Shown here: in pieces, positions 1 to 64,000 of the stretch | Position numbering within the stretch: the first letter of the stretch is position 1 | Layout of the letters: each line of letters starts with the position of its first letter | Program-made: the position numbers and the translations under genes | The notes under the pieces: generated by a model | Seen by the model: the letters and a program-made list of their open reading frames with translations, nothing else | Told to the model about the DNA's origin: nothing | Databases searched by the model: none | Assembly (NCBI GenBank): GCA_017163975.1 | Contig: JAFFSR010000084.1 | Location: 196,001-260,000, forward strand | Source of the DNA: Anastatus disparis | Lineage: Eukaryota > Arthropoda > Insecta > Hymenoptera > Eupelmidae | Length of the DNA: 64,000 nt | Direction of reading: 5' to 3'

Positions 1-1058
1 TTATGTAGTGATTACTGTAATTGAATATAATACTGTACGAATAATTATAGTAATATAGTAAATACTATAATTATAATAGGATAGTTCTGTAGTAATTGCT
101 AAAACTATAGTTATGAAGTGATTTCTATAATTGGTCATAATAATGCAGTGATAACTATAGTTACTTAGTAATTGCTACAATGAATCATTATAATGGTAAT
201 AACTATAGTTATTTAGTAATTGCTATATTATGTTGTAACTAGTAGTAATAACTACAATTATATAGTGACTACTATGATTGATTATGATACAATAATAATA
301 ACCATAGTTATGTAGTAATTACTATAATTAATTATAATACTATAGTCATAACGATAGTTATGTAGTAATTACTATGACTGATTAGAATACTGTAGTCATA
401 GCTATAGTCATGTAGTAACTACTATGACTGAACATAATACAATAGTAATAACTATACTTATGTAGTAATTACTATAATAGATAACATTATTATAGTTATA
501 GCTTTAGTGATGTAGTAAGTACTATGAATGAGTATAGAACTATAGTAATAACGATAATTATTCAGTAATTACTATAACTGATTATAATACCATAGTATCT
601 ACTATTGTTATGTGGTAATTAGTATAATTGATTATAATACTGTAGTTATAACAAATGTTATGTGGTAGTTACTATAAATGATTATAATACTGTAGTAATA
701 ACTATGTAGTTATTACTTTGAATAATTATTATTCTACAGTAATGACTAAATTTATCTAGTAATTACTATAATTGATTATAATTAAAAAGTAATTACTATA
801 TTTATGTAGTAATTACTATAGTTTATGAAACTGTAGTTATAACGATAGTTATGTTGCAATTAATATAACTTTAAATATTGCAGTAGTAACTTTAACTATA
901 TAGTAACTACTATAATTGATTATAACATTATTAACTATATTATTTAATAACAACTATAATTAGTTATAATACTGTAGTTATAACGATAGTTATGTTGTTA
1001 TTAATATAACATAAAATAGTGTAGTAATAACTACAGTTATATCGTTACTACTATGACT
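1..1058. repeat. AT-rich minisatellite array (left part)
   Basis: The region is a degenerate tandem array built from the core CTATAGTTATGTAGTAATTA followed by CTATAATTGATTATAATACT, with a spacing of roughly 50-60 bp between TGTAGTAAT cores. It has no long ORF. The same core appears at 4921-5240, on the far side of the retrotransposon remnant, and in the giant foldback at 55136-55683 and 58322-59020. The array is cut by the window edge. Confidence 0.85.
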
Positions 1059-1327
1059 AATTATAGGGAGTCAGCTCGGGAAGGCCCACTAATTCAGTGT
1101 TATCTTCCAGGTTCCATGTACTACTCCTGGGCCTCTACGTCGCATCAATTCTTCTTGTAGCAATGCTATAACGTTGATGGCAAATATGAAGCAATGACTC
1201 GAGAAAAAATAACCTCGCAAAAAAACCAGGACCCATCTGACCCGGATGGTAGTAACCGTGATAGGGGCTCGCTTGAGGTACAAGATAGGGTTGGTTTCCC
1301 GAAATATAAACCACAATTTTATGGAAG

Positions 1328-1989
1328 ATGTCGGATTCAAATACAGAATCACCCCAGGTTAGTACCACTTCACAGGGAAATCTCACCTTCACTTCTGATC
1401 AGGTGAAAGCCCCGGTGGGTGGAGCTGGTCTCAAGGATTCTGAGGGAAGCCAAATTCACGTTGATCACAGTTTTGTGGAGGCAAGTAACAACGCTTCCAC
1501 AAGGCCTTCAGAGGTAGAAACGGTTGAGAGTCTATCCTTGCCTCAACAGCAAGTTATGGACACTTTGTAGGTTGGGCACTCACGAGGAAACAGTGTGAGC
1601 AACATCGCTCGTATGAATAGCGGCAAAAGTGCTTTTAGCATCACGTCGGCATGGGAGTTGAACTTTGTTAATGACAATTTCGATGAGATTTTAAGTGTTA
1701 TAAAGAGTCAGACTGAATGTATAAGCAGTATGCGCCTAGAACTAAATGCTATGCGGAGGGGAATAAAATAGAATACAGACCTGAGAATTCAAAGTGCTGC
1801 TGATGAGCTTCGTGATCTTATAGAACGCGCTGCTTCTGAGCAAAGTAAGTTGCAACGACGGTTTAAATGTCTAAAGTCTAAGTCTAATGTCTAAAGTCTC
1901 CGGGACATGCGCCGTCTTTCGGGCAAAGTTAGAAAAGCAAAGAAAGCTGACCACGATATTACAGTGGCGCTACAAGTAAACCAAAACTG
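1328..1989 (+). pseudogene. ORF1-like remnant of the R1-clade element
   Basis: A first open stretch (Ser/Thr/Gln-rich, about 80 residues) begins at the ATG at 1328. The same frame continues downstream through stops near 1568, 1768, 1892 and 1988. The later part is rich in Glu, Arg, Leu and Lys with heptad-like spacing, as expected for the coiled coil of a LINE ORF1 RNA-binding protein. No CCHC knuckles survive, and in R1 elements these sit at the ORF1 end. It lies in the same frame as the endonuclease, so the ORF1/ORF2 boundary has been blurred by decay. It is certainly not a functional gene. Confidence 0.6.
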
Positions 1990-2554
1990 ATGCGAGGTGG
2001 CCCAGCTCTTGCTGGACCAAATCACAATGGAACGAAACGCAGATATCCTCATACTCAGTGAACAGTACTGTGACTTTAACCAATGGACATGGCTTTTGAG
2101 CGCGACAGGCTCGTCGGCCATCTGGGTCAGAGACGCGTGCGCGACAGGATCCCTGGTTCCCGGCGCGAGAGAAGATTATGTATGGGTGAGGGTGGACGAA
2201 GTCACTTTTGTCAGCGTCTACCTTTCACCAAATTGCAAGGTTTAAGAATTGGATGAAAATATTATTATTCTGGAGAATGGCCTCAGAGATCTCCCAAGAC
2301 ATCTCGTAGTCGCTGGCAATTTTAACTCCGGAGCGTTTGAGTGGGGCATGCCGACAACAAACAGACGTGGACGGGTCATACTTGAGATGGCCGCAAGACT
2401 AGGACTGACAATGGCAAACGGAGGATACGCTAAGACGTACAGACGACTGGGTTTTGGTAGTTTGATACCGGATGTAACGATGACAACGGAAGACTTAAAG
2501 CTTCGGATAAGGGGATGGCGGATGTTTAAAGACTATATGGCCAGCAATCTCTAG
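1970..2554 (+). pseudogene. Endonuclease domain (EEP family) of R1-clade ORF2, inactivated
   Basis: The frame opens with the LQVNQN...AQLL start typical of R1-clade endonucleases, then ADILILSEQY, which holds the catalytic Glu. It continues with YVWVRV...VSVYLSP and VVAGNFNSGAFEWG. In active relatives the third motif is GDFN; here the metal-binding or catalytic Asp is Asn. The motif IPDVTM corresponds to the usual TPDIT, and the terminal SDH motif has become SNL, so the catalytic Asp and His are lost as well. A TAA at about 2243 splits the domain and a TAG ends it at 2552. In active elements this domain nicks the target DNA; this copy could not. Confidence 0.85.
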
Positions 2555-2589
2555 TACATCGTCTTTGAAGAAGCTAACCGAACAGAGAC

Positions 2590-3270
2590 GCCAGCTTAGG
2601 ACACGGAGAGACCCTCGCGGTGGAATCACAATAAACAGGATAGAGCTCTGTTTCGCAGGTTGCTGCTGGAAACAGTCGCACTCTCGGAAAGCATTCTAAC
2701 AGACTTGAACGACAAACAGGGGATGGATTGGATCGTGGACGATACTATGGCCCTTATAGTGCATCTCTGCGAGGCTACCATGCCCTGCGTAGGATCCAGT
2801 CGTAACAAAACGTCAGCTTACTGGACGGACAAGATTAGTCTCTTGCGTAGGACGTGTATAGGACATTGACGGAGACTGTATAGAGTACGAAAAAGATGAT
2901 ACGACAACGTTACGACGCTTTCGAAGACGTGCAAAGACGCAAGGAAGATCCCGACGAGCGCTATAAAGTATAGTAAAAAGTTAGGCTGTGCATAGAGGTG
3001 GATCGTGACCCCCGGGTTCTGTGTTATAACTTGGTGACCTAAAAACTTAGGGCTTTTGGTCTTCCTAAACACAGGGACGGACAGTCAATGGCGGCGATGG
3101 TAGATGGGCTGTTTAAAAGCCATTCGGTGATGGAAGGGCCGGTTGTCTATCGACGCTAAAGCGTTCCGGACTTCACGGAGGTGGATTTGCTGGCAGCAAC
3201 CACCTCTCTGAAACCCGGAAAGGTGCCAGGTGACAGGATGGTGGAAGGACTACTCACATGACTAGCACAA
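2590..3270 (+). pseudogene. ORF2 linker and RT entry region, frameshifted
   Basis: The open stretch 2660-2869 contains AYWTDKISLLRR, matching the basic linker that follows the endonuclease in R1-clade ORF2 proteins (an aromatic-W-T-D/N-I-L-R motif). After several stops and frame changes, 3160-3215 reads as FTEVDLLAATTSLKPGKVPG, equivalent to the conserved F-T-x-x-E-L ... L-K-x-G-K-A-P-G entry into the RT fingers. Immediately downstream the frame jumps to the RT thumb region, so about 250 residues including the catalytic Asp pair are missing. Confidence 0.7.
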
Positions 3271-3819
3271 CTGACGTTAAACATAGTTATGAGACAGGTC
3301 GGCAGATGGATGGCGGAACATGGACTGACAATGGCACTAAGTAAGACGGAACTGATGTTACTGACAGGGAGGCGCATACCTAAGTTTATTCCAATGACAG
3401 TTGGTATGGAAAAGACGGAGACCGTAAGGTGCCCTAGATATTTGTGGGTTTACCTGGATATTAGGCTCGATTTCTGGCCACACATACAGAGGGTGGCTGA
3501 AAGGGCAATAAAACTAATATTTTCGCTAGGTCACCTTATGGCAAACACGTACGGACCAAGACCAAACAAGAGACCATTGCTGGTGATAACGACGCACTCG
3601 ATCATGCTTTACGGGGCAGAAATATGGGCTAATGCACTCCGCGTTTGTAAGTACAGAAAACGACTGATGGACGTACAACGACAGTGGGTGCTTCGGATGG
3701 CATGTTCTCACCAGACGGTCTATGCGGAGGGTGTGATGGTGGTCGTAGGCGTTGTCCCTATAGACCTACTGGCGTATGAGCTCAAGAGGATCTATGAAAG
3801 GAGCGCTGACATAGGTTAA
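3271..3819 (+). pseudogene. Reverse transcriptase C-terminal part (palm end/thumb)
   Basis: The 176-codon open stretch from 3289 begins with WMAEHGLTMALSKTELMLLT, which is the RT segment just after the catalytic Y-x-D-D motif (normally H-G-L-x-L-A-x-x-K-T-E). It continues with RYLWVYLDIRLDFWPHI, equivalent to the Y-L-G-V-x-L-D motif, and then LYGAEIWA and MDVQRQWVLRM of the thumb. The start at 3289 is only the first ATG of the fragment and is not a genuine start. The catalytic motifs A-C are absent upstream, so the enzyme is dead. Confidence 0.85.
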
Positions 3820-3934
3820 ACAGAGATGGCAGTTCGTGAAAGAGACTGGACTATGATGTTATGGAACGAACGATGGACAGGGGACGGTACAGGCACGTGG
3901 ACGAGAAAACTAACAAGGGACCTGAGACAGTGAA

Positions 3935-4243
3935 CGCAACAGACTTTTGGGTAGGTGCATTTTTACCCAATTTCTAACCGGACACGGATACTTTAGACGG
4001 AACCTATACGTAAGACAGAAGGTTCACCATGCGGGCTGTATTTACTGCGGGCACGATTGGGACAACGCGGAACATACGTTCTTTGAGTGCCTGCGGTGGA
4101 ACATGGACAGACGGACTATGGAAAGATGGACAGAACGTAACGCCAGACAATATCATAGACAAGATGCTACAGAACGAAGAGAGTTGGGCAGCGATGGCAA
4201 CGATCAGTACGTACCCGAACTGAGTAAATGTCAAGTTGTGTGA
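3935..4243 (+). pseudogene. C-terminal zinc-finger region of R1-clade ORF2
   Basis: The stretch reads FLTGHGYFRRNLY followed by GCIYCGHDWDNAEHTFFECL. This is the conserved C-x-x-C...H-x4-C finger found at the C-terminus of R1/LOA-group ORF2 proteins, preceded by the typical L-T-G-H-G-x-F. The frame is interrupted between 3819 and 3935. The open frame runs to 4243 but homology is only visible to about 4150. In active relatives this finger helps bind RNA or target DNA. Confidence 0.8.
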
Positions 4244-4918
4244 ATGGACAGGTGTTTGATAAATGCTATGCAGAAACGCAGGGGGCTAATAAGTCCTTGA
4301 GCCTCGCGATCTCACGTACCCGAGCTGAACACACGCAGGGAGGCAGAAATGTCTTTGAGCTTAGCAATTCTACGAACCTGAGCTGGGTAAATGGTAAGTT
4401 GTGTGATTGGAAGAATGCCAGAAAGGTGATGCCTAAAAACGCAGGGGGACAATAAAGTCTTTGGGCCTAGTGATCCTACGTACCCGAGCTACGCGTGAGT
4501 GGACAATAGTAAGTGAAGAAGGATAAAAGGGCGCATGTATGGACAGACGTATGAATGGACGAAGTCCGTTTCTTATACGGACAGACGAAACGAGGGACTA
4601 TAGACAGGAGCCGCAACAAAAAGTATTGCTAACGCAGTCCCATGTTGCAGATAAGAACGATGGACGTTACGGATCCTCGTCCGTGTAACTGGAACATTTT
4701 CTTATTTCTGTTTCACGGCTAGGGTAAGGGGGATTTAGGCGGTCTCTGTCTGTGCGTGCTTCGATAGTGAATGCGAGTCTACCAGGCTTCTTTCGATCCC
4801 CAAGCAGCCACAGTACCAGAATCCCATCACATCAATGGTCTGCGCTGCGGTCAAAGATATTTGGCCGTAGCCCATGCCACTGTAAGTCTGATATTAGATT
4901 TACCTATTTTTTGATCAA
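4228..4918 (+). other. 3' UTR of the R1-clade element, with internal short repeats
   Basis: This is non-coding sequence of balanced base composition. It contains three imperfect direct repeats of about 90 bp (around 4215, 4290 and 4385) sharing GTAAATG.TAAGTTGTGTGA and ACGCAGGGGG motifs. It then gives way abruptly to the AT minisatellite after 4918. No clear poly(A) tail is seen at the junction; the sequence around 4917-4927 (CAACAAAAAAAATC) is the only A-rich candidate. Confidence 0.55.
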
Positions 4919-4920
4919 CA

Positions 4921-5240
4921 AAAAAAATCACTATAGTTATTATTATAGTAATTACTACGTATCCATAGTTGTGACTGTAGTAATTACTACATTAGTATGT
5001 ATATTAGTACAGTAATTACTACATTATTAAAGTTTTTATTATAGTTATGTAGTAATTACAACAGTAATAGCTATAGTTATGTAGTAATTAGTATAGTCTA
5101 AACTGAAGGAATGTAAAAATTAATAAAGTAATAACTATAGTAATGTAGCAATTACTATATAATAGCTATAGTGATAACTATGGTAATAACGATAGTGGAG
5201 AGTCAAACACTATAGTAATAACCATAGTTATACACGGTGA
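4921..5240. repeat. AT-rich minisatellite array (right part)
   Basis: This is a continuation of the 1-1058 array with the same TAGTAATTACTA and AATAACTATAGTTATGTAG cores. Its presence on both sides of the R1-clade remnant indicates that the retrotransposon landed inside the array. 5241-5588 is unremarkable AT-rich sequence with no gene. Confidence 0.8.
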
Positions 5241-5588
5241 TTGGATAACATCGATACATATTTATATCGTTGGATTCAGCGTTTGGAGCTAAGTCAAAAT
5301 TCACCTATAAAAAATTGTTATCTTGATTGAGATAGCCAAGATAAGCAATTGTAAGTAACTAATAAACAATCGTTTATAAAAGGCAAAATGACCGATGTTC
5401 CCGTGTTGTTAAAGCTTCGAAAACAATTCAACAAGTGCTTGCTTAATTTGTAAACGTATCGTCTTTTTTTATTATGTCACTTGAGACCTACCTTATTTAT
5501 TTATATGATTGGTTCATTGGTTATGGATAGAAACGTCTTAATGTTCTAAATGATGGTTTGCAATTTTGACCGATGGATGGTGATGTTA

Positions 5589-5875
5589 GTTACTCAGAGA
5601 GTATTTTTAATAAGCATTTTAGAAGATCGATGAACCTTATGAGGTTTATTGGATATTTAATATAATACACAATAACAATAAATTAAGCATACGAAAAAAA
5701 TTTTTCCCAACGTGGTGAGCAAATACGTGGTAAGTTACTCAGAGAGTATTTTTAATAAGTATTTTATAAGATCGATGAACCTTATGAGGTTTATTTGATA
5801 TTTAATATAATACACAATAACAATAAATTGAGCATAGGAAAAAAAATTTTCCCAACGTGGTGAGCAAAAACCGAT
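5589..5875. repeat. Two-copy tandem duplication, 145 bp period
   Basis: Copy 1 is 5589-5733 and copy 2 is 5734-5875. Both run from GTTACTCAGAGAGTATTTTT through ATGAACCTTATGAGGTTTAT to CAACGTGGTGAGCAAA. They differ at only a handful of positions, so the duplication is recent. The unit contains the short palindrome CCTTATGAGG. No coding potential is seen. Confidence 0.9.
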
Positions 5876-5975
5876 TTTCGGCGCCTGTTTTGAGTGAACA
5901 AAATACCACATTCCCCCACAAATGAAAGAATTTAGTATTTAACTCACGCAAAACATGTTTTGAGTCGATATAATA

Positions 5976-8560
5976 TTTCTTATTTGAAAAACCTTATTTG
6001 TAATCGCACAACTATATTTAAAATAGTAAAAACTTTTTTGGGCAAGAATAACGGTATGGATTTTCAAATATAAGACTTTTAATCCAACAAACGATACTTC
6101 CACCATATATAGTTGTTGTTTTTTTCGCTAATGATTCTACAATTGATGATATACCTGCATTGTGTAGCTTTCTTATTGATAGAAAGACTATATCGCGAAC
6201 AATTTTCCTAGACCATATTTCTAAACTTAAGACTTGTAATAAATTATGTTTCTTTTTTAAAAGTTCCTATTTCGATGCAATCTATGTTTTTCGGAACTGT
6301 CACAACTTATTTCTGGCAATAAAAGCAGGCTATATTCTCGAGTATAAGACTACTGATTTAAATTGGACGTGGCTTTCGTGGATATTCCATTTCTAAATTA
6401 AAAAACGCTTAGAAAACTTTACTGCTACTTTTCTTCGTTAATAAGGCTATTTCGCGGAAATTTATTTCAGACCGAATTTCTGGAGTAAATATTTGTTGGT
6501 GGATATCATGTTTCTTTTATGGTTAATCTTATTTGTGATTGCTCAAGCCTATTTAAAATAGTGAAAACTTTTTTTGGGAAAAAATAGTGGTATGCATTTC
6601 TAACTTTAAGTCTTTCAATTGAACAAACGATGGTTCCACGTCTTATAGTTGCTGCTTCTTTGGCTAATGATTTTACAATAGATGAATCACCTGCATTTTA
6701 TGACTAATCTCTTGATGAAAAGACTATCGTGAACATATTTCCAAACCACTATAACTAATCTTGAGAATTGTAATAAAATATGTTTATCTTTTTGAAATCT
6801 CTATTTCGATGCAATTTTGATTTTTCGTAACCGTCATAACTTATCTGGCAATAGCATCAGACTAGATTGTCGGGTATAAGACTACTAATTTAAAAAACGA
6901 TCGTTCGGCCACAAACGGATGTTGTTTTTATGGATATTGTATTTTTAAATCAAAATATACTTAAGAAGCATTACTACTACTGTTTTTCGTCAATTAGGCT
7001 ATTTTTTTTTTTAATTTTCTCAGACAGAATTTCAGAAGTATACAATTCTGACTCAATATATTTTTTCTTTTTTGGTGAATCTTATTTGTGATTGCTCAAA
7101 CATAGTGAAAATAATGAAAAATTTGTTTTGGGAAAAAATGGTGGTATTGGATCTTGAGTATTAGACTTTTAATCCATCAAATGATTGTTTTACCCTATAC
7201 AGTTGTTGCTCCTAAATATTTTACAATTGATTAAACAGCTGCATTGTGTAATTATTCTTTTGTTAAAAAGACTATATCGCAAACAACTTTCCAAGCCCCT
7301 ATTTCTAAACTTGAGAACTGTAATAAATTATGTTACTCTTTTGAAAATCTCTATTTCGATGCAATCTTGATTTTTCGGAACTGTCATAACTTATTTCTGG
7401 CAATAATAGCAGACTAGATTCTCGTGTATAAGACAACTGATTTAACAAACGATCGTTTGGCCATAAAAGCAATTGAAAGGCAGGACCTTTCAATGTCTGT
7501 GTTAACATATTCATGTGATCAGACCATATGTAATTTTAGGCCGCCTGTCCCGAGTGTCGACCATATATGCGTTAACGCGAGTGTTCCTATACCCTTTTTT
7601 TACACGGGATTGAATTAAACAAAGGATCTGGTTGGCTAAAGAAAAATTTAAAATTGACTAATTAATATCCTTATTTGTTAAACTGGAATTCTTTCAAATT
7701 GAAAATTAACAGATGTATAACGTAAGATAAAAAAATGCAATTTAAGTTATTCATGAGTACACGCAAATATTTTCTTCTTCTTAAATATAACAAAAAAGGT
7801 TCTCAATATATTGTATACAAAAAGAAACTATTATTTTAACTCATATAATAAATTAAATATTATTTCCTAAAGTATTAAGAGAAATATAAGGGAATAGTTA
7901 ACGTTTGAACAATACATTTAAAGTAAATTTATAAAGATAATTTTAAAATACATCTTTTTAACACATAATAAAATTTCTTGATTGGTTAAAACAAAAAATA
8001 TAGTTAAAAAAAGCACAGGGTAAAAATAACCATATTGTCAAACTAGATGGTTTAGATATAAAGGAAATCATTCTTAATTTTATCCTTATAAGGTATATAA
8101 TATCAGAATTATATACTCGACTTGAACCATTTAGTTAAAAAATAATTTGATTCAGCTTTTTCAGAACCATAAATACCTTGTTTCGGACAATAATGGCAGA
8201 TTAGATTCTTGAATATAAGATTACTAATATAACTAATGATCGTTTTTCTATAAATAGATGTCGCTCTTGTTAATAATGTATCTTTTATTAAAAATACATC
8301 GAGACAGCGTTACCTTTACTGTTTTTAGTCGAATAAGCTATTTTGCGAATAATTTACTGAGACTAGATTTTCGTACTCAACAGTTCTTGGAAAATATCAT
8401 GTTTCTTTTTTGGAAAATCTTATTTGTATTTAATTAAGCTTATTCAAAATGTTGAAAATTTTTTTTTTACAAAAGTGACAGGTTAGATTCTAAAGTATTG
8501 GACTTTTAATTATACTAACAACTGTTTCATCATGTCTCAATTATAGCTATTATTATTTTA
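5976..8560. repeat. Diverged satellite, about 540 bp period
   Basis: Three full units begin near 5979, 6516 and 7067 at the motif CTTATTTGTGATTGCTCAA. A more divergent fourth begins near 8409. Shared internal landmarks in each unit are ACTTTTTTTGGG, AAAGACTATATCGC.AACA, CTATTTCGATGCAAT, TTTTTCGGAACTGTCA and TATAAGACTACTGATTTAA. A stretch from about 7560 to 8150 lacks these landmarks and may be an insertion or decayed unit. Short ORFs here (for example 6160-6396, 7185-7370) coincide with repeat landmarks and are not genes. Confidence 0.75.
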
Positions 8561-9439
8561 AAAACAAAAATCATTGCATAAGTAAAAGCGTAGAAAAATC
8601 AATCTTAAAAAGTCTTGTGAACCATTAATTGTAGAATGTGGCTTTAAATTGCATGAATCCTAGTATTTGTTGTATATTATAAGCACATTAATTTAAAAAT
8701 TTATAGATTATTACTCATAAAAAATATTCTTTCTAAAAATGAATATTTGTGAAGCTTAAGGTGATGTAAAATAGACTCTACACCTGCACTTACAAATATT
8801 TACCGTTTTCTTGTTCGATTGCGAAGTTTTGAAAAACGAGATACATTAGCTTCTAGTATGTATCATGGAAATTGTTCAATTAAATTTTTAAGTAGAGAAA
8901 TTGATTAATTATTGAGAATTTTGAATTTTAATATTTAAGGTTATGAAAATAATAATTATTATTGGAACCCAAAATACTATATTATAACGCTGCCAAGCTT
9001 AAGCACATTGAAATATGTTTTGTTAAATAGAATTATCTGACAGCAACCAATTTTAAAATAAGAATAACCATACAAAAAATGTTTTTGCTTCACTAAACAA
9101 TAATTTTATCATAAAGTTACCTGATTTTATTAAGTTATTAAAAGACAAAGTATATCTTATTAAATATTAGAAAGAAAGAAATATTTAATAATTATTGTTA
9201 CTTATATACCTGCTACTTAAAGAATTATCATACTTCCAACAATACTGTTCGAATAGAACTATTTTAAAATTGAATTTTTATTAATATCAATTGACGAGTA
9301 GTTAATTAAATATTTCTATAATATATCATCTTTTTTACGATAATGATATTAATCAAAAACTTACTTTTAATGATATTTCAAGAATAAATTATTCTTTATA
9401 AATCATTAGTAATTATTGCTTTCTCATAGAGAAAGCATT
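8561..9439. other. AT-rich sequence without recognised feature
   Basis: I see no ORF of useful length, no tandem repeat and no inverted repeat in this stretch on either strand. Confidence 0.5.
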
Positions 9440-9918
9440 GTATCAATAAAAAATTTTTTGCTTTTGATTTGCTTCTAATTTTGCATGGAATTCAGTTTCT
9501 TGACTAACTTGCTGGAAAGCTATTGATAATTTGTTCTTCTAGCGTAGTTTTCATTTTAGAGTTATTTTAAAAAAAAATAAAAAATTTCGATTTTTCATTT
9601 TTTTGTTTTTTTTTTTTGTTTACTACTCGATGAATTTGCTTCAAAATTTGCACGGAAATTATTTAATAATATAAATTTACAAATAAAATAAATTTTTAAA
9701 AACTGATTTTCTTAGCTTAGTTTTAATTTTAGAGCATTTTGAAATTTTCGAAGAAAATGTTTCTATTTATTAGGCCAATAAAATCTTAAAAACTACTCGA
9801 TGGATCTACTTCAAATTTTCCATACAATTCAATTTTTTGATCAACTGGTGCGGAAGCTATTGAGAATTGGTTTTCTTAGCGTAGTTTTTTTTAGTCATTT
9901 TAAGAATTTTAAAAAACT
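9440..9918. repeat. Satellite of about 170 bp, left part
   Basis: Repeat units share TTCTTAGCGTAGTTTTAATTTTAGAGCATTTT and ACTCGATGGATTTGCTTCAA-type landmarks (given in pieces: ACTCGATGAATTTGCTTC at 9621, ACTCGATGGATCTACTTC at 9793). Spacing is about 172 bp. The array resumes directly at 20620 after the LTR element, so the two parts were one array before insertion. Confidence 0.85.
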
Positions 9919-9922
9919 TTCG

Positions 9923-10520
9923 TGTTACGGGTGGAATATTCTAGAAAATAATAAAACGTAGAAGCATAAGAAACATATTAAACTAAATGAATAAGCCAGT
10001 AAGAAAGCGCTGACTAGACGTCTGAAACCAGCTAGCAACAACTCGTGATCGAAAGAAATGATGACGAACCAGCCGACAAGTTAAGACCTGTAGAGAATGA
10101 ACAAAGTAAAGCATGGAAAAACAGAAGCCACGAGGTAGAAACTTCTAGAAGAATAAAGAAGTGGGAAACAACGAACTCAGCAAGTATAAATACGACCGGG
10201 CGAACCACGCCGCGGCCTACTAGGCTACGAGGCACCAGAGCACCAAGAGAGATGTAGACTACTAGAACCCGATCAGAGCATAAAGAAGCACGAATCCACG
10301 ATCGGCGCAGCGAGGACGTATCAGCGATTTTACACCAGTAGTACAGTAGACATTTCTCTCTCTCTCGCGACTAACGTAATAATAAATCGAACAGTTTATT
10401 TTAATTATCGTCTTATTAAATTAATTACCTTCACGCAAATTGACTACTTGGATTTACCAAGCTTAGTCGTGATAAAAAGATACCCACAATAAAATAAATC
10501 AATTACGTGAAAACGTAACA
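9923..10520 (+). repeat. 5' LTR
   Basis: This is the direct repeat partner of 20020-20615, beginning TGTTACGGGTGG and ending AACGTAACA, so the ends carry the TG...CA inverted dinucleotides. It is GC-richer than its surroundings in the middle (around 10190-10320), where the promoter would be expected. An AATAAA occurs near 10380. The open frames seen here on both strands recur in the other LTR and are not thought to be genes. Confidence 0.95.
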
Positions 10521-10528
10521 TAAAAAAG

Positions 10529-10546
10529 TGGTGCTAGGTGTGGGGT
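10529..10546 (+). promoter_or_regulatory. Primer-binding site, probably tRNA-Leu type
   Basis: Eight bases after the 5' LTR comes TGGTGCTAGGTGTGGGGT. It starts with the TGG that pairs with a tRNA 3' CCA end. By eye it matches the generic PBS for tRNA-Leu at about 14 of 18 positions. The tRNA identity is an inference. Confidence 0.6.
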
Positions 10547-10548
10547 AT

Positions 10549-11250
10549 CGCTTGTGAAGGAAAAATATATATTCACCAGAAACAATTACAACATCACTTG
10601 TGAAGGAAGCAACATCTACAAGAAGCAACTTTAACAGTACTACGAAGGAAGCCAAACCTGCAAGAAACAGCCACGACGATATCAATTCTGAAGGAAGCAT
10701 TAACTACAAAGGAATTATTTCAACGAGAGGATGTTCTACGTGTACATCGCTGTCATCACTATCTTGGGGTAAGTAAATTCTATTTTCATACCTTATACGT
10801 CCTACGAGGGGAATACGCACCTGCTGCAAAACTTTCAAATTATAATAATTATTAAATTGCATGTCTGGAAAATTTGGATTTAATTCAAGTGGATTATTGC
10901 TAAAATTTTATTAAAGTTAATACTGCATGATTTAAATATATTATCAATATTAAATTGCATGTTGAAAAATCTTAACAGTGAATTTTTATTCAAATGAAAT
11001 ATTAGTGCTTTATTGAATTGAACTCTGAATAAACTGATTATAATATCAATATTAAACTGCATGTTAAACTTAGCTCGATTGAGCCATATTCGATTTTTTA
11101 AAGTGAATTTTATTAAATTAACTATAAAACAATATTAATTAACACTAACATTAAGCTGCAAAGTGAGTAAAAATCTAATTAAATCACGTGAATAATAATC
11201 GGTTTTATTAAAGTAAATTTTGGTTACACCCAGTATAAAATAATACTAAT
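10549..11250 (+). repeat. Repetitive leader of the LTR element
   Basis: The leader contains two repeat families. Around 10549-10720 there are four GAAGGAAGC-centred units. From 10851 to about 11250 there are four units of about 100 bp sharing AATATTAAATTGCATGTT (10851, 10949, 11049 and 11150). No ORF of note precedes the gag ATG at 11424. The leader may hold packaging or translation signals, but I cannot identify them. Confidence 0.65.
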
Positions 11251-11423
11251 TATTACGTTGCGAAAAGTTATGTTAACTTAAGTAAATTATAACTGAATTT
11301 ATTAAAGTAAATCTCGCTCGAATAAAATACAACAAAAAATACAACAAAAATACGTATATATATATCAACATATAAATAAAATATAAATAATACGATTGGA
11401 AACGTCGCGTAAAACAAAAAAAA

Positions 11424-13920
11424 ATGCCTGAAGAAACGAATAAATCGCATCAACGTGACGAAGCTGCGGGTTTTATATCACCATTAATGCTTCAACAAAT
11501 TATGAGAACCCCGGAAGAGGAAGTGCGCATAGAGCTTCAAAATGCATTATCCTTGGCAGACTGTGCAATTCAACACTCCGAGAATAAAGGCTTAATGGAG
11601 CTGGCATTAGAAAAACTAAATGCAGTGATAGAAGGTGGCAAGCATAAATTAGAGCAAGAGAACGAAAGATTTTTAGGAGAGGCTAGAATATATCTCTCAA
11701 ATACATTGAAAAAAATAGACGAAGCAGTAGAAAAGGCAGACGAAGTAGCAGATCAAGGATACAATGGAACCAGACCTAAAGTATTTACCAAAGCCGAAAA
11801 AGTCTCAGAACAAAACTTAAAAGTCTCATCCAACCAGCAACAAGAGGAGACAATCCATCGAAGAGTACGGGAAAGAATGTTACAGCAAATATATGAATAC
11901 AAAAGAAGACATGGACTCGATTACGAAGTGTCAATTCATCCTCCGCTAAAAGAGCAAGTAAAGACTCGAACGACTAGTGAAATTCAAATGGCACTGGAGC
12001 CTAATAAACCCTTTAATAGCGACAATTATAAAGGAGATAACCCTCAAGGTATGAGAGGTGCATCTGCATGGGATAATTATGGAGATGATCAGGATATTTT
12101 CATAGGTAATGACAACCATTACTTGCCTGCGAATATAAATTTTACAAACTCAATTCCAATAGAGAGAGCAAGAGAACCACCAAACATTCTATCGCTATAT
12201 CAAGCATTAAATACGATCCCCACTTTTGACGAAAATTCTGACGTACTGCCATTATTCTGTAGATCAGTGCGAGACATTATAAGAACATATGGGCCACAAG
12301 CAGAGAGATGGGTATTAAATTTTTTAGCTTCAAAATTCAAAGGCCGTGCAGCAGAAGGCTATACAACACGGTTAACGCAGTATAATACAGTAGAAGGTCT
12401 CTTAGCTGACTTGACAAAACATTACAGTTCTATCTATCTTTGGGGTTTAACCACCTACAGCCTATTTGGCCTAGTAAGTGACACCTCGACCACCTTTGTG
12501 TTCCGGTGTTTTCGCGTTCGAAACCATACCTCAATTTTCCCTAACTCGGTAAGTGGTGCTCGATCGTGCAGGCCTACTTAGGCGGGGAGCATCGCTCAAC
12601 CCATCCTTTTTAGCGCATCGGGAGCTCAACACCTACCCGGCAGAACGGTCCGGCTCAACCATAATAGTTGAATAGTCGCGTTCTGCCTTACCGGCCCTCG
12701 AGTGACTTTCGTCGGTTTTTGTTAAAACCGAAAAAAGTCTCTCGGGGGTGGTCCACCACGGTGTCAGTGAGCTCGGGACATCCTCCACTTTCAATATTTA
12801 AATTAAAAAATGGAGAAAAAATCCCGACCTCACCGGGATTCGAACCCCGGCCCTCTGCGTGAGAGTCGGATGCTCTAGCCCCTGAGCCACCGTGGCTCTA
12901 AAACATTACAGTTATGCCGGTGGAGCTGACACTATATTAGCCGAAATAAAAATGATAAAACAAACGCCTGGCGAGAGCGCAGGAGACTACGGATTAAGAG
13001 TGCAAATCTTACATAATCGTCTTCTTAATTTTTACGATGCTACCAGAACACTACAGCCTTTCGCAAAAACTACATATAAAAATCAAGCAGATGGGGAAGC
13101 CTTAGAACAATTTCTGTTTGGACTGGAGGGGGAACTACAGCATCAAGTACGGTCAAAGAATCCCACAACGTTAAGAGACGCCATACACGAAGCTATCGCA
13201 TTTGAACAACGTACAGTCGCAAGACGATTCACGCCGCATCCAACCAACTTAGCAGAAAATACCTCAGAACTCTCTAGTATATTAAAAAGCATTGCAGATC
13301 AGTTGTCAGCATTAAACTTGAGTAGCGCCCAGAAAAATGCAAACATTAGATTAGCACCAACACTTGAATTATGTGGTTATTGTCACATGTCGGGACATCA
13401 AGAGGCGCAATGTAGAAAAAAGGAATATGACAACAAGTTTTGCGAATATTGCAGGAATAGAGGTCACACATATGCAGAATGTTACGCACTTGAAAATGCA
13501 CTAAAAACGAACAACTTAGCGGGAAATAATTACACAACGACGGCACCTATCATGCCTCAAGTAATTTATATGCCTTATCTACTGCCTCCCGCGACACCTG
13601 ATATATATTCTACATCACAGATAAACGAGCAAAGACCTTATAATGAAGCAAACAGAGAATTTTACGGAAATTTAAATAATAAAAATAACTCACGAGATAA
13701 TAGAAATTTCAAGGGCAATAATAATCACGATAATTATAACAATAATAGAAATCAGAATCGTTATCAGAGCAAGACACGAAATAATATTGATAATAACACT
13801 AATAATTATGATAACAATATTAATAACGGGCGAAATGTTTTTAATAGAGGACCGGGTAATAATTTGAACTGTAATGAACAAATAGATAATCAAGGTAATA
13901 CGGAACCTTTAAACTTCTAA
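11424..13920 (+). pseudogene. gag: gag, interrupted by a SINE
   Basis: The structural polyprotein reads from ATG 11424 to 12429, then again from 12914 to TAA 13918-13920. A 470 bp SINE plus its 14 bp duplication lies between and shifts the frame. Subtracting 484 bp puts both halves in one frame of about 670 codons, so the ORF was intact before the SINE arrived. The N-terminal part is charged with coiled-coil potential. The middle (IPTFDENSDVLPLFCRSVRD... and GESAGDYGLRVQILHNRL) has the look of a Ty3/gypsy capsid. Two zinc knuckles of form C-x2-C-x4-H-x4-C follow (CGYCHMSGHQEAQC and CEYCRNRGHTYAEC). The C-terminus is Asn-rich. Pol follows through a -1 frameshift at the very end of gag. Confidence 0.9.
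12430..12899 (-). mobile_element. tRNA-derived SINE
   Basis: The insert is flanked by the perfect 14 bp direct repeat AAAACATTACAGTT (12416-12429 and 12900-12913). Read on the minus strand, its head is tRNA-like: GGTGGCTCAGGGG is an A-box candidate, and GGTTCGAATCC (12846 to 12836) is a perfect RNA polymerase III B box inside a T-arm-like hairpin. The body is about 390 bp of GC-rich sequence. The tail ends in an AGATAGATAG short repeat. The anticodon arm is degenerate, so I do not assign an amino acid. The tail-plus-duplication structure indicates LINE-type retroposition. Confidence 0.93.
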
Positions 13921-13961
13921 GATGCTCGACGCTAGGGTCCTATGGAGTCGAGCAAGCTAGC
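13908..13961 (+). promoter_or_regulatory. -1 ribosomal frameshift signal with predicted H-type pseudoknot
   Basis: The heptamer TTTAAAC (13908-13914) lies in the gag frame as T TTA AAC, a canonical -1 slippery site, one codon before the gag stop. After an 8-base spacer, TGCTCGAC (13923-13930) pairs with GTCGAGCA (13947-13954) as an 8 bp stem. GCTAG in its loop (13931-13935) pairs with CTAGC just downstream (13957-13961), giving an H-type pseudoknot. The protease-pol frame is exactly -1 relative to gag and is open across this point. Confidence 0.9.
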
Positions 13962-15179
13962 AGTCAGGCCGAGATATATGAGCGGTCCAGCTTTCGAAAA
14001 TGCACTATAAAGTTTATACAAGCTGGGAGGAAGCCTCCAATAGTTGAGTTATGTGGACCATTTTTAAAATCAAAAAAAGGTCGTTTTTGCGTCGATACAG
14101 GAGCCAATGTATCAGTTATAAAAGAAAGTGTGACATCGACTTATATGTATATAAATCCACATAAGATCGCTACAATAAACGGTGTCATTCCAGGTGAATG
14201 CATGTCATTAGGACAGGTAAATCTATTTCTGAATAATATATTATGTGAAGTACAACTAGTCCCAGATGATTTTCCAATAGATACAGACGGATTAATAGGT
14301 TGGGACATAATTGATAAATATAAAGGGCAAGTTAATGGCGCTCGTAAATGCTTAGAATTAAATAACAATATAATACCATTTATTGAAGAAGAATGCTTTA
14401 TTGTTACTCCTCATACAAGACAAATTAATTATGCACGTGTCAAAGATATAAGTGAAGATATAGAATTCGTACCGCTCCAAGATACAGGATCGGGCATCTT
14501 AGTTGGCAATTTTGAAGCCAAAAATAGTGAAGGCAAAGCATATGCCATATGTATTAATATTGATGAAAGTGCGATAGAAGTAAAGTCGCCAGAAGTTAAG
14601 TTAGATGCATGCGAAGTCAAGAATATTATGAATAATGAAGAAATGATTAAAATGAATAATAATAAAAGAATAAATAATAATGAAGCGAATAAAATGATGC
14701 TACGTGCGCAAATTTTACATATATCTAGCGAGGAAAAAGAGAATAAAGCAGCAAAGGTATTTAAGCAAATTGAATCCAAAATATCAAAGCATTTAAATGA
14801 AGAAGAAATAGAAAACATTGATGAATTGATAAAAGAAAGACCATTTATAATTAAATCACCTAGAGAAAAATTAAGAAAAACACATTTAGTAAGGCATAAA
14901 AATAAGTTAATTACAGGAGTACCAGTAAAAACCAAAAGATTTAGACACCAACGTATAGAAGAATATTTGGAATCGGAAATTAATAAATCATCGGAGAACC
15001 CGTATTCCTCATTTATGTGGATAGTACTAAAACCACCTAAAGTTAATTTAACGCCATCAAATTATAAATCAAAATGTTATTACGATCAAAAGCAAAACAT
15101 TAAACACCTTAGAGAAGGAGAAATGGTTTATTTAATGAAGAAACCAAAACATGAGAAAATGAATAAAGAATATGGATAA
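13908..15179 (+). pseudogene. pol: pol fragment: protease, RT start, integrase tail
   Basis: The -1 frame is open from the frameshift site to TAA at 15177. The protease is recognisable from FCVDTGANVSVIK (catalytic D-T-G-A, about 14088-14126) and the later GLIGWDIIDKY, equivalent to the L-I-G-x-D flap-end motif. The reading frame continues to IEEYLESEINKSSENPYSSF (about 14950-15010), the entry segment of a retroelement RT. Within 20 residues the sequence becomes NIKHLREGEMVYLMKKPKHE (about 15098-15157), which resembles the C-terminal part of a gypsy integrase. The RT catalytic motifs, RNase H and the integrase core are absent. The junction stays in frame, so a single clean deletion of several kb of coding sequence is the simplest explanation. 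The first Met (14130) lies inside the protease and is not the start. Confidence 0.85.
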
Positions 15180-15221
15180 TAACTATAAAATTCTATAAAT
15201 AATACATAAAATTAATAAAAT

Positions 15222-15345
15222 AAAATTTTATCCGTGGCCCTCAGACGCCGAAGATCATCAAATATTAATAAAATATAATATAATAATCATAGGATTAATA
15301 AAATAAAATTTTTTCCACGGCCCTCAGACGCCGATGATCATACAA
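15222..15345 (+). repeat. Tandem duplication with CGGCCCTCAGACGCCG motif
   Basis: Two copies about 87 bp apart share AAAATTTT.TCC.CGGCCCTCAGACGCCGA.GATCAT (motif in pieces: GGCCCTCAGACGCCGA). Third, shorter echoes lie just before the 3' LTR at 20006-20019. Confidence 0.7.
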
Positions 15346-18254
15346 TATTATAAAATAAAAAAATAACCAAAAGGAAATATAAAAGATAAAATTACCTACA
15401 CATAAGTCATTCATTACAAACATATATACATGTCAGTAAGTTTAAAAGCCACGACAGAAAATAAGTCAGTTCATAGCATAACGGAGTGTATTTCAATGCA
15501 TTCATATAACATGCAGACTAAGTCTTAATCAGCAATTTATAAAATACAAAAAGTATACACATACATAAAAGAAATTGATGTAAGAAAAAATTTATAGAAA
15601 AACAAAGGATATATAAATATATATAAAATATTTTATACACAATCATTATTATAATTATAAAATAACATAGCAAAAAAAAGAGATAAAAGAGTAAGAAAAA
15701 AAAGAGAAATTACGCCTTAGTAAGCATTATTATTAAGTAAAAACAGAGAAAGGTTCACACTTATATTACACATAAGTTCATTTTAACACATCGTAAAACA
15801 AAACGTTTATTCAAGATTTCACTGATATAATTAATAACAAATATATTAAAAAAAAAAAAAAAATCAGTTAAATTTGCTATGTAAAATTATTAATGCCCCT
15901 TCTCCTTGTATTATAAATAAAAAAAAAAAGAAATCGACCAACATAAAGCACATAGAGTCTAGTTATTTCTTAGCATCAAGGAAATAAGAACATCATGATT
16001 ACAAATAAAAAAAGAGGACAACAATCTTATGTACATCAAAAATAAATATATACAAAAAAAAAACGAAAATTAAGAAAAGATGAAATAGAAAACTCTCAAA
16101 AAGCAAAACACGATCAACCTTCTACCGTAAGTATCATAAAGAAAAGTTTCTGATACGTTTGGTTCGTGGCCAATACGCAGCCCAATCCCATGAGGAATGT
16201 GAGCGCGTGGTACTCGAATCTGACGTCTATCTACGACAATACACCTTCAAGAAAAAGAAGAAACAAAAAAAATAGAAAAATAATACACCCATATTATTAA
16301 GACAAAATGTGGAATGGCAAGTACGTCTTGCTCATTACGCAATCAAGAAATAGTTACAGGATGCACACGTGCTACCTGTCCATTTTCTACAATAAAAATG
16401 ATCCACAAGTGGAATTCTAAGATATTTGTGATACGGCTCCACACTCTAAGAGTGCGTGACAAGTCCGACACAAACGGTAATAACTTGCCGAACAAAAATA
16501 AAGAAAAGCAGAAAAAGTGTGTTAAACATTACATAAAACTAATATATAAGCTAAAAATACATCGATAAATGGATTATTATAAATTAAAGATGAAGGTTAT
16601 TATAAAAATCCTATAAAAAGATTAGTTATAGGAGTATTAATAAGAGTAGTAAGAATAATAGAAAAAAAGAAGGACATTAATAACATAAGTAAAAGGATGT
16701 ATACGTAAAAAGAAAATGTACATACATTTATCAACAACCAAAGAGAAAGAGACATGAACAATTAAAACAAAAAAAATCTAAGAACAAGAATATTGTGTAA
16801 AAAAAGAGAGAAAAAAAAGAAGAAGCAACATAATGCAAGAAGAGGGAATAGATTATAACAAATAAGTAAAGAAAAATCAAGTGAAGGCTTGCATAAACGA
16901 AAATAAATCTTAGAATACTTTCACTAAAATAAATAAATTTAAGAATAATGTTGAAAAAAAAATTTTTAGAAATGCTGACACTGAACAAAAAAATTTTAAT
17001 GTTTAAGTATAATTATTATAATTATAAGCAAGCGTCAACTGTAACATATAAGAAAAAGCTACGTAAACAAAAATAAATGTTTTGTCATAAGACAGAATGA
17101 GGCGAGCATAACTATCTTAAACCATGAACTCCGACAATACATTGATAGCAAAACAAAAAAAAAGAATTATTATTACAAAAAAAATCAATATTAGAACAAT
17201 CATTATCACAAAAAATTATTATAATTACTATTTTATAAATAAAAAAAAAGAGAGCAAAAAAAAATATTATTACAAAGAAAAGGAATCATTATTAACAAAA
17301 AAACAATTATTATAAATAAAAAAAAAAAGAATTATTATTACTGCAACAAGAATTTGCGTTTACAGTAATATAATTATTAGTACAAAAATATTATTACAGC
17401 AGAAGCTAATACTTATATTGAATGAGATGTTATTATTATCAAATTAATTGTTATTACAAGGAAATTATAATAGTATACAATTGATATTAAAGAAAAAGAA
17501 AACAAAAATTATAATGATTAAAGCAAAAAAAAGAAAAGTAACAATAAGAAAACTAAGTATACAAGCATATTTTATACATATATCAATATAAGAAAAAATT
17601 GATATTGTAAATGTATGTGTATACATACGCAGACACAAAAATACTATAAAATTAAAATTAAACATTGAAATACAATTTGTGTGAGTATTGAAGCTGACTT
17701 ATAAAATTTAAATACAAGTAATTAGTAATACTACATAAACTCTACATAGCTGATTGTATTAAACTAAATAGATTAAGAAATTAGAAACAGTACCCAATAC
17801 AAAAATATAATTATATTAAACTACATATTACATCAAATACAAGAAATATAAAAGTGATTAGAAATAACATATAAAACCTCATACATATAATCACATAAAA
17901 AAAAAATAGAAAATAATCGAAATAATATATATAACCATACGTAATTATATCATATCAAAATTAATACAAATAAATAAATTAATAGAAACAAGGGTTAAAT
18001 AAAAATAATACGTAATATTGCATATTAAGAATCATATTAAACGAGCATAAGTAATTTAAATAACATAAACAACAAATTCTAATAAGCAAAAAAAGAACCC
18101 TACAATAAATTATGGGAAAGCAATTAAAAATCAAAGAGAAACAAAAATAATAGAAGTATATACTGCAACGGTAACGTGCAAGCTACACTACAAGCTATAG
18201 CTATACCATATGCATAGAGTGCATAAGAAAATACAACCACGCGCGCGTATACGT

Positions 18255-18420
18255 ACAAAGCACACATATGTGACACGACGCCCTCTCTCACAACCATGCG
18301 CGAGTATAAGTACGAGCCAGCACGCACACAGATGTGACACGACGCCCTCTCTCACTACCATGCACGCGTATACGTACAAGCACACATAGGTGACACGACG
18401 CCATCTCACACAACCATGCA
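18255..18420 (+). repeat. Three-copy tandem repeat, about 62 bp
   Basis: Units share CACACA.ATGTGACACGACGCC, CTCTCTCAC and CCATGC.CG.GTATA.GTAC, at about 18262, 18325 and 18385. This is the most GC-rich island in the 3' half of the LTR element. The ORFs across it are repeat artefacts. Confidence 0.8.
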
Positions 18421-20019
18421 TATACATGTGCCATCAAGTGTACAAATTACGAAGATCCGCACAAAGAGGAATGAAACATGTGCACGATATATAGCCATGA
18501 AGTAAGTAAATTAATTAAGACGGTTAAACGCATTCACAATTATTAATATAACAAAACATATACGTAATCTAGATGTTCACATGATTAATTAATAAATGAA
18601 ATTAAAAAGTTAATACATGGAATCGATACATGACCTAAGTTAAATAATAAAAGTATTAATTAATTAATTAATTTATCAATAAAAATTATAAATAAACGTA
18701 AATAAAACGTGAAATATGGCTTGAAACCATATTGGGACAACATTGTACCAATATAGAGACAAAAAGCTACCCAAATATGAAAGTCGTAAATTAATAAATA
18801 AATGCTAATATCTCGGAAAATTACATAGATAAAAATTTCTTACCTGACCCTAATTTGTTAATTAAGGGTAGAATTTCGGGTCCAATATTAAAAACTTCAG
18901 TTATTAATGAACAAATTATTATCTCGAATACTAATAAACTTATCAATTGCAAAACCACCTGTAATTTTACAATTAAGCATAAGAGTTGTAACCCCATATA
19001 AATTAAAATAAATAATAATAATTATCATTAACAAATTAAATTGTTTATATCGAATTTCAAGAATTACAAAAATGCAACTATATATTCATACCTCATAAAT
19101 AAATCCATATACAAATATCATGTTATAACAATTTTCATATAAACAATAGATTGTTTATAAGCCATTATCTCAAAACCTAATGACTTATTCGAAACAAAAC
19201 TAAACTGTAATTTTGCAACTAAGAATATATTATTAAATTACATAATAATACTTGTAAGAATAATTATAATTGCAACGTTATTTAGATTATTTATAAAATT
19301 GCCTTAAATATACCAAGGGTCAAATAGTGCAAAAATGGTAATTAATAACCAAATAAACATAAAATAGAACACTGGGGATAACACAAAACTAATAAATAAC
19401 CACTAATGAACAAAAAAAAAGATCAATTAAAATTACTTGTCTAACGTATTGCAGGTATACAGGGGTTATAATATGCTTATAATCAAACCTAATATTACTT
19501 AAATAAAAGATAATCCAGAAGAATACATTAGGAATTAATTATTTTAATTTGGAAGGCTCCAGCCATGGGGGGTCCCCTATAATTAATCAGAAAAGAATGT
19601 TTTCAGATACAAATACAGACTCAAAGAAGTACATACACGCAAACAAGTGCATCAAATTCAAGAAATAAACTAAACCATCTACCAGATACTATCGAGTGTC
19701 AACGTCAACATCTAAAGTATCCACATTATAAAAATTATTGAAGACATAACAAAGAAGAATAATAAAATAAAAATTTTTGTTTCAACAAAATCCATATGTA
19801 CCAGAACTAAATAATAATGTATTAAGAGAGAGAGAGAGAGATATATAAAATAGATTTGTAATCGTAAGGTACACTACACAACTCTACACAAAGATTGTAA
19901 CAGTTACCCATAGATATATAGGTTAGGAACACTTAATAATTATATAGAGTCAAAAAAAAAAAATTTTTTTTAATATAGGTAATCAATCGACGAGGACGTC
20001 GATACCGCGGCCTCAGACG

Positions 20020-20615
20020 TGTTACGGGTGGAATATTCTAGAAAATAATAAAACGTAGAAGCATAAGAAACATATTAAACTAAATGAATAAGCCAGTAAG
20101 AAAGCGCTGACTAGACGTCTGAAACCAGCTAGCAACAACTTGTGATCGAAAGAAATGATGACGAACTAGCCGACAAGTTAAGACCTGTAGAGAACGAACA
20201 AAGTAAAGCATGGAAAAACAGAAGCCACGAGGTAGAAACTTCTAGAAGAATAAAGAAGTGGGAAACAACGAACCCAGCAAGTATAAATACGACCGGGCGA
20301 ACCACGCCGCGGCCTACTAGGCTACGAGGCACCAGAGCACCAAGAGACATGTAGACTACTAGAACCCGACCAGAGCATAAAGAAGCACGAATCCACGATC
20401 GGCGCGGCGAGGACGTATCAGCGATTTTACACCAGTAGTACAGTAGACATTTCTCTCTCTCGCGACTAACGTAATAATAAATCAAACAGTTTATTTTAAT
20501 TATCGTCTTATTAAATTAATTACCTCCTCGCAAATTGACTACTTGGATTTATCAAGCTTAGTCGTGATAAAAAGATACCCACAATATAATAAATCAATTA
20601 CGTGAAAACGTAACA
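20020..20615 (+). repeat. 3' LTR
   Basis: This is the direct repeat of 9923-10520, from TGTTACGG to CGTAACA, followed by the target duplication TTCG at 20616-20619. It differs by about 12 substitutions and a 2 bp contraction of the CT run. Confidence 0.95.
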
Positions 20616-20619
20616 TTCG

Positions 20620-21410
20620 ATTTTTCATTTTTTTTTGTAAACTACACGAAGAATTTGTTTGAAAATTTGTATAGAACCTAATTTTGACTGCCAAAAGTAA
20701 AAAAACTTTTGAAAACTGATTTTCTTAGCGCACTTTTAATTTTAGAGCATTTTCAAAATTTTTTTAAAAATTTTTATTTTTAATTTTTTTCTATTTTACG
20801 AAAACCATTTGATAGATTTGCTCCAAAATTTAAATGCAAGTTATTCGCTACTGTCTGAAAAAAACAAGCTTTAGAAAACATATTTTCTCAGAACAGTTTT
20901 AATTTTAGAGCATTTTAAAAATTAAAAAAAAATTTTTATTTTTCATTTATCTTCTATTTTGTGTAAACCACACTACAAATTTTCTCCAAAATTTTTGTAC
21001 AATCAATTTGATATTGTCTGAAAAAAATAAGCTTTTGAAAACTAATTTTCTTAGAGTGGTTACGATTTTAGAAAATTTTAAAGTTTTCAAAAAAAAAATT
21101 CGATTTTTTATTTATTTTTTTTTATTTTACGTAAAGTACTCGATAGATTTGTTCTAAAATTTGCAGGGAAATCATTTAGAACTGCCGAAAGAAGGAAAAT
21201 TTTCAAAAATTGATTTTCATAGGGTAGTTTTAATTATAGAGCATTTTTAAAATTTTGAAAAAGAAATTTCGAAAAGAAAATGTTATTCATCCAGGCAATT
21301 AGATCTTGAAAATTACTCGATGGATTTGCTTCAAATTTCGCATACTATCTATGTTTTTGTATGAGTGGACGGGAAGCTATTGAAAATTGGTATTCATACA
21401 GTAGTTTTTT
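20620..21410. repeat. Satellite of about 170 bp, right part
   Basis: Units are recognised by the landmark (A)CT(C)GA.(G/A)ATTTG at about 20638, 20803, 20966, 21135 and 21311, a spacing of 163-176 bp. Each unit also has GATTTTCTTAG...TTTTAATTTTAGAGCATTTT (in pieces). Units are 20-30% divergent by eye. They join the 9440-9918 part once the LTR element is removed. Confidence 0.85.
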
Positions 21411-22266
21411 TTATACAGTCATGAACATGAACTGTATTTATATATAAATATGATTGCATTTTATAAAGATTAGAAATTTTGTTGTCATCATTCTTTTTAT
21501 TACTAAATTATATCATATTTTCAATAGAACAAATTTTTTTGTATTACTTGATGATTTAAAATAAATTATAAATGTTAAAAAAGCAAACAGCTAGCATATA
21601 TGTTCGAAATTTATAAAGTACAATATGAGTAAATATTAATGCTAGACAATTTTTTAATATTAAAATCACATTTAAACAAACATAAAAAAATTAATGAAAC
21701 TCAAAGAGCTCTATGAGAAAGCATTCCGCCAAAGCACCTGGCAGCGTTTTATAATTATTCAATAATAATCAATCATAATTTTGTTGAATATTTACGTTTA
21801 AACAATAATTCATTCAATTGGTAATTTGATATTTTTGAAATTTTAAACTATCGTTTTTATTAAATATCATTTATTTAATTATGAAATAAAATAAAACAAA
21901 ATTAATCTTCATTATAAGACTAGCATTGCCATTTATTATTCAACATTACGTACTTCGATTATAAACATTAGAATACTCAAATTTTTATTCTTGGGTCATA
22001 TGTCAGGGACAATAACAAATAAATGTTTCTTTATTTGGTAACTATGCAAGCGATCAATGAGCTCGTTGCTACCGGGGCATAATGGGCACATACTTGTCTT
22101 TCTTTTTGAACGTTTAGAATGGCGACCTCTGATTAGCTAAAAGCGTAACTTCAAAGTGCCGTTGTTTACAATCTATACGAGATAGAAAAAAATTACAATA
22201 TAAAGTTTGTTCAGAATAATGTCCTCTATCACCCTGTTAAGAGAAATACAGTAGTTTGGAATCACC
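21411..22266. other. AT-rich sequence without recognised feature
   Basis: No convincing ORF or repeat. A somewhat GC-richer stretch (22030-22260) shows no recognisable domain in any frame. Confidence 0.5.
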
Positions 22267-23432
22267 GTGTATATACAAAAATTTTAGTACGAATCATAGT
22301 TAGATCATTATCATAACTATATCATATTTAATATTAATTATAATTACTTATTATTAATAACTGTAATCTATATATTTTTAGTTAATTTTAAGTTTTTTTT
22401 ATGTATCTAGCTATTTTAATTTTATACCAGACCTACGTTCAGGTAAACTAGTTCCACCTCTGTAAGAATTTGCATTGTAACCTATACTACGTATAGGGTT
22501 TTACTTTTGGTTTAATAAATAAATAAATGTAGCCTCATCTATGTGTATTAAGTGAAAATATAAAAATAAGAATTTAGAAAATTTTTCTTCTTATTGCTTA
22601 GTTGTCACCTGCGCAATTATCTTAAGCCGGGAGGGAAGTGAATGAATATTCACTTATATTGAAACAATTATAAGAATCTATAAATTATATCCGACTGTTA
22701 TTTTTTTAAATTCAAAAGGGAAAAAAGCAAAAAAAAAACAAACATTTTTTATGTTTAAACTTGAACATCTATTATTATTTTGACAAATCTAATATTATTT
22801 TATAATTATTTTTACATCGCATGTTATTTGTTATTTTTTGTTACGAGATATGTTATAAGCTAGAATACAAGATTTATAAACATATTAAAAAAATATTTAT
22901 CAGCAAAAGAGGCGGTCGGAACCATATCGGTGATTTAGTTCAGTGCTTACTGAATGCTTATAATGATTTATTTATTTATTTGCACGAAAAAAATGTAGTC
23001 ATTTCCTCTAACCATAATCATAATGAATAATTTGAAACGGTTACAGCAACAAAAAAATATAAAATATTGTCACGAAGCGAAACATGCTAAATTGAAACCT
23101 ATTGCATGCAAATAACAGCCGCATCGACTGTTAGATGGCATTTTTTGCTATGACAATATTTTATTATTTTTTGTCACTGAAACTGTTTCAAATTATTCTT
23201 TATATACATGATTAGAGTAAATGACTATATTTTTGCCGTGCAAATGAATAAATAAATCATTATAAGCATTTATTGTATGCATTGAACTAAGTCACCGATT
23301 TGGTTCCGACCGCCTCGTATATATACAAAAATTTTAGTACGAATCATGATTAGATCATTATCACAACTAGATCATATTTAATATTACTTATAATTACGTA
23401 TTATTAATAACTGTAATCTATATATTTTTAGA
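22267..23432. repeat. Direct repeat pair of about 115 bp, 1.05 kb apart
   Basis: 22267-22381 and 23317-23432 share CAAAAATTTTAGTACGAATC, TTAGATCATTATCA.AACTA and TAACTGTAATCTATATATTT, with only a few differences. The second copy begins at the right end of the MITE at 22909-23316. The region between (22382-22908) is AT-rich with no ORF. Confidence 0.85.
22909..23316. mobile_element. Hairpin MITE with GAGGCGGTCGG ends
   Basis: The 408 bp segment begins GAGGCGGTCGGAACCA and ends TGGTTCCGACCGCCTC, and the inverted repeats continue inward (ATCGGTGA.TTAGTTCA). Internal matches such as ATAATGATTTATTTATTTAT and its reverse complement, and CGTGACAATATT-like pairs, make nearly the whole element a fold-back. 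The small ORF 22821-23030 crosses its left end and is not a gene. Confidence 0.88.
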
Positions 23433-24194
23433 GAGTAAGAACTTTTCATCTTCCTTTTTTCTATACCAATACTCATACATTACTTAACAATTATATAATG
23501 GAAAAATACATCGAATAATTGTATAAAGATATTCAAATAAAATATTTTATTTAAATAGATTTTAAGATATTCATGTAAATTGATCAATAACTAAAAAAAT
23601 TTTTATTACATTCAAATTTTCCTTTTGTTGCTTCTCGCACCGATAAGCAACATCTTGAGCCCCAAGGTGTTACGTCACGACGTATCTTTTATTTCAAAAT
23701 TTGTTATTCTAAAATATGCAGTTATTGATCAATCAGATAATTTAACTTGGTAAGCATATTGTAAAATTAAATCATTTTTTAGAAAACAAAAGAAAATGCA
23801 ATGCGATTTACAAAATTAACAAAACAAGAACAGTCAAAGGCCCAGTACTGTATTAATTAGTTTATTAACAGTAATAAACCAGATTTATTATGTTAACCAT
23901 ATCATTCTATGAGGAACTGTACAGAAATTAAGTAGATCATAAGGAAAAATCAAAACGTATAATTCGAAATTACCAAACGAATCCTGAAAACCATTAAGAA
24001 ACATATTATCAAAATTTAAAAAAATTTGTAATTAAAAATTGATGTAAAAGATAATAAATCTTATAAACAAATATGAGCATAAAAGTCGAATAAAACAAAT
24101 GACATTGGAACATTACCCCAGGTTTCTTTTTGGTAACAAGTTTACACTGCACGCAAGTTTTCATATTTCAAAAGTAAATGTTAATATTACTCAT
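23433..24194. other. AT-rich sequence without recognised feature
   Basis: I see no ORF, tandem repeat or long inverted repeat here. Confidence 0.5.
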
Positions 24195-26495
24195 GATTGA
24201 TTCCATTCAGATTCATGCAGGCCGTCACTGATCGATTTTTTTTTCTCTTCTAAGTGATAAAAATACCTTCCAATATCTATATGAAGATAAAATTTACCTG
24301 ATAGAACGCTCGAAGATATGTTTTTTCCTCGCTACAGCGTATTTAGTGTTGGGTGTAAAAATGAAAATTGAAAAATTGAAAATGAACCTCAATTTTCAAA
24401 TTTTCATAGCTTCGTCAATTTTTGACCTTTTTGGACGTTCTTTTAATGAAAATGTGCGAAATTCAGTCTAGTTTTAAATTCCGATTTTTGCGATACAAGT
24501 CGATCTCTTTAAGTTATTTATGAAAAATCGAAAAAAGCGATTTTATTCAGACGCAATTATTTAAAAAATTATACATTTTTTTAAATTTTTATGTTTTTAT
24601 GCTTAAAAAATACGAACTTTTAGGATAGGTGAAAATATATCATTTTGCCTTATTATTTTTAAACAGATTTTTAAACGTTTTTTTTATATTTTCCATTTTG
24701 AAGCATTGATACCATGGCGCATCATGCCATTTTTCCAACTATTACGTCCTTTCACAATTCATTTATGCTTTTCTTTATCAATTTATCAATAATATTAACA
24801 AAAATCTTTAAAATAAACGCTCTATTAAATTTTTTTATCAATTAGAACCGAAGTTATAATGATTTTAAGTTTACAAAAACAGACATTTTTTTTGTTGATG
24901 ATTAAAATTTTTTATTCAGTTTGAATTTTGCGCCTACGATTTCAATTTACTTTGTAGGGAGTGAGATATGCCCCCGTTAGATGGCGACGATTCGCTTTTT
25001 GCATTCTCATTAACAATTTGACGCATTCAAGCATATGGGAATATCCACACAACTTTTAATCCTATTAACAGGTCATATTACAGCTGTTCCTGGGTTTACC
25101 GCATGATGCACATTATTTAAACTAGGTTCAAATCTTTTGTGCTATCCTGTGACTATTTCTGATGTATTTTGTAAATGTGCCACAAATGGCACAGCAGATA
25201 ATTCTATAAAAAGTAAATTTACACATGAGATAAATTACGGTAATTTTTTATGGGTAAAAATGAATGTTTTATAGAAATATCTACTGTGCTGTTCGTGACA
25301 CATCTACAAAATACATAAGAAATAGAGTCACAGGATAGCACAAAAGATTTGAACCTAGTTTAAATAATGTGCATCATGCGGTAAACCCAGGAACAGCTGT
25401 ATTATGACCTGTTACTTGGATTAAAAGTTGTGTGGATATCCGCTTATAAGACAAGTAAGATAAAAAATAAAAGTGTCTAATTCTCTAAACGGATTTTTGG
25501 AGCAATCGTGAATGACTTTTTTGTGCCTTTCTTTCAAATCCTTGCACTTAGTCTTAACAACCAGTAATGCAATTATTATTAATTAGTCCCTCGACAGAAC
25601 AAATAAAAATTTTTTTGTTAGACAATTTTATTTTTGATCTTACTTGTCTTATATGCTTGAATGCGTCAAGTCGTTAATGAGAATGTAAAAAGTGAATCGT
25701 CGCCATCTATCGGTGACATATGTCACTCCCTACAAAGTAAATTTAAATAGTAGGTGCAAAATTCAAACTGAATAAAAAATTTTAATCATCAACAAAATAA
25801 AATTCTGTTTTTATAAACTTAAAATCATCATAACTTCAGTTCTAATTGATAAAAAAATTTAATAGAGAATTTATTTTAAAGATTTTTGTTAACATTATTG
25901 ATAAATTGATAAAGAAAAGCATACATGAATTGTGAAAAGACGTAATAGTTGAAAAAATGGCATAATGCACCATGGTATCAATGCTTCAAAATGGAAAATA
26001 TAAAAAAAAACGTTTAAAAATCTGTTTAAAAATAATGAGGCAAAATGATATATTTTCACCTATCCTAAAAGTTCGTATTTTTTAAGCATAAAAACATAAA
26101 AATTAAAAAAAAATGTATAGTTTTTGAAATAATTGCGTCTGAAAAAAATCGCTTTTTTCGATTTTTCATGAATAACTTGAAGAGATCGATTTGTATCGCA
26201 AAAATCGGAATTTAAAACTAGACTGAATTTCGCACATTTTCATTAAAAGAACGTCCAAAAAGGTCAAAAATTGACGAAGCTACGAAAATTTGAAAATTGA
26301 GGTTCATTTTCAATTTTTCAATTTTCATTTTTACACCCAACACTAAATACGCTGTAGCGAGGAAAAAACATATCTTCGAGCGTTCTATCAGGTAAATTTT
26401 ATCTTCGTATACATATTTGAAGGTATTTTTATCACTTAGAAGAGAAAAAAAAAATCGATCAGTGACGGCCTGCATGAATCTAAACGGAATCAGTC
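24195..26495. mobile_element. 2.3 kb near-perfect palindrome (foldback element)
   Basis: The left end reads GATTCATGCAGGCCGTCACT and the right end is its reverse complement (AGTGACGGCCTGCATGAATC). The arms match through the whole length, for example TTCAAATCTTTTGTGCTATC near 25128 against GATAGCACAAAAGATTTGAA near 25340. The loop is about 55 bp (25215-25270), inside GTGCCACAAATGGCACAG-like sequence. Arm length is about 1.0 kb. Neither arm has a plausible gene: the 85-codon ORF in the right arm (26218-26475) has a disrupted left-arm counterpart and no known motif. Only the right arm carries a 205 bp nested insert. No convincing target duplication is seen. Confidence 0.9.
25447..25651. mobile_element. 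Nested MITE in the right arm of the 2.3 kb palindrome
   Basis: The 205 bp insert starts TAAGACAAGTAAGATAAAAA and ends with its imperfect reverse complement. It is flanked by TA (25445-25446 and 25652-25653). The left arm holds the matching uninterrupted sequence (near 25032, GCTTGAATGC side in reverse complement as GCATTCAAGC), so the empty site is preserved in the same molecule. A TA duplication suits the Tc1/mariner group. Confidence 0.85.
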
Positions 26496-27084
26496 ATATA
26501 CATATATCTATTATTAAAATATACACGCGTATAAAAATCTACTGTATTAAAAGAGTTGAAAAAAGATATTAATAAACCTCGAGGATATATATATTCACAT
26601 ATCATGCCTATTCATTTGTCTGCCCGTACCCAGCATCGATCTACTTAAAGGCACACTAAAAGATAAGAATATATTATATCGTATATTATATAGTTGTAAG
26701 GAAAATTTTCACGACCAAGCTCCTCCTTTTCTCTTCCCTTTACCATATTTTGATCTTCATTTTTTTCTGTTTTTTTACGTTATTTTACGTTATTTTTGTC
26801 TCTTTTTTTTCTTTTCTTTTTCTCTTCCTTATCTTTTTATTTTCTCCTCCTCACCTCTTCATTTCCTCCTCCCTTACTACTCCTTAAAAAATCCTCAACT
26901 TTTTGCCGTTATTTTTACGATATTTTATGTACTTTTAACTCCTCCTCAGGTAATCCATCAGAAATCCTCAAACTTTTCCCTGTTTTTTAACATTATTTTA
27001 TATTACCTTACGTTGTTTAAGCTCTTCCTTGGCTCATCCTCCTTATTCCTCAAATCATATGTAGAGACGATTAATTAAGTAACA
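26496..27084. other. Pyrimidine-rich stretch, no gene
   Basis: 26715-27050 is rich in CTCCTCC and TTTTT runs and repeats ACGTTATTTTACGTTATTTT-like blocks, with CTCCT-rich units at roughly 60-100 bp. The short open frame at 26796-26990 is low complexity (Ser, Phe, Leu) and is not called as a gene. Confidence 0.6.
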
Positions 27085-27790
27085 TATTAACTTATATCAG
27101 GACATTTAATGAAATCGTGACTAACATTTTCATTAAATTGAAAAAACTATTAACTGTTCATTTACTAATAAATTTTTATAGATAAACACTATTGTCTAAG
27201 CTACTGAAGTTAAAGGGTAATCATATAGATTTTAATTAGAATAAAAATTCAATTTATATTGAAACATTATTTAATTTTATTAATAAAAAACAATTAATTA
27301 ATGAACTATTTACGTTTTATCTATATATATATATATATGAAAAAAAGGGAAAAGAATATACAAGACAAATTTCTTTGGTATGAAAAAGAGTATGCATTAC
27401 ACAAAACTATTAATTAGAACTTAGCTATTATTTTTTGAAACAAATGCTACCTTGTCAATTATAATAAAAATTCAATTTGAATTTAAATATAGAATAATTT
27501 TATTAATAATAAACAATTAGTTAATGACGTATTAACTTAAATCAGAACTCTTAATTAGGTCTGGACTAATATTTTCATTTAAATGAAAAAAAAATAATAT
27601 CAGTTCATGTATTTAAAAAAAAAATATCATCAGTTTATTTATTAACTTTTGTAGATGATTGCTATTGCTTAAGCTATTGAAACTGAAGGGTAATCATATA
27701 GATTTCAATAAGAATAAAAATTCAATTTATATTATAAAATAACATTGAATAATTTTTTTTAATAAACAATTAAGTAATGCATAAATGACT
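27085..27790. repeat. Diverged tandem repeat, about 240/475 bp
   Basis: The landmark AATAAAAATTCAATTTATAT occurs near 27239 and 27714, with a variant near 27466. The landmark AAGGGTAATCATATAGATTT occurs at about 27214 and 27690. Half-units alternate, so the full period is about 475 bp. No coding potential. Confidence 0.65.
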
Positions 27791-29994
27791 TGCATATTTC
27801 AATTTATAATATTTATCCCTTGCAGTGTAACGAATTTTTTATCCTATCTCTATTTTATCCTTAATAGAAAAAATACATAAATTTTCAATAAAAAAATGAA
27901 TACAATCATGTATTTATTTATTTGTAATAATAGTGTATTTATATATTTATTTGAATATATCTTATAGTTACTAATCTATGTTATTAGGAATCATTTATAT
28001 GTCACACCATGCACCAATATGCAATGATGTGACGACGAGGAATTGTCTGTATTTTTATTAAAATCAATCTTTTGACAGTATATTTTTGTATTTGTTTACA
28101 CTTAAATGATTTAAATGCTTATAAAGTTATTCATTAATAAAAGTATTAAGATTTCTATTTAAATTAAAATTTAATTAGAGTAAAATTATTCCTCTTTTAA
28201 AAAAACGATGGCCGGATGTTGTGAAACATTTTATACCAAAAACGTGATTGGTGGATTGAATAGAATCATATGATTGGCGAAAAACGAGATTTGATTTAAT
28301 ATAATATGCTTAAATAAAATCATCGGTTTAAAATTTAATATTAAAAATCATTGATAAATAATTAAATTATAACTATTGAGTTATAGTTGGATTTTTTAAA
28401 TAAAATTATTAATATAAACATCGCTAACTTCCGTTTACAAAATTCTTTTGTGTGAAGATGTCGAGAGTGCGAAGTACCGCTCTATATTTATTTGTTATTG
28501 TATATTTAAAATTAGAACATTGTAACAATTCTATGCCATTTGCTTCTGAATTCTTTTTTTCGAAATTGTACCATAAAATAGTTATTAAGCAATAAATTTA
28601 GCAATAAATATTTTTTGAAAATACAGATGTTATGAACTTTTTAGCTTATAAAAAGGCAATTTTGTAAATTTAAAATAAGATTTAAAATATTTCGGAATAT
28701 TTTAAAATAATTTATAAAGAAACCGATAAGTAATACAATTTCGATAATATAATTTAGTATATAAAATATTTCTAGATTGACAGCTTAAAATTTTTTTTTC
28801 AAAAATATAGTATAATACTTGCCTAAAATGTACTATTTTTAAAAGTTTTTTTATTTAATTTCAAAATTCAAATTGAATTACGCATAGAATAAACAGTTCT
28901 TCTGCAAAATGAAATAAAAAATTTTTCGTTTGAAAGAATAACATAATCACTGTAATTAAGAAAATATAAATTAGAATTTTTATTTTTATTTCTATTTTAA
29001 AAATAGGAACGATATACATATCGTTAAGAATGGATTTTAACTATTTTATTTTTTATATATTTTAGGGATTTCATATTGTTGAAAATATTAATTTTTAAAT
29101 AACTTTATTCATTGGTTATTGAGAATTTCGGATTCCAATATTACATATTAAAATTTTTCCGGTACTTATTTTAATTCTCTTAAGATATATCTTGAAAATC
29201 AAATACGTTAGATTGATATTAAGTGTATAAAAAGCTATATATTCGTAAAATAACTTTGGACTTTGTAATAGTTTATGTTATTTAAATTTTGAAAGATTTA
29301 AGAAATGTCTAAAAAATAATTAAAAAGTTTACTATTTCTTCAATTTTTTAAAATAATAATAAGATTATGAATATAGTGATAATATATCTTTTAAATGGGA
29401 TTTATTTTTCTCGAAGTTTTTCGTGTCTATAAATTCATTGATGTCGCGTAAACTGCTCTGATACATTAGTATATAACATCAATTTCTTTACTGATGCAGA
29501 TATTAGTAGATATGAAATTATTATTATTTAATAATGAACAGAAAATAATAACATTATATTAACGGTTAACCATTAAAAATTTATATACATTTAGATTAGA
29601 TATAGGGCGCGCTTGCGTGCATGGATTTTCTAGTAATATTAAATATGGTAGATTACTGGATTAACTGATAAAAGAGACTTGATTTTAATATTTTACGAGC
29701 TTAATTTACCTCGCCCCTAACGTCACTCGGTTAAATTTTCATATATTATATGAATATGTATAAATTAATCAATTTAAAAGTCAAAGAAATTGCCTAAATT
29801 TATAAATTTTTATATTACAGTTCTGTTTCAAATTTACTTTTATATACTTGAAAAAAAAAGAATTAGTTAAATTCCCAATATGCATAAAATTTGTTTGAAT
29901 ACAAATCATATCATCATGATAAATTGAAAATTTGTTTTACTAAATTCCATTAAAATTAATGAAAAAATATAATAGGAATTCATTATTTTTAATC
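27791..29994. other. AT-rich sequence without recognised feature
   Basis: 2.2 kb with no ORF above 60 codons, no repeat array and no long inverted repeat noted. It contains short GC-richer patches near 28200 and 29605 with no recognisable content. Confidence 0.5.
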
Positions 29995-30601
29995 ATGTGT
30001 TTCAGACAGAAGGACGGAAATAAAGAAATGGAGACGTAGGAACGGAAACGGAGAGACAAAGACACAGAGACGGAGAGAAGAAGACAGAGAGACGGAAACA
30101 GAGAGACATAGACGGAGAGACGAAGAGACATAGACAGAAAGACAAAGAGACGAAAACGGAGAGACGAAGGCGAAGAGACATAGACGGAAGGAGGAAGAGA
30201 CGAAAACAGAGATACGAAGACGAAGAGAGATAGACAGAGGGACGAAGAGACGAAAACGGAGAGGCAAAGACGAAGAAACGGAGTCGTAGGAACAGAGACA
30301 GAGAGACATAGATGGAGGAACAGAGACGGAGAGACAGAGACGGAGAGACAGAGACGGAGAGACAGAGACGGAGAGGCAGAGGCAGAAAGTGTATGTGTTT
30401 ATGCACATGAAGGTATGTGTATGTGAGTATGTGTTTATGTGTATGAGTGTAAGTGTTTATGTGTGCTTGTGTATGTGATATGTATATGTGAAAATATATA
30501 TATATATATGTGTGTGTATCCGTGTATGTGTGTATATGTATGTGCGTAAGTGTGTGTGTGTATGTGTATGTATGTATGTGTGTAGGTGCATGTGTGTGTA
30601 A

Positions 30602-30665
<64 letters not shown>
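29995..30665. repeat. Composite simple repeat: GACGGAGA array, TATGTG array, TA run
   Basis: 29998-30385 is a purine-rich minisatellite of GACGGAGAGACAGA-like units. 30390-30600 is TATGTGTG-type. 30601-30660 is (TA)n. All reading frames are open over long distances, giving spurious low-complexity ORFs on both strands. The same three-part order recurs at 34012-35975. Confidence 0.9.
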
Positions 30666-30666
<1 letters not shown>

Positions 30667-30897
30667 AAACCGGTCTTTTGAATGCGCGATACCCTGCGCT
30701 CGTCAGTACTGACTTCGGGTCGTATCCGGCGTACGTCAAGGTGTGTGGCAGTATCATATTGTTACCCCTCCCTTCCATTGCCGTATGTATTATAGAAATT
30801 GGTCTTTTAAATGGGGCATTCAAAAGACCGGTCCCGCGTACAAAATATACAGGAGTCTATAGCAGCAAACTGTAGCGCGCATTTAAAGGACCGGTTT
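30667..30897. mobile_element. Small MITE with ACCGGTCTTTT ends
   Basis: The segment begins AAACCGGTCTTTTGAATGCG and ends CGCATTTAAAGGACCGGTTT, a terminal inverted repeat of about 20 bp. A second copy of the motif forms an inner hairpin (GGTCTTTTAAATG at 30797 and CATTCAAAAGACCGGTC at 30818). It sits in a TA run, which may be its target. It is GC-richer than its surroundings. Confidence 0.75.
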
Positions 30898-31250
30898 CAC
30901 TTACTTATATGTATATATATATATTTATATATATACTAGGGGGGGTTCCACCCTGCTCGCTCCGCTCGCCAACCCCCCGAATACACACTGTGGACAGTCA
31001 GTTTCGAAGTAAATAGAAGAGTAGGACATAATGAATCTAAATTTTATAATGTGAAAGAAGTTCAACAGAAAACATTGATACATAAAAATATAAGATATGA
31101 AGTTATACAATTAGAATTAATGAAAAAATGATGGTTTAACGCGACATTCAAAAGTTCACGATGAATCAAACTTATATATTTTTGAAATAAATTAAAAATA
31201 GAATAGTAAATAACAATAAAATTTCAAGTAATGATTGTATATAATAATAT
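30898..31250. other. AT-rich spacer with a GC hairpin
   Basis: The stretch GGGGGGGTT ... AACCCCCC at 30939-30978 forms an 8 bp stem with a GCTCGCTCCGCTCGCC loop. The rest is AT-rich with no gene; the 61-codon minus-strand ORF (30925-31110) includes the hairpin and is not supported. Confidence 0.55.
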
Positions 31251-31923
31251 CACAGGCCCACAAAATGAAAAAAAATGTCTGAACTTTTGACCGGACATAC
31301 ATATTCCCATGTATTTTTCGACGCTGAATCCGAATCTGTAATAAAAATATAGGGTTTTCCTACCTTTTCTCAGAGTTTTATTGAAAAAACCTCATTTTTT
31401 ACGGTTTTTTTGCGGTTTTTCGAGTCTAGAAAAAACAAATCATGAGATACGGTTAATTGGACTTCAAAATCGAATTCTACGGGAAAAAATACACGGAAAA
31501 CCATACCTTCAAATTTTTTTAACGCGATTCTAGTCCTCTGTATGGGGCTGAAAAGATGAGGAAATCGGTAAAAGTCGAAATTTTGCCTAAAATGGATTTA
31601 AACAATATTAAAATTTAATCATGCGTCTTTTGAAGAGTCGATAAACATTGGAAATACTATCCTGGGGGTTTTTCAGATTGCTGATCATGAATTTGAAGTC
31701 AGATTGTGTAAAAACTACTTCTAGAGGGCGGTGACAAGAACTGTATATGGTAAATTTATCGATTTTTTAAAAATTTTACGTCTGAAATACTAATTTTAGA
31801 GTCTTTCACAGCATTGACTGTAAATTTAAGATATTAACTTAGCCTATTGTGTACGTCAAACTTAACATTTTGTCTATGTTTGTCTCTCTCTCTCTCTCTC
31901 TCTCTCTCTTCCGATGTTTTTTT

Positions 31924-32269
31924 TTAAATTGGCTTACGCTTACGTACACGTTTCTCTTCGAATGACCGATGTAGTGGATTTCTGACACGTTTTTGTCCTT
32001 TTTTCGCAGCTGTTTCTCTTTTTATCATCCAGCAGTAATCTGCTAACATGTTGATACCCCAGTTTCCTTGAAATCTACGTTCAAACTCCTTTAAATCTTG
32101 GTGAAATCGTTCACCATGCTCTTCACTAAAGTCTCCGTTATTTTCAGGAAACTGATCAACGTGCGAATCAAGAAAATGAAGTTTTAAGTTCATTAGACAA
32201 TCCAATTTTTCAAAATTACGTACCATTCTTTTCACAATAGCTTTATAATTCGTGTCTTTGGCATTACCC
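31924..32269 (-). pseudogene. Inverted partial copy of the orphan ORF
   Basis: The minus strand encodes GNAKDTNYKAIVKRMVRNFE through GERFHQDLKEFERRF to a stop at 31924. It is nearly identical to codons of the right arm, with one substitution noted (Asp for Gly in EKL(D/G)CLMN). It ends in KKGQKRVRNPLHRSFEEKRV then a basic tail, probably the native C-terminus, because the right arm is frameshifted at that point. Upstream of 32269 the frame runs into unrelated spacer sequence read backwards, so the ORF has lost its N-terminal half. Confidence 0.8.
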
Positions 32270-32271
32270 AT

Positions 32272-33005
32272 GTTATTTAGGCATGTTTGATAGCAGAGAT
32301 AGAGAAAAACACTATAAAAAGAAAATTTGGCCATCAAGAGAATCGTTTGAACCTGGAAAACAGAATGTTATAAAAGATCCACTCGTTAATCCTTCGAAAT
32401 TTTGATACCGCCTCTGCATATAAAGCTTGGATTGATAAAGCAATTAGTTAAAGCTTTGGACAAGGACGGTCAATGCTTCCAATATATAAGCAAAGTATTT
32501 CCCCATAAATCTGATGCTAAATTAAATGAAGGTATTTTTGATGGTCCTGAAATCCGAACTTTATTTAGAGACGAAAACTTTGAACAAAGCATGACTGATG
32601 TGGAAAAGGCAGCATGGTTAAGTTTTAAAGAGGTATCGACGAAATTTTTGGGTAATGCCAAAGACACGAATTATAAAGCTATTGTGAAAAGAATGGTACG
32701 TAATTTTGAAAAATTGGGTTGTCTAATGAACTTAAAACTTCATTTTCTTGATTCACACGTTGATCAGTTTCCTGAAAATAACGGAGACTTTAGTGAAGAG
32801 CATGGTGAACGATTTCACCAAGATTTAAAGGAGTTTGAACGTAGATTTCAAGGAAACTGGGGTATCAACATGTTAGCAGATTACTGCTGGATGATAAAAA
32901 GAGAAACAGCTGCGAAAAAGGACAAAAACGTGTCAGAAATCCACTACATCGGTCATTCGAAGAGAAACGTGTACGTAAGCGTAAGCCAATTTAAAAAAAA
33001 ACATC

Positions 33006-33039
<34 letters not shown>

Positions 33040-33046
33040 AACATAG
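32272..33046 (+). pseudogene. Orphan protein typical of invertebrate repeat families, 5' truncated and frameshifted
   Basis: The upstream frame, from about 32275, reads FDSRDREKHYKKKIWPSRES and continues to DPLVNPSK. One base is missing near 32400, and the frame continues as IPPLHIKLGLIKQLVKALDK. Later landmarks are IFDGPEIRTLF, then LKLHFLDSHVDQFPEN, EEHGERFHQDLKEFERRF and MLADYCWMIKRE. I remember this order from many uncharacterised multi-copy proteins of arthropods and hydra, with no assigned function. The His/Glu/Asp-rich core could be a metal site, but that is a guess. The N-terminus is lost at the palindrome junction. A second frameshift near 32920 turns the tail into a low-complexity run; the inverted copy keeps what looks like the original tail. 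Confidence 0.8.
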
Positions 33047-33779
33047 ACAAAATGTTAAGTTTAACGTACACAATAGGCTAAGTTAATATCTTGAATTTAC
33101 AGTCAATGCTGTGAAAGACTCTAAAATTAGTATTTCAGACGTAAAATTTTTAAAAAATCGATAAATTTACCATATACAGTTCTTGTCACCGCCCTCTAGA
33201 AGTAGTTTTTACACAATCTGACTTTAAATTCATGATCAGCAATCTGAAAAACCCCCAGGATAGTATTTCCAATGTTTATCGACTCTTCAAAAGACGCATG
33301 ATTAAATTTTAATATTGTTTAAATCCATTTTAGGCAAAATTTCGACTTTTACCGATTTCCTCATCTTTTCAGCCCCATACAGAGGACTAGAATCGCGTTA
33401 AAAAAATTTGAAGGTATGGTTTTCCGTGTATTTTTTCCCGTAAAATTCGATTTTGAAGTCCAATTAACCGTATCTCATGATTTGTTTTTTCTAGACTCGA
33501 AAAACCGCAAAAAAACCATAAAAAATGAGGTTTTTTCAATAAAACTCTGAGAAAAGGTAGGAAAACCCTATATTTTTATTACAGATTCGGATTCAGCGTC
33601 GAAAAATACATGGGAATATGTATGTCCGGTCAAAAGTTCAGACATTTTTTTTCATTTTGTGGGCCTGTGTATTTAATAATAATTATGAGCGAATAATAAA
33701 AAATGGAATAATAGAATAGAAAATTATGATTATAAATAAATATTTTTATCTTCTTATGTCGTAAATTTTATAAATATCG

Positions 33780-33869
33780 AGAAGATGCAAATTCCTATCT
33801 TTTTACTTTTGATATATAAGTAAATATATATTTATAAATATATATATATATATATATATTTATAATATA

Positions 33870-33921
<52 letters not shown>

Positions 33922-33978
33922 TACATGAATATTTTTATAAGTGTATATATATATAAATATACATGAATATTTTTATAA

Positions 33979-34015
<37 letters not shown>
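33780..34015. repeat. TA-rich microsatellite
   Basis: Long (TA)n runs at 33836-33915 and 33985-34013 are separated by two copies of TACATGAATATTTTTATAAG, giving a 60 bp higher-order duplication. Confidence 0.9.
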
Positions 34016-34016
<1 letters not shown>

Positions 34017-35080
34017 CAACTAAGCAAAAGATATTCTTGGAAGAGAAAAGTTTTAATTCTTAACTTTTATATAATTGTAATTACGGAGAGATGGAGAAAC
34101 GAAGACGAAGAGATGAAGATGGAGAAACGGAGACGGAAAGACGGAGACAGACAGACGATGACGAAGAGACGAAGACGGGGAGACGGAGATGGAGAGACGG
34201 AGACAAAGACAAGGAGACGGAGAGACAGAGATGGAGAGGCGGATACGGAAAAACGATGACGGTGACGGAGCCAGGGTAACGGATATTGTGTATGTGTGTA
34301 TGTATATAAGAATAAGTGTACATGTATGGATATTTGTATGTGTGCGTATGTGTATGGATGTGTGCATATGTGTGTATGTGCATGTGTGTATTTGTATGTA
34401 TGTGTATGGGTATATGTGTATGTATGTGTATGCGTGTATGTGTATGTATGTGTATGAGTATGTGCATGTATGTGTATGTGTTTATGTGTATGTATGTGTA
34501 TATATGTGTATGTGTGTATGTGTATGTATTTGTACGTGTGTATGTGTATGTATGTGTATATTTGTGTATGTGTATGTATGTGTATGTGTGTATGAGTATG
34601 CATGTGTATGTGTGTATGTGTATGCATGTATGTGGCAATAATGCAAAAGATATTTACGTAAGAAAAAAAAAGTCTTAATTGTTCACTTTAATATAATGTA
34701 ATAATAATATTTATATAAGTAGTAATGTAATTACGGAGAAACGGAGACGTAAAAACGGAGACAGAGAAACGAAGACGGAGAGACTGAGACAGACAGACGG
34801 AAACACAGAAACGGAGACGAAGACGGAATGATGGTGATGAAGAGACGGAGATACGGAGACGAAAAGACGGAGAAACGGAGATAGAGAGACAGAGACATGG
34901 AGTTGGAGAGACGGAGTGACGGATATTGTGTATGTGTATATGGGTGTGTATGTGTATGTGTGTGTATGTGTGTGTATGTGTGTATGTTAACGGTGCACAT
35001 GTGTATGTGTATGTTTTTATGTGGCAATAATGCAAAAGATATAATTAATTCTACACTATAATATAATGAAATAATATATG
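34012..35080 (+). repeat. Composite repeat module, two copies
   Basis: Each module reads: TAATTACGGAGA, then a GACGGAGA minisatellite, then GACGGATATTGTGTATGTG and a TATGTG minisatellite, then GCAATAATGCAAAAGATATT and TTTAATATAATG-type sequence. Module 1 is 34075-34735 and module 2 is 34733-35080. A preceding fragment (34012-34075) carries only the GCAAAAGATATTCTTGG tail. All long ORFs here are artefacts of stop-free simple repeats. Confidence 0.85.
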
Positions 35081-35082
35081 TA

Positions 35083-35543
35083 GGGTGGGCCAAAAGTACT
35101 GGAACGGCGAAATAACTCTGCGGGATTGTATTTTAGGAGAAAAAGCTTAAAACAAAAGATAAAGGATATTCTCTTGGCTATTCTACGATGATAATGACCA
35201 TGACCTTGACCATAATTTTGAATGACATTTCGAGGTAAAGTTAATTTCTTTAGACGGGAATCCATAATTTTCACCTCAAACATGAAAAGAGCAGAAAATT
35301 TTACGTCCGGATATGTATTTACGTAAAATTTTCCGCTCTTTTCATTTCTGAGGTAAAAATTATGGTTTCCCATTTACAGAAATTAACTTGACCTTGAAAT
35401 GACATTCAAGGTTATGGTCAAGGTCATGGTCATTATCACCGTCGAAAAGCCAAGAAAATATCCTCTATCTTTTGTTTTAAGCTTTTTCTCCTAAAACACA
35501 ATCCCGCAGAGTTATTTCGCCGTTCCGGTACTTTTGGCCCACC
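35083..35543. mobile_element. Mariner-like hairpin MITE
   Basis: The element begins GGGTGGGCCAAAAGTACTGG and ends CCGGTACTTTTGGCCCACC, with TA on both sides (35081-35082 and 35544-35545). The whole 461 bp folds back on itself, with the loop near 35300 (CGTCCGGATATG). GGxTGGCCAAAAG-like ends plus TA duplications are typical of the Tc1/mariner superfamily. It has no transposase and interrupts the composite repeat. Confidence 0.88.
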
Positions 35544-35545
<2 letters not shown>

Positions 35546-35605
<60 letters not shown>

Positions 35606-35975
35606 TAGTAATGTAATTACGGAGAAACGGAGACGGAGAAGCGGAGACGGAGAAACGAAGACGGAAAAACGGAGACGTCGAGATGAAAACAGAGAAACGG
35701 AGACGGAGACAGACAGACTGAGATAGAGAATGGAGAGACGGAGTTAGAGGTATGATGATGGATAGAGGGTTATGGAGAGATGGAGACGGAGAGACGGATT
35801 CGAAGAGATGGAGACGAAAAGACTGAGAAACGGAGACCTAAAGTTGGAGATACGAAGACGGAGAGACGATGACGGAGACGGAGTGACGGATATTGTGTAT
35901 GTGTATGTGTGTATGTATGTGACAATAATGCAAAAGATATTCACGTGAGAAAAAAGTCATAATACTTTACTTTAA
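35546..35975 (+). repeat. TA run and third composite repeat module
   Basis: (TA)n at 35548-35601 is followed by TAATTACGGAGAAACGGAGA, a GACGGAGA minisatellite to about 35890, GTGTATGTG and the tail CAATAATGCAAAAGATATTC to 35975. Confidence 0.85.
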
Positions 35976-37158
35976 TAATAGTAGTGATAGTAATAATTTG
36001 AATTGATTATTTTATTAAGCACATATTCTCTCAGTAACAAAGTCAAAATTCTTCTATTAAAGTGGGTCTAATCTAAATATATTTTTGAATGGCATGATAA
36101 TACAATTTGATTTCAAGAGATATATAATTACAGATGGTGTAAGTTTATGATTCTATATACTGGTGAGGGTAGTTTAATTAAAGTTTAATTAAATAGAAGT
36201 ATTTACTTTTCATAAAATATTCATTGATGCATATATTTTAATTCTGATCGATTAAAATTATGAAAATTATAGTGTGGAGAATAGTTTTTAGAATTATTAA
36301 TCGCGTTGTACTCCTGCATATTACCTCGGCATTTAAAAATATAGAAATATATAGAAACATATTTATAATAAAAAAATTTATAGATTAAATGATTTAAGTT
36401 AATGATAAATAATTTATTAATACTATAGATATTAATGAGATCTTAGTACTTGAGATCTTATACTTATTATTGATGCATAATATTCTACATTTATATGACA
36501 TTTGTATTTTTTAAGTAATGTTGAATCATATGGTACTAACATTGAGTTATTAACTTTTGTTTGTTGTTCGCCCCCCTCAATTTTTACAGCCCCCCGTTAA
36601 CCCCCTCAATGTACCCCCCCCCCCTCAATTTTTTTAGCTCCCCCCCTCATAATGTCCTTCCCCTCACTATGACATTATGTTTTAGTAATTAGTAATAAAA
36701 AAATATTCTTATTATTAATAATATTCTATTATTATAATAACAATTATAAGTAATTAAATATTATTATAATTAGTAATATTTTATTATTATAATTGTAACT
36801 GTAACTAATTAATAATATAAAGTTTTTTCGCTGCATTTCATTTATATTCTAATATTGAATTTCAATAATGAAAAAAAAAATTATTATTATTAATATTTGA
36901 TTAATATAATTGCAAACATAACTAATTGATAATACAAAGCTTCTTCTTTGCATTTTCTTTATTCAGATAAATATATAATATTTTCATTTTTATATATTGT
37001 ATCTTTATTTTTATTATTGAAAAAATTTACTAATCACAAAAGTAAATTATAAATTACAAAATGAATTTAGCTTAATATCCATAGGTACTTTATGAACACT
37101 TGTATTCAAACAAAACATGTTTTTTTGAAACTAGAAATAAGATATTTACATATTTATC
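35976..37158. other. AT-rich sequence without gene
   Basis: I see no ORF above 60 codons. The only marked feature is the C-rich tract annotated separately. Around 36680-37040 there are loose repeats of TAATATTTTATTATTATAATT and GTAACTAATTAATAATA-like blocks about 110 bp apart. Confidence 0.5.
36570..36675. repeat. C-run tract with CCCCTCAATTTTT repeats
   Basis: Four to five imperfect repeats of CCCCCTCAATTTTT, including a run of 12 C (36616-36628 region). The minus strand has at least four runs of three or more G and could form a G-quadruplex. Confidence 0.8.
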
Positions 37159-37162
37159 TTAA

Positions 37163-37543
37163 CAACGGGCTGGAGTAGGACCTGATTCCGACCGAGTAAC
37201 AATTGAGTTGTTTGTTATTTATTCAAGTATTAATCGGTGTATCTTCGAATTAAAGGTCGAGCGCAATAGATATCATTATGAACATCTATGCACAAGAAAA
37301 AAAAATCTACAGCTTTGTTTTTGAGAAAAGTAAGTAACGCTAGAGTAAAAGTTTACGTTTATAATATTTTCGCGTTACTTACTTTTCTCAAAAATAAAAC
37401 GATAGATTTTTTTCTTCTTGTGCATAAATATTTGTAATAACAGTATCTATTGCGCTCAACCTTCAATTTGCAGATACACCGATTGATACTTGAGTAAATA
37501 ACAAAAATCTCAATTAGACAAGGACAGCGAATCCGGCCTGCTC
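37163..37543. mobile_element. piggyBac-like hairpin MITE (TTAA)
   Basis: TTAA lies on both sides (37159-37162 and 37544-37547). The 381 bp insert folds back over almost its full length, for example ATCTACAGCTTTGTTTTTGA near 37307 against the TCAAAAATAAAACGATAGAT side near 37388. The centre contains GCGTTACTTACTTTTCTC and its complement. A 115 bp internal-deletion relative is at 40306-40420. Confidence 0.85.
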
Positions 37544-37604
37544 TTAATAAAAGATTTCTAGGCTCGAGACAAGCATAAAAATATATGCCTGCATTAAAAG
37601 CTTT

Positions 37605-37850
37605 GAAAGCTTACAAATTCATTTCTTACTGTCGCTGAAGCGTACAGATCTATTATTTGCTGTCGCTAAAAAAAAGCTTATAAAAGCGTACAGATTTATT
37701 ATTTGTTGTCGCTAAAAAAAGCTTATAAAAAGCATACAGATTTATTGTTTGTTGTCGCTAAAAAAACTTCATATAAGCACACAAATATATTGTTTGTTGT
37801 TGCTAAAAAAGGCTTACAAATTTATTTTTTATGATCGCTAAAAGAAACTT
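37605..37850. repeat. Tandem repeat, about 46 bp, five to six units
   Basis: Units share ACAGATTTATTATTTGTTGT followed by CGCTAAAAAAAGCTTATAAA. The CGCTAAA landmark occurs at about 37632, 37663, 37709, 37755, 37800 and 37834. The outer units are shorter. Confidence 0.85.
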
Positions 37851-39584
37851 TTTTTTGAAATCATAATGAGATATTTTTACAATTTTGGGATTAAGAATGA
37901 TAAATGTAGAAACCTGTAATGTCGGTATTTTATAATCAAAACGAGAACAATATACTTGACTTTTTTTAATTTTTGTGTAACGTTGCTGTGTTTCAGCTAT
38001 CATTGCGATGTTAATTAGCGACGGAGATCGTCAGTGCGTTTGTGAACAAAGCACATGCAACGTATAGTGGTGCTTGTATTAGCCTTGGAACTTGTGATCT
38101 CGAGATTACGAGTCCATAGCTCTACAGTTAATAATATTATTTTTTAAATATAATTTTTGCAATAGGAAATATTGAAGAATAGGTGTAATATAATTTTATT
38201 TAAAATATAATATACCCTATGTAATCCATGTCAACGTATATAAATATACACACTTATAAAAGAAGCCACCAATCATTGTATGAAGTAAGTTACATTTAAA
38301 TACAATGAATATATAGTTATAAATGTTTATTTTAACCAATTCATTTTGATGACTCCTTTCAAGTTTTGAAAAAGAATTGTAAAAAATGTATACTTTTTTA
38401 TTATAAACTATATTTAATAAAAACTAAAAGATAGTTATTTACATTTTAAATTTTTATATTTGAATTTCAAATATTTCAAATAAAAAAATATACGTATATA
38501 TATATTTATTTCTATTACAAAGTAAGTATATTAAAAATAATATTTTACAAAAATTAATATAAAAATTTAAATCAAATTATATTATATGCTTTATTACATT
38601 AAAAACTATATTACATCTTATATATTTCATTTTTTTTTTAATTATTAGCAGTTAATTAGTTTACATTGTTTAATATTTTAATTGCTTTTATTTTTTTAAA
38701 TGTGATTTAAATGTAACTATTCTTACCCAATGCATCAAAGGCTGTCTTAAAATCTAAGGAAACTATATGAATTTTATTTTCAAATAATTATATTTCTTAA
38801 AAATTTGAAATATACTTTTATGCATCTTACATCTGTAATTTGATTCCAATCTCCTGGTAATTCTACTTTAAGTCTTTTTAAAATATTAATCATTCTTCTG
38901 GAATATATATTTTTTTCGATCTCATCTAACAATATCAATACTTTGTACTTGATTTTTAATTCTTAAAAAAACACTATTATTCGATTATTAGTGATTAATT
39001 ATAAAACTTTTATATCATGTCATATTGCCTCTTGACATATATTTTTATAAAAACAGATAACCTCCTATCCAATTACGTTTTTGAAGTATTTTTATTGATG
39101 AAATTAATTAAAAATTATATATTTAAATAAATGTAAATATAGAAATACATAGCATATTAGTAATGCTACTATATAGCAAAAAAACATGTTTTAAATTTTT
39201 TTCCTTGCTTTTTTGTCTATTTGACATAAATTATAATAAATGAAAACCTTATATGTAATGTTTCAAGAAACATTTCATATAAAGTTTTCAAATTATTTAA
39301 TAGATTTTGCAATTAAATTTTACAAAATTCATAATTAACTTTCAAGAAATCTTTCGAAAATATTTAATGAAATGTTTCTTGAAATATATTAGAAATATTG
39401 CAACAAAACATTTCATGATACATTTTAAAAATATTTCTAAGATACCCATTGAAAAGTTTTTATCGTGATATTGAATAAATAAATATTACAGAAATATTTT
39501 ACGAAAAGTTTCAAAAAATATTCAATAAATATTTTTCGGCAACATTTTATGGAATCAGAAACAATATATTTATGTAACAATCAT
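37851..39584. other. AT-rich sequence without gene
   Basis: I see no ORF of interest. 39240-39540 has many TTTCAAGAAAC and GAAATGTTTCTTGAAAT-like short palindromes, loosely tandem. A GC-richer patch at 37990-38115 has no identified content. Confidence 0.5.
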
Positions 39585-40094
39585 TATACTGCCGTGTTAA
39601 GTGAGAACTTACATAAGGCGACTACGGAAGTTCGGTTCGATTTCATTTAGTAGTTTACAAATTACTCTTTCAATTTCTAAAATTTTTTGAATTTTTTAAC
39701 TTTCCACCATTTATTATAATCCGTAGAATGGTGGAAAATTAAAAAATCTGAAAAATTTTACATATTGAAAGAGTAATTTGTAAACTCAGAAATAAAACCT
39801 TACCTAAAATCCGAAGTTGCCATAAGTGTAAAATAAATAAAAGTGATAAAGTGAAATAATATTAATTTTGTTCGATCCAATTTTTAATTTTTCAATACTA
39901 AAGTAAACTTTATTTCCTCTTTTTTTAGCGAAAAATTTGAAACAACTTTTTTTTTATTCATTTAATAGGCTATTTTTTTTATCGGATCTATTGATAGAAA
40001 AAATTTATTTTTCATCGAAATGTCAATTATGTTGTTAATGTTCATATCGATAATGAATGTCATTATCTAAGTTTTTACTCAACACGGCAGTATA
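39585..40094. mobile_element. MITE with TACTGCCGTGTT ends
   Basis: The left end is TATACTGCCGTGTTAAGT and the right end is ACTCAACACGGCAGTATA, so TA duplication plus a terminal inverted repeat of about 30 bp is likely. An inner hairpin at 39652-39798 pairs GTTTACAAATTACTCTTTCA with TGAAAGAGTAATTTGTAAAC around CCACCATTTATT...AATGGTGG. The 300 bp between the inner hairpin and the right end is not inverted. Confidence 0.85.
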
Positions 40095-40305
40095 CAAACA
40101 AATTATTTTAACTTATATCAAAAATATAAAAATTTATTAATTAGCAAAATAAATATAAATCTTGTATTTAAATTTACAAGGTTTTTAATAATTGTATAAA
40201 ATAAAAATAATGACAAATGATTAATAATTATTTTTAATATATAATTAATTAAAACATTTCAATTTCAAAACCTAAACTCATCGCGTTACAATATTCTTCT
40301 TTTAA

Positions 40306-40420
40306 GACCAAGCTGGAGTACAATCTAATACCGACCGAGTAACAATTGAGTTTTTTGCTATCCACTCAAGTATTAATCGATGTAAATCAATTAGAAAAAA
40401 ATAACGAATTCAGCCTACTC
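40306..40420. mobile_element. Deletion derivative of the 37163 MITE
   Basis: The 115 bp between TTAA at 40302-40305 and 40421-40424 matches the outer parts of 37163-37543 (CGACCGAGTAACAATTGAGT, CAAGTATTAATCG.TGTA, and the C-T-A-C-T-C right end) but lacks the central hairpin. It lies 18 bp from the end of the errantivirus LTR. Confidence 0.85.
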
Positions 40421-40438
40421 TTAATTTAAATATAAAAA

Positions 40439-41583
40439 TGTCGTTATGTTCGGTCACCTTAAATAGGTTTACTCGGACATGTGTTTGTTTGGGATATTTC
40501 TTGTTGGTTTTGTTAAATATTTTTTATTTTTAAAAGACTGCGGGATAGAGGAGCTTAATCACTTACCTTGTCTTAACTGCTGGCTGCGTGGTCGAAAGCA
40601 AAGGAGTTTATCTACTTAATGAACTTCACACTGAAGGGCGCAGTGCTCCTCTCTGGTTGCCTGCTTGTTAATTATTTAGGAACTGGATTAATGGCACTTA
40701 TGTTCGCAGAGATTATTTTTGTATATTTTTGTAAATGATATTTATTTAATTTTATAACAAATGTTATACAAGCTATTGATAAGTGAATCGCGCAGATTTA
40801 CAATAATAAATCAGAAGAAACCTCGTTAGTATTTCTATTTATTTTTGTTTGAAAATAAAATAGGAAATATTCTTTTTATTAACACACTTTTTCCCCTAGC
40901 AGTAAGTTGTATCAAAATCGTGTTTTTATTGGATTGACTTGTTAAAATAAGCGCGCGACTAAATTAAGTTATTTCGCTTGTAATTAAATTTAAGAAGGAA
41001 ATAAAGCGCAAGTTACAAGTTTTTATTGTTACGATTTTACACTTGATTTATGTGCAAGTCCAAAAAGGTGTTACCCTTGCGAGGTCTAATTGCGGACTGA
41101 CTGACAATAAATCTTTTTTGTTGCAAGGTAGATGCGAATTTTGAAGAAGAAAAGAGACAAAAAATATAACTTGCTAAAACTTTAAAAGAGTCCCATTGGC
41201 CAATTCGTCCGTGAGAAGCTCTCCAAAGTCTCAGATTTTTTTACAGAGGATATCTTCTTATCGAGCCTAAAAATGCTGAATAGCATTCGTGCCTCGCTAT
41301 CTGACTTGGTTTTTCGAATATAAAGAGACTTAAAATTATTCCTTAATACTAACTATTCAATATAAAATTTATTTTATTTTATTTTTATTAATACATGTTT
41401 AAAAAAAAATACATTATCGGGAGAATGAACTGCAAATATTGCATATTTATATGCATGTATAATGTATATGCGTATATATAATTATATATACGTACGCACA
41501 TTTATATGTATAACGAAAGGTTAAAGAAAAAATTTAAAATGAAAAATGATTTTTCGTACATCCGTGATTATGCGGATGTAACA
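40439..41583 (-). repeat. 3' LTR of the errantivirus-like element
   Basis: On the minus strand it would start TGTTACATCCGCATAATC at 41583, directly after a G-rich tract, and end CATAACGACA at 40439, giving TG...CA ends over 1145 bp. The inner boundary is well supported by the polypurine-like tract and by the end of env. The outer boundary is a best guess, because the partner LTR is not in the window. Confidence 0.6.
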
Positions 41584-41591
41584 CCCCCACC
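41584..41591 (-). promoter_or_regulatory. Polypurine-like tract
   Basis: GGTGGGGG on the minus strand lies immediately upstream of the LTR TGTTAC, the place where plus-strand priming occurs in LTR elements. Confidence 0.55.
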
Positions 41592-41613
41592 GTGAAAACA
41601 AAGCAATAAGATT

Positions 41614-43295
41614 TTAATTGTTTTGCTTTGGGGTTCCCAAAAGTTTGAGCTCGATGTCTCGGATGGTTTTTCTTGATGGTGGCATAGAGTTAGATCTGCT
41701 GAGTCCTCTTCTTGGCGGATTCAATGATTCCGTTGACCCGGTGGCTGTTCCGTGTTCTGATGTTTTATCCTTCTCTGTATGTTCGGGCTTAGCCAGGCTC
41801 GTAAGCAAATGTGTTATTGAGCCGAAAATGGCTCCCAGAAGTCTTGTACTTCATCCATATACTGTGTATGGAGTGTATCCGCGGATTATGGTGTCGAAGA
41901 TTAGTTTGATTACTTGGCATATCAGGATAATCATTAATATTCCTGCCGAGATTTGGCCAAATTTTTGAAACCTGTTCCACATTTTGTTAAGTGTGGATTC
42001 CATCATTGTTTCCATTTCTTCTGGCGTCAAAAGGTTGTTAATCTTTACAGAGCGCGTTCTTGCTTCTCTGTCGTTAAGCCGTCTCGCTATTGCTTCTAGC
42101 ATTGCAGGCTTTTCGGCTGGAGAGATTGAATGTTCGCGTATATTTTGCAGATCTCCCGGTATGTATATTCCATTTTTCAAGACATCTGAGATGCTGTCGT
42201 GTTTCCAGGTCGGTTGGACAAATGCTTTAGGGTTTGCGGTAGGTTTACCTCCGTTGCTGTAAGGTGAATCTTAAACCATTTCTCGCCGATTTTGAAGATA
42301 CTTGGTATAAGTGTGTTGCAATCTCTAAACGTTCCTATTTGTGCTAGCACCTTGCTGATAGATTTGGCGAAGTAAGCTTCGTCATCGCAAGTCACTGATA
42401 CTTCGTAGTAGCATTGTTCCGTTTTTCTTATTTTGCAGGATCGTGGTACACATTGAATGATGTGGGCGACTTCTCCTGCTGCTATGGCTAAATAACCTTG
42501 CTTCTTCATGACTTTCATGGCAAAAAGGTCTGGGTTTGAGAACGCCAGAGGTAGAGCATTTTCTATGATTTGCTTCTCCAATATACATCGGTGCAGGACT
42601 ATGTCACGATATAGTGATCCTAGTTGTTTATCGAGATGTCTTCCGAGATTCATTATTTTTGCGTTGAAATATGTAGTAAGGATGATATCTGGTACCTCCA
42701 AGCTTTTTCGGGTGGTGAATAATTTGCCTCTTGTGATTTCTAAAATGAATAGTTCTGTTCGATCCGTTTTAATTAATTTATATCCGCATAGCATCTGTTC
42801 TCCAGTTTTGGTTAGACCAAAATTTATCTTCCTAAGTGAATTACCAAAGTAGATAACAGGAGCGTTCGAATTGTTATCAACCATACGTGTCCCTATACCT
42901 TCATATAGGATGGTGAATTCATCGAACTTACATGTGGATCCCATTACTGGGGTCCAGAAAATGCAGCTTTCTTCCTCATCAATGCATCTACCGTTGGTGT
43001 AGCTGCATCGAGTTCCGGTGCTTAGGATCACCATATTCTTTTTTTTATCTACGGTGACCTCGTAGTCTGTTGCTTTGATCTCCAGCTTCGCAGTTACGAC
43101 TACTTTTTCGTATTCATATCCATTATCATTGTAAGTTGTACCCTCACAATATCCGTTTGCATCCAATCTTCCGGCGACTGTGACAGTCCTTTTATTGGTC
43201 GCGTTCACCAAAAGATTATTCATTACGGAGCGTCCATATTTATATTGGCCATACCTAACGAGATCTTCGCATGCTCTTCTCGTTGCCAACTCCAT
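41614..43295 (-). pseudogene. env: env: chuvirus-type glycoprotein, two frameshifts
   Basis: The main open part (43295 to 42177, 372 codons) begins MELATRRACEDLVRYGQYKY. It has many Cys, in spacing such as Y-C-x-G-T and R-C-x5-G-R-C-x6-C-x-F-W, then T-C-x-F-D-E-F ... L-Y-E-G. This layout resembles, as I remember the family, glycoproteins of chuviruses and the copies captured by insect LTR elements, not the furin-site Env of gypsy. A frameshift near 42215-42260 moves to the frame of 41851-42180, which has a predicted membrane segment (about 41880-41950, ISAGILMIILICQVIKLIF). A second frameshift near 41850 leads to the Ser/Pro/Arg-rich tail ending at 41614. No signal peptide is seen at the start, so the N-terminus is missing or spliced in. 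It is disabled. Confidence 0.7.
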
Positions 43296-43320
43296 AAATG
43301 TGGTAGAGCCTCCTTTTTTT

Positions 43321-44376
43321 TTAATTGTGCGAATGCATACCGCAATACGTAATTGTATTTTCTTTAGCTATTTCGTGTATTTCTAACAATTTTGATCTTA
43401 ATCTAGTTAAATAGTCATAATAAGTATCGGTAGTATTTTCCCCCAATACCGCCCTCGCTGATGGAACGCGAGCTATCTTCTCATATACGCATTCGTATGG
43501 GGTGAGCTTCGTCCTTTCATGAACGCTGGTATTGTGGGAAAATGTCGCACGTTCACACCATCTATCCCATTGTCGCATATTTAATACATAGTTCATTAAC
43601 CATTCCTTTAGCGAGTGATGCATTTGCTCAATAGATCCATCGGATTGAGGGTGAAATGCGGTGGTAGTACATGTTTTAATTTTACACATTTTCGCGACGT
43701 TTTTCATTAATGAACTGATAAAATTTGCACCTTGATCCGTCAGGACTATCCTTGGTGACCCATGAATAAAAACAAATCGTTTCAGAAAAGCATCGGCAAT
43801 TGCCGTTGACGTAGTTGAATCTAAAGGGACAGCTATACAAAATTTTTTTAGCAAATCTTGCATCGTCAAAATGTACATGTTCCCATTTCTGGTCCTATTC
43901 AATGGACCTAAGATATCTAACGAAATCTTTTCAAAGCTAGAACCCGGTGTGTCTGTTAACACCATAGGTTGCCTAACCTTATTTCTAACTAGTTTATTTA
44001 GTTGACAAGTGCGACAAGCGTTGACAAAATTTTGGATTCCCGCTTTCATATTTGGCCAAAAATAGTGTTGTCTAACTCGGTTATATGTCTTTGTTATACC
44101 TTTATGGCAGTGAATTTCGCGTATAATTTGTTCACGCAGATCTACTTCTGGTATTTGTATCAAGTTTTTACAGATTATTATGTTAGTTTGAGAATCTGAA
44201 AATATATCTTTCAACAGATCGACAATTTCACTCCGCGTTATATCGTCTATCTGTTCTGTTTTTGAAATTCTCAAGGATACCAGAGACGTTGTTTGGTATA
44301 CGTTTAGCAGTGAAAAAATAGCATCCTTGGAAATTTCTCTATCTGTTTGCATATGCAGATTTTCTTTAATTGGCAA
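43321..44376 (-). pseudogene. pol: Integrase domain of pol
   Basis: The zinc-binding H-H-C-C part reads REIHCHKGITKTYNRVRQHY and NACRTCQLNK. The catalytic core shows the D-D-E triad: SLDILGPL (first Asp), VLTDQGANFIS (second Asp) and SDGSIEQMHHSLKEWL (Glu). TPYECVYE follows, as in gypsy integrases. The frame is open for 351 codons to a stop at 43321, just before env. The 44377-44605 stretch upstream is in broken frames, so the fusion to RNase H is lost. The core itself looks intact but cannot be made from this locus as part of a full Pol. Confidence 0.92.
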
Positions 44377-44605
44377 AGCTATCAGAATCTTTTTGTCATT
44401 TTCAATAAATTTTGCTCTTGCAAGGACAATATCTTGCAGGGGCGGAAGTCTTTGTTTTTGTTGCAGAAAAAGTGCTCCTTAATCGAGAGGTTGATTTTTT
44501 CGTGTTATGTAATAGGTCAGCTTGTCTTTTGCCATGAGAAAGTTATCTCTCGTTTCGATTATATTATGTGATGGTCAAGATCGATTTGATTCGTCTCGAC
44601 CTATC

Positions 44606-46796
44606 TCATACAACAGATAGAGGAACTTCATTCGCCATGGACGGATTTGAATGTAATTCGTCCCTGAGCGATTGATGATCCTCAGAAATATTTGTATTTT
44701 CATTCATAGCATCGTCAGTCACGTGAGCGTCTTCGGGTGGTTTATTTGCTGTGGCTTCTAAAGATTCCTTAAGGATGTCTAGCATCCGTGACAGTTCGTC
44801 GGCTGGCAGTTGATATCTGTCTTGCTCGATTTTAGTCAATTTTACGCTTGTTAGTATGTTGTCGAAGGGTATCTTGTCGTCATAGTCAAAAAAACATATA
44901 TGTTCGTCTCCGTCTTGGCGCGTTAACCATCGTATAGATATTACTTTATTATTTGATTTAATGTACTGTTTGCTTTGGCACAAATAAAAACTGTCCTTAC
45001 TGTTTCTTACTGTTAGGAAGTCAATCTTTTTAAACAGTGTCTCAGTTGCGATTGACTCTATAGAGTTTATTTCATAGACGGGTTTACAGGTGTTTTCCTC
45101 GGGCGTTATCCCAATGATTTCTTTAGTTTCCGATTCGCATATATTTTGCGCTTCGTTATCCGGAGGGTTACGTGATAGCGCGTCGGCCACGAACTTAATT
45201 TTTCCTGGAAGATATTAGATTGTAAAGTCAAATTTGTCTCTTAATTCAAAATACCATTTTTTTAATTTAGATGTACAGTCCTTTATTTTGTGCAGCCAAA
45301 CGAGAGGTTGGTGGTCAGTTATAAAAGTGAAATGTCGGCCAATCAGACAATAGTCGAATTGGTCACCGCAAAACCGCATTGTGAGTAGTTCCTTTTTGAT
45401 AGTGCTATAATTCATCTCGGTTTTTGTAAGCAATCGGCTTGCGTAAACTACAGGTAAATCTGATATTTCCTTCCTTTGCGATAGGACACCATCGACTGCG
45501 TAGACTGAGGCGTCTGTTGTGACAAAGAATTCCTCTTCGAAGTTTGGATGTTGCAAAATTGGTTCATTAATTAGGCAGTTTTTGAGCGTCTCAATAGCTA
45601 TTTCCTGTTCATCTGTCCAATTGAAAGCTACTGCTTTCTTCAAAAGGTTTGTCAATGGCTTTGTGATCGTTGCAAAATTTGGGATGAAACGTCGATAATA
45701 TCCGCACAGACCAAGAAATTGGCGTATTCCCTTGACATTTCGTGGACGAGGGAATTTTTCGACAGCTTGGGTCTTACTTAGGTCTGGTCTCATGCCTTTA
45801 TGACTAATCTCGTGACCAACAAATGTCACTGATGTTTCGTAAAATTGGCATTTTAAGGGATTTAACTTAAGGTTAGATTTCCTTAAAGTCTCTATAAATT
45901 CCAGAAATAATTCGTCTAGATCGTTTAGATTTTCCGCAAACAGTATGACGTCATCAATATATCCTAGCTTTCCTTTTCCTTTCGAGCTTAGATCTAACGG
46001 TTTATGCCCTAATATTTTATTGGTTAATTCTTGAAAAGTACTTGCCGCTGTTCGAATTCCGAAAGGCATCCTTTTAAAGTGAAAGTGACCATAAGGAGTA
46101 GAAAAGGCTGTTTTCTCTCGGTCTTCTTCTCTTATCATTACCTGATGGAAACCTGAATACATATCCATGACGATAAAATAGCGAGCCCCGCCGAGCTGCT
46201 CGACTAAATGTGTAATATATGGGATTGTCATTTAATTTTCGGAAATCGACTACAACTCTCCACTGTGGCTTCCCTTCAATATCGTCTTTCTTTTTGACAA
46301 CCCAGAGGGGGCTGTTAAAAGGCGATTCACTTCTTTCGACTATATCTGATTCTAACAATTAACTTATTTGCTCGTAAACATCTTCTTGCAATTTTTGAGG
46401 TATTGGATACTGTCTTACGTTCACTGGTTCTTCGTCGTAGGTTTCAATTTTATGTTCGATTATGTTAGTGGCAGAAAGGGGTTCTCCTTTCAAATGAAAA
46501 ACAGCGACAGTTTTTTCAATGAGCTTGTGCAACCTTGCTTCGTTTTCTTCCGCTATATGGTTTTTAGGTATGTAGTTTAATATACATTCTGTTCTGTTTT
46601 TGACGTTAGCATTGTATACTCGCTCAAAATTTTTGTGTTTTGAACTTCGATTATCCTTTTTATATGGCTTGACGTAGAATTCAGTGACAGTATTTATGTC
46701 TAAGATAGTTCTGTTGATGCATGGTTCTATATCAGAGTAATTTACATTAGTTTCTATTGGTTGATTCACCTGATTTATTTCGATATAGTCCAGCAA
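44606..46796 (-). pseudogene. pol: Reverse transcriptase and RNase H of pol, with stops and a frameshift
   Basis: The pre-RT region (46796-46359) ends in PQKLQEDVYEQIS then a TAA. The frame resumes with SPFNSPLWVVKK and VVVDFRKLND. Near 46230 a small deletion and frameshift removes the usual Y-P-L-P segment. RT then runs through YFIVMDMYSGFHQV, KRMPFGIRTAASTFQ and GYIDDVILF (catalytic Y-I-D-D), then FLGLCGYYRRFIPNF. RNase H starts at VTTDASVYAVDGVLSQ and includes NYSTIKKELL and FTFITDHQPL. A TAA at about 45212 interrupts the C-terminal FTI..YLPGK, and the frame resumes with FVADALSRNPP to 44606. Three independent lesions make this a pseudogene. Confidence 0.93.
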
Positions 46797-46952
46797 ATTT
46801 GCACCTGGAAGGAAATCTCGAATTATTATATCTTCTTCAGTGGTTTCTGTGCTTTCGTTATCTGATATTTCAGTTTTCCCTTTGGTTAGACTTGTGCTTA
46901 CCGTGTTGCGCGGAGCTTTTTCGGGCTTAGCATAAGTCTCGTAGATGCTATG

Positions 46953-48131
46953 TCACACATTGTCATCGTCGCTTACCGTGTTGCGCGGGGTGTTTTCGGG
47001 CTTTGCGTACGATGATTTTGGATTTCGGCCGGGGGATTCGATTAAATTTACGATAGAGTTCGGAGCGTCATCGTCTACCGTGTCGCGCGAAGCATTTTCG
47101 GACTCAACGCATGACGTTGCAGAATTGGGTAACACCTGCACAGGAACCTTAGATTTAGGAATTATATTTTCTTGAACTTGAAGGTCTTCTTCGGAAGATG
47201 AGCAAATAGTACCGTCTAAGTAGCGTCTCTGAAAAACTCGATCGTATTCTTCACCATATTCAAAAGTAATTAGGTCGTTGATTAGTTCGTCGGCTGACCT
47301 TGTATCATCTACATTGGCCTGCATAGAAACAAGAGAAGGTGCTTGATTCGTGGCGTTAACTTCTTTTATATCTTCTGTATCCATGAAGAGAGTGCTATCT
47401 TTGTCTATAAAAATTTTCTCGTTACGATGCTGATAATATTTCTGTGTTGGTTCTAGAGTTAGCGGTGTTATTTTTAGGTCGATATCAAAGATATTGGTAT
47501 TGAATACTTCTATGTCAACGTAGCCTCCGTCGTTGATTGCCATGAAGTTTCCTGCCACTATGCCTTTTTCGTTAAATTTTATTTTCCTAATATAGCCACA
47601 TTCATCTTCTGGGTTATTCAACGGGAAACGTACAGTTGCGGTTGCTAGAGCAGGTGTTCTCTTAAGGTCTTTTAAATTTACGGAAGGCAAGGTTTTGTCC
47701 TCGAAAATTAGTGCCTTTCGATAGAATTCGAGGCTTGCTCCGTGCTGCTCACAGAAGTTTGAACCTATTATTGCTTCTGTTTTCATCGGACAATCATCAG
47801 CGACTATAATGACCTCTGTTGGGGATCCATATATGTCAATGACGCATGTACCAATCGAAGGAATATCGGTTCCCCATATTCCTCTTAACAATGGTCGGTT
47901 TGATTCGTTAACCATTACGTCACCGTTAAAAATGACTATTTTTACTATATTGGGCTGCGCACCTGAATCAACCATAGCTTCAACGAAATTATGTAGAAAT
48001 TGTGGGGATTCCACGATAACGATTGGCGTTGTTTCTTCTAAGTTGACGGTGTACATGTAAGTTCTGTTACAATCGCGTTCACTGGGCGCGTTTCCTCGGT
48101 TGCGTTTTTTTGTTGATTCTTTTGGACCCAT
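46953..48131 (-). pseudogene. pol: Protease and pro-RT linker of pol
   Basis: It lies in the -1 frame relative to gag and overlaps gag's end. The aspartic protease motif is AMVDSGAQPNIVK (catalytic D-S-G, about residues 52-64), and AIIGSNFCEQHG is the second conserved motif. The long acidic linker ends with imperfect repeats of the form YAKPE-x-x-P-R-N-T-V-S, the last of which lies beyond a TGA at about 46950. The reading frame beyond that stop continues into the pre-RT segment. The Met at 48131 is the first in frame, but expression is expected by frameshifting from gag. Confidence 0.88.
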
Positions 48132-48663
48132 TTTAATTTACGGCACTCTCTCTTTACATGACCTCTGTTTTTGCAATAGGCACATATTTTTATCTGGTAA
48201 TCGTTATTATGACTTTTGCTTCTGTCATTTGATTGGTTGTTAGTCTGGTTGTATCTTCCCTGATTAGATGTAGTTGCTTGTGGCGCATCCGGTTTTACAG
48301 CTGCTGCTTCGTTCGTATCTCGTCTATTTTCATAGAGATTCTTATTTCTTTCGTTGATCTTATATCCATGCTTCAAGTTGTCCCTATCAATCTGCTTATC
48401 TACCGCGATTGCGTCGTCGAATACTTCGTTCAGAGTTAAGTTTGCTGGGTTTTTAAGCCTTTGCCTAAATTCCGGCGGTAAGCCGTCTCGAAATCCTTCG
48501 ATTATATCTCCTTCAATTTCAGAAAGTTCGTCACGAGTTAATTCATTGCTGATATCGAAACGTTTTCGATTGATAATAGCTTCTTTAAGGTCAACGATTC
48601 GTGTAATAATATTAAGCAGTGACTCGTTCCTTCCCTTATAAAGGACCCCAGAAGATTCTTATG
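48038..48663 (-). pseudogene. gag: gag, C-terminal half
   Basis: Reading away from the foldback boundary, the frame gives LYKGRNESLLNIITR. It shifts by one base near 48600 and continues with IVDLKEAIINRKRFDIS and LPPEFRQRLKNPANLTL, the C-terminal capsid pattern of gypsy-type Gag. The zinc knuckle CAYCKNRGHVKREC (C-x2-C-x4-H-x4-C) follows near 48140-48180. The frame ends at 48038, overlapping pol. Its missing N-terminal half is at 62241-63037, 13.6 kb away. Confidence 0.88.
48104..48110 (-). promoter_or_regulatory. Candidate -1 frameshift heptamer A AAA AAC
   Basis: On the minus strand AAAAAAC lies in the gag frame as A AAA AAC, inside the gag-pol overlap, and the pol frame is exactly -1. I do not see a strong stem immediately downstream, so the stimulatory element is not identified. 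Confidence 0.65.
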
Positions 48664-49036
48664 GGTTTCTGGGTCCCGGTGAAATTTGATAATAGTATGA
48701 CCTAATTGTAGCTTATTTTTTTCTGAACATAAGTCTCCATGGGCTCAAGTCCCGAAAATGCACAGATTTTAAGTAAATAATGATTAAAGTCGTTGATTTT
48801 TGGAAAGGTTAGAGTGACCGAAGGCGTAACTTCAATTGTTCGATATGCTCATTATATAGTTGTTATTTGAATAATTTATTGAAATAATTTTATGTTTAAT
48901 AAACCTAGAATTATGCAAAATATAATTTTTTAAAATAATTTAAAAAAAACTTGGAACATAGAATTATTAAACTATTATTATATACAATGAAATAATTATT
49001 CTTCAAATATTTTATAATAAGAAAAAATATCATTTG
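48664..49036. repeat. Left unique terminal inverted repeat of the foldback
   Basis: It pairs with 61480-62240 (excluding the MITE there). Landmarks are CTCCATGGGCTCAAGTCCCG, GGTTAGAGTGACCGAAGGCG and TTCAAATATTTTATAATAAG. The left copy is uninterrupted and so shows the MITE's empty site near 48760. Confidence 0.92.
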
Positions 49037-50334
49037 ATGTGTTTATGGTTTATGGGTTTATAATTTTTTGGTTTATGGGATTATGGTTCATGGTTTATGG
49101 GTTTATGGTTTCTGGGTATATGGTTTATGGGTATATGGTTTATGGATTTATGGGTTTATGGGTTTATGGTTTATGGGTTTATGGTTTATGGGTTTGTAGT
49201 TTATGGGTTTATGGCTTTACGATTTATGGGTTTATTATTTATGGTTTTATTGTTTATGGGTTTAGGATTTATGGGTTTGTGCATTTATAAGTTTACGATT
49301 TATAGGTTTATGGTTTTATGGTTTATGGGTTTATGCTTTAAAGGTCTATGGGTTTATGGTCTATGGTTTTAAGGTTTATGAGTTTATGGTTTATGGGTTT
49401 ATGGGTTTATGGTTTATGGGTTTATGGTTTATGGGTTTATGGTTTATGGGTTTATGGTTTATGGGTTTATGGTTTATGGGATTATGGTTTATGGGTTTAT
49501 GGTTTATGGGTTTATGGTTTATTACACTATTATTATATACAATAAAATAATTATTTTTCAAATATTTTATAATAAGAAAAAATATGATTTGATGTGTTTA
49601 TGGTTCATGGGTTTATAATTTTTTGGTTTATGGATTCATGGTTTATGGTTTATTGGTTTATGGTTTATGGGTATATGGTTTATGGGTTTATGGGTTTATG
49701 GGTTTATGGCTTTACGATTTATGGTTTTATAAGTTTACGGTTTATGGGTTCATAGTTTATGGGTTTATGGCTTTACAATTTATGGGTTTATTATTTATGG
49801 TTTTATTGTTCATGGGTTTATGGGTTTATGGGTTTATTACACTATTATTCTATACAATAAAATAATTATTTTTCAAATATTTTATAATAAGAAAAAATTT
49901 CATTTGATTTGTTTATGGTTCATGAGTTTATAATTTTTTGGTTTATGGGTTCATGGTTCATGGTTTATGGGTTTATGGTTTATGGGTATATGGTTTATGG
50001 GTTTATGGTTTATGGGTTTATGGGTTTATGGCTTATGGGTCTATGTGTTTATGGTTTATGGGTTTATGGTTTATGAGTTTATGCTTTATGGATTTATGGG
50101 TTTATGGTTTATGGGTATACGGTTTATGGGTTCATGCTTTAAGGGTCTATGTGTTTATGGTTTATGGGTTTATGGTTTATGGGTATACGGTTTATGGGTA
50201 TACGGTTTATGGGTTTATGGTTTATGGGTTTATGCTTTAAAGGTCTATGGGTTTATGGTTTATGGGTTTATGGTTCATGGCTTAACGGTTAATGGGATTA
50301 TGATTCATGGGTTTATGAGCTTATGCTTTAAGGG

Positions 50335-50724
50335 AAATCCTCATACTGACATAGAGTTCTACCTTATCTATATTTAAATTATGAATAATAATAAAAATTT
50401 AACTATTCATGACTGAAATTCGTAGGAGAGGCACATTCTTAACATGCCAAAGAATTTATTCCAACGTTAAAAGACAATATAAGGGTAAAATAAAGGCGAA
50501 AACTGCTTAATACGATTAACTTTTTAATGTAGCTATAAATAATCGTATTATGCAGTTTTTTTCTTTATTTTCACTGTTACTCTGTCTTTTAACGTTGCAA
50601 TAAATTTTTAGAATGTTAAGAACGTGCCTCTTCTATGAATTTTAGTCAAAAATAGTAAAATTTTTATTTAAATGCATAATTCAAATGTAGATAAGGTAGA
50701 TCTCTATGCCGGTATGATGACACC
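50335..50724. mobile_element. Hairpin MITE with 9 bp target duplication, copy 1
   Basis: The 390 bp insert is flanked by CTTTAAGGG at 50326-50334 and 50725-50733. Arms of about 190 bp pair (AGAGGCACATTCTTAAC against GTTAAGAACGTGCCTCT, TCTACCTTATCTA against TAGATAAGGTAGA). Long terminal inverted repeats with 9 bp duplications are typical of Mutator-like elements. It is absent from the right arm. Confidence 0.85.
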
Positions 50725-52480
50725 CTTTAAGGGTCTATGGGTTTATGGTTTATGGGTTTATGGGTTTCTGGTTCTTGGATTTTGGTTTTTGGTTTATTGG
50801 TTTATAGTTTGCGGGTTTGTGGGTTTATGGTTTATGGGTTTATGGTTTATGGGTTTAGGGTTTATGGGTTATGGGTTCATAGTTTATAGGTTTATGGCTT
50901 CACTATTTATGAGTTTATTATTTATGCTTTTATTGTTTATGGGTTTAGGGTTGATGGGTTCATGCATTTATGAGTGTACGATTTATAGGTTTATAGGTTT
51001 ATGGTTCATAGTTTATGGGTTTATGGGTTCATGGTTTATTATTTTAAGGTTTATAAGTTTATGGTTTATGGGTTTATGGGTTTATGCATTTATGGGTTTA
51101 TGGTTTCATAGTATATGGGTTTATAGTTCATGGTTTATGGGTTTATAGGTTTATAGTTCATGGTTTATGGGTTTATAGGTTTATAGTTCATGGTTTATGG
51201 GTTTATAATTTTTTGGTTTATGGGATTATGGTTCATGGTTTATGGGTTTATGGTTTCTGGGTATATGGTTTATGGGTATATGGTTTATGGATTTATGGGT
51301 TTATGGGTTTATGGTTTATGGGTTTATGGTTTATGGGTTTGTAGTTTATGGGTTTATGGCTTTACGATTTATGGGTTTATTATTTATGGTTTTATTGTTT
51401 ATGGGTTTAGGATTTATGGGTTTGTGCATTTATAAGTTTACGATTTATAGGTTTATGGTTTTATGGTTTATGGGTTTATGCTTTAAAGGTCTATGGGTTT
51501 ATGGTCTATGGTTTTAAAGTTTATGAGTTTATGGTTTATGGGTTTATGGGTTTATGGTTTATGGGTTTATGGTTTATGGGTTTATGGTTTATGGGTTTAT
51601 GGTTTATGGGTTTATGGTTTATGGGATTATGGTTTATGGGTTTATGGTTTATGGGTTTATGGTTTATTACACTATTATTATATACAATAAAATAATTATT
51701 TTTCAAATATTTTATAATAAGAAAAAATATGATTTGATGTGTTTATGGTTCATGGGTTTATAATTTTTTGGTTTATGGATTCATGGTTTATGGTTTATTG
51801 GTTTATGGTTTATGGGTATATGGTTTATGGGTTTATGGGTTTATGGGTTTATGGCTTTACGATTTATGGTTTTATAAGTTTACGGTTTATGGGTTCATAG
51901 TTTATGGGTTTATGGCTTTACAATTTATGGGTTTATTATTTATGGTTTTATTGTTCATGGGTTTATGGGTTTATGGGTTTATTACACTATTATTCTATAC
52001 AATAAAATAATTATTTTTCAAATATTTTATAATAAGAAAAAATATCATTTGATTTGTTTATGGTTCATGAGTTTATAATTTTTTTGGTTTATGGGTTCAT
52101 GGTTCATGGTTTATGGGTTTATGGTTTATGGGTATATGGTTTATGGGTTTATGGTTTATGGGTTTATGGGTTTATGGCTTATGGGTCTATGTGTTTATGG
52201 TTTATGGGTTTATGGTTTATGAGTTTATGCTTTATGGATTTATGGGTTTATGGTTTATGGGTATACGGTTTATGGGTTCATGCTTTAAGGGTCTATGTGT
52301 TTATGGTTTATGGGTTTATGGTTTATGGGTATACGGTTTATGGGTATACGGTTTATGGGTTTATGGTTTATGGGTTTATGCTTTAAAGGTCTATGGGTTT
52401 ATGGTTTATGGGTTTATGGTTCATGGCTTAACGGTTAATGGGATTATGATTCATGGGTTTATGAGCTTATGCTTTAAGGG

Positions 52481-52871
52481 AAATCCTCATACTGACATAG
52501 AGTTCTACCTTATCTATATTTAAATTATGAATAATAATAAAAATTTAACTATCCATGACTGAAATTCGTAGGAGAGGCACATTCTTAACATGCCAAAGAA
52601 TTTATTCCAACGTTAAAAGACAATATAAGGGTAAAATAAAGGCGAAAACTGCTTAATACGATTAACTTTTTAATGTAGCTATAAATAATCGTATTATGCA
52701 GTTTTTTTCTTTATTTTCACTGTTACTCTGTCTTTTAACGTTGCAATAAATTTTTTAGAATGTTAAGAACGTGCCTCTTCTATGAATTTTAGTCAAAAAT
52801 AGTAAAATTTTTATTTAAATGCATAATTCAAATGTAGATAAGGTAGATCTCTATGCCGGTATGATGACACC
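52481..52871. mobile_element. Hairpin MITE, copy 2 (by segmental duplication)
   Basis: This is identical in position within the second 2.15 kb unit, with CTTTAAGGG at 52472-52480 and 52872-52880. It differs from copy 1 by one extra T and one or two substitutions, so it arose by duplication of the host unit and not by a second insertion. Confidence 0.88.
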
Positions 52872-54500
52872 CTTTAAGGGTCTATGGGTTTATGGTTTAT
52901 GGGTTTATGGGTTTCTGGTTCTTGGATTTTGGTTTTTGGTTTATTGGTTTATAGTTTGCGGGTTTGTGGGTTTATGGTTTATGGGTTTATGGTTTATGGG
53001 TTTAGGGTTTATGGGTTATGGGTTCATAGTTTATAGGTTTATGGCTTCACTATTTATGAGTTTATTATTTATGCTTTTATTGTTTATGGGTTTAGGGTTG
53101 ATGGGTTCATGCATTTATGAGTGTACGATTTATAGGTTTATAGGTTTATGGTTCATAGTTTATGGGTTTATGGGTTCATGGTTTATTATTTTAAGGTTTA
53201 TAAGTTTATGGTTTATGGGTTTATGGGTTTATGCATTTATGGGTTTATGGTTTCATAGTATATGGGTTTATAGTTCATGGTTTATGGGTTTATAGGTTTA
53301 TAGTTCATGGTTTATGGGTTTATAGGTTTATAGTTCATGGTTTATGGGTTTATAATTTTTTGGTTTATGGGATTATGGTTCATGGTTTATGGGTTTATGG
53401 TTTCTGGGTATATGGTTTATGGGTATATGGTTTATGGATTTATGGGTTTATGGGTTTATGGTTTATGGGTTTATGGTTTATGGGTTTGTAGTTTATGGGT
53501 TTATGGCTTTACGATTTATGGGTTTATTATTTATGGTTTTATTGTTTATGGGTTTAGGATTTATGGGTTTGTGCATTTATAAGTTTACGATTTATAGGTT
53601 TATGGTTTTATGGTTTATGGGTTTATGCTTTAAAGGTCTATGGGTTTATGGTCTATGGTTTTAAAGTTTATGAGTTTATGGTTTATGGGTTTATGGGTTT
53701 ATGGTTTATGGGTTTATGGTTTATGGGTTTATGGTTTATGGGTTTATGGTTTATGGGTTTATGGTTTATGGGATTATGGTTTATGGGTTTATGGGTTTAT
53801 GGTTTATGGGTTTATGGTTTATGGGTTTATGGTTTATGGGTTTAGGGTTGATGGGTTCATGCATTTATGAGTGTACGATTTATAGGTTTATAGGTTTATG
53901 GTTCATAGTTTATGGGTTTATGGGTTCATGGTTTATTATTTTAAGGTTTATAAGTTTATGGTTTATGGGTTTATGGGTTTATGCATTTATGGGTTTATGG
54001 TTTCATAGTATATGGGTTTATAGTTCATGGTTTATGGGTTTATAGGTTTATAGTTCATGGTTTATGGGTTTATAGGTTTATAGTTCATGGTTTATGGGTT
54101 TATAGCTTTATCGTTTATGGGTTTATGGTTTATGGTTTATGAGTTAATGTTTTATGGGTTTATGCTTTAAGGGTTTATGGGTTTATGGTTCTTGGATTTG
54201 GGTTTACGGGTTTATGGTTTATGGTTTATGGGTTTATGGTTTAAGGGTTTATGGTTTATGAGTTTACGATTTATGGGTTAATGGGTTAATGGTTCATGGT
54301 TCTCGGAATTGGGTTTATGGGGTATGGGTTTATGGTTTATGGGTTTATGAGCTTATAAGTTTATGGTTTATAACTTTACGAGTTATGAGTTTATAAGTTT
54401 ACGGTTTATGGGATCATAGTTTATAGGTTTATTACTTTACGCTTTATGCGTTTATAATTGATGGTTTTATTGTTTTTGGGTTTAGGGTTTATGGGTTTAT

Positions 54501-55135
54501 GGTTTAAGCGTAAAATAAATGTAATAATTATGAGTGCGAGTATTTGATTCTATGAATAATTCAAATAAATCACTCGACTCTACGAGTTTGTGTCTAAAAT
54601 TGATCAAGTTACTCAAAAAAATATGAATAACTCGAATTGATCGTAAAAATATGAGTTGCTCAGAGTACTCGAATGAATCGAATTATTCAAAGAAATATGA
54701 ATTACTCTAATAACTCATGTTACTCAAAAATATAGGTGCTTTTCTTATTAATATTTTTTGTAGAAACTAGTTTATTATTCATTTGTTTTTTGGAGCGGAG
54801 GCTTCCCCTTACCGCCAACTCCGGTAGGTGCTTCGCCACATTTTTATTTTTATGTTATCATATATTAATGCGGCTACTTCACATATTATTAACAAATGTA
54901 TACTCAATGCGGCTGAATATGACGCCCGTCGTGTATAAAACAGTAATATATTAACCACGGAAGTGAAGGTGTTTTTGACCTTGTCTTTATCATCACGTCT
55001 CAAGCATAAATCACCTATTCTACTTCCTTGGTTAACAATGTAATATTCTCCTTTTCCCTTAACATCGACATTATATTTGATTCGGAAAATAGTTTGCTAA
55101 TATAAGTTGTTTAAGATTGTACAGTTTGACGATTC
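54501..55135. repeat. Unique block of the left arm
   Basis: It pairs with 59025-59640. Its outer 200 bp (54535-54735) is a loose array of GAATTACTC/GAATAACTC-type words. The inner 400 bp is non-repetitive and GC-richer, with GAGCGGAGGCTTCCCCTTAC and AATATGACGCCCGTCGTGTA. It is the only part of the element that could hold a promoter or a short transcript. The ORFs here (54736-54954 plus, 54809-55003 minus, and the mirrored 59195-59431) are short and not recognisable. Confidence 0.85.
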
Positions 55136-55683
55136 AATTATAATTATTACTACGTAACGATATGACTGTAATGACATATAATCATCACAACGGTATTACA
55201 TTAATAATAGTTATTACTACGTAACAATAGTAATAACTATAATCACGTATAATCATCATTACAGTTTTATAATCAATCATAGTTATTATATGTAAGTATA
55301 GTATTGACTATAATCACCAATAATCATCACCACAGTTTTATAATCAATTGTATTTATTACCACGAAACCATAGTAATGACTATAGTCACCTATAATCATC
55401 ACTACAATTATATAATCAATTAGTGATTATAATTAATGATTATATTCACCTATAATCATTACAACAGTTTTATAATCAATTATAGTTATTACCACAAAAT
55501 TATAGTTAAGACTATAATCACCTACGATCATCACTACAGTCATACTTTAATATTTAGTTATTGCTATGTAACTATAGTAATGACTATAATCACGTATAAT
55601 CATCATTACAGTTTTATAATCAATCATAGTTATTATAACATAAGTATAGTATTGACTATAATCACCAATAATCATCACCACAG
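55136..55683. repeat. AT minisatellite, left arm
   Basis: Units of about 70 bp contain ACTATAATCACCTATAATCA, TCACTACAGTTTTATAATCA and ATTATAGTTATTACTACGTA. It pairs with 58322-59020. The core is the reverse complement of the 1-1058 array core with an added 22 bp of GATGATTATAGGTGATTATA type. Confidence 0.85.
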
Positions 55684-56712
55684 TTCGTGCGCTTCTTTTA
55701 GCATACGCTATATTCAGCACACGCTAATTTTTCCATTTCGCGCTAGATTTAGCACACGCTTATTTTAGCAGAATCTAGTCTTAGCGCACGCTGGATTTGG
55801 TGAACGCTAATTTCAGCAGACGCTAATTTCGGAAGATGCTATATTTTGCACCGGGTAATATTGCTACTTATTGCTAGATTTAGCGCACGCTAATATTCCC
55901 ATTTCACGCTGAAATTAGCGAATGATAATTTTAGCTGACGCTAATTCCAGAAAATGCTATATTTAGCACTAGCTAATATTGCTCGTTATCGCTAGATTAG
56001 GCGCACCCTAATTTTAGCAGTCTCAAGTATTAGCACACGCTAATTCTGCTGAAAAAATCTAAATTTAGCAGACGCTAGTATTAGTAGACTCTAGTTTTAG
56101 CACTCGCTAACATCGCAAGCTTACGCTAGTTTTAGCGTGTGCTTCTTTTAGCATACGCTATATTCAGCAAACGCTAATTTTTCCATTTCACGCTAGATTT
56201 AGCACACGCTGATTTTGCTAATGTGTGCTAGATTCGGCGCACGCTAGTTTCAGCAGACTCTCGTTTTTGCGCACGCTAACATTGCAAGCCCACGCTGGTT
56301 TTAGCGTGCGCTTCTTTTAGCATACGCTATACTCAGCACACGCTAATTTTTCCATTTCACGCTAGATTTAGCATACGCTCATTTTGCTAATGTGTGCTAG
56401 ATTTAGCGCACGCTAGTTCTAGCAGACTCTCGTTTTTGCGCACGGTAACATTGCAAGCCTCCACTGGTTTTAGCGTGCGCTTTTTTTAGCATACGCTACA
56501 TTCAGCACACGCTAATTTTTCCATTTCACTCTAGATTTAGCTTACGCTAATTTTGCTAATGTGTCCTAGATTTAGCGCACGCTAGTTCTAGCAGACTCTC
56601 GTTTTTGCGCACGCTAACATTGCAAGCCTACGCTAGTTTAAGCGTGCGCTTCTTTTAACATACGCTATATTCAGCACACGCTAATTTTTCCATTACATGC
56701 TAGATTTAGTAC
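55684..56712. repeat. GCGCACGCTAAA array, left arm, 170 bp higher-order period
   Basis: Short words of 16-20 bp such as TTAGCGCACGCTA and TTAGCATACGCTA are self-complementary with their neighbours. From 56131 onward a higher-order unit of 170 bp is clear (TTTAGCGTGCGCTTCTTTTA at about 56131, 56301, 56471 and 56640). It pairs with 56745-58321. Confidence 0.9.
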
Positions 56713-56744
56713 AAAATAAAAATTTTTATCAAAATTAGCGTGTG
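56713..56744. other. Centre of the giant palindrome
   Basis: The symmetry axis lies in AAAATAAAAATTTTTATCAA, itself a short AT palindrome (AAAAATTTTT). To either side the array words are reverse complements: ACACGCTAATTTTTCCATTA on the left, AATGGAAAAATTAGCGTGTG on the right. Confidence 0.8.
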
Positions 56745-58321
56745 CTAAATCTAGCGTGAAATGGAAAAATTAGCGTGTGCTGAATATAGCGTATACTAAA
56801 AGAAGCACACGCTAAAACTAATGTAAGCTTGCGATGTTAGCGTCTGCTCAAACTAGCATTTATTTGCACAAATAACGTGCGCTAAGCTTGAGTCCACTTT
56901 AATTCACGACCGCTGAATCAAGCATAAAATGAGATTATAAGCGTGCGCTAAATCTAGCAAGAACTAGCAATATTAGCCGCTGCTAAATATAGCATTTTCT
57001 GAAATTAGCGTCTGCAGAAATTAGCGGTTGCTAAATCCAGCGTGCACTAAGGCTGGATTCTGCTAAAATTTGCGTGTGCTAAATATAGCATGTAATGGTA
57101 AAATTAACGTGTGCTGAATATAGCGTATGCTAAAAGAAGCGCACGCTAAAACCAGCGTAGGCTTGCAATGTTAGCGTGCGCAAAAACGAGAGTCTGCTAG
57201 AACTAGCTAGCGCTAAATCTAGCACACATTAGCAAAATTAGCGTTAGCTAAACCTAACGTGAAATGGAAATATTATAGTGTGCTCCATATAGCGTATGCA
57301 AAAATAAGCGCACGCTAAGACTAGCGTAAGCTTGCAATGTTAGCGTGTGCTAAAACTAGCATTCATTTGCGAAAATAACGTGCACTAAGCTTGAGTCCGC
57401 TTTAATTCACGATCGCTTAATCCAGCATAAAATAAGAATATTAGCGTGCGCTAAATCTAGCAATAATCAGCAATATTAGCCGTTGCTAAATATAGCATCT
57501 TCTGAAATTAGCGTCTGCTGAAATTAACGTTCGCTAAATCCAGCTAGCGCTAAAGCTTGATTCTGCTAAAATTAGCATGTGCTAAATCTAGCATGTGATA
57601 AAAAATTAGCGTGTGCGGAATATGGCGTATGCTAAAAGAAGCGCAACCCAAAACCAGCGTAGGCTTGCAATGTTAGCGTGCGCAAAAACGAGAGTCTGCA
57701 AGAACTAGCGTGCGCTAAATCTAGCACACATTAGCAAAATTAGCGTGTGCTAAATATAGCGTGAAATGAAAAAATTAGCGTGTGCTGAATATAGCGTATG
57801 CTAAAAGATGCACACGCTAAAACTAGCGTAAGCTTGTAATGTTAGCGTGTGCTAAAACTAGCATTTATTTGCGAAAATAACATGCGCTAAGCTTGAGTCT
57901 GCTTTAATTCACGATCGATGAATCCAGCATGAAATAAGATTATTAGCATGCGCTCAATCTAGCAATAACTAGCATTATTAGCCGGTGCTAAATATAGCAT
58001 CTCCTGAAATTATCGTCTGCTGAAATTAGCGTTCGCTGAATCCAGTGGGCGCTAAGGCTGAATTCTGCTTAAATTAGCGTGTGCTAAATCTAGCATGTAA
58101 TAGAAAAATGAGCGTGTGTTGAATATAGCGTATGCTAAAAGAAGCGCTCGCTAAAACCAGCGTAGGCTTGCAATGTTAGCGTGCGCAAAAACGAGAGTCT
58201 GCAAGAACTAGCGTGCGCTAAATCTAGCACACATTAGCAAAATTAGCGTGTGCCAAATCTAGTGTGAAATGAAAAAATTAGTGTGTGCTGAATATAGCGT
58301 ATGCTAAAAAAAGCGCACGAA
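56745..58321. repeat. GCGCACGCTAAA array, right arm
   Basis: Reverse-complement words (TAGCGTGTGCTGAATATAGC, GTATGCTAAAAGAAGCGCAC, GCTTGCAATGTTAGCGTGCG) repeat in units of about 170 and 340 bp. At 1.58 kb it is longer than the left array. Confidence 0.9.
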
Positions 58322-59020
58322 CTGTAGTGATGATTATTGGTGATCATAGTCAATACTATAGTTATGTAATAATAACTATGATTGTTTATAAGACTGTAAT
58401 GATGATGATACGTGATTTAAGTAATTACTATAGTTACGTAGCAATAACTAAAAATGATTGTAAGACTGTAGTGATGATTGTTGGTGATTATAGTCTTAAC
58501 TATAATTTTGTGGTAATGACTATAATTGATTATAAACCTGTATTGATAATTATACATGATTATAGTCATTACTATAGTAACGTAGCAATAACTAAATATT
58601 AATGTATGACAGTAGTGATGATCGTAGGTGATTATAGTCTTAACTATAATTTTGTGGTCATAACTATAATTGATTATAAAACTGTTGTAATGATTATAGG
58701 TGAATATAATCATTAATTATAATCACTAATTAATTATATAGTTGTAGTGATGATTATAGGTGACTGTAGCCATTACTATAGTTTCGTGGTAATAACTACA
58801 ATTGATTATAAAACTGTGGTGATGATTATTGGTGATTATAGTCAATACTATAGTTACGTATAATAACTATGATTGATTATAAAACTGTAATGATGATTAT
58901 ACGTGATTATAGTTATTACTATTGTTACGTAGTACTAACTATTATTAATGTAAAACTGTTGTGATGATTATATGTCATTACAATCATATAGTTACATAGT
59001 AATAATTATATTTGAATCGT
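58322..59020. repeat. AT minisatellite, right arm
   Basis: Units such as ACTGTAGTGATGATTATAGG and TGATTATAGTCATTACTATA alternate with ACGTAGTAATAACTATAATT. It mirrors 55136-55683. Small ORFs on both strands are repeat artefacts. Confidence 0.85.
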
Positions 59021-59640
59021 TGAACTGTACAATCTTAAACAACTTATATTAGCAAAATATTTTCCGAATCAAATATAATGTCGATGTTAAGGAAAAAGGA
59101 GAATATTACATTGTTAACCAAGGAAGTAGAATAGGTGATTTATGCTCGAGACGCGACAATAAAGACGAGCTCAAAAACACCTTTACTTCCGTGGTTAATA
59201 TATTACTGTTTCATACACGACGGGCGTCATATTCAGCCGCATTGAGTATACATTTGTTAATAATACGTGAAGTAGCGGCATTAATATATGGTAACATGAA
59301 AATAAAAATGTGGCAAAGCACTTACCGTAGTTGGCGGGAAGGGGAAGCCTCCGCTCCAAAAAACAAATAAATAATAAACTAGTTTCTACAAAAAATATTA
59401 ATAAAAAAGCACCTATATTTTCGAGTAACATGAGTTATTAGAGTAATTCATATTTCTTTGAATAATTCGATTCATTCGAGTACTCTAAGCAACTCATATT
59501 TTTACGAACAATTCGAGTTATTCATATTTTTTTTGAGTAACTTGATCAATTTCAGACACGAACTCGTAAAGTCGAGTGATTTATTTGAATTATTCATAGA
59601 ATCGAATACTCGCACTCATAATTATTACATTTATTTTACG
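59021..59640. repeat. Unique block of the right arm
   Basis: This is the mirror copy of 54501-55135, with a few percent divergence (for example GACGCGACAATAAAGACGAG in place of the left arm's GATGATAAAGACAAGG complement). It has no recognisable gene. Confidence 0.85.
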
Positions 59641-61480
59641 CATAAACCATAAACCCATAAACCCTAAACCCAAAAACAATAGAACCATCAATAATAAACC
59701 CATAAAGCGTAAAGTAATAAACCTATAAACTATGAACCCATAAACCGTAAACTTATAAACCCATAACTCGTAAAGTTATTAACCATGAACCTATAAACCA
59801 TAAACCCATAAACTATAAACCCATAAACCATAAACCCAAATCCAAGAACCATAAACCATTAACCCATCAACCCATAAATCATAAACCCGTAAACTATAAA
59901 CCCATAAACCATAAACCCAAATCCAACAACCATCAACCATTAACCCATCAACCCATAAATTATAAACCCATAAACCATAGACCCATAAACCCTAAACCCA
60001 TAAACCATAAACCCAAATTTAAGAACCATAAACTCATAAACCACAAACCTATAGACCCTTAAAGCATAAACCCATAAACCATAAACCCATAAACCATAAA
60101 CCCATAAACCCATAAACCATAAACCCATAAACCATACACCCATAAACCATAAACCCATAATCCCATAAACCATAAACCCATAAATTATAAACCCATAAAC
60201 CATAAACCCGTAAACCCAAATCCAAGAACCTTCAACCCATAAACCACAAACCCATAAACCCTTAAAGCATAAGCCCATAAACCATAAACTCATAAACCAT
60301 AAACCCATAAACCATAAACCCGTACACCCAAATCCAAGGACCATAAACCCATACACCTTAAACCCATAGACCTATAAACCATAAACCCATAAACCATAAA
60401 CCCATAAACCATGAACCCATAAACCATAAACCCATAAACCATAAACCCATAAACCATAAACCCAAATTTAAGAACCATAAACCCATAAACCACAAACCCA
60501 TAGACCCTTAAAGCATAAACCCATAAACCATAAACCCATAAACCATAAACCCATAAACCATAAACCCATAAACCATAAACCCATAAACCATAAACCCATA
60601 AACCATAAACCCATAAACCATAAACCCATAAACCATAAACCCATAAACCATAAACCCATAAACCCATAAACCATAAACTCATAAACCATAAACCCATAAT
60701 CCCATAAACCATAAACCCATAAATTATAAACCCATAAACCATAAACCCGTAAACCCAAATCCAAGAACCTTCAACCCATAAACCACAAACCCATAAACCC
60801 TTAAAGCATAAACCCATAAACCATAAACTCATAAACCATGAACCCATAAACCATAAACCCATAAACCCAAATCCAAGGACCATAAACCCATAAACCTTAA
60901 ACCCATAAACCTATAAACCATAAACCCATAAACCATAAACCCATAAACCATAAACCCATAAACCATAAACCCATAAATCAAAAACCCAAATCCAAGAACC
61001 AGAAACTCATAAACCATAAACCCATAGACCCTTAAAGCATAAACCCATAAACCCATAAACCTTGAACCCATAAACCATAAACCCATAAACCATAAACTAT
61101 AAACCCATATACTATAAAACCATAAACCCATAAATCGTAAACCCATAAATGCATAAACCCATAAACCATAAACCCATAAAACCATAAACCATGAACCCAT
61201 AAACCCGTAAACCCAAATCCAAGAACCATAAACCCATAAACCTGAAACCCATAAACCATAAACCCATAAACCATAAACCCATAAACCTGAAACCCATAAA
61301 CCATAAACCCATAAACCATAAACCCATAAACCATAAACCATAAACCATAAACCATAAACCCATAAACCCATAACTCCATAAACCATATACCCATAAACCA
61401 TATACCCATAAACCATAAACCCATAAACCATGAACTATAATCCCATAAACCAAAAAATTATAAACCCATGAACCATAAAC
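59641..61480. repeat. CCATAAA/CCCATAAA minisatellite, right arm
   Basis: This is the reverse complement of the left TTTATGG/TTTATGGG array and is 1.84 kb long. It contains its own local duplication (about 60040-60390 resembles 60460-60900) but lacks the 2.15 kb unit and the MITE of the left arm. The repetitive minus-strand ORFs are artefacts of a stop-free 15-mer. Confidence 0.9.
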
Positions 61481-62240
61481 ACATCAAATGATATTTTTTC
61501 TTATTTTAAAATATTTGAAGAATAATTATTTTATTGTATATAATAATAGTGTAATAATTCTACGTTCCAAGTTTTTTTAAAATTATTTAAAAAAATTATA
61601 TTTTATATAATTCTAAGTTTATCAAACATGCAATTATTTTAATAAATTATTCAAATAACAACTATATAATGAGCATATCAAACAATTGAAGTTACGCCTT
61701 CGGTCACTCTAACCTTCCCAGAAATCAACGACTTTAATCATTATTAACTTAAGAGGAGGTCATGTATCTCTGTCCTTTTCTAATCAAAGAAATGATTTTT
61801 TTACAAAATAATAACTTTATCAAAAAATGAAAAGAAAGCCGCATCTTGTATCAAAAAAAGCAATATTTTCTTTGATAAGAAAAAATTAATTTTATTGCTT
61901 TGTTCTCAAGAAAACCTTGAAAAACCAAATTGTCCACCCTAACCTCTATGATTTAAGTTTTTCAAGGTTTTCTTGAAAATGAAGCAATAAAATTAATTCT
62001 TTCTTATCAGAGAAAATATTGCTTTTTTTATTACGAGATGCGGCTTTCCCTTCATTTTTTGCTAAAGTTAAAAGTTTCTGTAAAAAACTCAATTCTTTGA
62101 TTAGAAAAGGACAGAGATACGTGACCTCTTCTTAAAACCTGTGCATTTTCGGGACTTGAGCCCATGGAGACTTATGTTCAGAAAAAATAAGCTACTATTT
62201 GGTCATACTATTATTAAATTTCACCGGGACCCAGAAACCC
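61481..62240. repeat. Right unique terminal inverted repeat, interrupted by a MITE
   Basis: It mirrors 48664-49036. The TIR sequence is continuous apart from the insert at 61753-62132. Confidence 0.92.
61753..62132. mobile_element. piggyBac-like hairpin MITE (TTAA) in the right TIR
   Basis: The 380 bp insert begins GAGGAGGTCATGTATCTCTG and ends with its near-complement CAGAGATACGTGACCTCTTC. TTAA lies on both sides (61749-61752 and 62133-62136). The arms pair across a loop near 61940 (CTAACCTCTATG). The left TIR shows a single TTAA at the same position (48769-48772 area), which is the empty site. Confidence 0.92.
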
Positions 62241-63037
62241 TGATCAAGTTTACCTCTTAGATTGTTTAGAGTCTCTGTGGGGGCAAAAACGGATTTTAAT
62301 CTATCGACGAATTCGTCCAATGTTCCGAAATTATTGTGCTCGAACGCGATATACGCTTTGTCTTCGAGTTTATTTTCCACTAACTTTATTAACTCTCTCT
62401 CAAGGTGCTGAGGAACTATTTGAGTTGCGCGTTTGCATGCTCTGACAAAAGATATTAAGTTTGTTCCGTCAAATTTTGGTATGCTGTTTAAGGCCTCCTT
62501 TATGTAAATGCTTGGTGGCACAGTCCAGGAATTCTGTGGTTCTGCTAGGTTATTATGAGGTCTTGATGCTGGGTCTGGTGGTAATGTTTGCTGTGCTTGC
62601 GGTACGGGGGATGTTGAGCGAGTTGCACGCATTCGATCTATGTCACGGCGCATTTTTGCTAATTGAGTTATCACGTCCTCTGTCGACTCCTCGGTTTCGT
62701 CTATTGGCTTCAACCTCAAATTCGTTTTATTTTAAGATCCCAAATTCATTTTATTAGTTTGTGCTAAGGGAAAATTTGATACACTAGAGGCAGTGTCCGA
62801 TATGGTAATTTCAAGATTTTCGCGGCGTTTTCTTTCTTTTTCGAGTTCCTTTTCAAGCATTTGAATGCGTTCCTTTTCTACATTTAACGAGTCCATCGCG
62901 TCCTGCTTTAACCGTTCTGCCTCACTTAGGACTTTCTTCTCACGATTCTCAAGCGCTTGTTCTAAATCCTCTATTATTTGTTCGCGTTCTTTTAAGTTGT
63001 TAGCGTATAGTCTTAACTCCTCTTCGGTGAGCGGCAA
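62241..63037 (-). pseudogene. gag: gag, N-terminal half with coiled coil
   Basis: The first part (63037-62732) is a strong coiled coil (REQIIEDLEQALENREKKVL and EKERIQMLEKELEKERKRRE). A TAA at about 62726 interrupts the frame, which then continues with DVITQLAKMRRDIDRMRA. The capsid start is IKEALNSIPKFDGTNLISFV, followed by FVDRLKSVFAPTETLNNLRG, both typical of gypsy-type Gag. The frame meets the foldback end at 62240; the last residues read beyond it belong to the insert. The coiled-coil frame is open upstream to about 63068, so the start could lie further 5' or be spliced. Confidence 0.88.
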
Positions 63038-63325
63038 ATCTTTGTCGTTAATTCCTCCAGTAGCAATTTTATAAGATATTCAAAATCTAGGCTATTTAAA
63101 AAAAAATAGACTATCGCTTGTGCAATTATTATTATGAATTGTTATTCATATATATAAAGATTGATTTCTTAGGTTAATTTTGAGAAAAAGGAGAAGAAAA
63201 AGAAATTTTTAATTAAATGCTCCCTACTTATAGAAGAAAAGGAAACGCGATATTAGAAAAATTTTTTTTTTTTTAAATCGATAGTAATTAGATTATTCTC
63301 CGACTGCATATGTTGGCCGGCTTGG

Positions 63326-63652
63326 TCAACTTGCAAGGGCGATAGTGGAGCTGGTGCGGGTTGTACTTCTTCGAGACTCAAATCGATTACAACGTGCTGT
63401 TGTTGCGGTTGTTGTATCCGGGGTGGGGGGAGTTATTAAATATTTAGCTGGCGTGTCGATTACGTATGGGTTAACGACTAGACCCCTTTTTGGGCCGATT
63501 TTCTTTCTCGGTAATGGAAATTGTGGCTCTAGATCAATGTCGTTTTCTTTGACCCACCCTATAAACCGCGCTCTGGCCTCTCCTTGCAGACTTAGCTTAT
63601 CTGCTGTTTGCCTTATCTTAGGGCCAAGGCCTCTCCTTTTATTATCTGTCAT
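63326..63652 (-). CDS. 5' ORF of the errantivirus-like element, unknown function
   Basis: A 108-codon ORF from ATG 63652 starts MTDNKRRGLGPKIRQTADKL and continues QGEARARFIGWVKENDIDLE. Pro/Arg-rich sequence and a Thr-rich tail follow. It is oriented with gag and lies about 290 bp upstream of the coiled-coil frame. The basic N-terminus with G-L-G-x-K-I-R could be the true Gag N-terminus joined by splicing, or a leader exon shared with env, as env in this group is made from a spliced RNA. I cannot recognise a family. No lesion is visible inside it. Confidence 0.5.
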   Translation of the reverse strand: MTDNKRRGLGPKIRQTADKLSLQGEARARFIGWVKENDIDLEPQFPLPRKKIGPKRGLVVNPYVIDTPAKYLITPPTPDTTTATTARCNRFESRRSTTRTSSTIALAS

Positions 63653-64000
63653 TTACTGGAGAAATAAGGAGGAAAGCAGGAAAAAAAGGAAAAAAAACAA
63701 AACCAAAGAGAAAAAAAATGATTATTTGAAGAGAGGAAGAAAAGAGAAAAAAGGAGAGAAGGAGAAAAAAAAATATTTATTAGAGAAAAGTTGCTCCAAC
63801 ACCTAATTGTCTCTTTTCTCTTCCCAAGTCTTTTGCCGCTGTTGAGCGATAAAAGAGAACTAGCACTATATGCCGTGAGGCTCAATAGATACAAGCCCAA
63901 AATTGAAAATAAACTTTCAGATATTGGGTCAACTTGTTTCTTCCTTTTTTTATTTTCTTCAGGTTGAGCCCTTCGTGCTGTTAAGCACAAACGGCGAATC
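63653..64000 (-). other. Leader of the errantivirus-like element, cut by window end
   Basis: 63660-63790 is A/G-rich on the plus strand (pyrimidine-rich in element orientation). No primer-binding site of the common TGGCGCC type and no match to the 40439-41583 LTR is visible, so the 5' LTR should lie beyond 64000. Confidence 0.5.

Follow-up and report, generated by a model that had tools for sequence, protein, structure and literature searches.

The window analysed here, a stretch of 64,000 nucleotides of Anastatus disparis DNA, contains a large palindrome within the gag gene of a retroelement. Self-comparison and tandem-repeat finding showed two arms in mirror order between positions 48643 and 62240, meeting at 56710–56730, and the same order was found at other loci; the mirrored structure of nested satellites described in an earlier sequence-only reading was thus confirmed. 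From the outside in, each arm consists of an outer unique domain, a TTTATGG(G) minisatellite, a unique block, an AT minisatellite and an array of short inverted motifs, followed by the centre (Table 1). Arm-against-arm BLAST in the window gave E = 0.0, which, together with the identical order at other loci, excludes a mirrored order arising by chance. Long inverted repeats holding tandem repeats fill most of the element, the structural mark of foldback elements. The gag frames on both sides of it, read apart, were compatible, and the earlier view of a foldback element without coding capacity lodged in gag is supported.

Table 1. Features of the palindrome, with positions numbered from the first letter of the window
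Feature	Position	Strand	Remarks
AAA, read as left half of the AAATTT target	48640..48642	+	AAA at 48/49 ends; AAATTT in empty site of a sister copy
Left outer (flanking) domain, true terminus GGACCCCAGAAG...	48643..49036	+	94.6% identity with its right counterpart
Left TTTATGG/TTTATGGG minisatellite, with two ~390 bp palindromic inserts and a 2.1 kb tandem duplication	49037..54506	+	
Left unique inner block	54507..55133	+	40 scored out of 760 first-look candidates in the host genome
Left AT-rich minisatellite, 72 bp period	55134..55685	+	
Left array of short inverted motifs (higher-order unit of 169 bp, sub-period of 16 bp)	55686..56709	+	
Palindrome centre	56710..56730	.	Identical in copy C24, almost so in C361 and, reversed, in C332
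Right array of short inverted motifs	56731..58320	-	
Right AT-rich minisatellite	58321..59015	-	
Right unique inner block	59016..59641	-	95.5% identical to left
Right minisatellite	59642..61484	-	
Right outer domain, final ~20 bp absent, broken by MITE	61485..62240	-	
Nested palindromic MITE, not ancestral	61753..62131	.	TTAA repeats at 61749–61752 and 62132–62135; absent from left arm

We then compared the two arms module by module. The outer domains were 94.6% identical over 386 columns (aligned without the nested insert of the right arm), the unique blocks 95.5% over 639 columns, the AT arrays 93.5% over 552 columns and the inner arrays 81% over 1029 columns, and the two unique domains together differed by 35 transitions and 15 transversions. 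The left minisatellite is 5.5 kb long versus 1.84 kb for the right one, being swollen by a 2.1 kb tandem duplication (49041–51982/51186–54111, 96.4% identity) with a palindromic insert of ~390 bp inside it. The right outer domain is split by a 379 bp palindromic MITE bounded by TTAA repeats, with a fold z-score of −26.55, which the left arm does not carry.

Copies in the genome and their termini

Searches of the host assembly (939 Mb, 399 contigs), which the sequence-only reading had proposed for finding other copies, revealed many. The outer domain gave 220 first-look candidates and the inner block 760; the 40 scored in each search were, the query itself aside, 95–96% and 91–95% identical respectively, and all 40 outer-domain matches begin somewhere in query positions 1 to 3. 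Nine other copies were fetched partly or whole (a single arm for C15). Their module order is that of the window copy, some having one truncated arm, and seven of the nine are two-ended, with lengths of 8.8–28.0 kb. In C14, C100 and C379 one arm has a block cut at position 440–442 and lacks the AT array, one arm of C332 carries three blocks, C117 lacks one outer domain, and C361 contains a nested 4.4 kb element. A 653 aa ORF of C361 was set aside, since it belongs to another element that lies nested within the right AT array. The middle domain of C284 measures 4.66 kb, and the window copy belongs to a subfamily that lacks the middle domain found in this long (21–28 kb) form. An exact 25-base motif gave no match in viral contigs.

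The element had been placed at 48664 onwards, with copies expected to end at GGGTTTCTGG; both points had to be revised. End alignment showed that similarity between copies runs past GGGTTTCTGG to AAAGGACCCCGGAAGATTCTTAT, beyond which the flanks diverge, and that the true terminus, GGACCCCGG, lies 20 bp outside GGGTTTCTGG. In the window, GGGTTTCTGG begins at 48663 and the element at 48643, where the intact left end starts with GGACCCC directly after AAA. The right arm ends with ..CCAGAAACCC at 62240, ~20 bp short of the terminus of other copies, so that the description of the element as cleanly lodged does not fully hold. AAA stands at its left and a single T at its right, which agrees with an AAATTT target.

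The terminus is common to 49 ends at 38 loci whose flanks are unrelated, the dispersion with common termini that is expected of a foldback family. AAA precedes it at 48 of these ends, and 44 of the 49 begin AAAGG. Being drawn from the best-scoring matches, the 49 lean towards intact ends, and they leave out the right ends of the window copy, C332 and C14 and the left end of C15 (altered termini) as well as the left end of C117 (outer domain missing). The minisatellite unit GGGTTTATGG is one base off the subterminal GGGTTTCTGG, and exact copies of this unit number 30, 38, 37 and 59 in four array stretches.

Target site and absence of target-site duplication

Eleven copies with both termini were analysed for TSDs (target-site duplications) of 6 bp or more. 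No such repeat was detected in ten of them, the sole exception being C379, where GTTAGT (6 bp) is repeated immediately beyond AAA and TTT. TSDs of 4–10 bp were absent from the six copies in which both termini were free of mismatches; within the 1–5 bp range, the analysis covered these six copies (4–5 bp) and C315. The 8–10 bp TSD of Mutator foldbacks was not found, C379 alone giving a 7/8 match, and neither was the 7–8 bp TSD of P/Galileo elements in two-ended copies. The window copy, read at its earlier boundary (left off by one), showed no visible TSD. Swapped TSDs between the flanks of different copies were also considered and rejected as a candidate: 58 pairs match over at least 6 bp in a comparison without a control, and among the 20 listed most were AT-rich or counted the AAA.

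The empty site of C315, whose flanks sit in an open frame, was searched for with the joined flanks (320 bp), yielding 239 candidates, 40 of which were scored. Each of the 40 exceeds the length of the joined flanks by 6 bp, 39 of them measuring 326 bp and the last one 325 bp against query 1–319. The six target copies fetched all read CTCCTTCC-AAATTT-GCCTAG, the occupied site being CTCCTTCC-AAA-GGACC...GGTCC-TTT-GCCTAG. The AAATTT of the empty copies indicates that the A's and T's belong to the target, that the element sits between AAA and TTT and that no base was duplicated or lost at C315. Insertion within AAATTT, a feature of Spy transposons, was thus observed at one cleanly read site, and their other feature, the lack of a TSD, at ten of the 11 two-ended copies for repeats of at least 6 bp and exactly at C315.

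For the C350 target, two copies matched the full-length query within 309 bp and had another deletion, 33 matched in two separate halves (with a gap of 87 bp in 29 and of 86–105 bp in four), and three gave one half only. In all four copies fetched the left side starts with AAA and the right side ends with CTT instead of TTT, so that this site represents a variant of the target or else a deletion. AAATTT is probably the target of copies other than C315 as well.

A different explanation is a foldback of the Mutator/Phantom type or the P type (Galileo-like) whose TSDs were lost when recombination between copies swapped their flanks. The retrieved passages place foldbacks mostly in Mutator (Tetris, PMC4079207; Tm1, PMC3169594) and describe chimeric Galileo copies without matching TSDs (PMC3573991), and the present genome contains 131 matches to MULE transposase domains and 75 to P-element transposase domains. 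We consider this explanation improbable. C315 shows no 7–10 bp duplication, and its flanks form one contiguous target with AAATTT alone between them, indicating that no flank swap took place there; TSDs are also missing from the six copies with a perfect terminus on either side. Furthermore, the best 10 of the 131 MULE matches, examined with 1.5 kb on either side, contained no block, AT array or inner array, and their outer-domain matches were short and weak (best 27 bp, E 4e-5).

Less probable still is that the palindromes are not transposons and represent linear extrachromosomal or broken DNA end-joined into chromosomes. Such joining would also leave no TSD, and C350 may have lost ~81 bp of its target; against it stand the exact terminus common to 49 ends, with AAA at 48 of them, and the exact, zero-loss insertion at AAATTT in C315.

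Movement of whole palindromes and a proposed transposase in trans

Whole palindromes were shown to move as units, as unrelated loci carry near-identical centres or a middle domain that is 97–99.7% identical over 1.7–3.1 kb. The centre of the window copy is that of C24, and those of C361 and, in the other orientation, C332 differ from it by about two letters changed or missing; a second centre type is common to C14, C100 and C379. In these last three copies the block of one arm is cut at the identical place, and the block tree clusters their left arms (support 0.996) and their right arms (0.987) separately. The right block of the window copy is 96.6% identical to the right block of C24 and 96.3% to that of C361, compared with 95.4% to its own left block, and the tree places both window arms in one clade with the right arm of C24 (0.972). 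For the middle domain, the main matches to C284 were 97.3–99.7% identical in C224 (1.7 kb read), C319 (2.3 kb) and C350 (3.1 kb), the last having weaker side matches besides, which suggests that the 21–28 kb form moved recently. Between the arms of C284 the inner blocks are 100% identical and the outer domains 97%, suggesting exchange between arms.

Palindromes are a classic class of assembly artefact. The identical inner blocks of C284 could point to an artefact or to local formation by inverted duplication, which is hardly credible for the family, as the window arms are ~5% apart in their unique parts (35 transitions to 15 transversions) and unequal in length, each arm has private nested insertions, including a later one that makes a folded-read artefact unlikely, and unrelated loci carry near-identical centres.

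The view that the element would need a transposase from elsewhere is supported. Longer relatives do exist, their middle reaching 4.7 kb; no gene was recognised there, the middle of C284 having no ORF above 118 aa and no Pfam hit over the cut-off in eight ORFs. No transposase linked to the family was found in this middle or at the best 10 of the 131 MULE loci. Taken together, we regard it as probable that the family is a giant non-autonomous foldback DNA transposon, moved in trans and inserting between AAA and TTT without duplication in a Spy-like manner. A transposase, presumably of the Spy type, would recognise two like outer ends (GGACCCCGG...), move the entire palindrome and insert it between the AAA and TTT of AAATTT with zero bases duplicated, as for Spy transposons. 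The terminal and minisatellite repeats may aid binding of the transposase, and the arms may swap sequence through conversion.

Comparison with Spy and foldback transposons

According to the passages retrieved, Spy transposons, of the PHIS superfamily, target AAATTT without a TSD (PMC4482050) and are a cut-and-paste group; one of them, the bee element cgSpy with its 467 bp TIRs, is active in human cells, and its activity drops by ~12% for every kb of cargo, tested up to 8.5 kb (PMC11304231). The present family is similar to Spy in its AAATTT target without TSD and in its long TIRs, known in Spy from cgSpy, and GG-starting TIRs are a feature stated there for the related ISL2EU group. In contrast, the Spy families described in these passages encode a transposase, whereas in this family none was seen and the copies are satellite-built palindromes of 8.8–28 kb. 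Membership of the family in Spy is thus suggested by its insertion; as no transposase was seen, we class it as a foldback that inserts in the Spy manner and not as an established member of Spy. With somewhat less confidence than in the trans-mobilized foldback itself, we think it likely that the Spy (PHIS) group has here its first foldback lineage, with satellite-built palindromes of up to 28 kb, a transposase that leaves no TSD and a recently mobile long form, whose middle domain is mostly ~99% identical from locus to locus. Among the matches listed from open-licence PMC, no paper joined Spy or PHIS with foldback structure, and the word foldback occurred 0 times in the two Spy papers listed.

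Sea urchin TU and Drosophila FB elements have ordered tandem repeats within long inverted repeats, as the present family does, but they have 8–9 bp TSDs and are smaller. The claim that ordered satellites set the element apart from known foldbacks was overstated on their account and on that of Tetris from Drosophila virilis, whose TIR, in the passages of PMC4079207, is composed of a flanking domain, tandem repeats and an inner domain followed by a middle, as in the family here. Tetris lacks a conserved ORF and seeds satellites; it differs in TIRs of up to 1,735 bp, 8–10 bp TSDs and an assignment to Mutator by its authors. Galileo is foldback-like, with internally repetitive TIRs of variable length, and differs in its 7 bp TSDs, P-type transposase and TIRs of up to about 1.26 kb, as far as the passages of PMC3573991 go. 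Its TIR repeats were proposed there as extra transposase sites, and with GGGTTTATGG one base from GGGTTTCTGG, the minisatellite array may act likewise. Tm1 of root-knot nematodes, in the parts of PMC3169594 retrieved, shares composite TIRs with repeats of a ~14 bp motif, and is distinct in its 9 bp TSDs, Phantom/Mutator-like transposase and smaller size.

The main novelty is the lack of a TSD in ten of 11 copies together with an AAATTT target at one clean empty site, in a giant foldback form. In the passages retrieved, foldbacks are so far assigned to Mutator- and P-type transposons; a zero-TSD AAATTT family would add another superfamily in which the foldback form evolved. It would also show that palindromes above 20 kb, far exceeding the Spy cargo tested to date, can be moved whole in nature. 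The family is a candidate source for three kinds of satellite scattered through one genome, and annotation that relies on TSDs may miss such elements. Each copy has sequence in both orientations, making these elements plausible breakpoints of inversions.

Target site and flanks of the foldback family

The base preference around the target site of the family extends beyond the proposed AAATTT, in which the element is flanked by AAA and TTT. Among the 49 family ends compared, the base preceding AAA was T in 27, C in 13, G in six and A in three, showing that T or C is usual at this position and G or A rare. A 6 bp flanking direct repeat was found for a single copy with both termini, C379 (a family member at another locus; L034 and L035), as GTTAGT immediately outside its AAA and TTT.

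Insertions in and beside foldback copies

The palindromic insert within the minisatellite of the foldback had an apparent TTTAA repeat, as read by eye, and its second copy was produced by a 2.1 kb tandem duplication. The MITE is presumably piggyBac-like, judging by its TTAA target. An apparent relative of this MITE begins 8 bp from the right end of another family copy, C319 (L046). The element nested in the family copy C361 had the ends CACAG...CTGTG and an apparent TTA duplication, also read by eye, and carried an ORF of 653 aa.

Coordinates of the retroelement, insertions and repeats
Feature	Location	Strand	Details
Host retroelement of the foldback	window 42177-48131	-	pol pieces; env-like ORF with Pfam match
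MITE	window 61753-62131		379 bp, palindromic; TTAA repeats either side
Insert in foldback minisatellite	window ~50330-50726 and ~52476-52873		~390 bp, palindromic; two copies
Nested element	L022 about 2907-7306		4.4 kb; in right AT array of C361
AT minisatellite	window 1-1065 and ~4910-5200		two stretches; resembles AT array of foldback
Direct repeats	window 9921-10521 and 20018-20616		600 bp; 97.7% identical
Inverted repeat	window 31246-32270 / 32649-33673		1 kb; arms 98.9% identical
Inverted repeat	window 24193-25036 / 25651-26497		848 bp; arms 95% identical
Palindrome	window 25041-25439		400 bp

Retroelements and other repeats in the window

The pol pieces of the retroelement hosting the foldback were RT, RNase H and integrase. 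Its env-like ORF matched Pfam Monjiviricetes_fusion (E 1.5e-100), and we take the product to be an envelope resembling that of chuvirus-type RNA viruses. The direct repeats, with ORFs of gag-like appearance between them, are perhaps the LTRs of a second retroelement. The insertion separating the two AT minisatellite stretches resembles an R1-like non-LTR retrotransposon. Each arm of the 1 kb inverted repeat contained a partial ORF with no Pfam match, and the 848 bp inverted repeat enclosed the 400 bp palindrome.
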